Shown here piece by piece: positions 1-64,000 of a stretch of 64,000 bases of DNA. The stretch's first letter is position 1. Each line of letters opens with the position of its first letter. Below the pieces are notes generated by a model. That model had not been told where the DNA came from. It worked only from the letters and a program-made list of their open reading frames with translations, and did not search any database. The position numbers and the translations under genes were made by a program. This DNA is from Centroberyx gerrardi (lineage: Eukaryota > Chordata > Actinopteri > Beryciformes > Berycidae), in the NCBI RefSeq assembly GCF_048128805.1, contig NC_136013.1:900126-964125 (forward strand), in the 5' to 3' direction.

Positions 1-210
1 CTGCAGCTGGCCCGCAACAACTTCAGATACCCAAACATTACGCCTGCTGCAGAGTTCAGGCTGCTCCTAACGCTCGGCCACATTCACCACAGCGCTGCTG
101 CATGTGCACACTGACCGCTCAATGTGTGCATGAACCTCACTGCCAGTTCATATACACACTGACTGGTGCATGTGCACACTGACTGTTTCCACATAAACCG
201 TACTATACAT

Positions 211-215
<5 letters not shown>

Positions 216-287
<72 letters not shown>

Positions 288-305
288 GTGTATATATATA
301 TATAT
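216..305. repeat. (TA)n microsatellite
   Basis: A long uninterrupted TA dinucleotide run reaches 282, followed after 'gtcctgtg' by a second short run. ORFs across it are artefacts. Confidence 0.95.
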
Positions 306-801
306 GAAGTTAGTAGATATGAGCAGTGAGACCAGACAGATAGAATCCGATCTGCTGCATCACAGCTGAACAGCAGTGAAATAAAAACATGATTCTAATG
401 TCAGATAGAATCCAGTAGAAACAGCTGACCTGCCAATCATCCTTCTACAGTGATAACTCACTAGCTAGCAGTTAGCTTCTACTGTTAGCCTCCCCTGCTA
501 GCCTCTACTGTTAGCCCTCTACTATCAGTTTCTATTGTTAGCTTCTACTGTTAGCTCAGTCTTCAGATTGACTGTAGTCCAGCTTGTCACCCATGTGGGT
601 TTTAACAGTATTCTGGTACATTAGATATAACAGTATTCTGGTGTATTAACAGTAAACTAACATATATTATTAAATATCATACTGGTGGGTTCATGTTATT
701 CTGGTTTAACAGTAAACTGGGATTCGCTCCCAGCAGTAGATGAAGCAGATTTTTGTGTCTGGTTTGTCTGCTAACGTTACACTGAGCAACACATTACCTC
801 A

Positions 802-802
<1 letters not shown>

Positions 803-859
<57 letters not shown>
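803..859. repeat. (CA)n microsatellite
   Basis: A pure CA dinucleotide array of about 28 units, typical of fish intergenic DNA. Confidence 0.95.
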
Positions 860-861
<2 letters not shown>

Positions 862-2152
862 AGCTTGTCTGTGTGTTGCCAGTATAAATCTCCATTACAG
901 CAGAGCCACGAGCTGTAATTCACAGATGAAACATTTACAGCGACACCGAACACGAACTCTGTGTATTCTGGTTCTACTGAGGTTCTACTTTGGTTCTATT
1001 GTGGTTCTAGCCTGCTCTGTTCTGCTGTGTTCTCCCTGCCCAGATGTTTCAGTCCAGACTTACATGAATCGGACCGCAGGCCACCGCGCTGCTCCTCCGC
1101 TGCTTTGCTTCAGGATTCAAACCTTCAACCCGCTGCTGTCGGACTGCCGGTCCGCCGCTACAGAGTCCGAGCTGCGGCAGCAGAGCGGCTCATGGTCCGG
1201 TTCTCTTCAGACCTGGATCCAGAGAGATCCAGCGGCAGACTGGACTGATCAGACTGGAAACCCCCTCCGCTACTTCCGCCCAGGAAATCCCCCAGCTGCG
1301 GTGCGGAGCCGCCCCGCCGGGCGGCGCTGTTTCCTTTAGTGGGCATACTGTGGAGATATACTGTGTGTAAATTTACAGCATGGTGCAGGGCAGAGCCGCC
1401 CCGCCGGGCGGCGCTGTGACCTGCAGGAAACACTTTCCTGTGGTAAACACTGTGTAGATATACAGCATGTAGAACCACTGTGTAGATATACAGCATGTAG
1501 AACCACTGTGTAGATATACAGCATGTAGAACCATGCTGCTCTATTCTATCAACAGGACTTCCTTTCTTCTCTCAGGTTTACAGTTGTTTCTCTTCTTTTA
1601 TAGAAATATTTTCCTCTGTCAGTGAAACTTTGAATATTCATAGTATTCTTTTCCATCAGCACACGGCCATCTTGGTAGGACAATAACAGGTGATTGTAAT
1701 AAATGAACAGGTGATTATAATGAAATGACAGCAGCAGGCAGTGAGCTGTGTGACGCACTGCGGCCTACCGGTGAGGTAGTCCGTGATCCAGACCACAAGG
1801 TTTTGGTCTACCGGCAATAAAATGAAAACTGCAGCAGTGAAAAGCTGCTGTGCAGTGATGTGACCTTTCACCCCAGAGAGACAGCCTCATCATAATAACA
1901 GGCGGATGTACAATATAGATTCATATCATATAGATTCATATTATAGATTCATGTAATATAGATTCATGTCAGGCTGAAAGACAGCACTCTTCTTCTGTAG
2001 ATAAAAAGGCTGCAGACTCCTTTTCTGTTTTTCTCACACATGCTCAGTCAGTCTGAGCTGCGGCCACAGGGAGGCGCTGTTTAACAAGACAAATCCTCCT
2101 GATGAAAACCAAACTGATCTACGTTATTGATCACTGATAAATTCCATTGGTC

Positions 2153-2154
<2 letters not shown>

Positions 2155-2185
<31 letters not shown>
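2155..2185. repeat. (AC)n microsatellite
   Basis: A short pure AC dinucleotide run in the 3' flank of rcor1. Confidence 0.9.
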
Positions 2186-2186
<1 letters not shown>

Positions 2187-2321
2187 CAACCTATAATCAA
2201 AATCTTGAACATCCAAACAATGAAGTCGATCTGGTTTCATGTTTCTACTGTATGAAGTAGAAGTCGATCTGGTGATTTAACAAAATAAAGGCAGCAGGAA
2301 CTGTTCTGTTCGTCCTTCAGC

Positions 2322-2327
2322 TTTATT
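2322..2327 (-). other. rcor1: Candidate polyadenylation signal of rcor1
   Basis: On the minus strand this reads AATAAA, about 320 bases after the rcor1 stop codon. It is the nearest good hexamer downstream of the last coding exon, so a short 3' UTR ending near 2300 is likely. This assumes no further 3' splicing. Confidence 0.5.
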
Positions 2328-2351
2328 GATCAGATCAGCAAGGACAATATT

Positions 2352-2354
<3 letters not shown>

Positions 2355-2417
<63 letters not shown>
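2355..2417. repeat. (CA)n microsatellite in rcor1 3' UTR
   Basis: About 31 CA units between the rcor1 stop codon and its candidate poly(A) signal, so probably transcribed as a GU repeat in the 3' UTR. Confidence 0.9.
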
Positions 2418-2420
<3 letters not shown>

Positions 2421-2481
2421 GCAAATCACTTTCTGTTCAAAGATATAAAGTTTAGGAATAACAGTTTCTATGCCATGATAA

Positions 2482-2517
<36 letters not shown>

Positions 2518-2644
2518 TCTGTCTGTCTGTCTCTGGTGTTTGAGAGGCATGATGGGATTAGGTTTCCAAGGCGACAACCTCTCATAGCTGGGCTAATAGG
2601 AAATAACTTGTGATGACATCATAAAGGTCAGAGGTCAGAAGGTC

Positions 2645-2689
2645 TCAGGAGGCCAGGGGCTTCTGGGAGTCTGCTGGAGAGGTGGAGTC
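2645..2689 (-). CDS. rcor1: rcor1 last coding exon
   Basis: A 45-base exon after TTGCAG encoding [14 protein letters not shown] and a TGA stop. It lacks the DVRYASAS ending of mammalian RCOR1, so the exact C-terminus is less certain than the rest. Confidence 0.75.
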
Positions 2690-2794
2690 CTGCAACACAG
2701 TAGAACACAGTAGAGTCAGGTAGAGTATAGTGCAGTAGAACACAACAGAACATAGTACAACAAAGTACAGCAGATTACAGTAGAATGGAGTAGA

Positions 2795-2875
<81 letters not shown>

Positions 2876-4395
2876 TCTCCTCACCTCCTTCTCCTCCTCC
2901 TCCTCTTCCTCCTCAGGAGAAACCTCCATCTTGTCTCCGCCCCCCTCCATGCCAGGCTCCGCCTCCATGCCATGCTCCGCCTCCCACTCCTGCAGCACCT
3001 CGTCCAGGTTGAAGCGGCGCCGGTAATTCACCAGGAAGTTCTTCACCTGCACCACCGACTTGTTACCAATCACGTCCGAGATGGCCTGGAAGTCCCGCCC
3101 ATATTTCCTGATGGCTGCGTGTGATTGGAGCAGAGTAGTGACAGACATTAATGACATCAATACTGGATACTGCAATACTGGTTCTAACTGGTTATGCTGG
3201 TTCTAACTGGTTATACTGGTTCTAACTGGTTATACTGGTTATCTTCAGTGTTTCCTGGTCTTCACCTTGCACTGCCAGCAGCTGCTCCTCTGTGGTCCAG
3301 CGGGTGTTGAACTTCGGATTCACCTGACAAGAAAAAAAATCAGCAACACAACTTAACACTGATCTGAAAACACAGCCAGCAACCTTCAACTACAGCCAGC
3401 AACCTTCAACTACAGCCAGCAACCTTCAACTACAGCCAGCAACCTTCAACTACAGCCAGCAACCTTCAACTACAGCCAGCAACCACCAACTACAGCCAGC
3501 AACCTTCAACTACAGCCAGCAACCACCAACTACAGCCAGCAACCACCAACTACAGCCAGCAACCTTCAACTACAGCCAGCAACCACCAACTACAGCCAGC
3601 AACCTTCAACTACAGCCAGCAACCTTCAACTACAGCCAGCAACCTTCAACTACAGCCAGCAACCTTCAACTACAGCCAGCAACCTTCAACTACAGCCAGC
3701 AACCACCAACTACAGCCAGCAGCCACCAACTACAGCCAGCAACCTTCAACTACAGCCAGCAACCTTCAACTACAGCCAGCAACCACCAACTACAGCCAGC
3801 AACCTTCAACTACAGCCAGCAACCACCAACTACAGCCAGCAACCTTCAACTACAGCCAGCAACTTCTCCACAAAGAGAACAATGTACAGTAATTCAGTCT
3901 GTATCCCCACTGAGCTGCCATGGTAACTGCTTTGTTCTGTTGCCATTATAACTACTGTGGTCCTGTGTTGCTATGGTAACCATTGTGTTTTCTGTTGCTA
4001 TGGTAACCACTGTGTGGCCCTGTGTTTCTATGGTTACCTCTGGTTGTCGGAACTCATCCACTCCGGAGCTCAGCTTCTCCTTCAGAGCGCTGTTGGTCTG
4101 CTTGATCGTCTGGATCTGCACAGGAAACATCACGTTAGGAAGTCTGCTGACACCCATGCACACACACACACACACACACACACACCCACACCCACAGTAA
4201 CCTCACACACACACTCTGTCTCTCTCACCTGTCTCTTGATGGCCACCAGCTGGCTGTCCAGCTGTCGGATGGCTCCCTGGGCAGAGGGGGCGCTGCAGGA
4301 CACTGCAGCCACGTCTCCCTGACTCAGGTACATCCCTTTAGGAGGACGCTTCTTCAGCCGCTGGGCCGCCTTACTGCAGGGGGCCGGGGGGGGCT

Positions 4396-4434
<39 letters not shown>

Positions 4435-4944
4435 CACCAGTTTAACCAGTAAACCCTAACCCACACGCTGCCTGGTGGGGGGGCTGCAACACACACACCA
4501 CTAATAGTTGCAGATGTATAGATGTAGAGTTACAGATCTATAGATGTAGAGTTACAGATCTATAGATGTAGAGTTACAGATCTATAGATGTAGAGTTACA
4601 GATCTATAGATGTAGAGTTATAGATATGCAGATCAGACGTTACCTTCTGCCCAGCAGCTGGTTTGACCTCTGACCTCTCTGATCCAGATCCCACCTGAAC
4701 AAACCACAACACAGTCAGACAGTAAACAGTTAGTAAAAAGTTAGCAAACCAGTCAGTAAACAGTCAGTAAACCACAGTAAACAGTCAGTCAGTAAAGTCA
4801 GTAAACCAGACAGTCAGTAATCAGTCAGTCAGTAAGTAAACAGTCAGTAAACCAGTTCACCTCCTTCTTGTCGTCCTTGGTCGGTCCGAACTCAGAGTCG
4901 ATGGGCGTGTGTCCATTACTGTCCTCCACCTCGTCCTCACTGCG

Positions 4945-4995
<51 letters not shown>

Positions 4996-7962
4996 ACAGT
5001 GTTTAACTTTCATTTTGTCTGCAGCTCAAACTAGAATAAACTAAACTGGACCAGAGTAAACTCTGTGCTGTGAGGGGCTCAAACCCACAGGTGACAGTGT
5101 TCTGTGTTCTGACTGTTCTGTGGTCTGACGGTGTTCTGTGGTCTGACGGTGTTCTGTGGTCTGACGGTGTTCTGTGGTCTGACTGTTCTGTGGTCTGACA
5201 GTGTTCTGTGGTCTGACAGTGTTCTGTGTTCTGACTGTTCTGTGGTCTGACAGTGTTCTGTGGTCTGACAGTGTTCTGTGTTCTGACTGTTCTGTGGTCT
5301 GACTGTTCTGTGGTCTGACAGTGTTCTGTGTTCTGACGGTGTTCTGTGGTCTGACTGTTCTGTGGTCTGACAGTGTTCTGTGGTCTGACAGTGTTCTGTG
5401 GTCTGACGGTGTTCTGTGTTCTGACTGTTCTGTGGTCTGACTGTTCTGTGGTCTGACAGTGTTCTGTGGTCTGACGGTGTTCTGTGGTCTGACTGTTCTG
5501 TGGTCTGACAGTGTTCTGTGTTCTGACGGTGTTCTGTGTTCTGACGGTGTTCTATGTTCTGACTGTTCTGTGTTCTGACGGTGTTCTGTGGTCTGACGGT
5601 GTTCTGTGGTCTGACGGTGTTCTGTGTTCTGACTGTTCTGTGTTCTGACGGTGTTCTGTGGTCTGACGGTGTTCTGTGGTCTGACTGTTCTGTGTTCTGA
5701 CGGTGTTCTGTGGTCTGACGGTGTTCTGTGGTCTGACGGTGTTCTGTGTTCTGACTGTTCTGTGGTCTGACGGTGTTCTGTGTTCTGACGGTGTTCTGTG
5801 TTCTGACTGTTCTGTGGTCTGACGGTGTTCTGTGTTCTGACAGTGTTCTGTGGTCTGACGGTGTTCTGTGGTCTGACTGTTCTGTGGTCTGACAGTGTTC
5901 TGTGTTCTGACGGTGTTCTGTGTTCTGACTGTTCTGTGGTCTGACGGTGTTCTGTGGTCTTACTGTTCTGTGGTCTGACAGTGTTCTGTGTTCTGACGGT
6001 GTTCTGTGGTCTGACGGTGTTCTGTGTTCTGACTGTTCTGTGGTCTGACAGTGTTCTGTGGTCTGACTGTTCTGTGGTCTGACTGTTCTGTGTTCTGACG
6101 GTGTTCTGTGTTGACTGTTCTGTGGTCTGATGGTGTTCTGTGTTCTGACTGTTCTGTGGTCTGATGGTGTTCTGTGTTCTGACTGTTCTGTGGTCTGACA
6201 GTGTTCTGTGGTCTGACGGTGTTCTGTGGTGACTGTTCTGTGGTCTGATGGTGTTCTGTGTTCTGACTGTTCTGTGGTCTGACAGTGTTCTGTGGTCTGA
6301 CGGTGTTCTGTGGTGACTGTTCTGTGGTCTGATGGTGTTCTGTGTTCTGACTGTTCTGTGGTCTGATGGTGTTCTGTGTTCTGACTGTTCTGTGGTCTGA
6401 TGGTGTTCTGTGTTCTGACTGTTCTGTGGTCTGACAGTGTTCTGTGTTCTGACGGTGTTCTGTGGTCTGACGGTGTTCTGTGGTCTGACTGTTCTGTGGT
6501 CTGACGGTGTTCTGTGTTCTGACAGTGTTCTGTGTTCTGACTGTTCTGTGGTCTGATGGTGTTCTGTGTTCTGACTGTTCTGTGTTCTGACGGTGTTCTG
6601 TGGTCTGACGGTGTTCTGTGGTCTGACGGTGTTCTGTGGTCTGACAGTGTTCTGTGTTCTGACAGTGTTCTGTGGTCTGACAGTGTTCTGTGTTCTGACG
6701 GTGTTCTGTGGTCTGACTGTTCTGTGGTCTGACGGTGTTCTGTGGTCTGACAGTGTTCTGTGTTCTGACGGTGTTCTGTGGTCTGACGGTGTTCTGTGGT
6801 CTGACGGTGTTCTGTGGTCTGACAGTGTTCTGTGTTCTGACTGTTCTGTGGTCTGACTGTTCTGTGGTCTGTGTTTCTGTGGTCTGACTGTTCTGTGGTC
6901 TGACGGTGTTCTGTGTTCTGACGGTGTTCTGTGTTCTGACTGTTCTGTGTTCTGACTGTTCTGTGGTCTGACTGTTTCTGTGGTCTGACTGTTCTGTGGT
7001 CTGACGGTGTTCTGTGTTCTGACTGTTCTGTGGTCTGACTGTTCTGTGGTCTGACAGTGGTCTGACTGTTCTGTGGTCTGACAGTGGTCTGACTGTTCTG
7101 TGGTCTGACAGTGGTCTGACTGTTCTGTGGTCTGACTGTTCTGTGGTCGGACAGTGTTCTGTGGTCTGACTGTTCTGTGTTCTGACAGTGTTCTGTGTTC
7201 TGACTGTTCTGTGTTCTGACGGTGTTCTGTGGTCTGACTGTTCTGTGTTCTGACTGTTCTGTGTTCTGACAGTGTTCTGTGTTCTGACTGTTCTGTGTTC
7301 TGACGGTGTTCTGTGGTATGACTGTTCTGTGTTCTGACTGTTCTGTGTTCTGACAGTGTTCTGTGTTCTGACGGTGTTCTGTGGTCTGACGGTGTTCTGT
7401 GGTATGACTGTTCTGTGTTCTGACTGTTCTGTGTTCTGACAGTGTTCTGTTATCTGACAGTGTTCTGTGGTGACGGTGTTCTGTGGTCTGACTGTTCTGT
7501 GGTCTGACTGTTCTGTGCTCTGACTGTTCTGTGGTCTGACTGTTCTGTGGTCTGACGGTGTTCTGTGCTCTGACTGTTCTGTGCTCTGACTGTTCTGTGG
7601 TCTGACTGTTCTGTGGTCTGACGGTGTTCTGTGCTCTGACTGTTCTGTGCTCTGACTGTTCTGTGGTCTGACTGTTCTGTGGTCTGACGGTGTTCTGTGG
7701 TCTGACTGTTCTGTGGTCTGACTGTTCTGTGGTCTGACTGTTCTGTGCTCTGACTGTTCTGTGGTCTGACGGTGTTCTGTGGTCTGACTGTTCTGTGGTC
7801 TGACGGTGTGCAGTGGGACTCGAACCCGCTGCGTTCTGCTCACCTGTCACCTCGCTCTCTCTTGTGCTTGCGGGCGTGTCGGTCCATCAGACTGGTTTTA
7901 CTGCGACTTTTCTTCCAGGAGTAATAGAACCGAACCAGACTGGACATGGACTTATCTGGTAA

Positions 7963-8011
<49 letters not shown>

Positions 8012-8903
8012 AATCACTGAATGATCTTTACTGTCTGTTGCACTGACTGTTTCTATTGATTTCTTTGCACTTAACTTTCAAATATCAAACAGAAATGCAC
8101 TGAGCTCTTAACCCCTCGCACCCTGATTTCCCCTTAAATTTCCTCTTAAATAGCTTCAAAATAAAAATAAAAATATTTCTCCATCCTGTACAACGTCTCA
8201 TTCATATTGTGTATCTGCTGTTCCAATGCTTCACTGAAGCTACAGCTGCTGATACTGAGGGAAATGAAGTCTAGATGTTTGTGCTTCATTTTATACACAT
8301 TTCCTTGTACCCTGGAGGAAAAGAAATATAGTTGAATTCAATGTGTTCAGTTTTCTGTCACTTTGAATAGATCTTGTACATATTGTCCACTTGTTCATCT
8401 TCTATCTGCCTTGGAAATGCAATCCAATAAATCAAATCCAATTTATTCATTACTCCCTTTATGACTCTCCTAATCATGCAATTAGGACTAATCTATTGGA
8501 TACAAATTTATACTCAAATGTATATCACTGGTCTGCCTTGTTAAAATAACTGGCTCACTACAGTCAGTCAAACACAATGTAGAAGCACTTTGCTTTGATC
8601 CCAATTTTAATTATGAAAACATTCATATATTAGTCAGGCTGTTTTGTAATTCCCAGTTTGTCATTTAGATGGATCTGCCGTTCTTCAATTCTGTTACTGA
8701 TCCTGGAGTTCGGCTATTTTTCAGACTTCACACATTTCTTAGGAGAAAACTTCCAACACGTGAACGCATGAGTGTGTCCATAATAAATCCAGTGTGCAGA
8801 ACGTTTAGTGCAGCGTCTTTTACTCTCTAACCCAAAACCTACATGACAAAAACCATCACACCAATATTACAGCTATGTGTCTAACTCCGGGTCTCCATTT
8901 AAA

Positions 8904-8946
<43 letters not shown>

Positions 8947-11900
8947 GTATAAACAGACCATCTGCTGGATGCGGTGGAAGGTCTTGCCATGGAAGCTGAA
9001 GGCCTGTTCAAACAGAACTCTGTCCTCCACTGTCCACTCGTCTGGAAACGGAGTGAAGTTCGGCAGATCGGCCAGAGATTTCTCCACGTTGTGTTTGTGC
9101 CAGAACAGCATGCCGAGCGCCTGGGGGGGGCAGAGACCTCTTCATATAACCATATCACTAATAAAATATTACTAAAACACTCTTCATATAGCCATATCAC
9201 TAATAAAATATTACTAAAACACTCTTCATATAACCATATCACTAATAAAATATTACTAAAACACTCTTCATATAGCCATATCACTAATAAAATATTACTA
9301 AAACACTCTTCATATAGCCATATCACTAATAAAATATTACTAAAACACTCTTCATATAACCATATCACTAATAAAATATTACTAAAACACTCTTCATATA
9401 GCCATATCACTAATAAAATATTACTAAAACACTCTTCATATAGCCATATCACTAATAAAATATTACTAAAACACTCTTCATATAACCATATCACTAATAA
9501 AATATTACTAAAACACTCTTCATATAGCCATATCACTAATAAAATATTACTAAAACACTCTTCATATAGCCATATCACTAATAAATTACTAAAACACTCT
9601 TCATATAACCATATCACTAATAAAATATTACTAAAACACTCTTCATATAACCATATCACTAATATTACTGAAAAACTCCTCATATTACTAATAGAAACTC
9701 CTCATATCATTAATATTACAACTGCGAAAAAAACTCAATATAACCAACTTTAAGTTATTGTTTGAGAGAGCGTACAAAATAAAATTCTTTTGGTGACAAA
9801 ATCAAATATTAATTAATTCTGTCTGCAGTTCAGTAATGAATAATTTGCCAGTAGTTCACAGCAGTGCTGCCGCCTGCTGGCAGGAAGCGTCATGACAACA
9901 TCAAACCACATCTGCAGTAAAACACGGAGAAACATCATGATGTCACCAAAAACATACTACCAACATGACATACAGCAGCTGTTAGCATGACGGCGTTACC
10001 TGCTCCATGTTGTAGCCGTGTTTCTCTTTGGCGATGGCGATGTACTCATCCACTGAAATACAACAGATAATTAAATGGAAGATAATACAACACGCATCAT
10101 CATCATACATGTTAGACAACACGCATCATCATCATACATGTTAGACAACACGCATCATCATCATACATGTTACAGACAACACGCATCATCATCATACATG
10201 TTACAGACAACACGCATCATCATCATACATGTTAGACAACACGCATCATCATCATACGTTAGACAACACGCATCATCATCATACATGTTACAGACAACAC
10301 GCATCATCATACATGTTAGACAACACGCATCATCATCATACATGTTAGACAACACGCATCATCATCATACGTTAGACAACACGCATCATCATATATGTTA
10401 CAGACAACACGTCCGTCTGTCAGTAGTTTGTCAGTTTGTCTGTAGTTTGTCAGTAGTTTGTCAGTTTGTCAGTAGTTTGTCAGTCTCTCAGTAGTTTCTC
10501 AGTCTCTCAGAAGTTTGTCAGTCTGTCAGTAGTTTGCCGGTCTGTCAGTTTGTCAGTAGTTTGTCAGTCTCTCAGTAGTTTGTCAGTCTCTCAGTAGTTT
10601 GTCGTCTGTCAGTAGTTTGTCGTCTGTCAGTAGTTTCAGTCTATCAGTAGTTTGTCAGTCTATCAGTAGATTGTCTGTCAGTAGTTTGTCAGTCTGTCAG
10701 TAGTTTTCTTACATTGTGTTTCAGACAGAGAGTTGCTGGGGATCCAGACCAACATGCCGAGGTTTTCTCTGTCCTGAGCCGCCTGGGCCACTTCTGCAAC
10801 ACACACACACACACACACACAGACACACACAGACACACACACACAACTTAAAGTTATCAAAGACTGTTGGTACTCCAGGTTGTTGTTGTTTTGGGGCGTG
10901 GCTCCTTCCTTCAACCATCATGTTTCTAATGCAGCTGCAGGAAACAAACCATCAGAACTACAAGGGTTTTGTTTTTGAAGTTTGGTGAGCTGGAAAGCTG
11001 GAAAACATGTGACACTACAGTTATTATGCTGGGAGCCTATATCTATTATCATTATTATTATTGTTATGTTGTCATTATTTGTGGTATTATTAGTATAATT
11101 TATCTTACTAACATTATTAGTATTATTAGTAAAATTAGTGTTATTGCTTCCATGCAGCTTGTTCTCCTGGCTCGCTCCCAGCAGGAGTTACTGGTCAGAC
11201 TGGTTAACTGACTGATTAACTGACTGGTTATAGATCAACATCACTGGTCTCTCTGGTTCAATTTAGTAGAAAGCTTAATTTCAGAGAAATGGATAATATT
11301 AATATTCTGACATTTTATCTAATTTCTTACATTCGTTATGTTTCCAATGAAGATCAAGTTCTTAAATGTGCAACTTCACCAGGAGGATAAAGATCATTTT
11401 GAGACCAACAGACTGATAAATATCATAACAAGTCATAACATAATAATCCATCTGATAGTATAGAAATCTGCACTGGAATAAACAGCATGAATAATAATAA
11501 AGCCTGTCAATCTACACAAACTCATGATCCGTTTATGAACTTAAACACATAATCTGCTGGAATCAACTTCTTAAAACTCTGAATGATGCCATGTTCTCCA
11601 TCTGCTGTAGAAATAGAGGCAGTAAACTCTATTAACTGTAGAAATAGAGGCAGTAAAGTCTATCCTCTGTGGAAATAGAGGCAGTAAACTCTATCTACAG
11701 CCGAAATAGAGGCAGAGTAAAGACGGTTCATGTCCGGTTGTTCGAGGCTACCCGCTCTGCTTTAGCTGCTGTATTTCTTACCGGGATCATAATCAGGAAC
11801 AACGGCTTGATACTGCGGTCCGACCCGCATCCCCCCTCCACCTGCACACACAGCAGTACACACAAATACACATTAGTACAAAGAAGTACACACAAATATA

Positions 11901-12136
11901 CAGAAATACACAGTACACCTCAGTACCCAGAGAGACCGAGGCTACCCACCATGCTCCTCGTCGCTGCTGGATCCTGAACTTCCTTCTTCCCAACAGTTGT
12001 TGCTGTTTCCATTAGAAGACAAACTTTTACTGCCGGGGTTATTAGTATTATTATTATTGTTGTTGCTGTTGTTCACCGGGTTTCTGCCCCTCCGCTTCCC
12101 GGGGATCTCGGGGTTTTTCTCCAACATCGCCGGCAT
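2645..12136 (-). CDS. rcor1: REST corepressor 1 (CoREST), 13 coding exons
   Basis: CoREST is the nuclear scaffold that joins the demethylase LSD1/KDM1A to HDAC1/2 and lets LSD1 act on nucleosomes in REST-dependent and other gene repression. Coding exons in gene order: 12136-11950, 11841-11782, 10793-10713, 10052-10000, 9120-8959, 7962-7844, 4939-4861, 4694-4644, 4393-4229, 4115-4038, 3323-3266, 3114-2885, 2689-2645. All have AG/GT borders and compatible phases. They sum to 1,368 bases, or 455 residues plus stop (human RCOR1 is about 480). Domain order is N-terminal low-complexity Asn/Ser tract, ELM2 (about residues 65-150), SANT1 (about 152-203), LSD1-binding linker, coiled coil, and SANT2 (about 350-400). 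The start [10 protein letters not shown] and the motif [16 protein letters not shown] point to RCOR1 rather than RCOR2 or RCOR3. The C-terminal tail after SANT2 is acidic and differs from mammals. Confidence 0.95.
2797..2872. repeat. (GA)n microsatellite next to rcor1 exon 12 donor
   Basis: About 38 GA units. On the coding strand this is a long CT tract in the last intron. Confidence 0.95.
2885..3114 (-). CDS. rcor1: rcor1 coding exon 12 (SANT2)
   Basis: Encodes [20 protein letters not shown] then [15 protein letters not shown], the core of SANT2, which binds DNA and the nucleosome. An acidic EEEEEEE stretch ends it. The donor is GAG|GTGAGG, only 13 bases from a long GA repeat. Confidence 0.95.
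3266..3323 (-). CDS. rcor1: rcor1 coding exon 11 (SANT2 start)
   Basis: Encodes [19 protein letters not shown], the beginning of SANT2, and ends with one base of a split Ala codon. A 20-bp minisatellite fills the intron to its 5' side. Confidence 0.93.
3374..3864. repeat. 20-bp minisatellite in rcor1 intron 10
   Basis: About 24 head-to-tail copies of a 20-bp unit, mostly aaccttcaactacagccagc with a common aaccaccaac variant. Copies keep exact 20-base register throughout. Confidence 0.95.
4038..4115 (-). CDS. rcor1: rcor1 coding exon 10 (coiled coil)
   Basis: 26 codons, [18 protein letters not shown] to FRQPE, matching the conserved coiled-coil segment just before SANT2. Confidence 0.94.
4157..4192. 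repeat. (CA)n microsatellite
   Basis: Short CA run with one CCACAC interruption, in rcor1 intron 9. Confidence 0.85.
4229..4393 (-). CDS. rcor1: rcor1 coding exon 9 (LSD1-binding linker)
   Basis: 55 codons including [19 protein letters not shown] and [15 protein letters not shown], the linker that binds the LSD1 tower domain and starts the coiled coil. The 5' end ([11 protein letters not shown]) is divergent. CA repeats flank the exon on both sides. Confidence 0.93.
4399..4438. repeat. (CA)n microsatellite
   Basis: CA run forming the pyrimidine/purine tract next to the exon 9 acceptor. Confidence 0.85.
4518..4625. repeat. 22-bp minisatellite in rcor1 intron 8
   Basis: About five tandem copies of a 22-bp unit, gatgtagagttacagatctata. 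Confidence 0.9.
4644..4694 (-). CDS. rcor1: rcor1 coding exon 8
   Basis: A 51-base in-frame exon encoding [17 protein letters not shown], between TTCAG and GTAACG. Identity is inferred from position and phase; the sequence is a low-conservation linker. Confidence 0.78.
4861..4939 (-). CDS. rcor1: rcor1 coding exon 7 (acidic linker)
   Basis: Encodes [20 protein letters not shown] and TKDDKKE, matching the SEDELEEANGNNPID region of CoREST. A CA microsatellite directly precedes the acceptor. Confidence 0.9.
4945..4998. repeat. (CA)n microsatellite
   Basis: CA run immediately 5' of rcor1 exon 7 on its coding strand. Confidence 0.9.
5093..7808. repeat. 2.7-kb minisatellite of mixed 16/18-bp units in rcor1 intron 6
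   Basis: Roughly 160 tandem units built on gttctgtggtctgac with either a 't' (16-bp form) or a 'ggtg'/'agtg' extension (18-bp form); 'ttctgtgttctgac' and 'ttctgtgctctgac' variants are frequent. On the minus strand the array is nearly stop-free in more than one frame, giving artefactual ORFs of 923 and 627 codons rich in 'TEHRQ', 'HRTVRPQN' and similar peptides. It fills most of the intron between exons 6 and 7. Confidence 0.95.
7844..7962 (-). CDS. rcor1: rcor1 coding exon 6 (SANT1 end)
   Basis: Encodes [20 protein letters not shown] and the basic [14 protein letters not shown] tail after SANT1. The donor must be AG|GTGAGC rather than the earlier GTGACA, because only it restores the Ser codon at the start of exon 7. 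Confidence 0.93.
7966..8011. repeat. (AC)n microsatellite
   Basis: AC run a few bases from the rcor1 exon 6 acceptor. Confidence 0.9.
8030..8900. other. rcor1 intron 5, no other feature seen
   Basis: AT-rich unique-looking DNA with stops in all frames. I see no exon, RNA gene or recognisable transposon. Confidence 0.5.
8903..8948. repeat. (CAGA)n tetranucleotide repeat
   Basis: About eleven CAGA units just past the exon 5 donor in rcor1. Confidence 0.95.
8959..9120 (-). CDS. rcor1: rcor1 coding exon 5 (ELM2 end, SANT1 start)
   Basis: 54 codons, from [20 protein letters not shown] through [20 protein letters not shown] to FHRIQQM. It carries the end of ELM2 and the first SANT1 helices. The acceptor tract is eight Cs and lies next to a 42-bp minisatellite. 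On the other side, a CAGA repeat begins just past the donor. Confidence 0.95.
9137..9668. repeat. 42-bp minisatellite in rcor1 intron 4
   Basis: About 12.5 copies of a 42-bp unit containing catatcactaataaaatatt, with alternating 'ataacc' and 'atagcc' variants. The unit is a multiple of three, so the repeat is open on both strands (14-residue repeats such as [14 protein letters not shown]). One copy near 9585 is four bases short. Confidence 0.95.
10000..10052 (-). CDS. rcor1: rcor1 coding exon 4 (ELM2)
   Basis: A 53-base exon encoding [18 protein letters not shown], a near-invariant ELM2 segment. It ends exactly on a codon boundary at CAG|GTAACG. Confidence 0.94.
10083..10411. repeat. About 28-bp minisatellite with (CAT)n core
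   Basis: About eleven copies of a unit combining acaacacgcatcatcatc with atacatgtta, length-variable because of the CAT core. It lies in rcor1 intron 3, just 5' of exon 4. Confidence 0.9.
10418..10706. repeat. Degenerate gtcagtagttt repeat
   Basis: Imperfect tandem repeats of 'cagtagtttgtcagt' with variable spacers such as 'ctctcagt' and 'ctgtcagt', ending next to rcor1 exon 3. Confidence 0.85.
10713..10793 (-). CDS. rcor1: rcor1 coding exon 3 (ELM2 start)
   Basis: Encodes [20 protein letters not shown] and SLSETQ, the start of the ELM2 domain that contacts HDAC1/2. The acceptor lies directly against a CA repeat, so the polypyrimidine tract is a GT microsatellite on the coding strand. Confidence 0.92.
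10797..10843. repeat. (CA)n microsatellite
   Basis: CA run with CAGA interruptions directly at the rcor1 exon 3 acceptor. Confidence 0.88.
11782..11841 (-). CDS. rcor1: rcor1 coding exon 2
   Basis: A 60-base exon after TGTGTGCAG, encoding [19 protein letters not shown], the conserved lead into the ELM2 domain. The donor is GGTAAG. Confidence 0.92.
11950..12136 (-). CDS. rcor1: rcor1 coding exon 1
   Basis: Encodes residues 1-62 plus one base. It begins [19 protein letters not shown], then an Asn-rich tract, and ends SSSDEEHG. I chose the donor at CATG|GTGGGT rather than the GT four bases later, because only this one keeps frame into the [11 protein letters not shown] of exon 2. The N-terminal basic and low-complexity region is typical of RCOR1. 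Confidence 0.9.
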
Positions 12137-12660
12137 GACGAGACGAGACAGTTCAGCTACACCAGCAGGCTAGCTATTAGCTGCTAGCTGTTAGCCTGTT
12201 AGCTAGCCAGCTAAATGAACGAGCCGACAGAGTAATACGCAGCTAAGCTAACTAGCCAACAAGCTAACTGGTCGAATTAACGAACTGAGCCGTTAACGTT
12301 TCGGTGTGAAAAGCTGAAGCGATATAAAATCTGTCTGGAGGCTAAAAGAGAAGAAGCTGAAGTTTCTAACCTCAAACCTTCTTCAGCAGAAACTGGAGAT
12401 GCTCTCCGAAAAGTTACAGAACAACCAGAGGAAACCAGTTAAAACCAGATAAAACCGCATAAAACAACTTCATTCCTCAGATAAATCAAAAATCACATTC
12501 TCTGATAGAAACTCCACATCCTACCCCGCGATATTCCACTAAAATAAAGTTGTAAAGCTGAATAAAGGCAGAGAGACAGCGGAGTGTCGGAGCTGGAGCC
12601 TGAAGCGGCTGCTACTGCAGCAGGAAGGAGCCAGAGCCAGCAGCTACAGACAGGATAACA
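12137..12660 (-). promoter_or_regulatory. rcor1: rcor1 5' UTR and promoter region (inferred)
   Basis: The 500 bases upstream of the rcor1 start codon. There are scattered CpGs near the ATG and a run of interleaved 'gctagc'/'gttagc' motifs at 12160-12290. I see no clear TATA box at a sensible distance. The call rests only on position 5' of a well-supported first exon. Confidence 0.4.
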
Positions 12661-12990
12661 GAATAAAATACAGTACAATAAAATAAAAACATACTGACCT
12701 GACAGGCAGCTAACACAGGATCAAATATAATAAAATACAGTACAATAAAATAAAAACATACTGACCTGGCAGGCAGCTAACACAGGATCAAATATAATAA
12801 AATACAGTACAATAAAATAAAAACATACTGACCTGGCAGGCAGCTAACACAGGATCAAATATAATAAAATACAGTACAATAAAATAAAAACATACTGACC
12901 TGACAGGCAGCTAACACAGGATCAAATATAATAAAATACAGTACAATAAAATAAAAACACACTGACCAGACAGGCAGCTAACAGAAAGGA
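12661..12990. repeat. 67-bp minisatellite upstream of rcor1
   Basis: About five copies at an exact 67-base period, with the marker 'atactgacct' at 12691, 12758, 12825 and 12892. Each unit contains 'aggcagctaacacaggatca' and 'cagtacaataaaataaaa'. The last copy is divergent. Confidence 0.93.
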
Positions 12991-13077
12991 TACAATAAAA
13001 TAAAGTAAAATAAAATAAAAACACATTGATCCGTCTGGCAGGTAGTACAGTCCAAATAAAATTAAAATAAAGAATAA

Positions 13078-13215
13078 ACATGACATGATATATGAGATGA
13101 CTTGATATATGACCTGATATATGATATGACACGACATGATATATGATATGACATGAAATGACATATACAGTATGGCATGACATAACATATGATATGATAT
13201 GATATGACATGACAC
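13078..13215. repeat. Degenerate (ATGATATGAC)n repeat
   Basis: Imperfect short tandem repeats of ATGATATGAC-like units. Confidence 0.85.
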
Positions 13216-14500
13216 TAGACTAGGGGATCAATAAAGTGCATCTTTATCTTTATGTCTTTACAGCAACAGGTATTCAGTTCTGCTCCCAGTCTGTCTTCAG
13301 ACGAGTAGCTTAAAGTCTCTTCAGTAACGACTGTGTTACTCTATATTAATCTACACATGCATGTTTAGAGAACATAGTGCTGTAGAGACCAGGCATTGTA
13401 TTGTTCACATTATAGTTGAATAAAGCGGTACATGTGAGTATTGCAATCCTGATGTCGTCTGGCTCTCTCAAGCTATCCAGGAGCATCTACTAAAGCTAAT
13501 ATAACGTAAGAATATATATATATATTTTAAAAAAGCAAGAAAACAAGTTCATTTTTCATAATGTTTGTACTTGTATTGTATGACTATGTAGGGTTTCTGC
13601 TGTAATCTATTCTTGTCATTTCCAATGTGTTATGTTTCCAATAGCACAGAGAAGGAATGGAGCAAAGGCACGTACAGAAGATTCACCTCTACCTTCAGCC
13701 GGGTTCAGTGCCGACCCGATGGCTCAGCTAACAAGTCGGGAACCCGCTGTGAAGGGCTTTGGGTTGAGAAACGCTGCAGTCAGAGAAGAGAGGAAGGTAA
13801 GAGGACAGCGAAGGAGAGAAGGAGAGAGGAGGAGTGAGGTGAGAGAAGCAGTGTAAGAAACGTGGGGACGTCTTCCCTGAGGATCAGAGCTGCCAGCCAG
13901 CGGCCTCCTCACCACTACAGGACAATGCCAGTGTCTTCTTCATCCTTCCTGTTCCTCTTTTCATTTGGTTTCTCTCTTCTTTTTAAGGGGAAACTATAAT
14001 TTCTTTTGACAAAACGCATGATGTCAATGCAATGCACCACTCCTTATATGGTGTGTATAACCTGTTGCCAGCACGGCAATAGATGGCTAAACATGTTTAA
14101 GAAATAAATAAATGAACTAAAAGGTGTGATAACAAGTGAGTGTTTATGTTGTGTGCTCTGAGGTATTGTCAGGTACTCTTTATAGGTTACTAGCTTGCAT
14201 CATTGATGACAATAAAAGCTCTGTATGACCATTATTGCCCAGATGAGGGGGGGAGCTGCTATACTTTTAGACTTGAAATAACCTACAGTTGAAATAATTT
14301 TTTTGTCATTACCTTTGCTCTATCCTAATACACTCTGTGAAAATAACGATGTGACAGATGTTCAATCTAACAGGAATTCACGGTTGTTTTCATTGATATG
14401 AAACTTTTGACTTTTATTTTTTATTTATTATTACTTTTGTATTTTTGAGCAAACTGTCATCCAGTAGGCTCTCTCCTAGACTGTAGTGGTAATATGACTG
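13216..14500. other. Region upstream of the L2-type LINE, no firm gene
   Basis: A GC-richer patch at about 13640-13910 can be read as short ORFs in two frames (for example GAKARTEDSPLPSAGFSADP) followed by a purine-rich GAGAGAAGGAGAG stretch. I do not recognise a domain. It could be the 5' part of the LINE that follows, or unrelated sequence. The rest is AT-rich. Confidence 0.4.
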
Positions 14501-14654
14501 ATCGCTAATTGATTTGTAATCTCAATAAGCATTTGTATTCACTACAAAGGCAGCCTGGACCCTCCCGACCCCCACCCTTTCCCCTTTACCCATCTCAGTC
14601 TTCTCAGCCCAGGCTGTCTGACCACCATGCCCCCCCCCCCCCCCCCCCCTCCCC

Positions 14655-15162
14655 TCCCCTGTGGATTCAGCCACCTCCACCCTGGTCATCGGCAGCTCCA
14701 TGGTACGTGATGTCCAGCTTCACCCCTCATCCGGCCCCTCTAAAGTCCTCTGCTTCCCTGGCGCCCCGTCCTGGATATTCAGCGCAGACTCCCCACCATC
14801 CTAGCCAACTACTCCAACATCGACAATCATCCACATCGGAACAAACGACATCAGAGCTGGACAATCAGAGGTTTTAAAGCGAGACTTTCAGTCACTCTTC
14901 ACTTCACTGCTGGACACTGGTAACAAGATCATCATCTCAGGCCCCATCCCCACCCATCGCAGAGGAATCGAGAGGCGGTCCAGACTGTTTGCCCTCCACA
15001 CCTGGCTGAAAGACTACTGTGCCGCCACTGGGATCTCCTACATCAACAACTTCGACCTGTTCTGGGCGAGGCCCATCCTTCTGAAGCGCGATGGCCTCCA
15101 CCCAAACAGGAGGGGATCCCAGATGCTCTCTGAGAACATGGACTCTGGCCTGAGGGAATGAC
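14655..15162 (+). pseudogene. LINE ORF1 remnant with SGNH esterase-like domain
   Basis: Two reading frames together show the hallmark blocks of the lipase/esterase domain found in ORF1 of many CR1/L2 elements. These are STLVIGSSMVRDVQL (serine block), IHIGTNDI (the GxND block) and LLKRDGLHPNRRGSQML (the Asp/His block). The frame changes near 14790, so it cannot make one protein. It ends at a TGA after MDSGLRE. A poly-C run precedes the domain. Confidence 0.75.
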
Positions 15163-15354
15163 ATGGCGGCACGGTAGGAAATGTTCAGTCACCCCCACCG
15201 TCCCCTACTCCTGCACCCCACTCAGCTCTGCTAAACGGGACTGGTATGCCTTCTACTATAACCACTATCATTTCCTACCATAGACCTACTGTAGCACGCT
15301 CATTATCCTCAACTACCTCTGTTACCCTCTGCTGCTAACTGTAAACCTGTACAT

Positions 15355-18052
15355 TTTGGTCTTTTAAACATCAGATCTCTAAATAATAAATCCTTTTTAT
15401 GTCATGATTTTATTACTTTTAATAATTTGGACCCCCCTGATTTTACACATCTCCACCAACCCAGGCTGTCAGGCAGGGGAGGGGGGGTTGCTGTTATTTA
15501 CAGAAAGGATTTTAAATGCATTCCCATTTTACATAGTAGTTTTACATCATTTGAACATCTTGGTTTTATGTTAAATTCTAAGGATCCAGTGATAATTTTA
15601 ATAACATACAGACCGCCCAGGCCAAACAATGCTTTTATCCAAGAGTTTGCTGAGTTATTATCTCATTTTATGTCAAAATATGACAAAATCCTTATTTTAG
15701 GTGATTTTAACATACATGTCTGCTGCCCCACCCAGACTTTTATTACTGATTTTATGAATAATTTTGAATCTTTTAATCTCACTCAAGCAGTACAAGAACC
15801 CACACATTCTAAGGGCCACAGCCTCGACTTAGTACTGTGCAGTGGTCTCAGCCCTGACAACACTGAGATGAAGGATATCTGTGTGTCCGATCACAAAGCG
15901 GTTTTATTCAGTGTGGTTTTATCCCAACTTCCTATTAATCACATTACACCTGTCCGCTGCCGTGTTTTTAACTCTATGTCTGCTAGCAAGTTTTCTGAGC
16001 TTTTTAATGCTGCTGCTTTGCCTTTAACTGCCTTTGATCCAGATTTTAACACAGAGGAGCTGGTCTCCCTTTTTAATGACACCTGTCTGACTGTCCTGGA
16101 CTCTGTCGCCCCATACAAAGACAAAAAGTCAAATAAAACATCGCAGCCCTGGCTAAATGACTCCACCCAGGAATTAAAGAGAGACTGTAGGAGAAAGGAA
16201 CGGAAATGGAAGAAGAGTGGTTTACATGTATTTTATGAGATCTGGAAAGAGGCAATGCACAATTATCAAAAGGCAGTTAAAGAAGCAAGAGCAACCTTCT
16301 TCTCTAACCTGACTGCAGCAAACCATTTTAACCCCAGGATTTTATTCAAGGTAATAGACTCCGTCATCACCCCCTCCCCCTGTCATTTTACCGATGCCTC
16401 ACCAGAGATGTGCGAGGAATTTTTAAATTTTTTTACAAATAAAGTTGAGAATATAAGACAGCAAATTACTCCCCCTGACCGAGTTATACATGCCAATAGG
16501 GACATCAATAGTTATTTTAGCAATTTTGAACCTGTGTCACTGTCATTTTTATTTGAAACTATATCCCACATGAAATCAACCACGTGCAGCCTTGATATTA
16601 TCCCCACCAAATTTCTTAAAGAGGTTATTGACACAGTTGGGCCCAGTATTTTATCAATTATTAATAGCTCGTTTGAGAAAGACATTTTTCCTTCTGTTTT
16701 TAAACATGCTGTGGTCCAACCTCTTTTAAAGAAACCTAACCTTGATCCATCTGTTCTTAACAATTTTAGGCCCATTTCTAAACTTCCATTTTTATCAAAG
16801 GTTTTAGAGAAAGTGGTATCAACCCAGCTTTTAGCTTTTATGTGTCATAACATCTTTGAGAAATTTCAGGCTGGTTTTAGAGCTTTACAGAGTACAGAAC
16901 CTGCCCTCCTCAAGGTAACCAACGACCTCCTTTTAGCAGCTGACCGGGGAAAGTGCAATTTTAATTCTTTTAGACCTAAGTGCAGCCTTTGATACAGTAG
17001 ATCACGTCATTTTAATTGACCGTCTTAACACCTGGGTTGGCATCAAGGACACTGCACTTGGTTGGTTTTACTCCTTCCTTTTAGAAAGAACCTTCGCGGT
17101 CACCATAGGTAACTACTCATCTTCTACAACTCACATTACCTGTGGTGTCCCGCAAGGTTCTATTTTAGGTCCAATTTTATTCTCAATCTACATGCTGCCA
17201 CGGCCAAATTATCCAAAGACACAATGTCTCTTTTCATTATGCAGACGACACACAGATATACCTTCCCCTGAGACCTGCTGACCCAAACAGCCTAGCTGCT
17301 GTTGTAGATTGCCTCAATGATATCAACTGTTGGATGGCACAGAATTTTCTTCAGCTCAATAACTCAAAATCAGAAATTATTATTGTTCAGTCCCCCAAAT
17401 TCTATCGGTCATATTGAGAGTGGCCTTGGTCCTCTGTCCGCAAATGTGAAGCCCGCTGCCAGAAACTTGGGAGTACTATTTGACTCTGACCTAAACTTCA
17501 AACCACAGATAAAAAAAATTGTCCAGTCCTGCTTCCTTCAATTGAGAACCATCTCCAGAATCACACCAATACTATCACACAGCGACCTGGAAAAAGTAAT
17601 CCACGCCCTAATCTTCTCTCGACTCGACTCCTTTCTGGCATCAACCAGAAGTCACTCTCTCGCCTCCAACTAGTTCAGAACGCAGCAGCTCGGCTTCTTC
17701 CTGTTCAGACAGACGACATCACATCACCCCGATCCTGGCTGCTCTCCATTGGCTCCCTGTTCGGTTTAGAATTGATTTTAAGATTTTACTGATCACTTTT
17801 AAAGCACGTTTGGGTCTGGCTCCGAGCTACATCACAGATATGTTGACCCCATATGAGCCGGTGTGCAGCCTCAGATCCTCAGGCGGGCCCTTCTGGTCCA
17901 AAGTCTAGACTTAAAACTAAAGGTGACCGCGCTTTTTCCATCAGGACCCCTCGGCTCTGAACGACCTGCCTGAGGAGAGAAGGCTAGCAGAATCAGGGAC
18001 TTCTTTTAAATCACTTCTTAAAACCCATTTTTATAGACTTGCTTTTATGTGA
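15355..18052 (+). pseudogene. LINE ORF2 remnant: AP endonuclease and reverse transcriptase
   Basis: The endonuclease part shows GLLNIRSLNNKS, RLSGRGGGVAVIY, ILGDFNIH and VSDHKAVLF. Between FNNL and DPPDFTHLHQP the usual 'TETWL' block is missing, suggesting a small deletion. The RT part shows [52 protein letters not shown] and [10 protein letters not shown], spread over several frames (breaks near 16965, 17200 and 17410). The C-terminal SFKSLLKTHFYRLAFM ends at a TGA, as in related LINEs. Reverse transcription activity is therefore lost. Confidence 0.88.
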
Positions 18053-18399
18053 TGTCGTCTTTTTTATCGTCTTTTTTATCTTTTATCGGCTTTTTATTGT
18101 CTCTTTATCGGCTTTTATCATCTTTTTATTGTTTTTTTACGCCTTTTATCTTTTATCTTAACTCTATCTTAATTTTCTCTTACATTTACTCTATTTTACT
18201 GTTTATTTTGGTTTTCATCCTACGATTATACCACTATTTACTTGAATGTTTGCTCTTTTCCACCTCTGTCCTCCTATGGATTTAATCCCTGTTTATTATT
18301 GTTTTATTGCCTTTTAAATTCATATTTTGAGTATTCTGCTTTTATTTTGTCTGTGAAAGCACTTTGTAAACTCTGTTTTTAAAGGTGCTATATAAATAA

Positions 18400-18419
18400 A
18401 GTTATTATTATTATTATTA
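18400..18419 (+). repeat. (ATT)n tail of the LINE
   Basis: Short ATT trinucleotide run directly after the 'ataaataaag' end of the element, typical of L2-like 3' termini. Confidence 0.85.
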
Positions 18420-18420
18420 C

Positions 18421-19385
18421 AAAACCAAACCCCTTAATTTTATCCCTGAAATGTCCTTAATTTCTCATTACATGAACATTAAGTATCCATTAAAAATAAC
18501 ATAGCTTTAATAAAGTAAGGTTAGTATCGTGGGTTTATAATGGATTTATTCATGGGTTGATTCACAGAGACACTAATAATTAAGGAATTTTTATTATTTA
18601 TTAAGTGGAAATTAATGGAAAAGTTCCTGTCTCCCTGAGTCAAGATTAAGGGGGTGTTTAAAGAGGTTTCGATGGGATCTCCTCCATTAATAACTGTTCA
18701 TTAATTTCAAGGGGATTTTGCATGAATGAAGAGGTGACTTAATGTACATTAATGGAAGGTTATTTTAAGGGATTACTGGTTCGTAGAGATTGGACAGATC
18801 ATAAGGTTTCTCTCAAAGCAGCTAACCGGTTCTGCCTGGTGACAAGGACTGGATCATACTGTCTTAAATCTCAGTCCTGTTATGAGACTTTCATCTTTCA
18901 GTTGCTCTGTTTTCTGATCTAACGGTGACATCTTGTGGATATCAGTGGAACTTGGAGGAAAAGAAAAAAGAATATCCTGCATCCGGCAAGAAAGAAAGTA
19001 ACAGACCGGAGAACTGGAGACCGATAACCAGTTCGCCTACATCACGCTGACTGATAGAAATATTTCGAAAATTAGGATGTTAAAACTTTCAGCCAGTTCA
19101 CGGAAATGTATCGATTACCTAAATCGCCCAGACTTGTAGATTAATGGGACTCATATCTCTTTCTGCGGTATGACTACACGCGGTTGTGAATGTGCCACTG
19201 AGGTAAGGAAGTATATTGGCTGTAAGTGTGTTATAAATATAACTTGTGATGTAAAACATCCCGTCTTCTTCATTATGTCGGTCAGTGGTTCTGTAGACGT
19301 AATTTACAAAGAGTTGATGTTTAGGAAGTTAGTTTTGCCGTTTACAAATCGCCTCTGTACGTTCAACCCGGAATGCGTTACTCTG
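18421..19385. other. Intergenic, unassigned
   Basis: AT-rich DNA at 18421-18790 with several 'ttaat'/'attaa' motifs, possibly an old DNA transposon. After it, 19170-19424 has an 85-codon ORF (MTTRGCECATEVRKYIGC...) that the next element interrupts. I do not recognise the peptide and see no splice context. Confidence 0.4.
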
Positions 19386-19393
19386 GTCAGAAT
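19386..19393. repeat. Left 8-bp target-site duplication
   Basis: gtcagaat, identical to the copy on the other side of the element. Confidence 0.88.
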
Positions 19394-20936
19394 CATAGGC
19401 GGTTTTACCATAAGGCATAGGTAGGCAATTACTTGGGGCCTCGTCCGCCAAAGGGCCTCGTGAATTTTTTTTTTAATGAATTCCACCTGTTTGAATTGTG
19501 AATTTGCATAATTGACGCCCCAATAATGCCAAATAAGGTTAGGGGTCCGGCCCATATGTCGGGAAGCTTCATTCATAAAAATGACACGGAAGACTAAGAA
19601 GAAGTCTACCGGCTCTGAGACTGAAGTCCTACTATCAGAAATAAGTCAACCAAAGCATATAATATTTAATATAATTCAATAGTGGAATCAAAGGCCCTGC
19701 TAAAGCCAAGGAATGGGAGAAAATAACTTGTGCTGTTAATGCAGTGTCGTCTGTTGTGCGTTCCCTTACGAAAATCAACTATAGGCCTAGTATTCCTATA
19801 CTACATTTTAGATGAATACTAAATAAATATCCCAACAAATCTATAATTCCCCATAGGAATATTATAGTGATACTACAGAAGACAAAAATACCATGATATG
19901 GTCACTGTAAACTCACTACTGAGTATCACAGACACTGTAAGTCCATATCGGAGTATTATAGGAATATTATAGGACTATAGTGATTTGTCGTTAGGGCACG
20001 TCACAGAAATAAAAAAAAAAAGGAAATGGCTTGACATGAAATTAGATGCAAAAAGCAAGACGATCCATGACTGCAACAGGAGGGCCAGGAGGAATTCTCC
20101 GTTACAGACAGATGAAAGAATAGGCCGATACCTGCCATAATTGGACAGAGACTTGCAAGCTGCTGCAGCATGTGAAGATATAGACTTATGCATGACTCTA
20201 ATGGTAAAACCTAAAGCCATTTCTCTTTTTAAAATTTAGATTCACTTACACTTACCCACATTAACGTTATCAACTGGAGTAAAATAGCCTAAATCAGATT
20301 CATCTCCCTCTATAATGTATTTTCCCCAATACAATCTAACCTTGCCTTTGTCTGACCTGAGTGTTTTATCAAATAACCTGCCAATTATTAGTGTTTTTTG
20401 TTTTCTCTTTGTATTGAGCGCACTTATAGGCTACTATGTATGGATATTTATGAGATTGCTATTTTTCCTGTGACCATAACCACTGTAGTTAATCTCAACA
20501 TGATTATACATTAGAGTGTCATTTATATATTCAAACTCAAAATTTCTTCAAAGTGACAGAGATACAATCTATTAGTCAACAACAAAGGTTTTTTTTTGCT
20601 TTGGAGAACGGCAGGTTGATACGTGACTCGTGCGACAGGTCTGGGCCACTCTACATTTTGTTCGTACCTAAGAGAAAATTCTAAATTGGTGAATGCGGCA
20701 AGTTCTCTTAAATCGCTCGTACGAGTGATTTAAGAACGAATACGAGTGGTTCTTGCATGAGGCTCATCGTTCGTAATATCTCACTAGGACATGTTTCATA
20801 GCACCTCGGCCCAGTTATCAATTCTCATATGTACAAGAGCCAATGTATTGTTCCGTAGTATAGTATCCCTTCCTGCTGCCCTCATCCTGTTCTCCACACC
20901 TAGCAGTCGCTGTGCTGTGCATCAGATGAAGAGCTC

Positions 20937-20967
<31 letters not shown>

Positions 20968-21169
20968 CTGAAGGTCATTTGAAGTTCTTCAGTTAGAACA
21001 GTTGGAATTCTCATTTGGGTCTGGCCTTTAGTTCTGTGGCTTTGTTAACTGAAAAGAGCTGCCTCCAAATAGTTTTTGTTCAATAGCTATGATTGCATTA
21101 AGCAAAATGGAGAAGGGCCTCACACATTGGTCTTTGCCTGGGGCCTCCAAATCACTCAAACCGCCCCTG
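19394..21169. mobile_element. Non-autonomous hAT-like DNA transposon
   Basis: The left end is cataggcggttt. The right end read in reverse is caggggcggttt, an imperfect terminal inverted repeat matching the CAGGGGCGG ends seen in many hAT elements. The element is flanked by identical 8-bp copies of gtcagaat, the target-site length hAT transposases make. The 1,776 bases between hold no transposase-length ORF, so it must have been moved in trans. It contains a 'ggggcctc' motif near each end, a GT microsatellite near 20940 and an A-rich stretch. Confidence 0.85.
20940..20966. repeat. (GT)n microsatellite
   Basis: A short GT run inside the hAT-like element. Confidence 0.85.
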
Positions 21170-21177
21170 GTCAGAAT
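21170..21177. repeat. Right 8-bp target-site duplication
   Basis: gtcagaat, directly after the ccgcccctg end of the element. Confidence 0.88.
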
Positions 21178-24100
21178 AACCAGGAAATAAGCTTAAACGT
21201 AAATTTAAACGTGTGAAATAGTTTTACACCAATTTTTTTGCATTTAATCGTCTAAATGTTAGTGGTGTAGAAGTGGCAGGAAAGTTGAGACGGACAACTT
21301 CTCTAGTTGACTACACCAACTCGTGTGTCATTTGTTTTTAACCACAGAGCTTCGCGCTCTAAAACACAACATACGTCGAGCTGACGTCAGACTCAGAAAA
21401 CCAGACTTTCTTAAAAGGACCGTGTCTCCTTAACCCTGAAAAGCACACAATCTAACTGTGTGTGTTAAACATAACCAAACCCACAGATTATGGTGAATAA
21501 TGTCCATAGAGTCCGCCACAGTGGGTTTTTATCTGTAGGAGTGTTTTGACATCTTGTGCAGTAGCAATGAGCCTGCGATGTCCAATTTAGTCAGTGTTCT
21601 AAATGGCTTCTGCACAGTGTAATATGCAGCCTTTATATTTACAAATGCCACATATTATGGTATTTTCCATTATATTTATGACATAAATTGGTAATCTGTG
21701 TATCAAAAGTTACACCTGGGGTGTGACTTCGTTGTTTTTTTTTTGTCTTGACCCTCCCCAGAGCTACAAATATTTTTCCTTGAGCCTCCCTGAGTGACTG
21801 GGGGAAAATGCATGACCCTCCCTCCACCATAAATAACCATATTTTATTATATTCACACCAAAGGTAGGTAGTATTGGAGAAAATAAAAAGCAAAGGCTGA
21901 CCTTTTCCAACCATAGATGTTGATTGTCAAATTAAGAATTGATAAAATAAAATTAGAACTGATGACTTTTTAAATATTATTTTTTAAAATAGGCCCTGAC
22001 GGTTCCCCTCGCGGTGCGCGTGCGTTCACCGCCAACGTAGCCAACGTGCACTCTGGGTATGACAGCCGCTGAGAATCTGAAACGCAATGAAAGATAAACG
22101 TGGAATTTGGGGCCTCATGTATAAAAGACTGCGTAGATTTCATACTGAAAGATGGCATACTCACAAAACTTGAAAAGTACGTACGCACAGAAATTTTCAG
22201 ATGTATAAAACCGTGCGCGCGCCAGGTCCTGCGCACCTTTCCTTTATACATCCCAATCAACGTGAAATTGAGCGCACATGCACGAGCCTCTCACCCTGCC
22301 TTGTCTCCTCCCAGAATTAACTATGCAAACGACTGTAAATTCGCCCCTCTTGCCACCTTCTTGTCAAAAACGATGGTGAATGTGCCTGTTCAGTGCTCCC
22401 CTCTCCAAATATATCCAATGTGCTTTTACGCATGCAGTGTTTTTGTAAATAAAGGTAAAATTGCACAATTGAACTGATTCAAGGATTAAAAACAAAACCA
22501 TATAATGTGACGTGTCCAGTGTTCGCAGCGCTGTCGCTCCAAATATGGCAATTTGTGGCATTTTTTTCTACACTGCTTTTTTTTTTTAGTTTTACGCACG
22601 GGTGGCCTTTCCTTTCTTACCGTTCAGTCCCGCAGTCAGCGCACAGCTTCGGTGATTTGTGTGAGCAGGTACTACACACAAATCGTTTGGACATCACACA
22701 GTTGTTCCAGGACTTATTCAGAGTGCATCTGCCCACCCGACACTGCGTTTTCTTCCCAGGAGAGATGGATCTGTGCGCCTCGCCTCGGCAACTGTACTCC
22801 CCGACGTGCGTTAACATCTCCATGTCAAATAAACAAAGAAAACTGTCCAGTTTACTGGCGATCTTGGTTTTGGCTTGTGAGTAAGGCCTGATGTCATCTG
22901 TGGGAAATTAGTTTCACTAGGTTTTCATTGCGCTCAATAAGTCAGACCTACTTGAAGCGAGCCGGAGGAGAGAGAGACGCATTCACACAAACCAACGCGG
23001 CGATGTAGCGGAGAGTGCCTGTATCTATTTCTTAAGTGGCTTTTTTCATTCATTTAAAACCCTCATATTTAGGAAAAGTTATGGAAGGAGGAAAAAATAC
23101 CATTTTCCTCCAGTGTTGGAGGAACTAAAAATTGAAAATAACAATGCCAGATGGGTTTTGGCCTTTCTAATGTTAAACATTATCCACATAAGTAATCAAA
23201 CTATTATGGTGTATCAGCGGAAATAATTATGGTTTTTCATATAGACTACTTCATAGACATAGCACAGTGAATTGAGTGAAAACGTTAATTTGAAACATTT
23301 GGAGAGTTTCACTACTTCATAGTTTGGCGTCGCCAACTGACAAAGCCAGACAAATGTGTGTAGGCATGGTCTAAAGTTTGCGGGACGTCCCGCACATTCT
23401 CACGTCAAGTTCATTTTTATACCGTATATACCGTATACCGTTTCATCTCCGTACTGCTGATGAGTCGGGCGTGAGGTCCAGTGAGGTTAAGGTAGGGGTG
23501 GGAGATACCAAGTTTAGTGAGTCCCGTCACCACACAGCGGTAAAACACGTATTTTGAAAAGAAAAAACGTATTTAAAATAAATACAAAATACAACCATTT
23601 AAAGTTGTATCTCCCTCCCTTAAAGCCAAAATAAAAAACGTAAGTCCCTCCCCAGTGCTTAAAAAATTATTTTATGTGCCTCCCCCGTTTTGCGCCCCCC
23701 TCCCCTCTCATAAGTAACGAACAGTCCCTAACTGTCTAAAATGTGTGGAGATCAGATCGCCCCTCCTCCCCTTTCAGCCCTATTTTCCTGGGAAGAACGT
23801 TCTTCAATGACTCAAGTATCGGCTTTTTTGACCGATAGATACCTACGTGAAACGCGTCATGGAAGACACAAGAACAGACAGGAACGCCTATTGAGAAAGG
23901 CCTCAAGTCTGAATAGTAACCTAGACGTGCGGATCTCATTCCATGTAAGACCTGTGTACTTTAACGCCGTCTGAATCAGTTATGAAGAGACAGGAATTGT
24001 GAATTTTAACATTGGCATTAATGGAGAGTCTCCTTACATGGTTTTTGTCTTCCTCTTCTTTCTGGTTGCGTCCTCCCACTCCTTCCGCTGTTCATGTCTA

Positions 24101-24506
24101 TGCCATGTGTTCAAAGCACCAGAGTAAAGTTAGTTTGGTCTTGTGAATTGGCTGATTTGGTAAATATTTGTTACCATACTGCATTGTCAACCTTGTTCAA
24201 CTTAGTTTGCCAAGAAGCCTGGACATCATGCAACATACTGCCAAGAATGGATTATTTGGAAAAAATAATCATTATAGTCATCGGCTTACTGATTGATTTG
24301 TTCATTGTTTTGCTGGTTGTGAAAGGATAACATCAGAATAACATGGTCATTTCTGTATCAGATATTAGATTTTGGTGTGGTAGAGTAGAAGGTTTGAAAT
24401 AAATAGTCACTTAGACCTAATTAGGCTGCATTTTAATCTCTCACAATGAATATAAAGACATTTCATTCAATTTATTTTCTGTAAGATGTTTTCCATCAAA
24501 GTGTAG
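21178..24506. other. Intergenic, probable old DNA-transposon fragments
   Basis: I find no convincing gene. At 22110-22330 the sequence 'ggggcctcatgtataaa' followed by CpG-rich DNA resembles the ends of non-autonomous fish DNA transposons, but I cannot find its partner end. At 22617-22823 on the minus strand a 68-codon ORF has a cysteine pattern (KTQCRVGRCT, RFVCSTCSHKSPKLCADCG). It could be the zinc-ribbon tail of a transposase such as piggyBac, or chance. A CpG-rich patch lies at 23390-23530. Confidence 0.4.
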
Positions 24507-24997
24507 TGTAGTGGCTTCAACAATTCCCACGTACAATAAGCCACTGCTTGAGCGGGGTTGACGACACGCAATCAAAACGATAACCGCGGATCCAAAGTCA
24601 ACAAAGGTATTTTATTAACAAAAGATTTTAACGAAAATATTCTTCAACTGACATTCAAAATAACCAAAATTTAATCACTAATTCAGCGGTATACTTTCTA
24701 TAATTTGCGGTCGAAAAACTGTTCCGCTCCCCCGTCTCACCAGGTGTCCTTCCCCAGGTGTCATTAAATCCCTTAATTAAATAAACAACATACATGCAGT
24801 AGCAGGGCTGATCCAAGGGGGAGCACCGGCATAAGCATACAGAAATCATTCAACATTCATATTTAACCATACCATATTCACCATAGCATGTTTGTATACC
24901 GTTTTATATAAATCATTTTACTTTCATTATTTTCATACGTTTAACTCCCTTTTTCCCAAGTTTTAACCATAGCTCATAGCTCATTATGGCTCCAACA
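24507..24997 (-). repeat. BEL-1 3' LTR
   Basis: Begins tgtagtggcttcaacaattc on the plus strand and ends ggctccaaca. It differs from the other LTR at, for example, ttgacgac/ttgatgac, aaaattt/aaaactt, gtcgaaa/gttgaaa, tccctt/tccttt and atggct/atgcct. Confidence 0.95.
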
Positions 24998-25012
24998 TAC
25001 CGGCCCCTAATT
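24998..25012 (-). other. BEL-1 polypurine tract
   Basis: On the minus strand AATTAGGGGCCGGT lies directly before the 3' LTR, the expected place for the plus-strand primer. BEL-2 has the same sequence at the same place. Confidence 0.75.
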
Positions 25013-25295
25013 GTTGACGCCATAGCAAAACAAATATCTAGTTATACTTCAATGGAGCCAAAAAACAAACACGATTACACAAGATTTACATGACTCATCA
25101 ATATACAAACATTTTCATAGTCCATCATAGTCCATGTAATCCTTTGAATATAGGATTGTAAGTTCAGAGTTCCGAAGTATGTATGAGGCATGCTTGTGTG
25201 TATGTATGATGTATGAGCTCAAGAGTCGGGGGGGGAATGTGTGTGTATGTGTGATTCTGGGAGCCAGAGGTTACCAGCACATGACTCCCTTGCAT

Positions 25296-27737
25296 TCAAT
25301 CCATCACTTCCAAGAGCAGGCAGAGCTTGTCAATGGGTCGCTGTAAGATGTTACTCTTGGTTTTTACCAAGACACTCCGGACAAGCCCTTTGGACCCTGG
25401 CAGTGTCATTACCACACGGCCCATGAGCCAAGAGTTCCTTGGTGCCGTGTCATCCACTATGACGACGAGATCGTTGGGGCAAAGGTTCCGTTTAGGATTG
25501 TGCCATTTGCTTCGTTGCTGCATGATTGGGAGAGTCAGTGTTTCATGAGCTCGCTACTTCCAAATGTACAGCTCGACTCACCAGGCAAGTGAAGATTACT
25601 CCCCACCGTTTCACATGTGCACAGACTCACCTCTATGGGTCCAAAGTAGTCGATACCCACATGGGTAAAGGGTGGTAGATCTGGAGAAACCCAATCGTCT
25701 GGAAGGTCAGCCATTTTCTGCTCAACAACTGTTGCTTGCATTCGTCGGCAGAAAACACAGTTCTTAATAATTTTTCTGGCAGACGAGTTGGCACGAGGCA
25801 ACCAGAATCTTTGATGCAGACTGGAGAGCATGTGGCTTCTCCCTGAGTGTCCAATCTGCAGATGGATATGGTGTAAAATTAGTTTGGATATGTGAGAATC
25901 TTTGGGCAGGATGATTGGATTCTTCAAATCTATTGGCATTGCTAATTTGCTTATCCGTCCTCCCACTCTCAACACGCCTTCATCCACAATTGGATCTAGT
26001 TTACAGATGGAGCTGCTTGCTTTCACTTGCCTCCCATTCTCCAAGAGTGCAAGTTCCTGAGAAAAGTAACGTCTTTGCTCGAAGCAAATGATTGACTGTT
26101 CTGCTTCTCTTATGTCCTCTACGGACAGATTTTGTGTTCCACATGTCACCTTGAGCTGGTACATTTTGTCCTTTAAGGTTTTCAGGAGCGTCCAACCTGA
26201 GCTTAGCTCAGCTTTTGCAGTTTTCTTTCTTTGACTTAACAGAAGAAGAAGTCCTCTCAATTTTAATATCCAAGCAACACCTCTCTGCAGTCTGCTCCAT
26301 GAGGAGTAATACTCAATCAATTTGCTGGTTGGATCTTTCTCTTCAATGCTCACACTGTTAACAGAAACATCTTTTTTAACCTCTGGATCCTCTGGGTTCC
26401 ACGTGCAGCCCACGCGATGCGTCATCAGCTGGGTTGTCCTTGGAGCCCACATGTCTCCATTGCTTCTCTTGAGATAGATCACGGATCACTGAAACTCTGT
26501 TAGCCACGAAAGTATGGAATCTTTTTGTTTGATTGTGGATATATCCCAGCACAGACGTGCTATCTGTCCAGAAAGTAGAGTCTTTAAGTTCCACTTAGAG
26601 CTCCCTTTTCAACATCCTGTCCACTTTTACTGCAAGTGTTGCTGCAGCAAGCTCCAACCCGGGGATCGTAATCTGTTTGAGTGGAGTCACTCTGGATTTC
26701 ACCAAAACAAATGCGACATGGACCCTTCCCATTCATGTTTGTGAACCTGAGATAGCTTACAGTGCCGTAACCCAATTCACTTGCGTCACAGAAGTGATGG
26801 AGCTCTGCAGTCCTGATGGGGCCAAAATTCTCAGGTTTCATACACCTGTCCACTTGAAATCTGTTTAGCTGACCCAACTCTGTAATCCATCTCTGCCATT
26901 GCTTAGAAAATTCTTCTGGGATGATTTCATCCCATTTGGTTAATGAGAAGCCTCCCTGAGTGCATGCATCTCTGAGGTCCCTGATAAGCTTAATAGCTTG
27001 TTCCACTGTGACCACTGACTTGAGGCAATCGTCGACGTAGAAGTTGCATTTGATTGTCTCAGTTACCTCTTTCTCATACTTGTAGCTGTTGTCTTCTGCT
27101 GTTTATCTTAGAGCAAAATTAGCGAAGCTAGGAGAAGACACAGCGCCAAAGAGGTGGACCTTCATTCTATATGCCTCCAAGGGTTTGTTAGTGTCTCCAC
27201 CAGGCCACCACAGAAACCTGAGGAAGTCCCTGTGATTGTCATGGACTTGCACTTGGTAGAACATTGCTTCGATGTCTGCCATGAAAGCAATTTGTTCTTG
27301 GCGGAATCTGAGCAGAACTCCGATGAGAGTGTTCGTCAGGTCAGGACCTTGGAGGACTTCCCTGTTGAGAGATATGCCTTTGCATGATGAAGCACAGTCG
27401 AACATGACTCTAAGTTTGCCCTTTTGTTGATGGTAAACACCATGGTGAGGTATGTACCATACCTGTCCGTCTTTCCGATGAAGCTGTTCTGGTGGCACTT
27501 TCTCTGCATAACCTTTTTTGAGCACATCATCCATAAAGTTTTTATATTCCACAGCGTATCCTGCATCTCTTTTAAACTTCTTAAGAAGATTTAGAGTACG
27601 TTGTTCTGCCACTTCATAGTTGTCAGGCATAACTCTGTCTTTATTGCGAAAAGGCAAGGGTAGGTGGTAGTGTCCATCTTTGAGAACTACTGAGGTTGAT
27701 GCTATCTCTATGAACTTTTTGTCCTCATCTGACATTT
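25296..27737 (-). pseudogene. BEL-1 pol remnant: RT, RNase H, integrase with internal deletions
   Basis: After the LINE, RT resumes with [40 protein letters not shown] and FRQEQIAFMADIEAMFYQVQ, ending at a stop at 27103. Further on, GGFSLTKW is joined directly to DEIIPEEFSKQWQRWI, skipping about 100 residues present in BEL-2. The RNase H block [18 protein letters not shown] is followed by frameshifts. The integrase zinc-binding part (IGHSGRSHML, CVFCRRMQ, HVGIDYFGPIEV) jumps to the C-terminal part (CPNDLVVIVDDTAPRNSWLM), missing nearly the whole catalytic core. Confidence 0.85.
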
Positions 27738-28064
27738 GATTTGATTTGATTTTATTTGGATCTCTTTTAGCCTATTGGCTAATCTTCCAAGAGTCCACAT
27801 TAAAAACATTTAAGCATACAATAATTCATATTATACAACACATAATTATTGACACACATATATCATATACATACATGCATGGCACCTATAACCTACATAC
27901 ATTGACACTTATCCCGTATGGACCTACATATATACACATATTAATCTACATGTGTTCACTCTACAAACCTACTGACAGTGCAATACAATAGTGTGATGAT
28001 AACTACATTTAAATCTTGAAATCTTGCAATCAACAATCCAGCTGCCGTACTGTTCTTGAGTGAG

Positions 28065-30908
28065 TTATTGTAATGAATTCCATAATTTAACAGTTCTGAA
28101 AATAAAAGTCCGTCTTCCCATTTCAGTTTTTATTTTTGGTAGTACATAATGATTTTTATCTCTTATTCTTATGTTAACTTGATGTTTATCACGTACTAAT
28201 AGCAGTTTGTCCTTAATACTAACTGGCTTTTTAAACTTTTGAATTTTTGAAATTAGTACTATAGAATGTTGTCTCACATGCTCTACTACTGTGGGCCATC
28301 CCATTGTAATATGTAGTTCACTCACTCCTTTTTCAAACCCACACTTTAAGACCATTCTTGCTGCCTTGTTAAGTGTGATCTGCAGTCTCCTCATATCTCT
28401 CTGAGCTGCATTGCCCCACACTGCACAGCAATAATTAATGTGACTATAGATTAGACTATGAGATATTACCTTTAGAATGTCTTTAGATAAAAACTTTGCA
28501 ATTCGTCCAACCATTCCTGCCATTTTCATCACTCTTTTAGAAAGATCTGTAATATGAGCCGTCCATGAGAGATTGTTTTGTATTTTAACTCCCAATAATT
28601 TGACTTCTGTAACCTCTTTAATTTGAACACTGCCATATGTTAAATACCATGGCTTCAATTTCTTCCTCTTTCTTGTAGTACATATAATCATATTTTTCGT
28701 TTTATTTACATTTAATGCCAATTTATTGTTTTCCACCCATTTGATGACACATTTAAAATCATTTGATAAATATTCATGCAACTGAGTTTGTGAATCTGCC
28801 ACTGCAGTGATGGTTGTATCATCTGCAAACATATGTGCATTTGAGTTGGCTAACACTAAGGGAAGATCATTTGTGTATATAATAAATAACAATGGTCCGA
28901 GGCAACTCCCTTGTGGGATGCCACAGGTAATCATACGTGGAGAAGAAAAGGATCCATTAACATAAATAGATTGCTTTCTACCGTTTAAATAAGATTTCAT
29001 CCAATTAATAGCATTCTTACTGAAGCCATAATTAATTAATTTTTTAAGTAGAATTGTGTGGTCTATCAAATCGAACGCTGCAGTGAAATCAAGAAGAAGT
29101 AACGACACAAGTTTACCTTGATCCAGGGCACTTAGCCACTCATCCGTCATATGTAACAGAGCGGTTTCAGTAGAATGATTTTTACGATATGCATGTTGAG
29201 CATGGGTTAGAAGGTTATTAGTTTCCATATATTTCCAAATGTGATCACTTACTACTCTTTCCAAAATTTTGCTTAAGGAGGAGAGTAAGCTAATTGGGCG
29301 ACTGTTGGGTGCAGTAAAAGCTATTTTAGCATCCTTAGGAATGGGGCAGATTTTTGCATGTTTCCATTCTGTGGGAAACTTTCCTTGTTGCAAAGAAAGA
29401 TCAAATAGATACTTTACAGGTCTAGCAATATATGGGGCTGCAGATTTCAACAATTTGTTGTCAATAAGATCGTACCCTGGGGATTTATTATCAGGAAGTG
29501 AAATCAAGATTTTCTCAATGTCATCTAATGATATATCTGGTAATACAAAACTGAATTTTTTCCCCTTCATAATCTTTTTGTCTACTTCACCTACCAGTAA
29601 TTCATTTGAGGCATTGTTATTCATATTGGACCTGAGATCATTTATCTTTGATTCAAAATAGTCAGCAAAGTAATTGGCAATGTCTACTGGTTTTGTTCTA
29701 ATCTTTCCATCAACCTCCACACTAACAGGACTTGTACTATTTGACCTACCAAGCAAACCATTCACTGTATGCCATATCTGTTTTGAATTGTTTCTGCATC
29801 CCTCAAAAGCTGTTTTATAATATAGGGTCTTTTTCTGACGATTCAATTTTACAACAAAATTTCTGCATTTTCTATATAGCATAATATCTGAATCTAATCT
29901 TGACCTAGATGCTACAGTTTTTGCCTCATCCCTCTGAGATATTGCTTCTCTTAGTTGTTGGTCAATCCAGGGGGATGATTTGGCTTTAATTGTACTTTTC
30001 CTTATAGGAGCATGGTACTCAACAACATCAGTAAACAATTTCGTAAAACAATCAACAGCACAATCCAAATCATCCTCAAGATACACAAGGTCCCATGGAA
30101 CAGCGGCCAAATCTGTCTGGTAGTCTTCTAAGTTAAATTTTTTAAAACTCCGTCTTATAGTCACTCTAGGAGGTCTTTTTGGCACTTTGGTGTATTTAGT
30201 AATGCACACAATATTATGATCTGTCCACGATAACGGGACAGATTTAACATTTGAGCATTTATTCGGAGCATTACAGAATATCAGATCAATAATACTTTCA
30301 GTTCTGTGCCCAAATTTGTTTCTTGAGGACCTTGTGATATCCTGTACCATTTGAAATAAATTACGACTCTCTATATATTGAGTAAACTTAGTCTTGTTCC
30401 CATCAGAGTGACTGCTTTTCCAGTCAATATTATAGTCCCCAAGCATAAATAATTCCTTCCTTTCATCCAGAGCAAGATCAATACTTTCACATATTTTATC
30501 CAGGTATAATGTGTTTGATTTTGGGGGCCTATAAACACATCCAATTAACGTTGGTTGTTGGAAAGGGAGGTGAATTTGAATCCACAGGATCTCTAGTCCA
30601 TTCACACATAGATCATCCCGCACTTTGAACAGCAGATGCTCTTGAATATATAGGGCAACACCTCCTCCTCTTCTGTTCCTGTCCTTCCTTATAATATTGT
30701 ATCCTTTCAAATCAATTTGTCCATTTGTTATGGTTTGGTCAAGATGAGTCTCAGTAATAGCAAGCACATGCAGATTATTCTTCTGGACAACATTTAGTAT
30801 CTCATCCACCTTATTTACCAAACTGTTCACATTCACATGAGCGATATGTAAACCTTTCTTTGACAAGTGTAAATTAATAGAGTCAGTATGACTAGGTCGC
30901 GTTTTCAT
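28065..30908 (-). CDS. LINE ORF2: AP endonuclease-reverse transcriptase, 947 aa
   Basis: A single uninterrupted frame. The N-terminal endonuclease has HIAHVNVNSLVNKVDE, ITETHLD, RRGGGVALYI, GCVYRPPKSN, MLGDYNIDW and WTDHNIV (residues about 18-235). The RT has SRPISLLSSLSKILERVVSD, LLLLDFTAAFDLIDHTIL, TCGIPQGSCLGPLLFIIYT and the catalytic FADDTT (residues about 520-740). It then continues through a thumb-like region to TFIFRTVKLWNSLQ. Both catalytic domains look complete, so the enzyme could still be active. It nicks target DNA and copies the element RNA there. Confidence 0.88.
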   Translation of the reverse strand: MKTRPSHTDSINLHLSKKGLHIAHVNVNSLVNKVDEILNVVQKNNLHVLAITETHLDQTITNGQIDLKGYNIIRKDRNRRGGGVALYIQEHLLFKVRDDLCVNGLEILWIQIHLPFQQPTLIGCVYRPPKSNTLYLDKICESIDLALDERKELFMLGDYNIDWKSSHSDGNKTKFTQYIESRNLFQMVQDITRSSRNKFGHRTESIIDLIFCNAPNKCSNVKSVPLSWTDHNIVCITKYTKVPKRPPRVTIRRSFKKFNLEDYQTDLAAVPWDLVYLEDDLDCAVDCFTKLFTDVVEYHAPIRKSTIKAKSSPWIDQQLREAISQRDEAKTVASRSRLDSDIMLYRKCRNFVVKLNRQKKTLYYKTAFEGCRNNSKQIWHTVNGLLGRSNSTSPVSVEVDGKIRTKPVDIANYFADYFESKINDLRSNMNNNASNELLVGEVDKKIMKGKKFSFVLPDISLDDIEKILISLPDNKSPGYDLIDNKLLKSAAPYIARPVKYLFDLSLQQGKFPTEWKHAKICPIPKDAKIAFTAPNSRPISLLSSLSKILERVVSDHIWKYMETNNLLTHAQHAYRKNHSTETALLHMTDEWLSALDQGKLVSLLLLDFTAAFDLIDHTILLKKLINYGFSKNAINWMKSYLNGRKQSIYVNGSFSSPRMITCGIPQGSCLGPLLFIIYTNDLPLVLANSNAHMFADDTTITAVADSQTQLHEYLSNDFKCVIKWVENNKLALNVNKTKNMIICTTRKRKKLKPWYLTYGSVQIKEVTEVKLLGVKIQNNLSWTAHITDLSKRVMKMAGMVGRIAKFLSKDILKVISHSLIYSHINYCCAVWGNAAQRDMRRLQITLNKAARMVLKCGFEKGVSELHITMGWPTVVEHVRQHSIVLISKIQKFKKPVSIKDKLLLVRDKHQVNIRIRDKNHYVLPKIKTEMGRRTFIFRTVKLWNSLQ

Positions 30909-30946
30909 TCTAAAAGATAAAACAGACAGACAAGGCAGTCAAAACT

Positions 30947-31540
30947 TTAAAACAGCCACGGAGTGATCTCTGAATCTCTGTACAACTGCCCATCAATATA
31001 TAATTTGTCCACAACTAAGGAAACTTTATGGTTTTTAATCCTATGTTCCCTAAAGATGGGAGTAAGCTTTCGCCGCCTCTCATTAATCTCCATTGGGAAT
31101 TGATCATTCATCCAAAAGTTTGTACCCTTAAGGGCCTTGCCTCGGGTCTTCACTAGCTCCTTTTGTTTGAAATGCTCGAACCGAGCGATGATGGGGCGAG
31201 TTTTATTCCTCTCCTTCTTACCCAGCCTATGGACCCTCGAGAAGGAGATGTCTTGTACTGATTCCTGGGATAATTTCAGTTGTTGGCACATGAAATCCCG
31301 TATGGTTTGCTCTGAGTCGTCATTGTCTCTCTCAGGAATCCCCGAAAAAATCAGATTATCCCGCATCGATCTACTCTGCACGTCAAGCAACGTTTCCTTA
31401 AGCTGTTTGTTTTCTTTCATGACATTCCCCATTGTTCTCTGAATAGTAGCCACAGTACCTTTCAATGAGTCATTCTCCTTCCTCAGATCATCAATTTGAG
31501 CTTGGCTGAATTCCAAACTTATCCTCAGGTCGCGGAGATC
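30947..31540 (-). pseudogene. LINE ORF1, 5'-truncated
   Basis: Open from the junction with BEL-1 to the stop. A coiled-coil stretch (SQAQIDDLRKENDSLKG, KENKQLKETLLDVQ) leads into an RRM-like block with RDNLIFSGIPERDND, FSRVHRLGKKERNKTRPIIA and LKGTNFWMNDQFPMEINERR. This resembles the nucleic-acid chaperone ORF1p of L1-type elements. No ATG precedes the coiled coil because the 5' end of the element is missing; a TTG near 31516 is the first near-start codon. Confidence 0.8.
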
Positions 31541-32283
31541 GACATTTCATTCTTCTCTTCATACTCCTTTTCAGAGAAGTCCTGATTATATTGCATGATG
31601 AGGAGATCCTTCAGATTAGCAATTGATATCCGATTTGCCATCACCACCACGGGTCCAGATTCCACAGCAGTGCAAGAATAGAGTGGACCATTTAACACCC
31701 ATCCAAACAATGTTTTGACTGCATATGGTCCATTTCCTTGACTGTTAATTATGTCCCAGGGTTCCATTGCCTTAGGAACATCAATTCCTATCAAAAGTTC
31801 AACGTCGGCATCAATTTCATTCAGCTGTATCCCGCTTAGATAAGGCCATCTTTCCAGATCCTTTTGGGTAGGTATGTTTTCTTTTGAGACATTTATCTTA
31901 CTTTGTGTATACACCTTTGGTAGGTCAAGGTAGGTACTGCCCTCTAAGTTGCCTATCTCCAATCCTGTGAGCTCATAACTCTTTACAGGTCTTTCCTGAC
32001 CCATTGTCCGTAGGAGAACTGTTGTTCTCCGTGCTTTAGGATTCAGCTGCTTCATTAGATTCTCCGTGCAAAATGACGCTGAGCTGCCGGGATCAAGGAA
32101 TGCATAGGTCGAGAAGAACTTATTTCCTTTATCAACCTTGACTCGGACTGGCACTATGGCTAGTGCACAATCCTTACCGGCCCCAGTTGCTTCACCTGCT
32201 GAAACAAGTGCACTGCTGACTGAAGTTTCTTTCGTTTCAGTGGGGCTAGGCGTTCGTTGAAGTTCTTGGTTTGTGGTTTCCAT
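31525..32283 (-). pseudogene. BEL-1 protease region, cut by a LINE
   Basis: In the same frame as gag. DCALAIVPVRV leads into the aspartic protease motif [12 protein letters not shown], then DADVELLIGIDVPKAMEPWD and GPYAVKTLFGWVLNGPL. The frame is lost at the LINE junction after KNEMS; the last few codons belong to the LINE. Confidence 0.85.
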
Positions 32284-32316
32284 ACTCTCTATGTGTAGTA
32301 TGGTTGGGTGACTCCT

Positions 32317-33999
32317 TTAACACTTTTGACATGTCAGCCTTTTTTTGCAGTTCTTGCTCAGATGACCCTTTATTAAACATCCAAAACAATGAGCGGCTCT
32401 GCATGAAGAAGCAGGGCCGCTACCTTGTGGCTGTTGTTTGAATATGCAATGCTGTGCTGTATTTGAAAGTGCAGTGCTGCCTTCAACGTCATTTGCTAAT
32501 GCCACTATAGTGGCGAAGCTGCTGCTTTTGCACTTAGGTGTTCTAAGATTCACTGTTTGGTTCTTTGTGACCATCCTTTTGATGGAGAGGTGGTGGTCTT
32601 GTATATCCCCAAACAATGGGTCCAGGAGTATTTTGGCTTGCTTTTCCATGAATTCCACAAGGTGCTGGAATGTAGCTCTCCTGTTAGTTTTTTGTAAAAC
32701 GTCATAGGCTGTCGTTCGCCATCTTTCCCGCAGCTTGTAAGGAAGTTTGGATGCAATTGACCTTAAATTGGAGGGAATATCAAGTTCATCCATATACTGT
32801 AAATCCTGCATAACATTACAGCATCCTCTTAAGTACATTGCCTAAGCATGAAGCGCTTTTCCATCATCAGCTTTAATGGCTGTCCAGTTCAATGACTTTT
32901 CCAAATAAGCGCTGGATACTTTGATTTCGTCCCCAAAGTGCTCCTTTAATAGCCGTTTGGCTTCTGTGTACCCTCTGCGTGCATCCATATGCAGACAGCT
33001 GCGGACAAGGTCTCTGGGCTAGCCGGTGGTGTACTGCTCCAGAAAGTAGAGCCTGTCCTGACTGCTACTGGTTTTATCCTCAATTAGGTATTCAAGTGCC
33101 TGCATAAAAGATTGATATGTCAGCGAATCCCCATCAAACACTGTAATTTCCCTAGCCGGTAGTAAGGCTAGTTTTTGCTGCATGACGATAAGGTCAGCAA
33201 TGTCTCTCTGTCTTTGCATAACAGTGCTGAGGTTATCATGAGCATCATGTCTGTGGGCTGAATTATCCATACTGTGCATTCTGGAAGGTTTAGACTGTTT
33301 TGTTGGTTGCTGAGGGCTGCGTTGGTCCAGAACAGTTTTCTGAAAATCCATGTTCCGAACAGATTTCTGAAGTGGTGTTTTGGGCACTGCACCCATTTGC
33401 ATAAACTCCACAATCGAGACCTCAGGATCCAAAAAGTCTATGTTCTTCTGTTTGCTGGCTTCCAAATAAGCATTCATTCCATCTTCTTGAGTTTGATCAT
33501 CCATTTCAAGGCTTTGGTGAGTTTGATCATCTATTTCAAGGCTTTGGAGAACTTTTATTTTAGCAGCTGATGCTGCAATTTCTGTGTCCAGCTCCATGGA
33601 GGAGGCCTTTGATCCTTTTGATTTTCGTGACACATTAGAAATGCTGTCCTGGGGGTCAATCCTTGTCTGTGCAATTTGTTCTCTTTTCCATAGTTCAACC
33701 TCTTTCACAAAGTATTTGAAATTAATCATTCATGGCTCATACCAGTCCACATGATCCTCCTCTCTCTCCTCCTCTGATAAGAGCATTTGCACAGACTGAT
33801 GAACTTTATTGAAACCATCGACAGTTTGATCAAATGTTTCCAAACCTTCATTGACATAATCAACATTTCCACCATCCACCAGCAAAGCCTTTATTTCATT
33901 CATTTTTCTTGTACATGATCCTAGTTTTCCCCTGTGGGTTGCTTTGAGTGATTTTAACAATACTTCTGCCTCAGCAGAGGTCTCAGCGTTGTCCGTCAT
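32317..33999 (-). pseudogene. BEL-1 gag remnant
   Basis: One continuous frame runs from MTDNAETSAEAEVLL to the zinc knuckle CFGCLIKGHLSKNCKKRLTC, with no frameshift. It is broken by in-frame stops at 33730-33732 (TGA), 33019-33021 (TAG), 32842-32844 (TAG) and 32317-32319 (TAA). BEL-2 has an Arg codon at the first of these positions and a Gln codon (QPREL) at the second; both changes fit C-to-T transitions. It would form the capsid and nucleocapsid of the element. It includes the conserved ITVFDGDSLTYQSF block and a YFLEQYTTG motif. Confidence 0.85.
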
Positions 34000-34341
34000 G
34001 TTTATAATCTTTATTATGACCGTTTGGTTTTAGGCTGTGCGTTGCAGACGTCTTTGTGCTGCGCTCCTTTAATGTGTTTCATACAGCACAGTCAACAATA
34101 TCCTTAAACACGGTCAACGTCCTTTGCTGCACAAACAAGTTTATTTACACTCCTTCCACAGCCTGCTCAGATCGCCGTTTGCAAGTTCATGTTCATCAAA
34201 CATTCCGACATTCCATTAATAGCGTAGTATGCGGATTCATTTTACTCACGACCGGCCCAATCTGTCCGCTCCGGCATGTCCCTCTTTTCCAATGCAAACG
34301 GTGTGTGTTTCTTCTTAGTCCTGGTGGAGTTTTTCGACTTG

Positions 34342-34832
34342 TGTAGTGGCTTCAACAATTCCCACGTACAATAAGCCACTGCTTGAGCGGGGTTGATGAC
34401 ACGCAATCAAAACGATAACCGCGGATCCAAAGTCAACAAAGGTATTTTATTAACAAAAGATTTTAACGAAAATATTCTTCAACTGACATTCAAAATAACC
34501 AAAACTTAATCACTAATTCAGCGGTATACTTTCTATAATTTGCGGTTGAAAAACTGTTCCGCTCCCCCGTCTCACCAGGTGTCCTTCCCCAGGTGTCATT
34601 AAATCCTTTAATTAAATAAACAACATACATGCAGTAGCAGGGCTGATCCAAGGGGGAGCACCGGCATAAGCATACAGAAATCATTCAACATTCATATTTA
34701 ACCATACCATATTCACCATAGCATGTTTGTATACCGTTTTATATAAATCATTTTACTTTCATTATTTTCATACGTTTAACTCCCTTTTTCCCAAGTTTTA
34801 ACCATAGCTCATAGCTCATTATGCCTCCAACA
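34342..34832 (-). repeat. BEL-1 5' LTR, 185 bp upstream of the NLR start codon
   Basis: Same 491-base length as its partner. As the 5' LTR of a minus-strand element it carries the retroelement promoter, pointing away from the NLR gene. Confidence 0.95.
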
Positions 34833-35017
34833 AGTAGCTACTCTGTGTATCTTCAGACTGTATTGAAAAAACCTTTTCCAATTATTCTGTGAAAGATTTC
34901 AGAATTTCACAATCGATAATGCAATATTGGCAGACATATTGTGTGATATTTACATTAAGTTTTATTTTTTCTAGATCACTGAGTTGGGCCTGTGTGCATG
35001 TTGGAAAATAAGGGTAC

Positions 35018-35408
35018 ATGGCTTCTACAAGTCAGTCGGCCTTAGAATACATCAGGAGGGCCAGAGGCCACCTGGTGGGAAGATTACAGAGTCTGTCAGT
35101 TATTGTGGAGAACCTTCATCAGCAAGGAGTTCTCAATGAGGAAGAGGTCAGTAAAATACAGACAGAGACTGATGACTTCGACAAAACCAGAAAGATACTG
35201 GACTGGGTCATAAACAAAGGGGAAGACGCCTGCTATGAGTTACTAAAGATTATTGACATGACGAGGAAGAGGACCTTAGAGAGGCCACCCCCTCTACCTG
35301 GAAAACCAGGTTTGGCCTCTACTCAGAGCAGCGAGTCTGACCTGCACTACTGGATCAGCTGCTTTCCTTTCAGGGAGGACACAGAGGTGGATGTGACCTA
35401 CTTAAAAG
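35018..35408 (+). CDS. NLR exon 1: CARD
   Basis: Encodes about 130 residues. A helical CARD-like domain covers about residues 8-90 ([53 protein letters not shown]), then a Pro-rich linker and [14 protein letters not shown]. CARDs recruit caspases or adaptors by homotypic contact. The ATG at 35018 is the first in frame. A good pyrimidine tract and CTAG just upstream (about 34973) suggest an upstream non-coding exon. The donor is AAAAG|GTATTT, phase 1. Confidence 0.85.
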
Positions 35409-38400
35409 GTATTTCAAAGATTGGTGATTGGTTATGTGTAATATTTTCATTATTGAACACTGATGTGATGATTACATATTATGCATTTTGAATATTGATT
35501 TATCAGTGTGGAATTATTAATCCATGATTAATTTAACGATACCGTGCAAGGGCTCATCAGTCAATTCACAGTTAATTCATTTATTATTACTTTCCTTTCA
35601 GGCCCAAAACCATGCCACAAATACCAGGCAAAGTTGAAGTCAAAAGCACAAAAGATATCAGATGGTTCATGGATCCAAAGCAAAGCAGTCCTATTAAACA
35701 ATACGAACCCTAATCTGTCTTACACTTCGCTTGTATTAGACACACAAGGAAATATTGCCCCATCTAAAATAAAAAGTGCCAAGAGCAAAAAAAGCAAGAA
35801 AATTCGTTCTAAAAAGCTAAGGACATACATCCCTGAGGAGAAAAAAGGAATTTCCCCCAGTGACCTGCTGAAAACAGATGAGAAAAACATCCTCTTGGTT
35901 GGTAAGCCTGGCATTGGGAAGACAGCAGTCACCCATCAAATGTTGAAACTGTGGGCAGAAAGAGATAACAAGGAACTAGACTACATGTTTTATTTTGACA
36001 TGAGAGCAACATCCCACATCACAAGTACCATGAGTTTGGAGGACCTTCTTTTCAGTGTGTTCAGAGAACCAGATGAAGGCAAAGAAGAGGTCTTACAGGA
36101 CATAAAGAAGAACTCTGAAAATGTTCTTATCATTTTTGACGGAGTCACAGATCTCTCGTCTTTGCCAGTGGTGCAGGGACTTGTAGAGAAGGACCTTCTA
36201 CCTGATGCAAAGATTGTGATGACGTGCAGACCAGAGGTTGAGTCAGAAGACTTCCTGTTAGACTGGGCTTCTCTCAGAGTGGAGGTAAAAGGCTTCAGCC
36301 AACAGTCCATCAAAGCATACTTATCTGAAATGCTCAGCACTGAGCACTTGAGCAGCATTTTGAACAACTTGGAGTTGTTCACTCTTTGCCATGTCCCGAT
36401 GTATGCACTGATGGTGGTTGCCTGCTTTTCTTTTAAGACTTCAAAAGATTCTCAACAACCATGCACGGTAACTGAAATATATATCAACATCCTGCGTTTT
36501 TGCGTTCAAATAAACAATGGCAAAACAAAAAATAAACATCTTAATCGCTATATCAGCAACAAGTGTGAGGCAATACTGTCTCTGGCTGAGGTTGCTTTTC
36601 GTGCAACTCAAGCAAAATCTGTGAACTTGGAAGAAGACAGATGTGAAGACAGCTGTGTTCATTTTGGCTTTCTGAAGACACTTGAAGTTCGCGTCGGTCC
36701 TACTGACAGGAAAACCTCATCTGCGTTTCTCCACTACACGATGCAGGAGTTTTTTGCAGGGCTGTGGCTCTTGAAGAATCCAGAAGAATTCCCAGGTGTT
36801 GTACAACAGTGCCTGACTGAGGGGACGAAACACATGAAACATTTGGTCCCTTTCATTTGTGGATTGTTGAATGACAAGAATCTAGACATGTTGAAGTGTC
36901 TGATTCCAGCTGAGCAGGTCAAGGAAACATCCAACTGGCTCTTCAAAGAAGTGGTAAACAAATTTGTCCCTTGCCTACTTAACCAAGATCACAGTGACAC
37001 TGAGGGCAGTGGGCTTGATATCAATATACTGTTCTTATGCCAATGCCTGTATGAATCTCAGTCGACTGAAGCCTGCCTCTACCTTCTGGACAAACTGGAC
37101 TATTGTCTTGATTTGAGTGAAGAGAGTCTTGATCCTTACCATTGCTGTGCTGTGTCCTATGTAATCAGTCAGTCTAAGGAGAGAAAAATAAGGCTGAACC
37201 TTGAGGACGTGATGATATCAGAACAAGGATTGAAACTAATATCCGGCTGCCTCAAGAATGTCCAATGGTGGGTGAGCATTTTGATTTTCACAGAATTGCT
37301 TAGGCTACAACTAGATTACTCTGGTACCACTCAGACACTGCTTGGATCACCTATTTGAATTGCCTCATGTTTTGAAGAATATAATATACAAAATTTCCTC
37401 ACTGTATGAGAGAATTGATAATCTTAACATCTAACTTCTCATGTCTACTAATTAACCCAGGAGGTGTTGAAGATGCCAAAATAATATGTGGTACTAGCAC
37501 TTGTAATGAAGTACTAGCTGACTATAGCTGATTCTCTTCTATCTGACTTTTTGCTGGGTTGGAAGGCTCGCTCACTGCAGGTAATCGGTTAGAATCACCC
37601 AGATGCCGTCTCACTTTTAAAACTTTATTTGTCCTCCACCCCAACCACACGTGGTTCATACACCACAATTTTCTTGGTGTATCAGTGGTTCTGTAGACAG
37701 AAGGTGATGAATACACAGAACAAGTAAATAGCTTGAATAACCAATACACAACATTGGTAAATAAATTAAAGTGAAAATGAACAACACAAGTAAATAATTT
37801 GATTGTAAATAAACTTGCATAGTCCAAAGACATGCAATATAATCAAATAAGATGATTGACAGGACTTGCAAGGAAACATACTGCTGGGCCCCTGACAGTA
37901 GAATACACAATAAAAGCCGCTACAAATGAACTATTACTGTGTTTGTGCGCACACAAGGGTAATATTATCAGAATCAAATTCCAGTAACACAAAAGTATAC
38001 AAATGTAAGTATTAGTTGCTGTGATATGGAATGAAGTGGCATGTGGACTCTTAGCTTGGGTCAGTTAACAATGCTAGTACGAAACACAAGTAATAAACTA
38101 ACATTACAAATATTCTTCACTCACTTTAAATTGGATGCACTTCACACCAGGAAACAATTGGGCGTATTTACAATAAATAAATTAGTCGGATGTTGCTGAC
38201 GAGTGTCTTTCTGTGTAATCTCCAACTTCTAGTCTGATGGAGGAAGATTGGGCAAGTTCGTAAACTGGGCTCTGATTGGCCCAAAATTTGGGTAAAGAGA
38301 GAGAGTGTAGGGGGAATGGAGGGGAAAAGGGGAAGAGTCGCTTCAAGACGGGGCCTTTTTCACATACCCCTTTAGCATTAATCAACATAAGCAGACTTGA

Positions 38401-41400
38401 TGATACTGTATAGTTGATCACCTGAATAATGAGGGGGGCGGTCTCTCTTCAAATCCTCTGATGATAGGTGCGACTCCTTGCAACAGCCACTGTGGACAGT
38501 TTTGCTTCTCAGTGAGGGGGAGATGGACTACAGCAGCTTTCTTGGTCTTGGTGGAAATGAGTTGCACCTTCCAGTGTTTGGTAAACGACAACTGTTTGAA
38601 AGAGCAGTAAAGGTCATGCAGGAGAGTACTGAGAGGGTAATCCTCTGCCTCCACTGGGACAGGAGAACTCCTGTCTGCCCAGCTCTGAGCGAGTCCCTGC
38701 TAGAGTCTGTGCCTTATATCGACACACTCAGGTATGTGTTTTAGCATGTTTTTGTGTAATATTAATTCCACATAAATGAATCCAATGTACAATAGATTAA
38801 CAATGTAAATTCAAATTGAGTTACTTCCCCTTTGCTGTAAAAATTGATGAGTTTTCAATCACATTTTAAGAACTGGTACTGGTGAGCAGAGGGTTTGTGC
38901 CAGGATTGAAAGCCGGATGCATAATGCTGACCACAGTGTTACCTTTTTTGTTTGTATACAACCATATGTGTGTAACCAAGTGGTTCCCATACACCAGTCC
39001 CAGAATAAACTGGAGTCAAAGGCTGCCATACCAAAAATACAGATTTTATTTGACACAGATAAAAAGGCAATAAATAGGGCAGTGCAGGGCACAATTTCAA
39101 TTGTGCCAATCGGGACCAAAATAAATAAAAATACAAAAACAAAGTGTTGTAGCCAATTTTGATGTGTGCTATATGTTGTTGTTGTGGTAAGTTGTGTAAA
39201 TGTTGTTGTTGCTACTTCACCTGCGCACTAGAGGGCATAGGCAGGTAATCACAGTAGTCACATAGCCTACATAGGGGAGTCACAGGTGATCAGCTGGGGG
39301 GAATTAGGAACTGAGGAAGCCACACAGTTTTTCAATCGTGTGTGGGCGCCTGTGCTTTTTTGGTCCTGTCGTGTTGTTTTGTTTTGTTTCATATCGAGCT
39401 CGTTTTTATATCACTCAACCAGTGCACCCGGCTTTTGTAGGTGACTTTAAATCTACATATATGTAAATAAAGTGTCAAACGCATACTCCATGGCAGACCT
39501 AATTTTTTGCACCACCACGCGTTGGAAATGCCTTCAAACTCCCTCAAGTGGTCTTTTTTTGTTGTTCGATTGCCATACTTTGTTGAAAAACTAAGCTTCA
39601 ATGGATGGATCACGTTGATTTGCGACACGGAAGGACAGCGCTATGCTCTATGTACTCTGTTCCAGCTGAATTCACTTAATGGGACGCCGACAAGTGAAAG
39701 CCTGGGCGAAAGCCTGGGCGAAAGCAACGTCGAAGAATCACGGTAGGACTATTTCAGAATTGTTACAAGCTGTGTGGAAGAGATTGGCCTTCTCACAAAC
39801 AGGATACAGGTAAATCCTACTACAATTCTAAATAAAGCCTTCAGCAGCTTTGCTAAATCAATATCAAAATGAGTAACGTGGAAATTAATGCACCTGTCAA
39901 TCAAAGTGAAACGGAGAATGAACTTGGTAAAAGACCGGTTAAACTCACGGTTAAAGCATTGGAAGCAAAAGTAGTATCACATCAACAGGAAAGGAATTCC
40001 AAGATAACGAAACTCTACAAACTAACAAAGGAAGTTGAGCAACTGATGCTTTCAAACAAAAATGTGTCTGAGGTGCAGACCAAGTATGAAACGTTTTTAA
40101 GACTGTGTGTGGTAACAACAGAGCTGCGTGAATCATTGAAAACATTAATGCCCGAGGATGAAATGTCAAAACAAAATGAATGGTTTGAAACCCGAATGCA
40201 CAGCAACAAAGAAATAATACAAAAAATGGAAGAGTGGTTGCTTGATACCAGGGAGCAATGCAAAGATGATGATGATGATGTTGATGATGAAGTTGAAGTT
40301 GATGATAATGCTGTGCTAAAATTAACTGTGGTCAATGATAACGCTGCGCCAAACATGACTGTGGTCATTGATGATATTGATCCAGGTGACAGCGTTTCTA
40401 ATGTTGGTGGTAAAACATGCTCATCAGCTGGCCGCTCCAGCCACAGGTCTTCAAGGTCATCAACCTCCTCTGCATGCCTCAAAGCAGAGGCTGAAAGGGC
40501 TGCTCTCCTTGCTATGGCAGCTGCCCTCAAAGAAAAACATGAGCTAGAGGCTCAGGAGGAACATATCAGACAAAAAAGGGAATTGCTTGAATTGCAAAGT
40601 CAAATTGCTGCTCATACAGCAAAAGTTACTGTGCTTAAGTACAGAGGTTCTGATGTACAGAGCTGATGTTCTGATGTACAGAGCTGGTACAGAGATGTTC
40701 AGATGGAATGAATTCATATCTGGAAAGTTCAAAACGTAAATCTTCTCTCAGACCTTCTGCTATGGAATTTGTTTGACAAAGTTCAAAGCATCAGTTCAAC
40801 CACCCACCAATAGGAGGCAGCAAGGCTGCAATGCCAATGGAGGCACGGCCCAAGGATTCAAACCATAAGTTCAATCATCCACCAATAGGAGGTAGCAAAG
40901 CTGCAATACCAGTGGGGGCACGGCCCAAGGAAACCATCTTACAAGTTGGACCAAAAGCTCATGCTCTGCATCCCAAATCAAGCATGCTTCAAGGATCTCA
41001 GCAAACATATCACGTCACACATCACACACAGGAACCCGCCACGCAGTTCACGCAGGAACCCATTCAGTGTGCTGGCTTAGTGCAAACCAATACGGACCAA
41101 GGCAATCTTCTCACAATTATGCAACGGCAAAATGACATAACGGCTCTACTAGTGCAGCAACAGTCTTCATTATCATTACCCCCAAGGGATATACCAACTT
41201 TTGATGGAGACCCTCTTGAGTACAGCACATTCATCAGAGTGTTTGAGCATGGAGTGGAAGGAAAGGCTGCTAGCAGTATAGACTGTTTATACTTTTTGGA
41301 GCAGTACACCAAAGGACAACCTAGGGAGCTGGTCAAGAGCTGTCAACACATGCCACCTGAAAGGGGATATCAAAGAGCAAGGACACTTTTACAAGAACGC

Positions 41401-44400
41401 TTTGGAAATGAGCAAAGAATAGCCACTGCGTACATGGAGAAAGCTCTTGGATGGTCACCAGTGAAATCAGAGGACGTCAAGGCCTTGCAAGCTTTTGCCT
41501 TGTTTCTACGCGTCTGCTGTAATGCTATGGAGGATGTTAGTTACATGTCAGAGATGGATATGCCATCCAACATGCGTGCTATAATCTTGAAGTTACCATA
41601 TAAACTGAAGGAAAAATGGAGAAATACTGCTTATGAGCTGCAGGAGAGGTACCGTCGTCAAGCAGGTTTCAGTGATATTGTCAATTTCATTGAGAGACAA
41701 GTGTCTATTGCTTCTAGTCCACTCTTTGGAAACATTCAGGACACATCTATCTCACCACCAAAGTATAAAGGTGGAAACAAAGTCTCACAGGTTCGCATCA
41801 AGGGAACAGGAAGCAGTTTCGCTACCTCTGTGGCAGCTGTTAATTCTGGAACCGCGACTCAAATGCAAAAGGAGAAAAACTTACCTGATAAGTCAACAAA
41901 GGTATCTTGTCTGCTGTGTAAAGAGGGTCACAGATTGGAGGTGTGCCCCAAAATGGAGAAGAAGTTGCACAGAGAGAAAATTGACTTTCTAAAAGAGAAC
42001 GGTGTTTGTTTTGGGTGTTTATCTGTTGGACACATGAGCAAAGACTGTCATAGTCGTTTGTCTTGCAAGTTGTGTAACCTGAAACATCCTACCATTCTCC
42101 ACATCCATTCAAAGGAGAAGGAAATCAAATCAGAGGCCACACAGCAAGAAACACCAGGGAAGAGTCATGCAGTTTCTCCTAAGACATGTGGCCATATAGG
42201 GGCCGGAGCACAGGATTGTGTCTTGCCAATTGTGCCTGTACAGATCAAGGCAGCAAAATGCTAAAGACCTATGCATTCTTAGATCCTGGCAGCAATGCCA
42301 CTTTCTGCTCTGAGCGACTCATGAGGGAGCTAAAGTTGAGAGGAAGAAATGCCAAAATCCTGTTGAGAACAATGAATCAAGAAAAGTTTGTCGACAGTCA
42401 CGTCATCTCAGGATTGGAGGTAGCTGCACTCAATAGTAACACCTACTTTGAATTGCCTGATGTGTATACACAGTGTAAGATGCCTGTGACTCGTGATAAC
42501 ATTCCACGACAGGAAGAGTTAAGTGCTTGGCCACACTTAAACTCTGTGGAAATTCCTGTCATCGATGTTGATGTGGAGCTGTTAATTGGAACTAACGTTT
42601 CGAAAGTAATGGAACCATGGGAAGTGGTAAACAGCAAGGGTGAAGGCCCTTATGCTGTCAGAACCCTACTGGGGTGGGTTGTCTATGGACCACTGAGAGG
42701 AGGCAATGAGACTGGGAGCAGCTGTCCCACCATTACAGTCAACCGAATATCCATTGCTAACATAGAGGAACTACTGGTGAAGCAATACAACCACGACTTC
42801 AATGAGAAGTCAACAGAGGAAAAGCTAGAAATGTCCAGAGAAGATCTCAAGTTCATAAAAATCATGAACAGTTCAGCTGAACTCAAAAACGGACATTACT
42901 GCTTGAGATTACCTTTCAGAGAGGATAATGTTACCATGCCCAATAACCGCCATGTTGCTGAGCAAAGGGTCCTCTGCCTGAAAAGGAAATTGAAGAAAAA
43001 TGCTATATTTAAAGAGGAATACATCCAGTTTCTCGGTGACGTCATAAATAAAGGCTATGCAGAGAGGGTGCCAGAACACCAACTGGAAGGAAAAGAAGGA
43101 AAAGTCTGGTACATTCCGCATCATGGTGTGCACCATCCTAAAAAGGGAACCTTGAGAGTGGTATTTGACTGCGGTGCAAGCTTCAAAGGGAACTCACTCA
43201 ACAGTCAGCTACTCCAGGGACCTGACTTGACGAATTCTTTGTTCGGAGTTCTCACGAGGTTTCGTCAAGAATCTATAGCAGTGATGGCTGATATACAAGC
43301 AATGTATCACCAAGTCAAAGTGGCAAAACAGGATGTAGACTTTCTTCGCTTCCTGTTGTGGCCAAATGGTGAACTGACACATCTCACTGAATACAGAATG
43401 ACTGTTCATCTGTTTGGCGCAATATCATCGCCCAGCTGTGCCAGTTTCGCCCTAAGCAAAACTGCTGGGGACAACAGAGCAGAGTTCCCAGCACATGTGA
43501 CTGATACCATCAAGCACAATTTCTATGTGGACGACTGCTTGAAGTCCCTGCCTTCAGAGGCAGAAGCCATGGCCTTGGTGAGAGACCTGACAGCTGTATG
43601 CCAGTTGGGAGGGTTTCAGCTGGTGAAATGGATCAGCAACAGCAGGTCAGTGTTGGAATCCATTGATGTGGAAAAAAGAGCTAAGGAAGTGAAAGAATTG
43701 GATTTCGACAGAGACAACCTCCCTGTCGAGAGAACATTGGGACTACAGTGGTGTGCGGAAACCGACGCCTTCAGGTTCAAGATGGCAGTCCAGGAAAGAC
43801 CACTCACAAGACGGGGTATCTTGTCTGTGGTAAGCTCAGTTTACGACCCCATTGGATTTTTAGCACCCTTTACCTTACCTGCCAAGTTGATGCTGCAAAA
43901 CCTCTGTAGGTTGAGCTACAGTTGGGATGATCACATTCCTCAAAACTACCAGTTGCAGTGGGTGGGGTGGCTAGAAGACCTAAGAAGGCTCAGCAAATTC
44001 AGCGTGCCGAGATGCATCAAACCTAAAGATTTTGGACAGCTCACAAGTGCCCAACTACATCACTTCTCTGACGCTAGCGAGGATGGTTACGGCACAGTTT
44101 CGTACCTGAGGCTGCAGAATGACAAAGAGAAGATTCATCTAGCCTTCGTTCTAGGAAAGGCACGAGTTGCTCCAGTAAAGAAAGTGACAATCCCAAGGAT
44201 GGAACTAACAGCCGCTGTGCTTGCAGTGCGAGTTGACAGGATGCTGAAAGCAGAATTGCAACTAGAGCTGGAAAATTCAACCTTCTGGACGGACAGCACA
44301 ACAGTGCTAAAGTGCATCAGGAACAAAACAAAGCGCTTTCACACCTTTGTGGCCAATAGGATCTCCGCTATAAGAGAAGCCACTGCCGTCTCACAATGGA

Positions 44401-47400
44401 GGTACGTTGATACAAAGCAGAACCCGGCTGATGAGGCCTCTCGCGGGGTGAAAGTTGAGTACCTTCTCACATGCAGCAGATGGATCCATGGCCCAGACTT
44501 TCTTTTCAAGAATGAAAGAGAATGGCCTATTAACATCGTGGATTCTGTTTCTATCAGCAGTGATGACCCAGAGGTCAAAGGAGAGGCTACAGTGAATACT
44601 GTAGTCATCAAAGATGCACCAAATGCAACGAATATTATCAACAAAGAGGCACAGAATGCAACAAACCAGCTGATAACCTATTTCTCTTCATGGAAAAGGC
44701 TAAAGATCTCAGTTGCTTGCTTTCTCCAGGTGAGAAAGATGTTGCAGTTGTTGAGTCAGAAGAGAAAAGAAATACAGACTTCTGTGTCCAGCAGTGGACT
44801 TGACATAACTCAACAGAAGAACAAAGTGGAAAAGGAGATGCAAAGATTCAGAGCCACACTGGGTGGTCAAACCTTGTCTCTTGAAGATATTGACACCGCT
44901 GAAAGTGCCATCATTTGGTACTCTCAACTGGAAAGGTTCAGTGATGAAATAACTGCTTTGAAAAGGGGAACATCTGGAGTGAAGAAAATCAGTCACATTT
45001 ACAAACTTGATCCAGTGCTGGAAAAGGGGCTCTTGAGAGTGGGAGGAAGGCTCAGCAAAGCAGCAATGCCTGATGGCATGAAACACCCAGTCATTCTTGC
45101 TAAAGATCAGCACATCTCCACTCTCATTTTACGCAACATTCATGAGCAATTAGGACATTGCGGAAGAAATCACCTGCTTTCCAGACTTCGTCAACAGTAT
45201 TGGATCACCAGCGCAAATGCTGCTGCCAGAAGGATCCTCTCTTCCTGTGTCGTTTGCAGACGTTATAGGGGAAAGCTGGGTGAACAAAAGATGGCAGATT
45301 TGCCGAAAGAAAGACTTCAACCTGACCTCCCACCATTCACAAATGTAGGCGTTGATTATTTTGGCCCTTTTGAGGTGAAGGTAGGCCGCAGCCTCATCAA
45401 ACGCTATGGAGTTATCTTCACCTGCATGGCCAGTAGGGCAGTGCATTTGGAAATGGCATACTCATTAGACACCAGTTCTTGCATCCATGCACTGCGCAGA
45501 TTCATTCCAGAAGAGGCCAAGTATCACACATCAGATCAGACAACGGAACCAACTTTGTGGGAGCAGAACGTGAAATGAGAGAAGCTCTATCTGCTCTGAA
45601 TCACAAGAAAATTCAAAACTCATTACTTCAGTCTGGAGTGAAATGGAGCTTCAACACTCCTGCTGCATCACATCATGGTGGAGCATGGGAAAGAATCATT
45701 TGCATGGTCAGAAAGGTGCTGAACTCAGTACTTCATCAGCAAAACGTGGATGATGAAGGATTGCAAACTCTTCTGTGCGAGGTGGAAGCCATATTGAATG
45801 ACCGTCCCATCACAAAAATCTCAGATGACCCTAATGATCTCGAACCCCTGACTCCAAATCACATCCTCTTGTTGAAAGGCAAACCTGCTCTACCATCTGG
45901 GCTTTTCGAGAAAAGTGACTTGTACACCAAACGACGATGGAGGCAAGTTCAATTCCTCTCAGATCTCTTTTGGCACAGATGGATTCGGGAGTATTTACCA
46001 CTGTTACAGGAACGACAACGATGGTCAAAGGACAAGAGAAGCTTTGTCACAGGAGATATCGTCATTGTAGCGGACTCTACTGCCCCTCGCGGATCCTGGT
46101 TGTTGGGGAAGGTACTGCAGACCTTTCCTGACACACGGGGACTGGTGCGGTCTGTTAAAGTCCAGACCAAATGCAACATACTGGAGCGACCGGTCACAAA
46201 GATCTGTCTTCTGCAGGAAGCTGATTAAAGACTGATGTAAAATCCATATTCCAACATTGGGGTTATTTCTGACCCTATGGACACATACATGAACATTATG
46301 GACTGAAAACACACACTTGCACTATGGACTTGTCATTGGCTCCATTGTTTGTATGGTGTTGAATTGTTATGTTATTTTACAGTAACAATTAGGGGCCGGT
46401 GTGTTGTAGCCAATTTTGATGTGTGCTATATGTTGTTTGTGGTAAGTTGTGTAAATGTTGTTGTTGCTACTTCACCTGCGCACTAGAGGGCATAGGCAGG
46501 TAATCACAGTAGTCACATAGCCTACATAGGGGAGTCACAGGTGATCAGCTGGGGGGAATTAGGAACTGAGGAAGCCACACAGTTTTTCAATCGTGTGTGG
46601 GCGCCTGTGCTTTTTTGGTCCTGTCGTGTTGTTTTGTTTTGTTTCATATCGAGCTCGTTTTTATATCACTCAACCAATGCACCCGGCTTTTGTAGGTGAC
46701 TTTAAATCTACATATATGTAAATAAAGTGTCAAACGCATACTCCATGGCAGACCTAATTTTTTGCACCACCACGCGTTGGAAATGCCTTCAAACTCCCTC
46801 AAGTGGCCTTTTTTTGTTGTTCGATTGCCACTATACAAACCATACACTAGGGTCAGGGAGTCACACTAGGGTCACTACACACAATTTGGTTTAGATTAAC
46901 AAACTGTACTACACCACTCAAGAGTTATTTTTGTGCACACCATATAATTAGGTGAATCAAACTACACCATGCAATAAGGAGTCCCTTTATCCTCCCTATC
47001 ACTTAGCCCCCAAAGTAGCACAACAAAAGCCCCATAGGGAGAACTAAACAGAAAACTGGCCCGTATGGTCAGATTAGTTAAAACGAAGGCACTTCTATAC
47101 TGCATACAGCTCTAATATGGGAAAAACAGTGGTTGGCTTTCCATCGATTTGGCACTTGACAGATTTTACAAAACATACAATTTATTAGACATCACAGGGC
47201 AGAGAAATGTATAGAGCACTGTGATAGATTCAACAGAGTGCCTTAATGTACCTTGTAACATTTAAACCATCCAGAACTCAAGAGTCTGCGCCCAAATCTC
47301 GCCCTTAAGATGCACTAGATAAAATACAAGAGTATTAGCACAGGAAAACAACAAAAACACAGAAAAAACATTAAAGGAATAGTTCACCCAAAAATGAAAA

Positions 47401-50400
47401 CTCAGTCATTATCTACTCACCCCCATGTCAGCTGACACTCGGGTGAAGTTTGTTAGTCCGTACAGCCCTGAGCTCCACAGCGGAACGGCGTAGAAGCCTT
47501 CTCCAAAACAGTTGAAGTTGCTGGGGACCTGACTTGACTTCAAAGTGAAAAACATAACAGACAATATCCATAAAATGGCTCCATGCAGCTCGTCCAGCAT
47601 AATGCAAGTCTCTGTTTTAAACCAATGAATTTGTATTTAATCATCAAATCCAATAAGTGAGCACCCATATTACTGTTTAATGTCAAAATAATAATGAAAA
47701 ATGCCATTAAGTGTGCCATTTTTAACTATAAACGCTGCATGTATTACACTGTGCAGAATACATACAGAACAAAGACATCAAACATTAATATGGGTGCCGA
47801 CTTATTGAATTTGACGATAAAATACAAAGTAATTGGTTTAAAACAGTATTTCTACCCATTTTCAAATCTCGCGCTTTTATTTTGAAGGCTAAACGGCCAA
47901 ACCGGAAGTCTTGTTTCTGCTAACTCGAGCAAGAGTGGCGATTTCAGCTAAATAATGGTGTAAATGTCTTTTCAAGTCACTTTGGGATCGGTTGGCTTCT
48001 GGAGACTTGTATTATGCTGGACGAGCTGCATGGAGACATTTTATAATAATAATAATAATAATAAAACATTAGACTTGTATAGCGCTTTTCTAGGTACTCA
48101 AAGACACTTCACATACAGGGTAAAATAATTTAATAGAAAATTTATAATAATAAAAAGAAATAAAAGACAAGAATAAAAGTAGGTAGTTAAAAACTACAGG
48201 AATCGAAAGATGGAGGGAAGGGAGAGGAGGTTAACAGGTGAAAGCAAGCTTGAAGAGGTGAGTTTTGAGGGCCTGTTTGAAAGAAGGCAGGGTGTTAGCC
48301 TGCTGTTAGCCGGATGTGGATGGGGAGGGCGTTCCAGAGGGAGGGTGCAGCAACTGAAAAGGCCCTGTCGCCCCAGGTCCGGAGCTTGGTCCTGGTGGTC
48401 TTGAGAGTGGTTGCGTCCGCGGACCTGAGGCATCGGGTAGGGGTGTGGCGGGGATGAGGTCGGAGAGGTATGGAGGGGCCAGGTTGTGTATGGCTTTGTA
48501 GGTGGTGAGTAGTATTTTAAAGTCAATCCTATGTTTAACCGGGAGCCAGTGGAGGTTGTGAAGGACAGGGGTGATGTGATCTCGGCGGCGGGTGGAGGTG
48601 AGCAGGCAGGCAGCGGAGTTCTGGACGTATTGAAGTTTATTAAGGGTTTTGTTTGGTAAGCCGTAGAGGATGCTATTGCAGTAGTCGAGTCTGGAAGTTA
48701 TGAGGGCATGGATGAGGGTTTCGGCAGCGGCAAAGGACAGGGAGGGCCGGAGGCGGGCAATGTTCCTGAGGTGGAAGAAGGCAGTTTTTGTGACCTGGTT
48801 GACATGGGGTAGAAATGAGAGGGTGGGGTCAAGGATGATTCCAAGGTTGCAGACCTGGGTGGAGGGGGTGACGATGGAGCCATCGATGTTGAGTGAGAAG
48901 GTCTGGGCGGAGCGGGTGAGGGAGTTTGGGCCGATGATGAGGATTTCAGATTTATTGCAGTTGAGTTTGAGAAAGTTCTGTTGCATCCATGATTTTGTGT
49001 CTGCAAGGCAGGTGGTGAGGGTGGAGTGGGTGGTTGAGGTGATGGTTTTGGAGGGGAGGTAGAGTTGAGTGTCATCGGCGTAGCAGTGGAAACGGAGGCC
49101 ATGACGGTGGAGGATCTGTCCAAGAGGGAGGATGTACAGGATGAAGAGGAGGGGACCAAGTACTGAACCTGGGGGACACCATGGCCTACTCCTTCACCAA
49201 ACCACCCAAAATCTGAAGGTTTAAAATATTTGGTTAACCACTAGAAACTGACAGTCTTACTTGGTGCTACAGGTCTAATCAGAATCTTGAAACCATGAGT
49301 TTGGAAAAGCTACGAGCTAAGAGGGAAGTCAACTCAACATAGAGCACACCAAACAACAGCTGGCATCAGCTACTGTCTTCCAAGATGTAATGAGTGCAGG
49401 GAAAGAGGCCAGGGTTGATCCTCCTCCCCCGTTTATGCTCTCTCCTATTCACCTGGGTCCTAGTGCTAGACAGATTTCCTTCACTGAGAGTGCTTGGTCC
49501 TAATACTTTCCCCCACTACATGTGCATGAATATTTGTTGCAATTTCATGTTAACTCATGCACTAGAAAGTGTTTGAAATTTGTCTGTTGACGTCTGTTGT
49601 CAGTTTCAGGAACACCTGCACAGTTGCAGGTTCACAGGATCAGGAACAACACCCTGGGACACTGGAGATGGAAGAAAAGAAGCTACTTCTAGATGTATGT
49701 CTGAAGGCAGCACTTTACAAGAGAGAAAGCTTTCACAATGTGGTGAATACACTCTTCTCACTGTTCTCTGTTCACACTGAGAGATACGACTTCCTTCTTG
49801 ATTTACATCAACATATCAAGAGTCAAGGATATACAAGTGTCATTCCATTACTGAAGCCACTTTACCAGTCAGCTGCTGCAGTCTGGTCCATCAGGCTCTC
49901 AGAGAGAAAGGCCTCCCTCCTCCTGGAAGTGCTGAAACTCCAATCAGAAAAGAAACCAGTGAAGCTGACAGGCTGTTCAGATGAAGAGAGTGAAGTGTGG
50001 AGTTTCCTACAGTGTCTGCCTCACATCTCACAGCTCAGGTAAATGGACTGTCATTCATTCAGATATTTTAAGTCTACATATAATAACTAACTCAATGGAT
50101 AGTATGAGGATATTTATTTTTGATTGATGCATTGTATTTGTACTTAATGCAGATTAATCTTTTATTACTTTTACTGATTTCTCCCTACCGTTTAAGAGAT
50201 ACAGTGTCTGTCCATATTGTTTTGTTCTCTATATGATGCAGAAATCAAATCATGGCATAATCATTCATTCTCATTGTTCCAGTTTCTGTCGTCTGAGTTT
50301 AAAACCTGTAGAAGGAGCCAAGTTCTTGGGGAATCTCTTCTGTCGAGCAGCAGAGAGGGAACAACAGACAGGAGAGAAGATACTGGAGCTGTTATCATCA

Positions 50401-53400
50401 GTGTGCAGTTACAACTCATTCCCTCTCAATGACATGGATATTGATGATGATGATGATGATGATGATGATGTTGATAAAAAGGACTATCAGTGTGATTTCC
50501 TACTGGACCTGTGCTCCCATGTGAAGAACTATGAGACTCTAACAGGCAGGAGTGTCCTTCCAGCATTACAGTCAGTTTACCAGTCAGCTCCTGCAGTCTG
50601 GTCCATCAGGCTCTCAGAGAGAAAGGCCTCCCTCCTCCTGGAAGTGCTGAAACTCCAATCAGGAAAGAAACCAGTGAAGCTGACAGGCTGGTCAGATGAA
50701 GAGAGTGAAGTGTGGAGTTTCCTACAGTGTCTACCTCACATCTCACAGCTCAGGTGATGGGATTAATATAAAAAAATTAGAACATGGCTGCACATGTAAA
50801 ATAATCCACTCTTCCTATTCAAAACAATATTTAACCTTCATTTAACCATGAGGTCAGTTAATATTTTTTTATTCCCAGTCAGGGCCTCCAGAAAAATACA
50901 TTCCAACTTAGTGAGAAAAAAAGTTTCCCAATTTCCGAGAATAAAGTATACATACAGTATTTTAACTGCCTTTAAACATATCAACATGCAGATTAAAACA
51001 TGGTGACAAATCTACATGAAGCAATATTTAATGTTGACCTGCTCAGTAAAGAGTCTGCCTTTCAGTTCAGATTCCAAAAGATATAAAGTGGATTTTAATA
51101 TTAACATGTTTTATCTGTACATTGTGATGTAATTTGACATGTAAAAGCTCGGTGATGTGATGTTTTCTATATCAGTGATGTTTTATATTTCAGTTTTTGG
51201 TTATCGAGGCTCTCCCTTTATGTTTTGAACCCTCTGCAGATTCACTGTTCCTCAGAATCAAACAGGATCACTTGTAGAGGGAAGAAAGAAGGAAACATTT
51301 CTAATGAATCTGTGTCTGCAAGCAGCGCTCCATGAGAGGACAACCATACAAAGTGCAATAGCCAAGGTGTTTTCACTCTCTAAATGTTGGCATCAGAAAT
51401 GGGATTTCCTACTGGACCTGTACTCCCATGTGAAGGACTATGAGACTCTAACAGGCAGGAGTGTCCTTCCAGCATTACAGTCAGTTTACCAGTCAGCTGC
51501 TGCAGTCTGGTCCATCAGGCTCTCAGAGAGAAAGGCCTCCCTCCTCCTGGAAGTGCTGAAACTCCAATCAGAAAAGAAACCAGTGAAGCTGACAGGCTGG
51601 TCAGATGAAGAGAGTGAAGTGTGGAGTTTCCTACAGTGTCTGCCTCACATCTCACAGCTCAGGTAAATGGATTGTCATTCATTCACATGATTTCAGTCTA
51701 CATATAAAAGTTATCTCATTAGACAGTATGTGGATATTTAGTCATGATTAATGCACTGCACACATACTTCATGTAGATCTATTATTACTTTCTCTCTACT
51801 AATTTCTCCCTAACATTTAAGAGATACAGTGTCTGTCTTGGTTGATTGGTTCTCTGCTGTATATGATGCAGAAATCAGATCATCACATCATTTTTTTCAT
51901 TGTCATTGTTCCAGTTTCTGTCATCTGAGTTTAAAACCTGTAGAAGGAGCCAAGTTCTTGGGGAATCTCTTCTGTCGAGCAGCAGAGAGGGAACAACAGA
52001 CAGGAGAGAAGATACTGGAGCTGTTATCATCAGTGTGCAGTTACAACACATTCCCTCTCAATCACCCAGTATATGTCAGTGATGATGAGTATCAGTGTGA
52101 TTTCCTACTGGACCTGTGCTCCCATGTGAAGGACTATGAGACTCTAACAGGCAGGAGTGTCCTTCCAGCATTACAGTCAGTTTACCAGTCAGCTGCTGCA
52201 GTCTGGTCCATCAGGCTCTCAGAGAGAAAGGCCTCCCTCCTCCTGGAAGTGCTGAAACTCCAATCAGGAAAGAAACCAGTGGAGCTGACAGGCTGTTCAG
52301 ATGAAGAGAGTGAAGTGTGGAGTTTCCTACAGTGTCTACCTCACATCTCACAGCTCAGGTGATGGGATTAATATAAAAAAATTCGAACATGGCTGTACAT
52401 GTAAAATAATCCACTCTTCATATTCAAAACAATATTTAACCTTCATTTAACCATGAGGTCAGTTAATATTTTTTTATTCCCAGTCAGGGCCTCCAGAAAA
52501 ATACATTCCACCTTAGTGAGAAAAAAAGTTTCCCAATTTCCGAGAATAAAGTATACATACAGTATTTTAACTGCCTTTAAACATATCAACATGCAGATTA
52601 AAACATGGTGACAAATCTACATGAAGCAATATTTAATGTTGACCTGCTCAGTAAAGAGTCTGCCTTTCAGTTCAGCTTCAATAAGATATAAAGTAGATTT
52701 TAACATTAACATGTTTTATCTGTACATTGTGATGTAATTTGACATGTAAAAACTCGGTGATGTGATGTTTTCTATATCAGTGATGTTTTATATTTCAGTT
52801 TTTGGTTATCGAGGCTCTCCCTTTATGTTTTGAACCCTCTGCAGATTCACTGTTCCTCAGAATCAAACAGGATCACTTGTAGAGGGAAGAAAGAAGGAAA
52901 CATTTCTAATGAATCTGTGTCTGCAAGCAGCGCTCCATGAGAGGACAACCATACAAAGTGCAATAGAAGAGGTGTTTTCACTGTCTAAATGTTGGCATCA
53001 GAAATGGGATTTCCTACTGGACCTGTACTCCCATGTGAAGGACTATGAGACTCGAACAGGCAGGAGTGTCCTTCCAGCATTACAATCAGTTTACCAGTCA
53101 GCTGCTGCAGTCTGGTCCATCAGGCTCTCAGAGAGAAAGGCCTCCCTCCTCCTGGAAGTGCTGAAACTCCAATCAGGAAAGAAACCAGTGAAGCTGACAG
53201 GCTGTTCAGATGAAGAGAGTGAAGTGTGGAGTTTCCTACAGTGTCTGCCTCACATCTCACAGCTCAGGTAAATGGATTGTCATTCATTCATATGATTTCA
53301 GTCTACATATAAAAGTTATCTCATTAGACAGTATGTGGATATTTAGTCATGATTAATGCACTGCACACATACTTCATGTAGATCTATTATTACTTTCTCT

Positions 53401-56400
53401 CTACTAATTTCTCCCTAGCATTTAAGAAATACAGTGTCTGTCTTGGTTGATTGGTTCTCTGCTGTATATGATGCAGAAATCAGATCATCACATCATTTTT
53501 TTCATTGTTATTGTTCCAGTTTCTGTCATCTGAGTTTAAAACCTGTAGAAGGAGCCAAGTTCTTGGGGAATCTCTTCTGTCGAGCAGCAGAGAGGGAACA
53601 ACAGACAGGAGAGAAGATACTGGAGCTGTTATCATCAGTGTGTAGTTACAACACATTCCCTCTCAATGACATGGTGGATATTGATGATGATAAGTATCAG
53701 TGTGATTTCCTACTGGACCTGTGCTCCCGTGTGAAGGACTATGAGACTCTAACAGGCAGGAGTGTCCTTCCAGCATTACAGTCAGTTTACCAGTCAGCTC
53801 CTGCAGTCTGGTCCATCAGGCTCTCAGAGAGAAAGGCCTCCCTCCTCCTGGAAGTGCTGAAACTCCAATCAGGAAAGAAACCAGTGGAGCTGAGAGGCTG
53901 GTCAGATGAAGAGAGTGAAGTGTGGAGTTTCCTACAGTGTCTGCCTCACATCTCACAGCTCAGGTAAATGGATTGTCATTCATTCAGATATTTTAAGTCT
54001 ACATATAATAACTAACTCAATGGATAGTATGAGGATATTTATTTTTGATTGATGCATTGTATTTGTACTTACTGCAGATTAATCTTTTATTACTTTTACT
54101 GATTTCTCCCTACCGTTTAAGAGATACAGTGTCTGTCCATATTGTTTTGTTCTCTATATGATGCAGAAATCAAATCATGGCATAATCATTCATTCTCACT
54201 GTTCCAGTTTCCATCGTTGGTCTTTAAAACCTGTAGAAGGAGCCAAGTTCTTGGGGAATCTCTTCTGTCGAGCAGCAGAGAGGGAACAACAGACAGGAGA
54301 GAAGATACTGGAGCTGTTATCATCAGTGTGCAGTTACAACACATTCCCTTTCAATCACCCAGCATATGTCAGTAAGGAGTATCAGTGTGATTTCCTACTG
54401 GACCTGTACTCCCATGTGAAGGACTATGAGACTCTAACAGGCAGGAGTGTCCTTCCAGCATTACAGTCAGTTTACCAGTCAGCTGCTGCAGTCTGGTCCA
54501 TCAACCTCTCAAAGAGAAAGGCCTCCCTCCTCCTGGAAGTGCTGAAACTCCAATCAGGAAAGAAACCAGTGAAGCTGACAGGCTGTTCAGATGAAGAGAG
54601 TGAAGTGTGGAGTTTCCTACAGTGTCTACCTCACATCTCACAGCTCAGGTAAATGGATTGTAATTCATTCATATGATTTCAGTCTACATATAAAAGTTAT
54701 CTCATTAGACAGTATGTGGATATTTAGTCATGATTAATGCACTGCACACATACTTCATGTAGATCTATTATTACTTTCTCTCTACTAATTTCTCCCTAGC
54801 ATTTAAGAGATACAGTGTCTGTCTTGGTTGATTGGTTCTCTGCTGTATATGATGCAGAAATCAGATCATCACATTATTTTTCATTGTTATTGTTCCAGTT
54901 TCTGTCGTCTGAGTTTAAAACCTGTAGAAGGAGCCAAGTTCTTGGGGAATTTCTTCTGTCGAGCAGCAGAGAGGGAACAACAGACAGGAGAGAAGATACT
55001 GGAGCTGTTAGCATCAGTGTGCAGTTACAACTCATTCCCTCTCAATGACCCAGCTTATGTCAGTGATGAGTATCAGTGGGATTTCCTACTGGACCTGTAC
55101 TCCTATGTGAAGGACTATGAGACTCTAACAGGCAGGAGTGTCCTTCCAGCATTACAGTCAGTTTACCAGTCAGCTGCTGCAGTCTGGTCCATCAGGCTCT
55201 CAGAGAGAAAGGCCTCCCTCCTCCTGGAAGTGCTGAAACTCCAATCAGAAAAGAAACCAGTGGAGCTGACAGGCTGGTCAGATGAAGAGAGTGAAGTGTG
55301 GAGTTTCCTACAGTGTCTGCCTCACATCTCACAGCTCAGGTAAATGGATTGTCATTCATTCAGATATTTTAAGTCTACATATAATAACTAACTCAATGGA
55401 TAGTATGAGGATATTTATTTTTGATTGATGCATTGTATTTGTACTTAATCCAGATTAATCTTTTATTACTTTTACTGATTTCTCCCTACCGTTTAAGAGA
55501 TACAGTGTCTGTCCATATTGTTTTGTTCTCTATATGATGCAGAAATCAAATCATGGCATAATCATTCATTCTCATTGTTCCAGTTTCCATCGTTGGTCTT
55601 TAAAACCTGTAGAAGGAGCCAAGTTCTTGGGGAATCTCTTCTGTCGAGCAGCAGAGAGGGAACAACAGACAGGAGAGAAGATACTGGAGCTGTTATCATC
55701 AGTGTGCAGTTACAACACATTCCCTCGCAATGACCCAGCTTATGTCAGTGATGATGACTATCAGTGTGATTTCCTACTGGACCTGTACTCCCATGTGAAG
55801 GACTATGAGACTCTAACAGGCAGGAGTGTCCTTCCAGCATTACAGTCAGTTTACCAGTCAGCTCCTGCAGTCTGGTCCATCAGGCTCTCAGAGAGAAAGG
55901 CCTCCCTCCTCCTGGAAGTGCTGAAACTCCAATCAGGAAAGAAACCAGTGAAGCTGACAGGCTGTTCAGATGAAGAGAGTGAAGTGTGGAGTTTCCTACA
56001 GTGTCTGCCTCACATCTCACAGCTCAGGTAAATGGATTGTAATTCATTCATATGATTTCAGTCTACATATAAAAGTTATCTCATTAGACAGTATGTGGAT
56101 ATTTAGTCATGATTAATGCACTGCACACATACTTCATGTAGATCTATTATTACTTTCTCTCTACTAATTTCTCCCTAACATTTAAGAGATACAGTGTCTG
56201 TCTTGGTTGATTGGTTCTCTGCTGTATATGATGCAGAAATCAGATCATCACATAATTTTTTCATTCTCACTGTTCCAGTTTCTATCGTCGGAGTTTAAAA
56301 CCTGTAGAAGGAGCCAAGTTCTTGGGGAATCTCTTCTGTCGAGCAGCAGAGAGGGAACAACAGACAGGAGAGAAGATACTGGAGCTGTTATCATCAGTGT

Positions 56401-59400
56401 GCAGTTACAACTCATTCCCTCTCAATGACCCAGTATATGTCAATAATAATAAGTTTCAGTGTGATTTCCTACTGGACCTGTACTCCCATGTGAAGGACTA
56501 TGAGACTCTAACAGGCAGGAGTGTCCTTCCAGCATTACAGTCAGTTTACCAGTCAGCTCCTGCAGTCTGGTCCATCAGGCTCTCAAAGAGAAAGGCCTCC
56601 CTCCTCCTGGAAGTGCTGAAACTCCAATCAGAAAAGAAACCAGTGAAGCTGACAGGCTGGTCAGATGAAGAGAGTGAAGTGTGGAGTTTCCTACAATGTC
56701 TGCCTCACATCTCACAGCTCAGGTACTTCAGATAGTTGAGGTTTGTCAAAAAATGCAGCACATAAACACTAAATGCTTAATAATAGATGAATAATATTCT
56801 TCAGCTAAGTACATTTTCAGCAACATAGTTATTTAATATGGATAGTTTATATGACATCATGACAGCTAATGATACAGATAGTAATATACTGAATTCATCG
56901 TACTTTATGTGGTTGCTCTTAATTTTACCTTTTGATTCCTGATCTTTGATTAAACAGTATCCATATTCTCCAATAGATAATGTTAGACATTGCACATACA
57001 GCGGTGTGCAATACATCATCTATTGCGTCATGTATTCCTCTAACTATAACACGGCTCATTTGACATTTCATTCCATAATGTCCTGTTTTAGCTGTGATCC
57101 AGGGTTCTTCCAGCATGTGTGTGAATCCATCTGTGTGAGATCCAGAGAGGAGACCCAGCAGCTGGCCTCTCTCCTCCAGCTCCTGGGTTTCACCCTGGTG
57201 TTAACAGGAGAGTTACCCAGGAAAACCTGCCGGTCTGTGGGGAGAGTTCTGGGACTCTGTGGCTCCAGTGTGGACCTCATCCTCACACCCAGCAAGATCT
57301 CTCTCAAAGGAGCCTCACTGCTTTTTAGACATACATCACAAATACACAGTCTCAGGTATGCTGCATTTATGTCATTATTACTCCTAATAACAATGTTTGT
57401 CCACTGTCAAAATCATATTGTGTTAAATCCATTAGAGGTGTATATCATTCCAGGATTGTGTTTTTTTTCTTTGATTTTCAGACTGTCTGCAGTAATGGCA
57501 TTGCTACTGTTTCGATTGGTCAGAACACGGAGAGTGGCCGGTCCAGTGGCCGCTGAAGAGCTTTCCCTTGTCCTGAAGACGAGCCAGCTGTCAGACAGAG
57601 TATTGTTGAGGGTTGTCAGTAGTGTGGCGTCCCTACTGAGATACTGGGCAGTCAGGTGTTTGGACCTGACCGAGTTCTCCATCCACGCTCACTTTCTCAT
57701 GACATTGCTACTTCACCATGATCCTCTTACGATCAAGTAAATCTCTTTGCTTTGCTGATCCATAAAAACATACACTAAATCATATACCATATAAATCCTT
57801 AATATTATTTTTCCTAAATATGTTCATTCATTTGTATTTGTCCTCTGATCTGTGACTTCCTCAGACTGTGTGCACAGCATTTTCAGCAGCTACTTGTCCT
57901 CATACATGAGATCCAGGACAAGGACTTGACTCAGTCTTTCTTGAGGAAGGTTGGTGGAGACCTGACCTCCTGCTCTCTGGACTGGGAAGTACTTCACTAT
58001 CTGCTGCAGCAGCCATCAACTCAGACCATCACTGTGGACTTGAGGAGGAACAGGATCTCAGAGACGAGAATCATAGATCTTCTTCCCTTTCTGGACAGGA
58101 TTCTATTTAAAAGGTGATAAAGCTTTATTTACTCTTCACTGGATAGAGAAATACATTTGATCCGATTTAATAATTTGATGTGCATTGTTATGCTTATCTT
58201 TCATCAGTAAACTGGCTTGTGTCTTACTTATGTGATAGAAAATGTTCTGTGTCTATTGGTGATAAGTTCTCTCCAACTGTTGCGCTTACATGTGGGGTGC
58301 CTCAGGGATCCATTCTTGGCCCCAATCTGTTTTCACTTTATATGCTTCCCCTGGGTCATTTAATCCAGCGTTATTTTCATGCTGACGACACTCAGCTGTA
58401 CCTGTCTATGAAATGCAATGATTTCAGTAGATTAGCCAATCCAACTGACTGTCTTGTAGCCATCAAGGACTGGATGTCTGACAATTTTCTTAAGCTTAAT
58501 GAAGAAATAACAGAAGTTCTTGTTATTGGTCCTGATAATATCCCCGGCAAAAAATAGGAAGCTCTTGGTTCCCTGGGATCCAACATCAAATCCTCCTCAA
58601 AAGATCTTGCTGTTATTTTTGATCCCCAAGAATTTTGCCTCACATACCAAGAAGCTTGTTCAATCCTGCTTTTTTCAGTTATATATAGCTAAAATCAGAC
58701 ATGTCCTGTCTTTGCAAGACAATGAGAAAATTATCCGTGCTTTTGTGTCATCACGGTCGTACTGCTGTAATGCCTTATTTACATGCCTCAGTCAAGCAGC
58801 TTTGGCTCGTCTTCAGTTGGTCCAAAACACAGCAGCCCGTCTTCTTACTACGACAAAACGCAGCGAGCACATTGCTCCAGCGCTCGCCTCTCTGCACTGG
58901 CTGCCTGTAAAGTTCAGGATTCATTTTTAAAATTCTTGTTATTACTTTCCAGGCTGTACATGGTGAAGCCTCAGAATACATCTCAGAATTGTTGTCATAT
59001 AATAATGTGAGGTCTCTTAGGTCCTCTAAACAGGCTGCTGGTTAAAGGCCAGGCTTAAACTGAAGGGGGGCGGTGCGTTCACTGTCCTCGCCCCAAAACT
59101 GTGGAACAGTCTTCCTCTTGACATCAGATTGTCTGACTCGCTGATCATTTTTAAAATACTATTCCCTTGCTTTCAGTTGCTCTTGAAGCTGTTATTTTCG
59201 CTGTTATTTTGTGTGATATGTGATCTTATGTTTTTAATTTTCGTTTTTATTGTGAAGCACTTTGTAACCTTGGTTTTAAAAGGTGTTATATAAATAAAGT
59301 AAAATAATAGTGTAAACAATTCCATGACTAATCAAACAAGCCCTTGTTATTGTAATGTAAATATCCAGCATGTTATGCTAAATATACTGTATACTTTCAG

Positions 59401-61273
59401 GCCCAGTCCCAGCTTGGTGTTGTCTGCCATCAGAGAGAGCTATAAAACACACACCAGTCACTGTATACCCTGTTTACTGAGGTCATTAGATCATGTGATC
59501 AACCTGACCTGCAGACAGCTGGACAGAGCGGACTGTGCTGCTCTGCTCTTCACCCTCCAGCACAGTGATGGAGTCAAACTCAAACTGCTGTGGACCTCCA
59601 TACCAACAGGGGGAACAGAGTCCATCCTGTTCACACTGGAGAAAGTCTCTCATCTCAGGTCAGATGTTAGTACTCATTTAGCAATGCTGAACCACTACTG
59701 TATGAATGTACAATGTTGAAAGGATCATTACTTAACCAATACACAGGATATGATATGACTAACCCTGGTGCTATTTAGGTAGAAACCAGCTGTACCTGTA
59801 CCTGTATGTCACTGGAGTTATCAGGTGGGCACCTCCCATCACAGATGTTTATCACCTCCAGAGGGATCAACAGTAGGTTCTGGCATCCCAGAACCGCCTG
59901 CCTTCACATCGGCTGGCAATATTAAACAGAACTACAGTCACCTTACTCTATCCAGTACTTTTACCTAGTTCTCAACATTACCCAACAATTCCTAAACTTG
60001 CTATGGGTCTCAAATATGTAGAATAATGGAATGGCTGACCCTGCAGGCTTGAAACATAAATATACATTGAATGCATCATGTATGGCGTCTTTTTGTCTTG
60101 TTTAGTTGTGTACCTGCCTACTTTATTGATTGTTGATGACTGAAATGGTAACATTTATCATATTTCTGCATCATTTTTCATACCAGTTTAGACAGGAATC
60201 TGCTGCTGAGGTTCCTCCACTGCTGCACTGCCTCTAAGGCCCAACAGGGGGCAGCAGCAGGTCTGCTCAGGACTCTGCAGCACAGACTGGATCTGTCCTG
60301 CTCCTCCTGTGTGGAGCTGTCGGAGCAGGAGCGAGGGGAGGCTCTGTGTCTGACCGCTGGAGACTGCAGGGCCATCTCCACTGTGCTGAGACACAGCAGC
60401 CAGGACACACAGCTCAACCTACGAGACTGTGAGGTGGAGGACAGTGGACTGGACCTGCTGTTTCCTGTCCTGGACAGAGTCCGCCTGAGGTGAGAGAGGA
60501 AAAACAACACATATCTTGGATTGCAATCATATTCAAGATTGATGCCTGTTTCAGCACCGTAACGTTCTGCTCTTTGCTCTGTTTCTCCCCTTCAGCAGCA
60601 GCAAAGCCCTCCTCCTCCAGCTGGTGTCCCTGGTCCCTGTGGGCAGTGAAAGGGACACAGCGAGGCGAGCAGAGTCCCTCTGTCGAGCCCTGGCCGGAGA
60701 GCTGGACCTCAGTGAGACCAGACTGGATCAGAGGGCCTGTGGAGCTGTGGCCCTGATACTGGAGCTTTCTGAAGGGCTGAAAGAGCTGGACCTCAGTCAC
60801 TGTCGACTCACTGACCGGCTGCTACAGACGCTGATCCCACACCTGCACAAAGCTCAAGTCCTGGAGTGAGTCCGCTAGAATGGAGATGCATTTGTATGTG
60901 CGTGTGTGTGGAAATCTGATTATAATCTAATAATATCTTTGTCTTTTATTGGTGTTATAGTCTGAGTCACAATAAGATCACTGATGCTCTGACTGACAGT
61001 TTACTCCAGCTGGTCTCCATCAACACCTCCATCCACACTGTGCGGTGAGCGTAAATGCACTCGTGTCTGAATGATTAATATATGAAATCTTTTGTATTGC
61101 CAGACTTGCAGAGAAATCATTTGTGAGTTTAGATGAGTAAACACTGTTACACATTATTCTGGCTGATGAAGTAACATTTGCTCTCTCTGCTCTGGCATCT
61201 TCTTAGAGTCTTCAGCAACAGCATCATGGACAGAACCCCCTTTCTGAAAGACAAACGCTTTGAAATGTGGTGA
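35018..61273 (+). CDS. Large CARD-NACHT-LRR NOD-like receptor (NLR) with tandem exon array
   Basis: A predicted cytosolic innate immune sensor. NLRs use an N-terminal signalling domain, a nucleotide-binding NACHT domain and a C-terminal sensor region. Coding exons: 35018-35408, 35602-37267, 38513-38731, 49610-50038, 50283-50753, 51240-51662, 51915-52358, 52845-53267, 53520-53963, 54208-54648, 54899-55339, 55584-56027, 56279-56722, 57092-57355, 57482-57736, 57865-58113, 59401-59658, 60187-60489, 60596-60865, 60961-61044, 61207-61273. Every join keeps frame and the total is 8,430 bases (about 2,809 residues plus stop), unusually long for an NLR. The CARD, basic linker and size suggest an NLRC5- or NLRC3-like fish protein, but I cannot assign an orthologue. 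Whether all array exons enter one mRNA is not visible from DNA. Confidence 0.82.
35602..37267 (+). CDS. NLR exon 2: basic linker and NACHT ATPase
   Basis: Residues about 131-686. A Lys-rich run ([17 protein letters not shown], about 186-204) resembles a nuclear localisation signal. NACHT follows: Walker [11 protein letters not shown] at about 231-240, Walker [10 protein letters not shown] with Asp about 310, sensor-1 IVMTCRP, and the winged-helix block [18 protein letters not shown]. The usual DGLDE of Walker B is DGVTD here, so the first of the two trailing acidic residues is lost. The donor is ambiguous: CAATG|GTGGGT (37267) gives the phase 2 that the next exon needs, while TGG|GTGAGC (37271) would give phase 0. 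Confidence 0.88.
37272..38512 (+). other. NLR intron 2, possible old LTR or SINE
   Basis: AT-rich intron. On the minus strand an AATAAA near 37621-37630 is followed by a GC-richer 'cagtgagcgagccttccaac' stretch, which could be part of a solo LTR, but I cannot find its ends. Confidence 0.4.
38513..38731 (+). CDS. NLR exon 3: LRR-like unit
   Basis: 73 codons after [47 protein letters not shown] and [12 protein letters not shown], ending CTCAG|GTATGT. It is phase 2 on both sides and ends in the same 'xxLR' manner as the later exons, so it fits as the first sensor-region exon. It is divergent from the array. Confidence 0.7.
39145..39575 (+). repeat. BEL-2 5' LTR
   Basis: Starts tgttgtagccaattttgatg and ends gttcgattgcca. 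It has two extra bases in the 'gttgttgttg' run compared with the 3' copy. Confidence 0.94.
39869..42264 (+). pseudogene. BEL-2 gag, one frameshift
   Basis: The first part (39869-40666) begins [14 protein letters not shown], with helical and acidic [14 protein letters not shown] stretches. It stops after GSDVQS, where a short tandem duplication (gatgtacagagct twice) has disturbed the frame. The second part (40831-42264) has [34 protein letters not shown] and cysteine-rich knuckles [13 protein letters not shown] and [14 protein letters not shown]. It would form the particle core of the element. Confidence 0.85.
42186..45578 (+). pseudogene. BEL-2 pol: protease, RT, RNase H, integrase N-half
   Basis: An 1,130-codon frame shifted by one base from gag. 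Protease motif [16 protein letters not shown] blocks [33 protein letters not shown] and catalytic [10 protein letters not shown]; RNase [19 protein letters not shown] and [14 protein letters not shown]; then integrase zinc-binding [10 protein letters not shown] ... CVVCRRY and the first catalytic Asp in [10 protein letters not shown]. The frame is lost near 45505. Confidence 0.9.
45479..46228 (+). pseudogene. BEL-2 integrase C-half, frameshifted
   Basis: Continues the integrase in another frame: [15 protein letters not shown] carries the second catalytic Asp, [11 protein letters not shown] the Glu, and the C-terminal domain includes [20 protein letters not shown]. It ends at LLQEAD, close to the PPT. 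Confidence 0.88.
46402..46830 (+). repeat. BEL-2 3' LTR
   Basis: Near-identical to the 5' copy; it starts directly after the purine-rich aattaggggccggtg. Confidence 0.94.
46831..47370. other. NLR intron 3 segment, unassigned
   Basis: AT-rich intronic DNA with a duplicated 'cactagggtca' motif near 46845-46880. Nothing coding is seen. Confidence 0.4.
47371..48040. mobile_element. Fold-back (long inverted repeat) DNA element, interrupted
   Basis: It begins at TTAA followed by aggaatagttcacccaaaaa, the start of a very common fish DNA-transposon family with TTAA targets. Bases 47571-47676 and the reverse complement of 47773-48040 match closely: 'ctccatgcagctcgtccagc' pairs with 'gctggacgagctgcatggag', and 'ctgttttaaaccaa' with 'ttggtttaaaacag'. 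The right arm has about 155 extra bases and its outer end is lost where a LINE tail begins. Confidence 0.65.
48041..49190 (-). mobile_element. 5'-truncated L2-type LINE (minus strand)
   Basis: Its 3' end (AATAATAAT tail and 'gaaaagcgctatacaagtcta' on the minus strand) faces 48041. Coding remnants read leftwards: a frameshifted VPQG..VLGP block near 49175, [16 protein letters not shown] sequence, [71 protein letters not shown] and [20 protein letters not shown]. It holds only the RT C-terminal half and is dead. Confidence 0.88.
49191..49609 (+). other. NLR intron 3, 3' end
   Basis: No feature beyond the splice acceptor 'gtcagtttcag' at 49609. Confidence 0.5.
49610..50038 (+). CDS. NLR array exon B1
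   Basis: 143 codons, phase 2-2: [54 protein letters not shown], then the shared 3' half from [20 protein letters not shown] to CLPHISQLR. The 5' half differs from the other B exons while the 3' half is nearly identical to all array exons. Confidence 0.85.
50283..50753 (+). CDS. NLR array exon A1
   Basis: 157 codons, the longest array exon: [40 protein letters not shown], then a loop [18 protein letters not shown] encoded by a GAT repeat, [20 protein letters not shown] and the shared 3' half. Its donor is GTGATG. Confidence 0.87.
51240..51662 (+). CDS. NLR array exon B2
   Basis: 141 codons after [69 protein letters not shown] and the shared 3' half. An earlier TTTCAG at about 51192 is not used because it breaks the frame. 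Confidence 0.86.
51915..52358 (+). CDS. NLR array exon A2
   Basis: 148 codons. Variable loop [12 protein letters not shown]. Donor GTGATG, followed by an intron nearly identical to the one after A1. Confidence 0.87.
52845..53267 (+). CDS. NLR array exon B3
   Basis: 141 codons, nearly identical to B2, with [15 protein letters not shown] instead of [15 protein letters not shown]. The B3-A3 pair repeats B2-A2 at 1,605 bases. Confidence 0.87.
53520..53963 (+). CDS. NLR array exon A3
   Basis: 148 codons. Variable loop [12 protein letters not shown]. The LRR-like end reads [16 protein letters not shown], where other copies have LTG. Confidence 0.87.
54208..54648 (+). CDS. NLR array exon A4
   Basis: 147 codons. 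Starts [12 protein letters not shown], like A6 only. Variable loop [11 protein letters not shown]. It has INLSKRKAS where others have IRLSERKAS. Confidence 0.87.
54899..55339 (+). CDS. NLR array exon A5
   Basis: 147 codons. Variable loop [11 protein letters not shown]. It has [16 protein letters not shown], where others have [16 protein letters not shown]. Confidence 0.87.
55584..56027 (+). CDS. NLR array exon A6
   Basis: 148 codons. Starts [12 protein letters not shown] like A4, 1,376 bases earlier. Variable loop [12 protein letters not shown], with PRND before it instead of PLND. Confidence 0.87.
56279..56722 (+). CDS. NLR array exon A7
   Basis: 148 codons, last of the array: [20 protein letters not shown] and variable loop [12 protein letters not shown]. 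Its donor is AG|GTACTT and the following intron is unrelated to the array introns. Confidence 0.87.
56723..57091 (+). other. NLR intron between array and C-terminal exons
   Basis: Unique AT-rich intron; it ends at the weak acceptor 'cctgttttag'. Confidence 0.55.
57092..57355 (+). CDS. NLR C-terminal exon 1
   Basis: 88 codons, phase 2-2: [40 protein letters not shown] and [20 protein letters not shown] ending IHSLR. Two LRR-like strand-helix units can be seen. Confidence 0.83.
57482..57736 (+). CDS. NLR C-terminal exon 2
   Basis: 85 codons: [40 protein letters not shown] and [20 protein letters not shown]. The donor AA|GTAAAT keeps phase 2. LRR-like. Confidence 0.8.
57865..58113 (+). CDS. 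NLR C-terminal exon 3
   Basis: 83 codons: [40 protein letters not shown] and a clear LRR strand [20 protein letters not shown]. Confidence 0.84.
58190..59310 (+). mobile_element. 5'-truncated L2/Rex1-type LINE in an NLR intron
   Basis: Remnants [55 protein letters not shown] and [12 protein letters not shown] lead to [20 protein letters not shown] and [13 protein letters not shown], with frameshifts. It ends with 'gcactttgtaacc...ggtgttatataaataaag'. The catalytic YADD is HADD here. Only the RT C-terminal part is present. Confidence 0.87.
59401..59658 (+). CDS. NLR C-terminal exon 4
   Basis: 86 codons after [47 protein letters not shown] and [23 protein letters not shown]-like, phase 2-2. 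Confidence 0.83.
59659..60186 (+). other. NLR intron, no feature seen
   Basis: Unique intron sequence between two well-supported exons. Confidence 0.5.
60187..60489 (+). CDS. NLR C-terminal exon 5
   Basis: 101 codons: [40 protein letters not shown] and an [25 protein letters not shown]-richer than earlier exons. Confidence 0.85.
60596..60865 (+). CDS. NLR C-terminal exon 6
   Basis: 90 codons: [40 protein letters not shown] and a canonical [23 protein letters not shown]. The acceptor lies in a CAGCAGCAG run, so the start could shift by 3 or 6 bases without changing frame. Confidence 0.85.
60961..61044 (+). CDS. NLR C-terminal exon 7
   Basis: 28 codons, exactly one [23 protein letters not shown] then INTSIHTVR. 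The 84-base, phase-2 single-LRR exon is typical of NLR genes. Confidence 0.88.
61207..61273 (+). CDS. NLR last coding exon
   Basis: 22 codons and stop: [20 protein letters not shown] then MW and TGA. The short 'DKRFEMW' ending is like those I know from fish NLR-family proteins. The acceptor is ATCTTCTTAG. Confidence 0.85.
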
Positions 61274-63060
61274 ACCAATCATCAGCAGTCTGTGGTCCAA
61301 GCAAAGGAAGTGGAGAAACGGGCCAAAATGCTCTAATACGTCATAATTATGGAGCAATTGTAAAACTTGAAGTTTTAGTCTAAACTTGTGACAGCTACAT
61401 GGCTGCGTAACACAATACACACAACTATTTGTGGCTGCCAACACTGTGATTATTTTGTACTTTTTTCTCATTTAAATGTTGCAGTGTAATGGTACTCTGA
61501 AAAACATTTATCTTACAGTAGTATATCATGGATTTTTATTTTTTAATTCTTAGTGTATATATTTTAATCCTAGTCACACACCTGTAGAGTGTTTATATGA
61601 ATAAACAAGTATATTTTATGTAAATGTAGCCAGGTGGTACATTTGATGTAATTTTCCACTGAGGGTTAAAAGAGTTTATTTCTGGTTTAACTATTAACAT
61701 GTATTTACAGTTTGTTGTTTTCTTTAAATTAGAATGTTTTAATTACATAAGAGAAATGTACATAAGATAGTTTGCTGACAGAGGGTCCATTTTGAGTTTA
61801 TTATTTGGACACTAGGTGGCAGTGTCACGAGTCACTTTTGTTATTCTGCCATGGTTCTTTATTGTTTTGGCGCAACCTGGAGATCTGCATGGTGGACGAT
61901 GCTGGGATGCATTGTGTAAAAGAAATCTGTAACTATTGTAACATCTTGTTAAAACATTCATGTATAAAGGTAAATAACTATGTTTGTTACCGTATTTTAA
62001 CTGGATGGTACGTTTTAGACGAGACTGATGTCAGATGTCTTGGATAATGCTGGAGCAGCTGACCAGTGTGTTCCCATGTGCATGGCAAGGTACAGTCAGT
62101 GTGCACAAAGCCTCATGCTGTTGTACTCGGTCATTGGTGAAATGGAACAGCTGCTTATTGCACTCTAATTTTATTTTATTTAGACATCAGTGTTTGGGAT
62201 GTAAGTGTTCTCTAAATCAGATGGTGTGTTCCAGAGTAATTAACCTACTGTGGGTTTATATGCATATTTACTTTGTGGAATTTTGTTTTATTTGAGTAGC
62301 ATAAGCAAACTGCCATGTTTTTGGTAGTAACTTTTAGTATTTTTGTACCTGTGATTTTGAAACAGTAATCCTGGAAGCTATACTGCTGTAGTTACATTTT
62401 TGATGAAACATCTGTTAAATCTGGTACAGGTGGAGATCCATTTCTGCCCTCTTCCCAAAACCTACGTTGCACCTCTACAGCAACATTTCAAAAATAAAAG
62501 AAGCCCAAAGAAGTAATTGTGTTGTGTGGTACTCAATTCCACGGGCTGCACAGAAGTGATATATCCATGTGTAATTTACCTTTGTGCATTCACAGGTGAT
62601 GTCTGCAATAGTATTGTACAGTATGTTGTTAAATAGAAAATGGAAAAATAAGTAAAATAAGCGTCCGAAATAAATAACACAAGATAACTAGTTTTACATT
62701 TGTAGAAGTTATTAGCCATACACACTGCAGTCATTTTGTTGTTGTCTTTTCACAAAGTAATCTACGCTGCTGTAGTTACTTATGTATGTACACAGCCGAA
62801 TTAAGACATCAGCACTCACACAACGATCTTGACTTTTCAAGCTAGCAGCAAAGAATATTAACAAATGCAGAGCGGGAAACATAATGCACGTTGTATGCGC
62901 ATGTCACTTGTGAAACTACCTTTCACACTCACGGTTCTCATTATCTAACATCAACTAAACTATATCAATTTCACATGTACTGTTTAACAACCAATTCAAC
63001 AACGACTCGTACCAAATCATTCTCATAACTTACTTAACACGACTTATGCTGAACAAAGAA
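61274..63060 (+). other. NLR 3' UTR and intergenic DNA
   Basis: AT-rich, with stops in all frames. I see no further exon, RNA gene or transposon that I can name. Confidence 0.5.
61600..61605 (+). other. Candidate poly(A) signal of the NLR gene
   Basis: AATAAA about 330 bases after the stop codon, the first good hexamer downstream. Confidence 0.55.
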
Positions 63061-63260
63061 TGTCGCACGGCATTCTGGGAAACATGGCACTAGCACCGCG
63101 GGACGCCACAGTATAGCTATATGTATAGAGATATAACACTAGAGAGGACATGACGTCACAGACTGCGGGATAACCGTCCGCCGTCTGACCTGGGTCCGGT
63201 TTACCTGGGTCCGGTTTACCTGGGTCCGGTTTACCAGCAACTACAACAGCTGTCTATGGG
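63060..63260. promoter_or_regulatory. Promoter-like segment of an unidentified gene
   Basis: A CpG-richer segment containing gcattctgggaa (63070-63081), half of the known ZNF143/STAF motif, a perfect CRE TGACGTCA at 63151-63158, and three 15-bp tandem repeats. These are common in housekeeping promoters. Direction and gene cannot be told. Confidence 0.45.
63188..63235. repeat. 15-bp tandem repeat, three copies
   Basis: acctgggtccggttt three times in perfect register, then acc. Confidence 0.95.
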
Positions 63261-64000
63261 AAGCAGCCACTGTTGTCCTGATCTGGATCAAACTGCTGCA
63301 CTAACAGGACCAGAGAGACCAGAGAAGCTGCATCACCTTCCACACGTCAGTAGAGTAGAAGATAGAGGCTGTTTTATATGCTAAATTTAACTGACACAAC
63401 TTAAAACACAACATTTCTGGCTAGTAGTAGCCAACAGACTGGAGTTGGGTTTGAAACAGTTTGTATGTGTTAGCTAGTTAGCTGTTAGATGTAATCTTTA
63501 CATGTCAGCTGTATGTTAGTTGGCTAGCTCTCTGCTGCCATACAAACACGTTGTTTCTGAGAACAATCAGCACACATCATTCAGCATTATGTCCAACCAG
63601 TGTTTATATTCTACTGTGGCAGGTCGCCGCCGTAAAGTCGCGACCCGCCATGCTAAACATACGTTGTATAGTGTTTTCTATAGTATTTGTATAGTACTCA
63701 GTAGCGGCACCGCTGATGAAAATGCGGCGATTTTTTGTTTTATTAATTGCAGGCTATTTCTGCCAAGACGCACCTTAATGATGGAAGTGACACATAGTGG
63801 CGCGTGGTGGCAGACAGAGAGGACGTTCATTTGCATATCTGTATAGGCTACTGTGGATTTTAAGTTGATTCAAGTGTAGAGATGTTTGTTTTTACTGTAG
63901 TAGCCTACTTGTTTACATGATGGCATCTATATAAATTATTTCTTTATGGATTGTAATCTTAATTGTAGGCTAAGATGTCATGCCAATAAAGTTAAAAAAA
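63261..64000. other. Unassigned end of window
   Basis: The 108-codon ORF at 63520-63846 has no recognisable domain. 'aggtcgccgccgtaaagtcg' near 63620 is CpG-rich. The window ends in 'aataaagttaaaaaaa', which looks like a poly(A)-bearing end of a processed copy or short retroelement. Confidence 0.35.

Follow-up and report, generated by a model that had tools for sequence, protein, structure and literature searches.

The domain order of NLRC4 and NOD2 is CARD-NACHT-HD2-LRR, and the VLRs of jawless vertebrates contain LRR modules that vary on the strand face. In human NLRs, the available part of Hoss et al. (2019, PMC6642158) describes 171-bp exons with two LRRs in NLRP genes and one-LRR exons in NOD and NLRC genes. 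The same part describes LRR exons that are frame-neutral with borders inside the strand, and mentions reported exon skipping in NLRP3, so LRR exons that keep the frame are not in themselves new among human NLRs. The teleost NLR-C/NLR-B30.2 genes have one large NACHT exon, and exon shuffling and conversion have been proposed for them, according to the excerpts available of PMC4852459, PMC2268669, PMC6988351 and PMC11192531. The rockfish NLRC3 genes are FISNA genes in the excerpt of PMC10648357.

The window that we analysed is a stretch of 64,000 nucleotides of NC_136013.1 from Centroberyx gerrardi, and all positions below are counted within it. It holds a gene, LOC139932372, that is annotated as uncharacterized and whose isoforms were the best protein matches. 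Like the human NLR genes in the part of PMC6642158 cited here, it has tandem, frame-preserving LRR-like exons with borders predicted to fall within the strand and possible skipping. However, its unit is a cassette of 423–471 nt with three predicted turns and a four-helix insert, nine of its unit cores are about 98% identical, and the predicted relatives listed have 6–19 copies. The cassette, the expandable array of near-identical copies and the teleost-wide reach appear to be new; a literature search of limited reach found no published description of a cassette-array family.

Gene structure

Splice sites and reading frame were used to reconstruct the gene. It lies on the forward strand, as do all features given below, and has 21 exons with an intact frame that opens with the start codon at position 35018 and closes with a TGA whose last base is 61273. 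All 2,824 codons are open, in good agreement with the first-pass annotation of the window, which had estimated about 2,800 residues. The exon order is CARD, NACHT plus HD2, one LRR-like exon, an array of ten exons, seven C-terminal exons that are LRR-like by reading and a short last exon. Phases are consistent along the entire gene, and all internal exons 3' of the NACHT exon are phase 2-2.

The CARD exon (35018..35408, phase 0 in and 1 out) was placed by its ORF and splice sites, and its peptide is identical to residues 1–130 of the predicted isoform protein P0121. The NACHT plus HD2 exon (35602..37267, phase 1-2) is also exact in P0121. The first LRR-like exon (38468..38731, 264 nt) is LRR-like by reading and comes from the splice model and the annotated isoforms. 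The intron before the array contains a BEL/Pao-type LTR retroelement (39148..46830, ends approximate), which is outside the mRNA; it has a Pao peptidase (1e-48), an integrase zinc finger, an RT and a nearly identical LTR pair.

The array has ten copies, 685–909 nt apart from start to start, in the order B1 (49604..50038), A1 (50283..50753, with an extra acidic stretch), B2 (51240..51662), A2 (51915..52358), B3 (52845..53267), A3 (53520..53963), A4 (54208..54648), A5 (54899..55339), A6 (55584..56027) and A7 (56279..56722). Apart from B1, they were placed by the splice model and the annotated isoforms. The three B and seven A exons of 141–157 codons that had been read from the letters are all there, each bounded by AG and GT, open in phase without stops, and with phase 2 at both borders. 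Lengths in the rebuilt model are 471, 444, 444, 441, 441, 444 and 444 nt for the A exons and 429, 423 and 423 nt for the B exons. The rebuilt model and the first-pass annotation both start B1 at 49610, and this start had to be moved 6 nt upstream, to an acceptor at 49604, from the residues SFR in P0121; the annotated isoforms have two more residues here.

The C-terminal exons are C1 (57092..57355, 264 nt), C2 (57482..57736, 255 nt), C3 (57865..58113, 249 nt), C4 (59401..59658, 258 nt), C5 (60187..60489, 303 nt), C6 (60596..60865, 270 nt), C7, which is a single 84-nt LRR-like exon (60961..61044), and C8, the last exon with the TGA stop (61207..61273). C1 is LRR-like by reading and has no Pfam match. 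LRR_6 is below cutoff in the frames of both C5 and C6, as is LRR_1 in that of C6. All eight exons, C1 to C8, come from the splice model and the annotated isoforms.

Domain content and NLR membership

The gene is an NLR, as had been assigned from the sequence. Pfam finds a CARD as the N-terminal effector domain (2.3e-12), a NACHT domain with its P-loop (1.5e-26) and NLRC4_HD2 after it (8.1e-9; 36.5 bits against a cutoff of 33.1). For the C-terminal LRRs, LRR_6 is just past its cutoff in P0121 (25.1 against 23.4 bits, with no single stretch passing alone), and LRR_4 and LRR_8 are below theirs. The PDB sequence matches of the NACHT exon include rabbit NOD2 (5irm, 1.1e-23) and NLRP3 (6npy, 4.3e-17). 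The gene thus has in common with NLRC4 and NOD2 the order CARD-NACHT-HD2-LRR, the Pfam NLRC4_HD2 family and NOD2 entries as the best PDB sequence match. To our knowledge, neither NLRC4 nor NOD2 has such an array.

We considered membership in NLR-C and rejected it. FISNA, which in that family precedes NACHT within one exon, does not appear in the 19 families that the NACHT frame matches at E<=1. B30.2, a C-terminal domain of many but not all members, is absent from the 14 families that P0121 matches at E<=0.01, and the P-loop reads GKPGIGKT and not the G-x-A-G motif described in the excerpts of PMC4852459 and PMC6988351. The repeats of the array gene also come after NACHT, whereas the peptides of about 30 residues in NLR-C/NLR-B30.2 genes come before it in the text available. 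Zebrafish NLR-B2 has a CARD then NACHT, with LRRs unrecognised in an old model (PMC2268669, in part); this likeness is by description and serves as a lead only.

The array is not recognised as LRR by Pfam. Exons B1, B2 and A3 searched singly gave nothing past cutoff, and the two-unit relatives P0001 and P0003 gave nothing at E<=0.01. We do not believe the SapB_1 match in the array of P0121 (25.8 against a cutoff of 25.2, no single stretch passing), nor DUF5860 and VasJ, which are slightly under cutoff in the same protein. A PDB sequence search with A3 returned three rows at chance level, and the bacterial and archaeal NCBIfam library gave nothing relevant.

Predicted fold of the array unit

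An AlphaFold2 model of a two-unit relative (pLDDT 86.4, pTM 0.80) predicts three LRR-like strand-helix turns and a four-helix insert in each unit. The unit had been read as a helical segment plus one LRR-like end. This is only partly right, as a single LRR-like end understates the LRR share, given the three turns per unit in this model. The single-exon model was poor (pLDDT 68.8) and we did not use it. Foldseek found nothing at E<=0.001; it returned many TIM-barrel rows, which we do not believe.

Homogenized cores and distinct leaders

The array exons had been called nearly identical, and this holds for nine of the ten cores. Core DNA identity within the gene is 97.8% between A exons and 98.0% between A and B2 or B3. 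B1 is the odd unit, with a core 85.8% identical to the others. With nine cores (A1–A7, B2 and B3) about 98% identical in DNA and ten exons open in one phase, the array is far beyond chance. The leaders are of two kinds: A leaders are 39.2% alike with those of B2 and B3 in DNA.

We compared units across 36 proteins, namely the one in the window and 35 of the 120 listed relatives described below (one isoform per chosen gene), with 405 units in total, or 404 for leaders; the A/B strings of this set are rough, as many leaders are unclassed. Similarity of A to B cores is 92.5% inside a protein and 73.8% across proteins; for the leaders, the corresponding values are 28% and 27%. Of the 405 units, 313 have their nearest core in their own protein, and of the 404 used for leaders, 319 have their nearest leader there. 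We read these comparisons as probable concerted evolution of the core across A and B, with the two leaders kept distinct. The array introns fall into three classes and are 97.2–99.2% identical inside a class, which indicates that whole intron-exon blocks were copied.

Variation between units

For the seven A exons, on ungapped columns only, pN/pS is 1.86, and it rises to 2.23 when the loop is left out. In the bootstrap, dN-dS is zero or negative in a fraction of 0.032 with the loop and 0.053 without it, so this signal is borderline. A exons diverge more than the introns that precede them. In one class the values are 4.1% for exons and 1.9% for introns, and in the other 4.8% and 1.1%, with bootstrap fractions at or below zero of 0.0155 and 0.0000, respectively.

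For variation by position we used 301 units of 31 of the 36 proteins (without P0154, P0173, P0208, P0221 and P0231), omitting each first unit, units with a B leader and units outside 126–164 aa. Unit-to-unit variation is 0.167 in loops, 0.125 in strands and 0.108 in helices, and it peaks at the leader start and in the acidic loop. Within genes, variation is 0.195 at 8 polar strand columns, compared to 0.045 at 7 hydrophobic strand columns and 0.056 at 16 polar core-helix columns (one-sided Mann-Whitney, p 0.027 and 0.022, respectively); polar columns across all helices, leader included, have a mean of 0.119. The top five core columns are 221, 196, 201, 223 and 198, and they are variable in 52–87% of the 31 genes. 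Four of them are polar strand positions that alternate with hydrophobic positions showing hardly any change; column 201 is directly after a strand. With few columns sampled, this pattern of polar-strand variation would be what an LRR binding face shows. VLRs, which are mentioned in the available part of PMC6642158, likewise have LRR modules that vary on the strand face, but the variation in the fish gene sits in a germline array and implies no somatic assembly.

The array could instead be a scaffold or spacer in which length counts and not recognition, with near-identity left by recent neutral duplication and conversion. The introns speak for it, since identity of 97.2–99.2% in the same class means that whole blocks were recently copied or converted, as do the borderline dN-dS signal and the fact that the acidic loop varies most. 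However, the A exons have diverged beyond their own introns mostly by replacements, and the same five core columns are variable in 52–87% of the 31 genes. We think this explanation unlikely, though it deserves to be taken seriously.

We favor an expandable cassette-array receptor, in which cassettes are converted and exchanged, a varying strand face binds a ligand or partner, and the CARD signals; on balance we consider this probable. Within a CARD-NACHT immune receptor, the C-terminal half would consist of one cassette exon repeated in an expandable array, and the cassette would be the predicted three turns with their four-helix insert. Because the predicted fold puts cassette borders within a strand, cassettes would join end to end, and the frame is kept at any number. 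Unequal exchange and gene conversion may add, remove and homogenize cassettes. Differences would be left in the loops, at the leader start and at alternating polar positions of the strands, the last as a putative binding face. The first-pass annotation had proposed a sensor role for the array, and we infer the same. The long array may bind, or be held by, a ligand or partner; a change there would release NACHT for oligomerisation, and the N-terminal CARDs would in turn bring in a CARD partner, for instance a caspase or kinase. Altered number or content of cassettes would alter the binding target. If this is true, a vertebrate NLR family evolves its sensor by cassette number besides gene number. 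The family would also allow a direct test of the binding space of an innate receptor, using cassette number and strand-face residues across individuals and species.

Predicted isoforms

Transcripts that never include the array exons would have spoken against the array, and the predicted isoforms X2, X5 and X10 do include them. These three C. gerrardi isoforms agree with the rebuilt exons and differ in the units joined. By exact peptide placement, all 21 exon peptides are found in the predicted isoforms, with 20 of 21 in X2, where A2 is missing. X5 has B1, A1, B2, A2 and B3, then a hybrid unit with an A3 beginning and an A6 continuation, and A7; X10 ends after A3.

For five genes we compared the predicted isoforms among the matches listed (23 from Lates, 11 from Salvelinus, 14 from Dicentrarchus, 7 from Trematomus and 3 from Centroberyx). 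They differ largely by whole units, and in Lates and Salvelinus the single missing unit differs from isoform to isoform. One could see here a germline-expandable teleost NLR with a homogenized scaffold, a differing binding face and cassettes chosen by splicing, giving many receptors per gene and an innate splicing counterpart of VLR and Dscam diversity; we find this quite unlikely. We likewise think it very unlikely that the array is explained by regulated alternative splicing of cassettes into a combinatorial repertoire from one gene. Such splicing would fit isoforms that differ by whole units, a frame-neutral unit in every case, and the case of human NLRP3, where an LRR exon that keeps the frame is reported to be skipped (PMC6642158, part available). 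But the isoforms are gene models and not transcripts, X5 contains the A3/A6 hybrid (the one odd unit that we inspected closely), and 9 of 16 distinct Dicentrarchus units are found in one listed isoform only. The hybrid and the one-isoform units are expected if short reads were misplaced among near-identical exons, so the predicted isoforms, with at least one hybrid unit, may be mapping artefacts. We grade regulated unit skipping, from predicted gene models, as possible, because wrongly placed short reads would produce just such an isoform picture.

Relatives in other teleosts

A query of the near-full protein without exons A4–A7 matches 526 proteins, of which 120 are listed. These models are from 40 named species including C. 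gerrardi (counted by hand), with many isoforms of the same genes, and range over Denticeps, catfishes, salmonids, cichlids and sea basses. By reading of the list, all 120 have NACHT then the array, and all but P0198 have a CARD. A profile of the unit core finds 6–19 units in every one of the 120, all predicted teleost proteins, isoforms included, with a spacing of mostly 131–161 aa and a few as low as 67; the modular unit of variable number that had been proposed is borne out by these predicted relatives. On these sequences, our gene looks like an intact representative of a CARD-NACHT receptor family that spans the teleosts and has an expandable array. If so, many fishes, both farmed and wild, have this family, yet it is 'uncharacterized' and its main repeat is without a convincing domain model.

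An assembly or annotation artefact, with fewer real copies or with array and NACHT from different genes, is hardly credible: near-identical repeats are error-prone and some listed relatives stop inside the array, such as P0162 and P0202, but the order of NACHT then array recurs across the listed species, and the copies are distinguishable and all open, with phases that agree throughout the gene. Assembly error had been named as what could overturn the array, and similar arrays in many species argue against an artefact in kind, although they do not support the exact copy number.

An A exon alone matches 232 proteins, and among the 120 listed, the named ones are bony fishes and none has a precomputed Pfam domain. 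Several of the listed A-exon matches are two units in tandem, and one also bears a ferret label.

Array units and a possible coding microsatellite

In exon A1, the second of the ten tandem array units, a GAT run at about 50437-50490 encodes nine consecutive aspartates within the acidic loop. Since the length of this loop varies among the units, we think that a microsatellite inside a coding exon of the array may be changing its length.

Among the matches listed in the A-exon protein search, the unit-bearing proteins P0050, P0064, P0072, P0075, P0081 and P0100 each come from a contig of 91,932 nt, as if a single contig carried an array.

Mobile elements and minisatellites

In the NLR gene, the intron that follows the first LRR-like exon and leads up to the array holds a BEL/Pao-type LTR retroelement (39148-46830), which we recognized by its LTR pair and Pfam matches. 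The two LTRs are nearly alike: along some 430 nt, only two substitutions and a single gap of 2 nt separate them, and so the insertion looks young. It does not overlap any exon of the rebuilt gene model.

Two RT-like fragments of non-LTR elements, both identified by eye, also lie in introns of this gene: one a short way upstream of unit B1 (48306-49193, minus strand) and one between the C-terminal exons C3 and C4 (58174-58930, plus strand). Upstream of the gene, we called a second BEL/Pao-like element by eye from ORFs (25535-33729, minus strand). It is interrupted by a LINE, whose ORF (28065-30938) encodes an endonuclease and RT; the Pfam confirmation in this region applies to the LINE ORF only.

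There is a long minisatellite at 5003-7886 (minus strand, by eye), where several frames are open with repeats of 12 protein letters. AT skew drops to -0.65 within 6001-8000. Minisatellites at 3328-3951 and 8856-9753, found by eye from the ORF list, also have several frames open.
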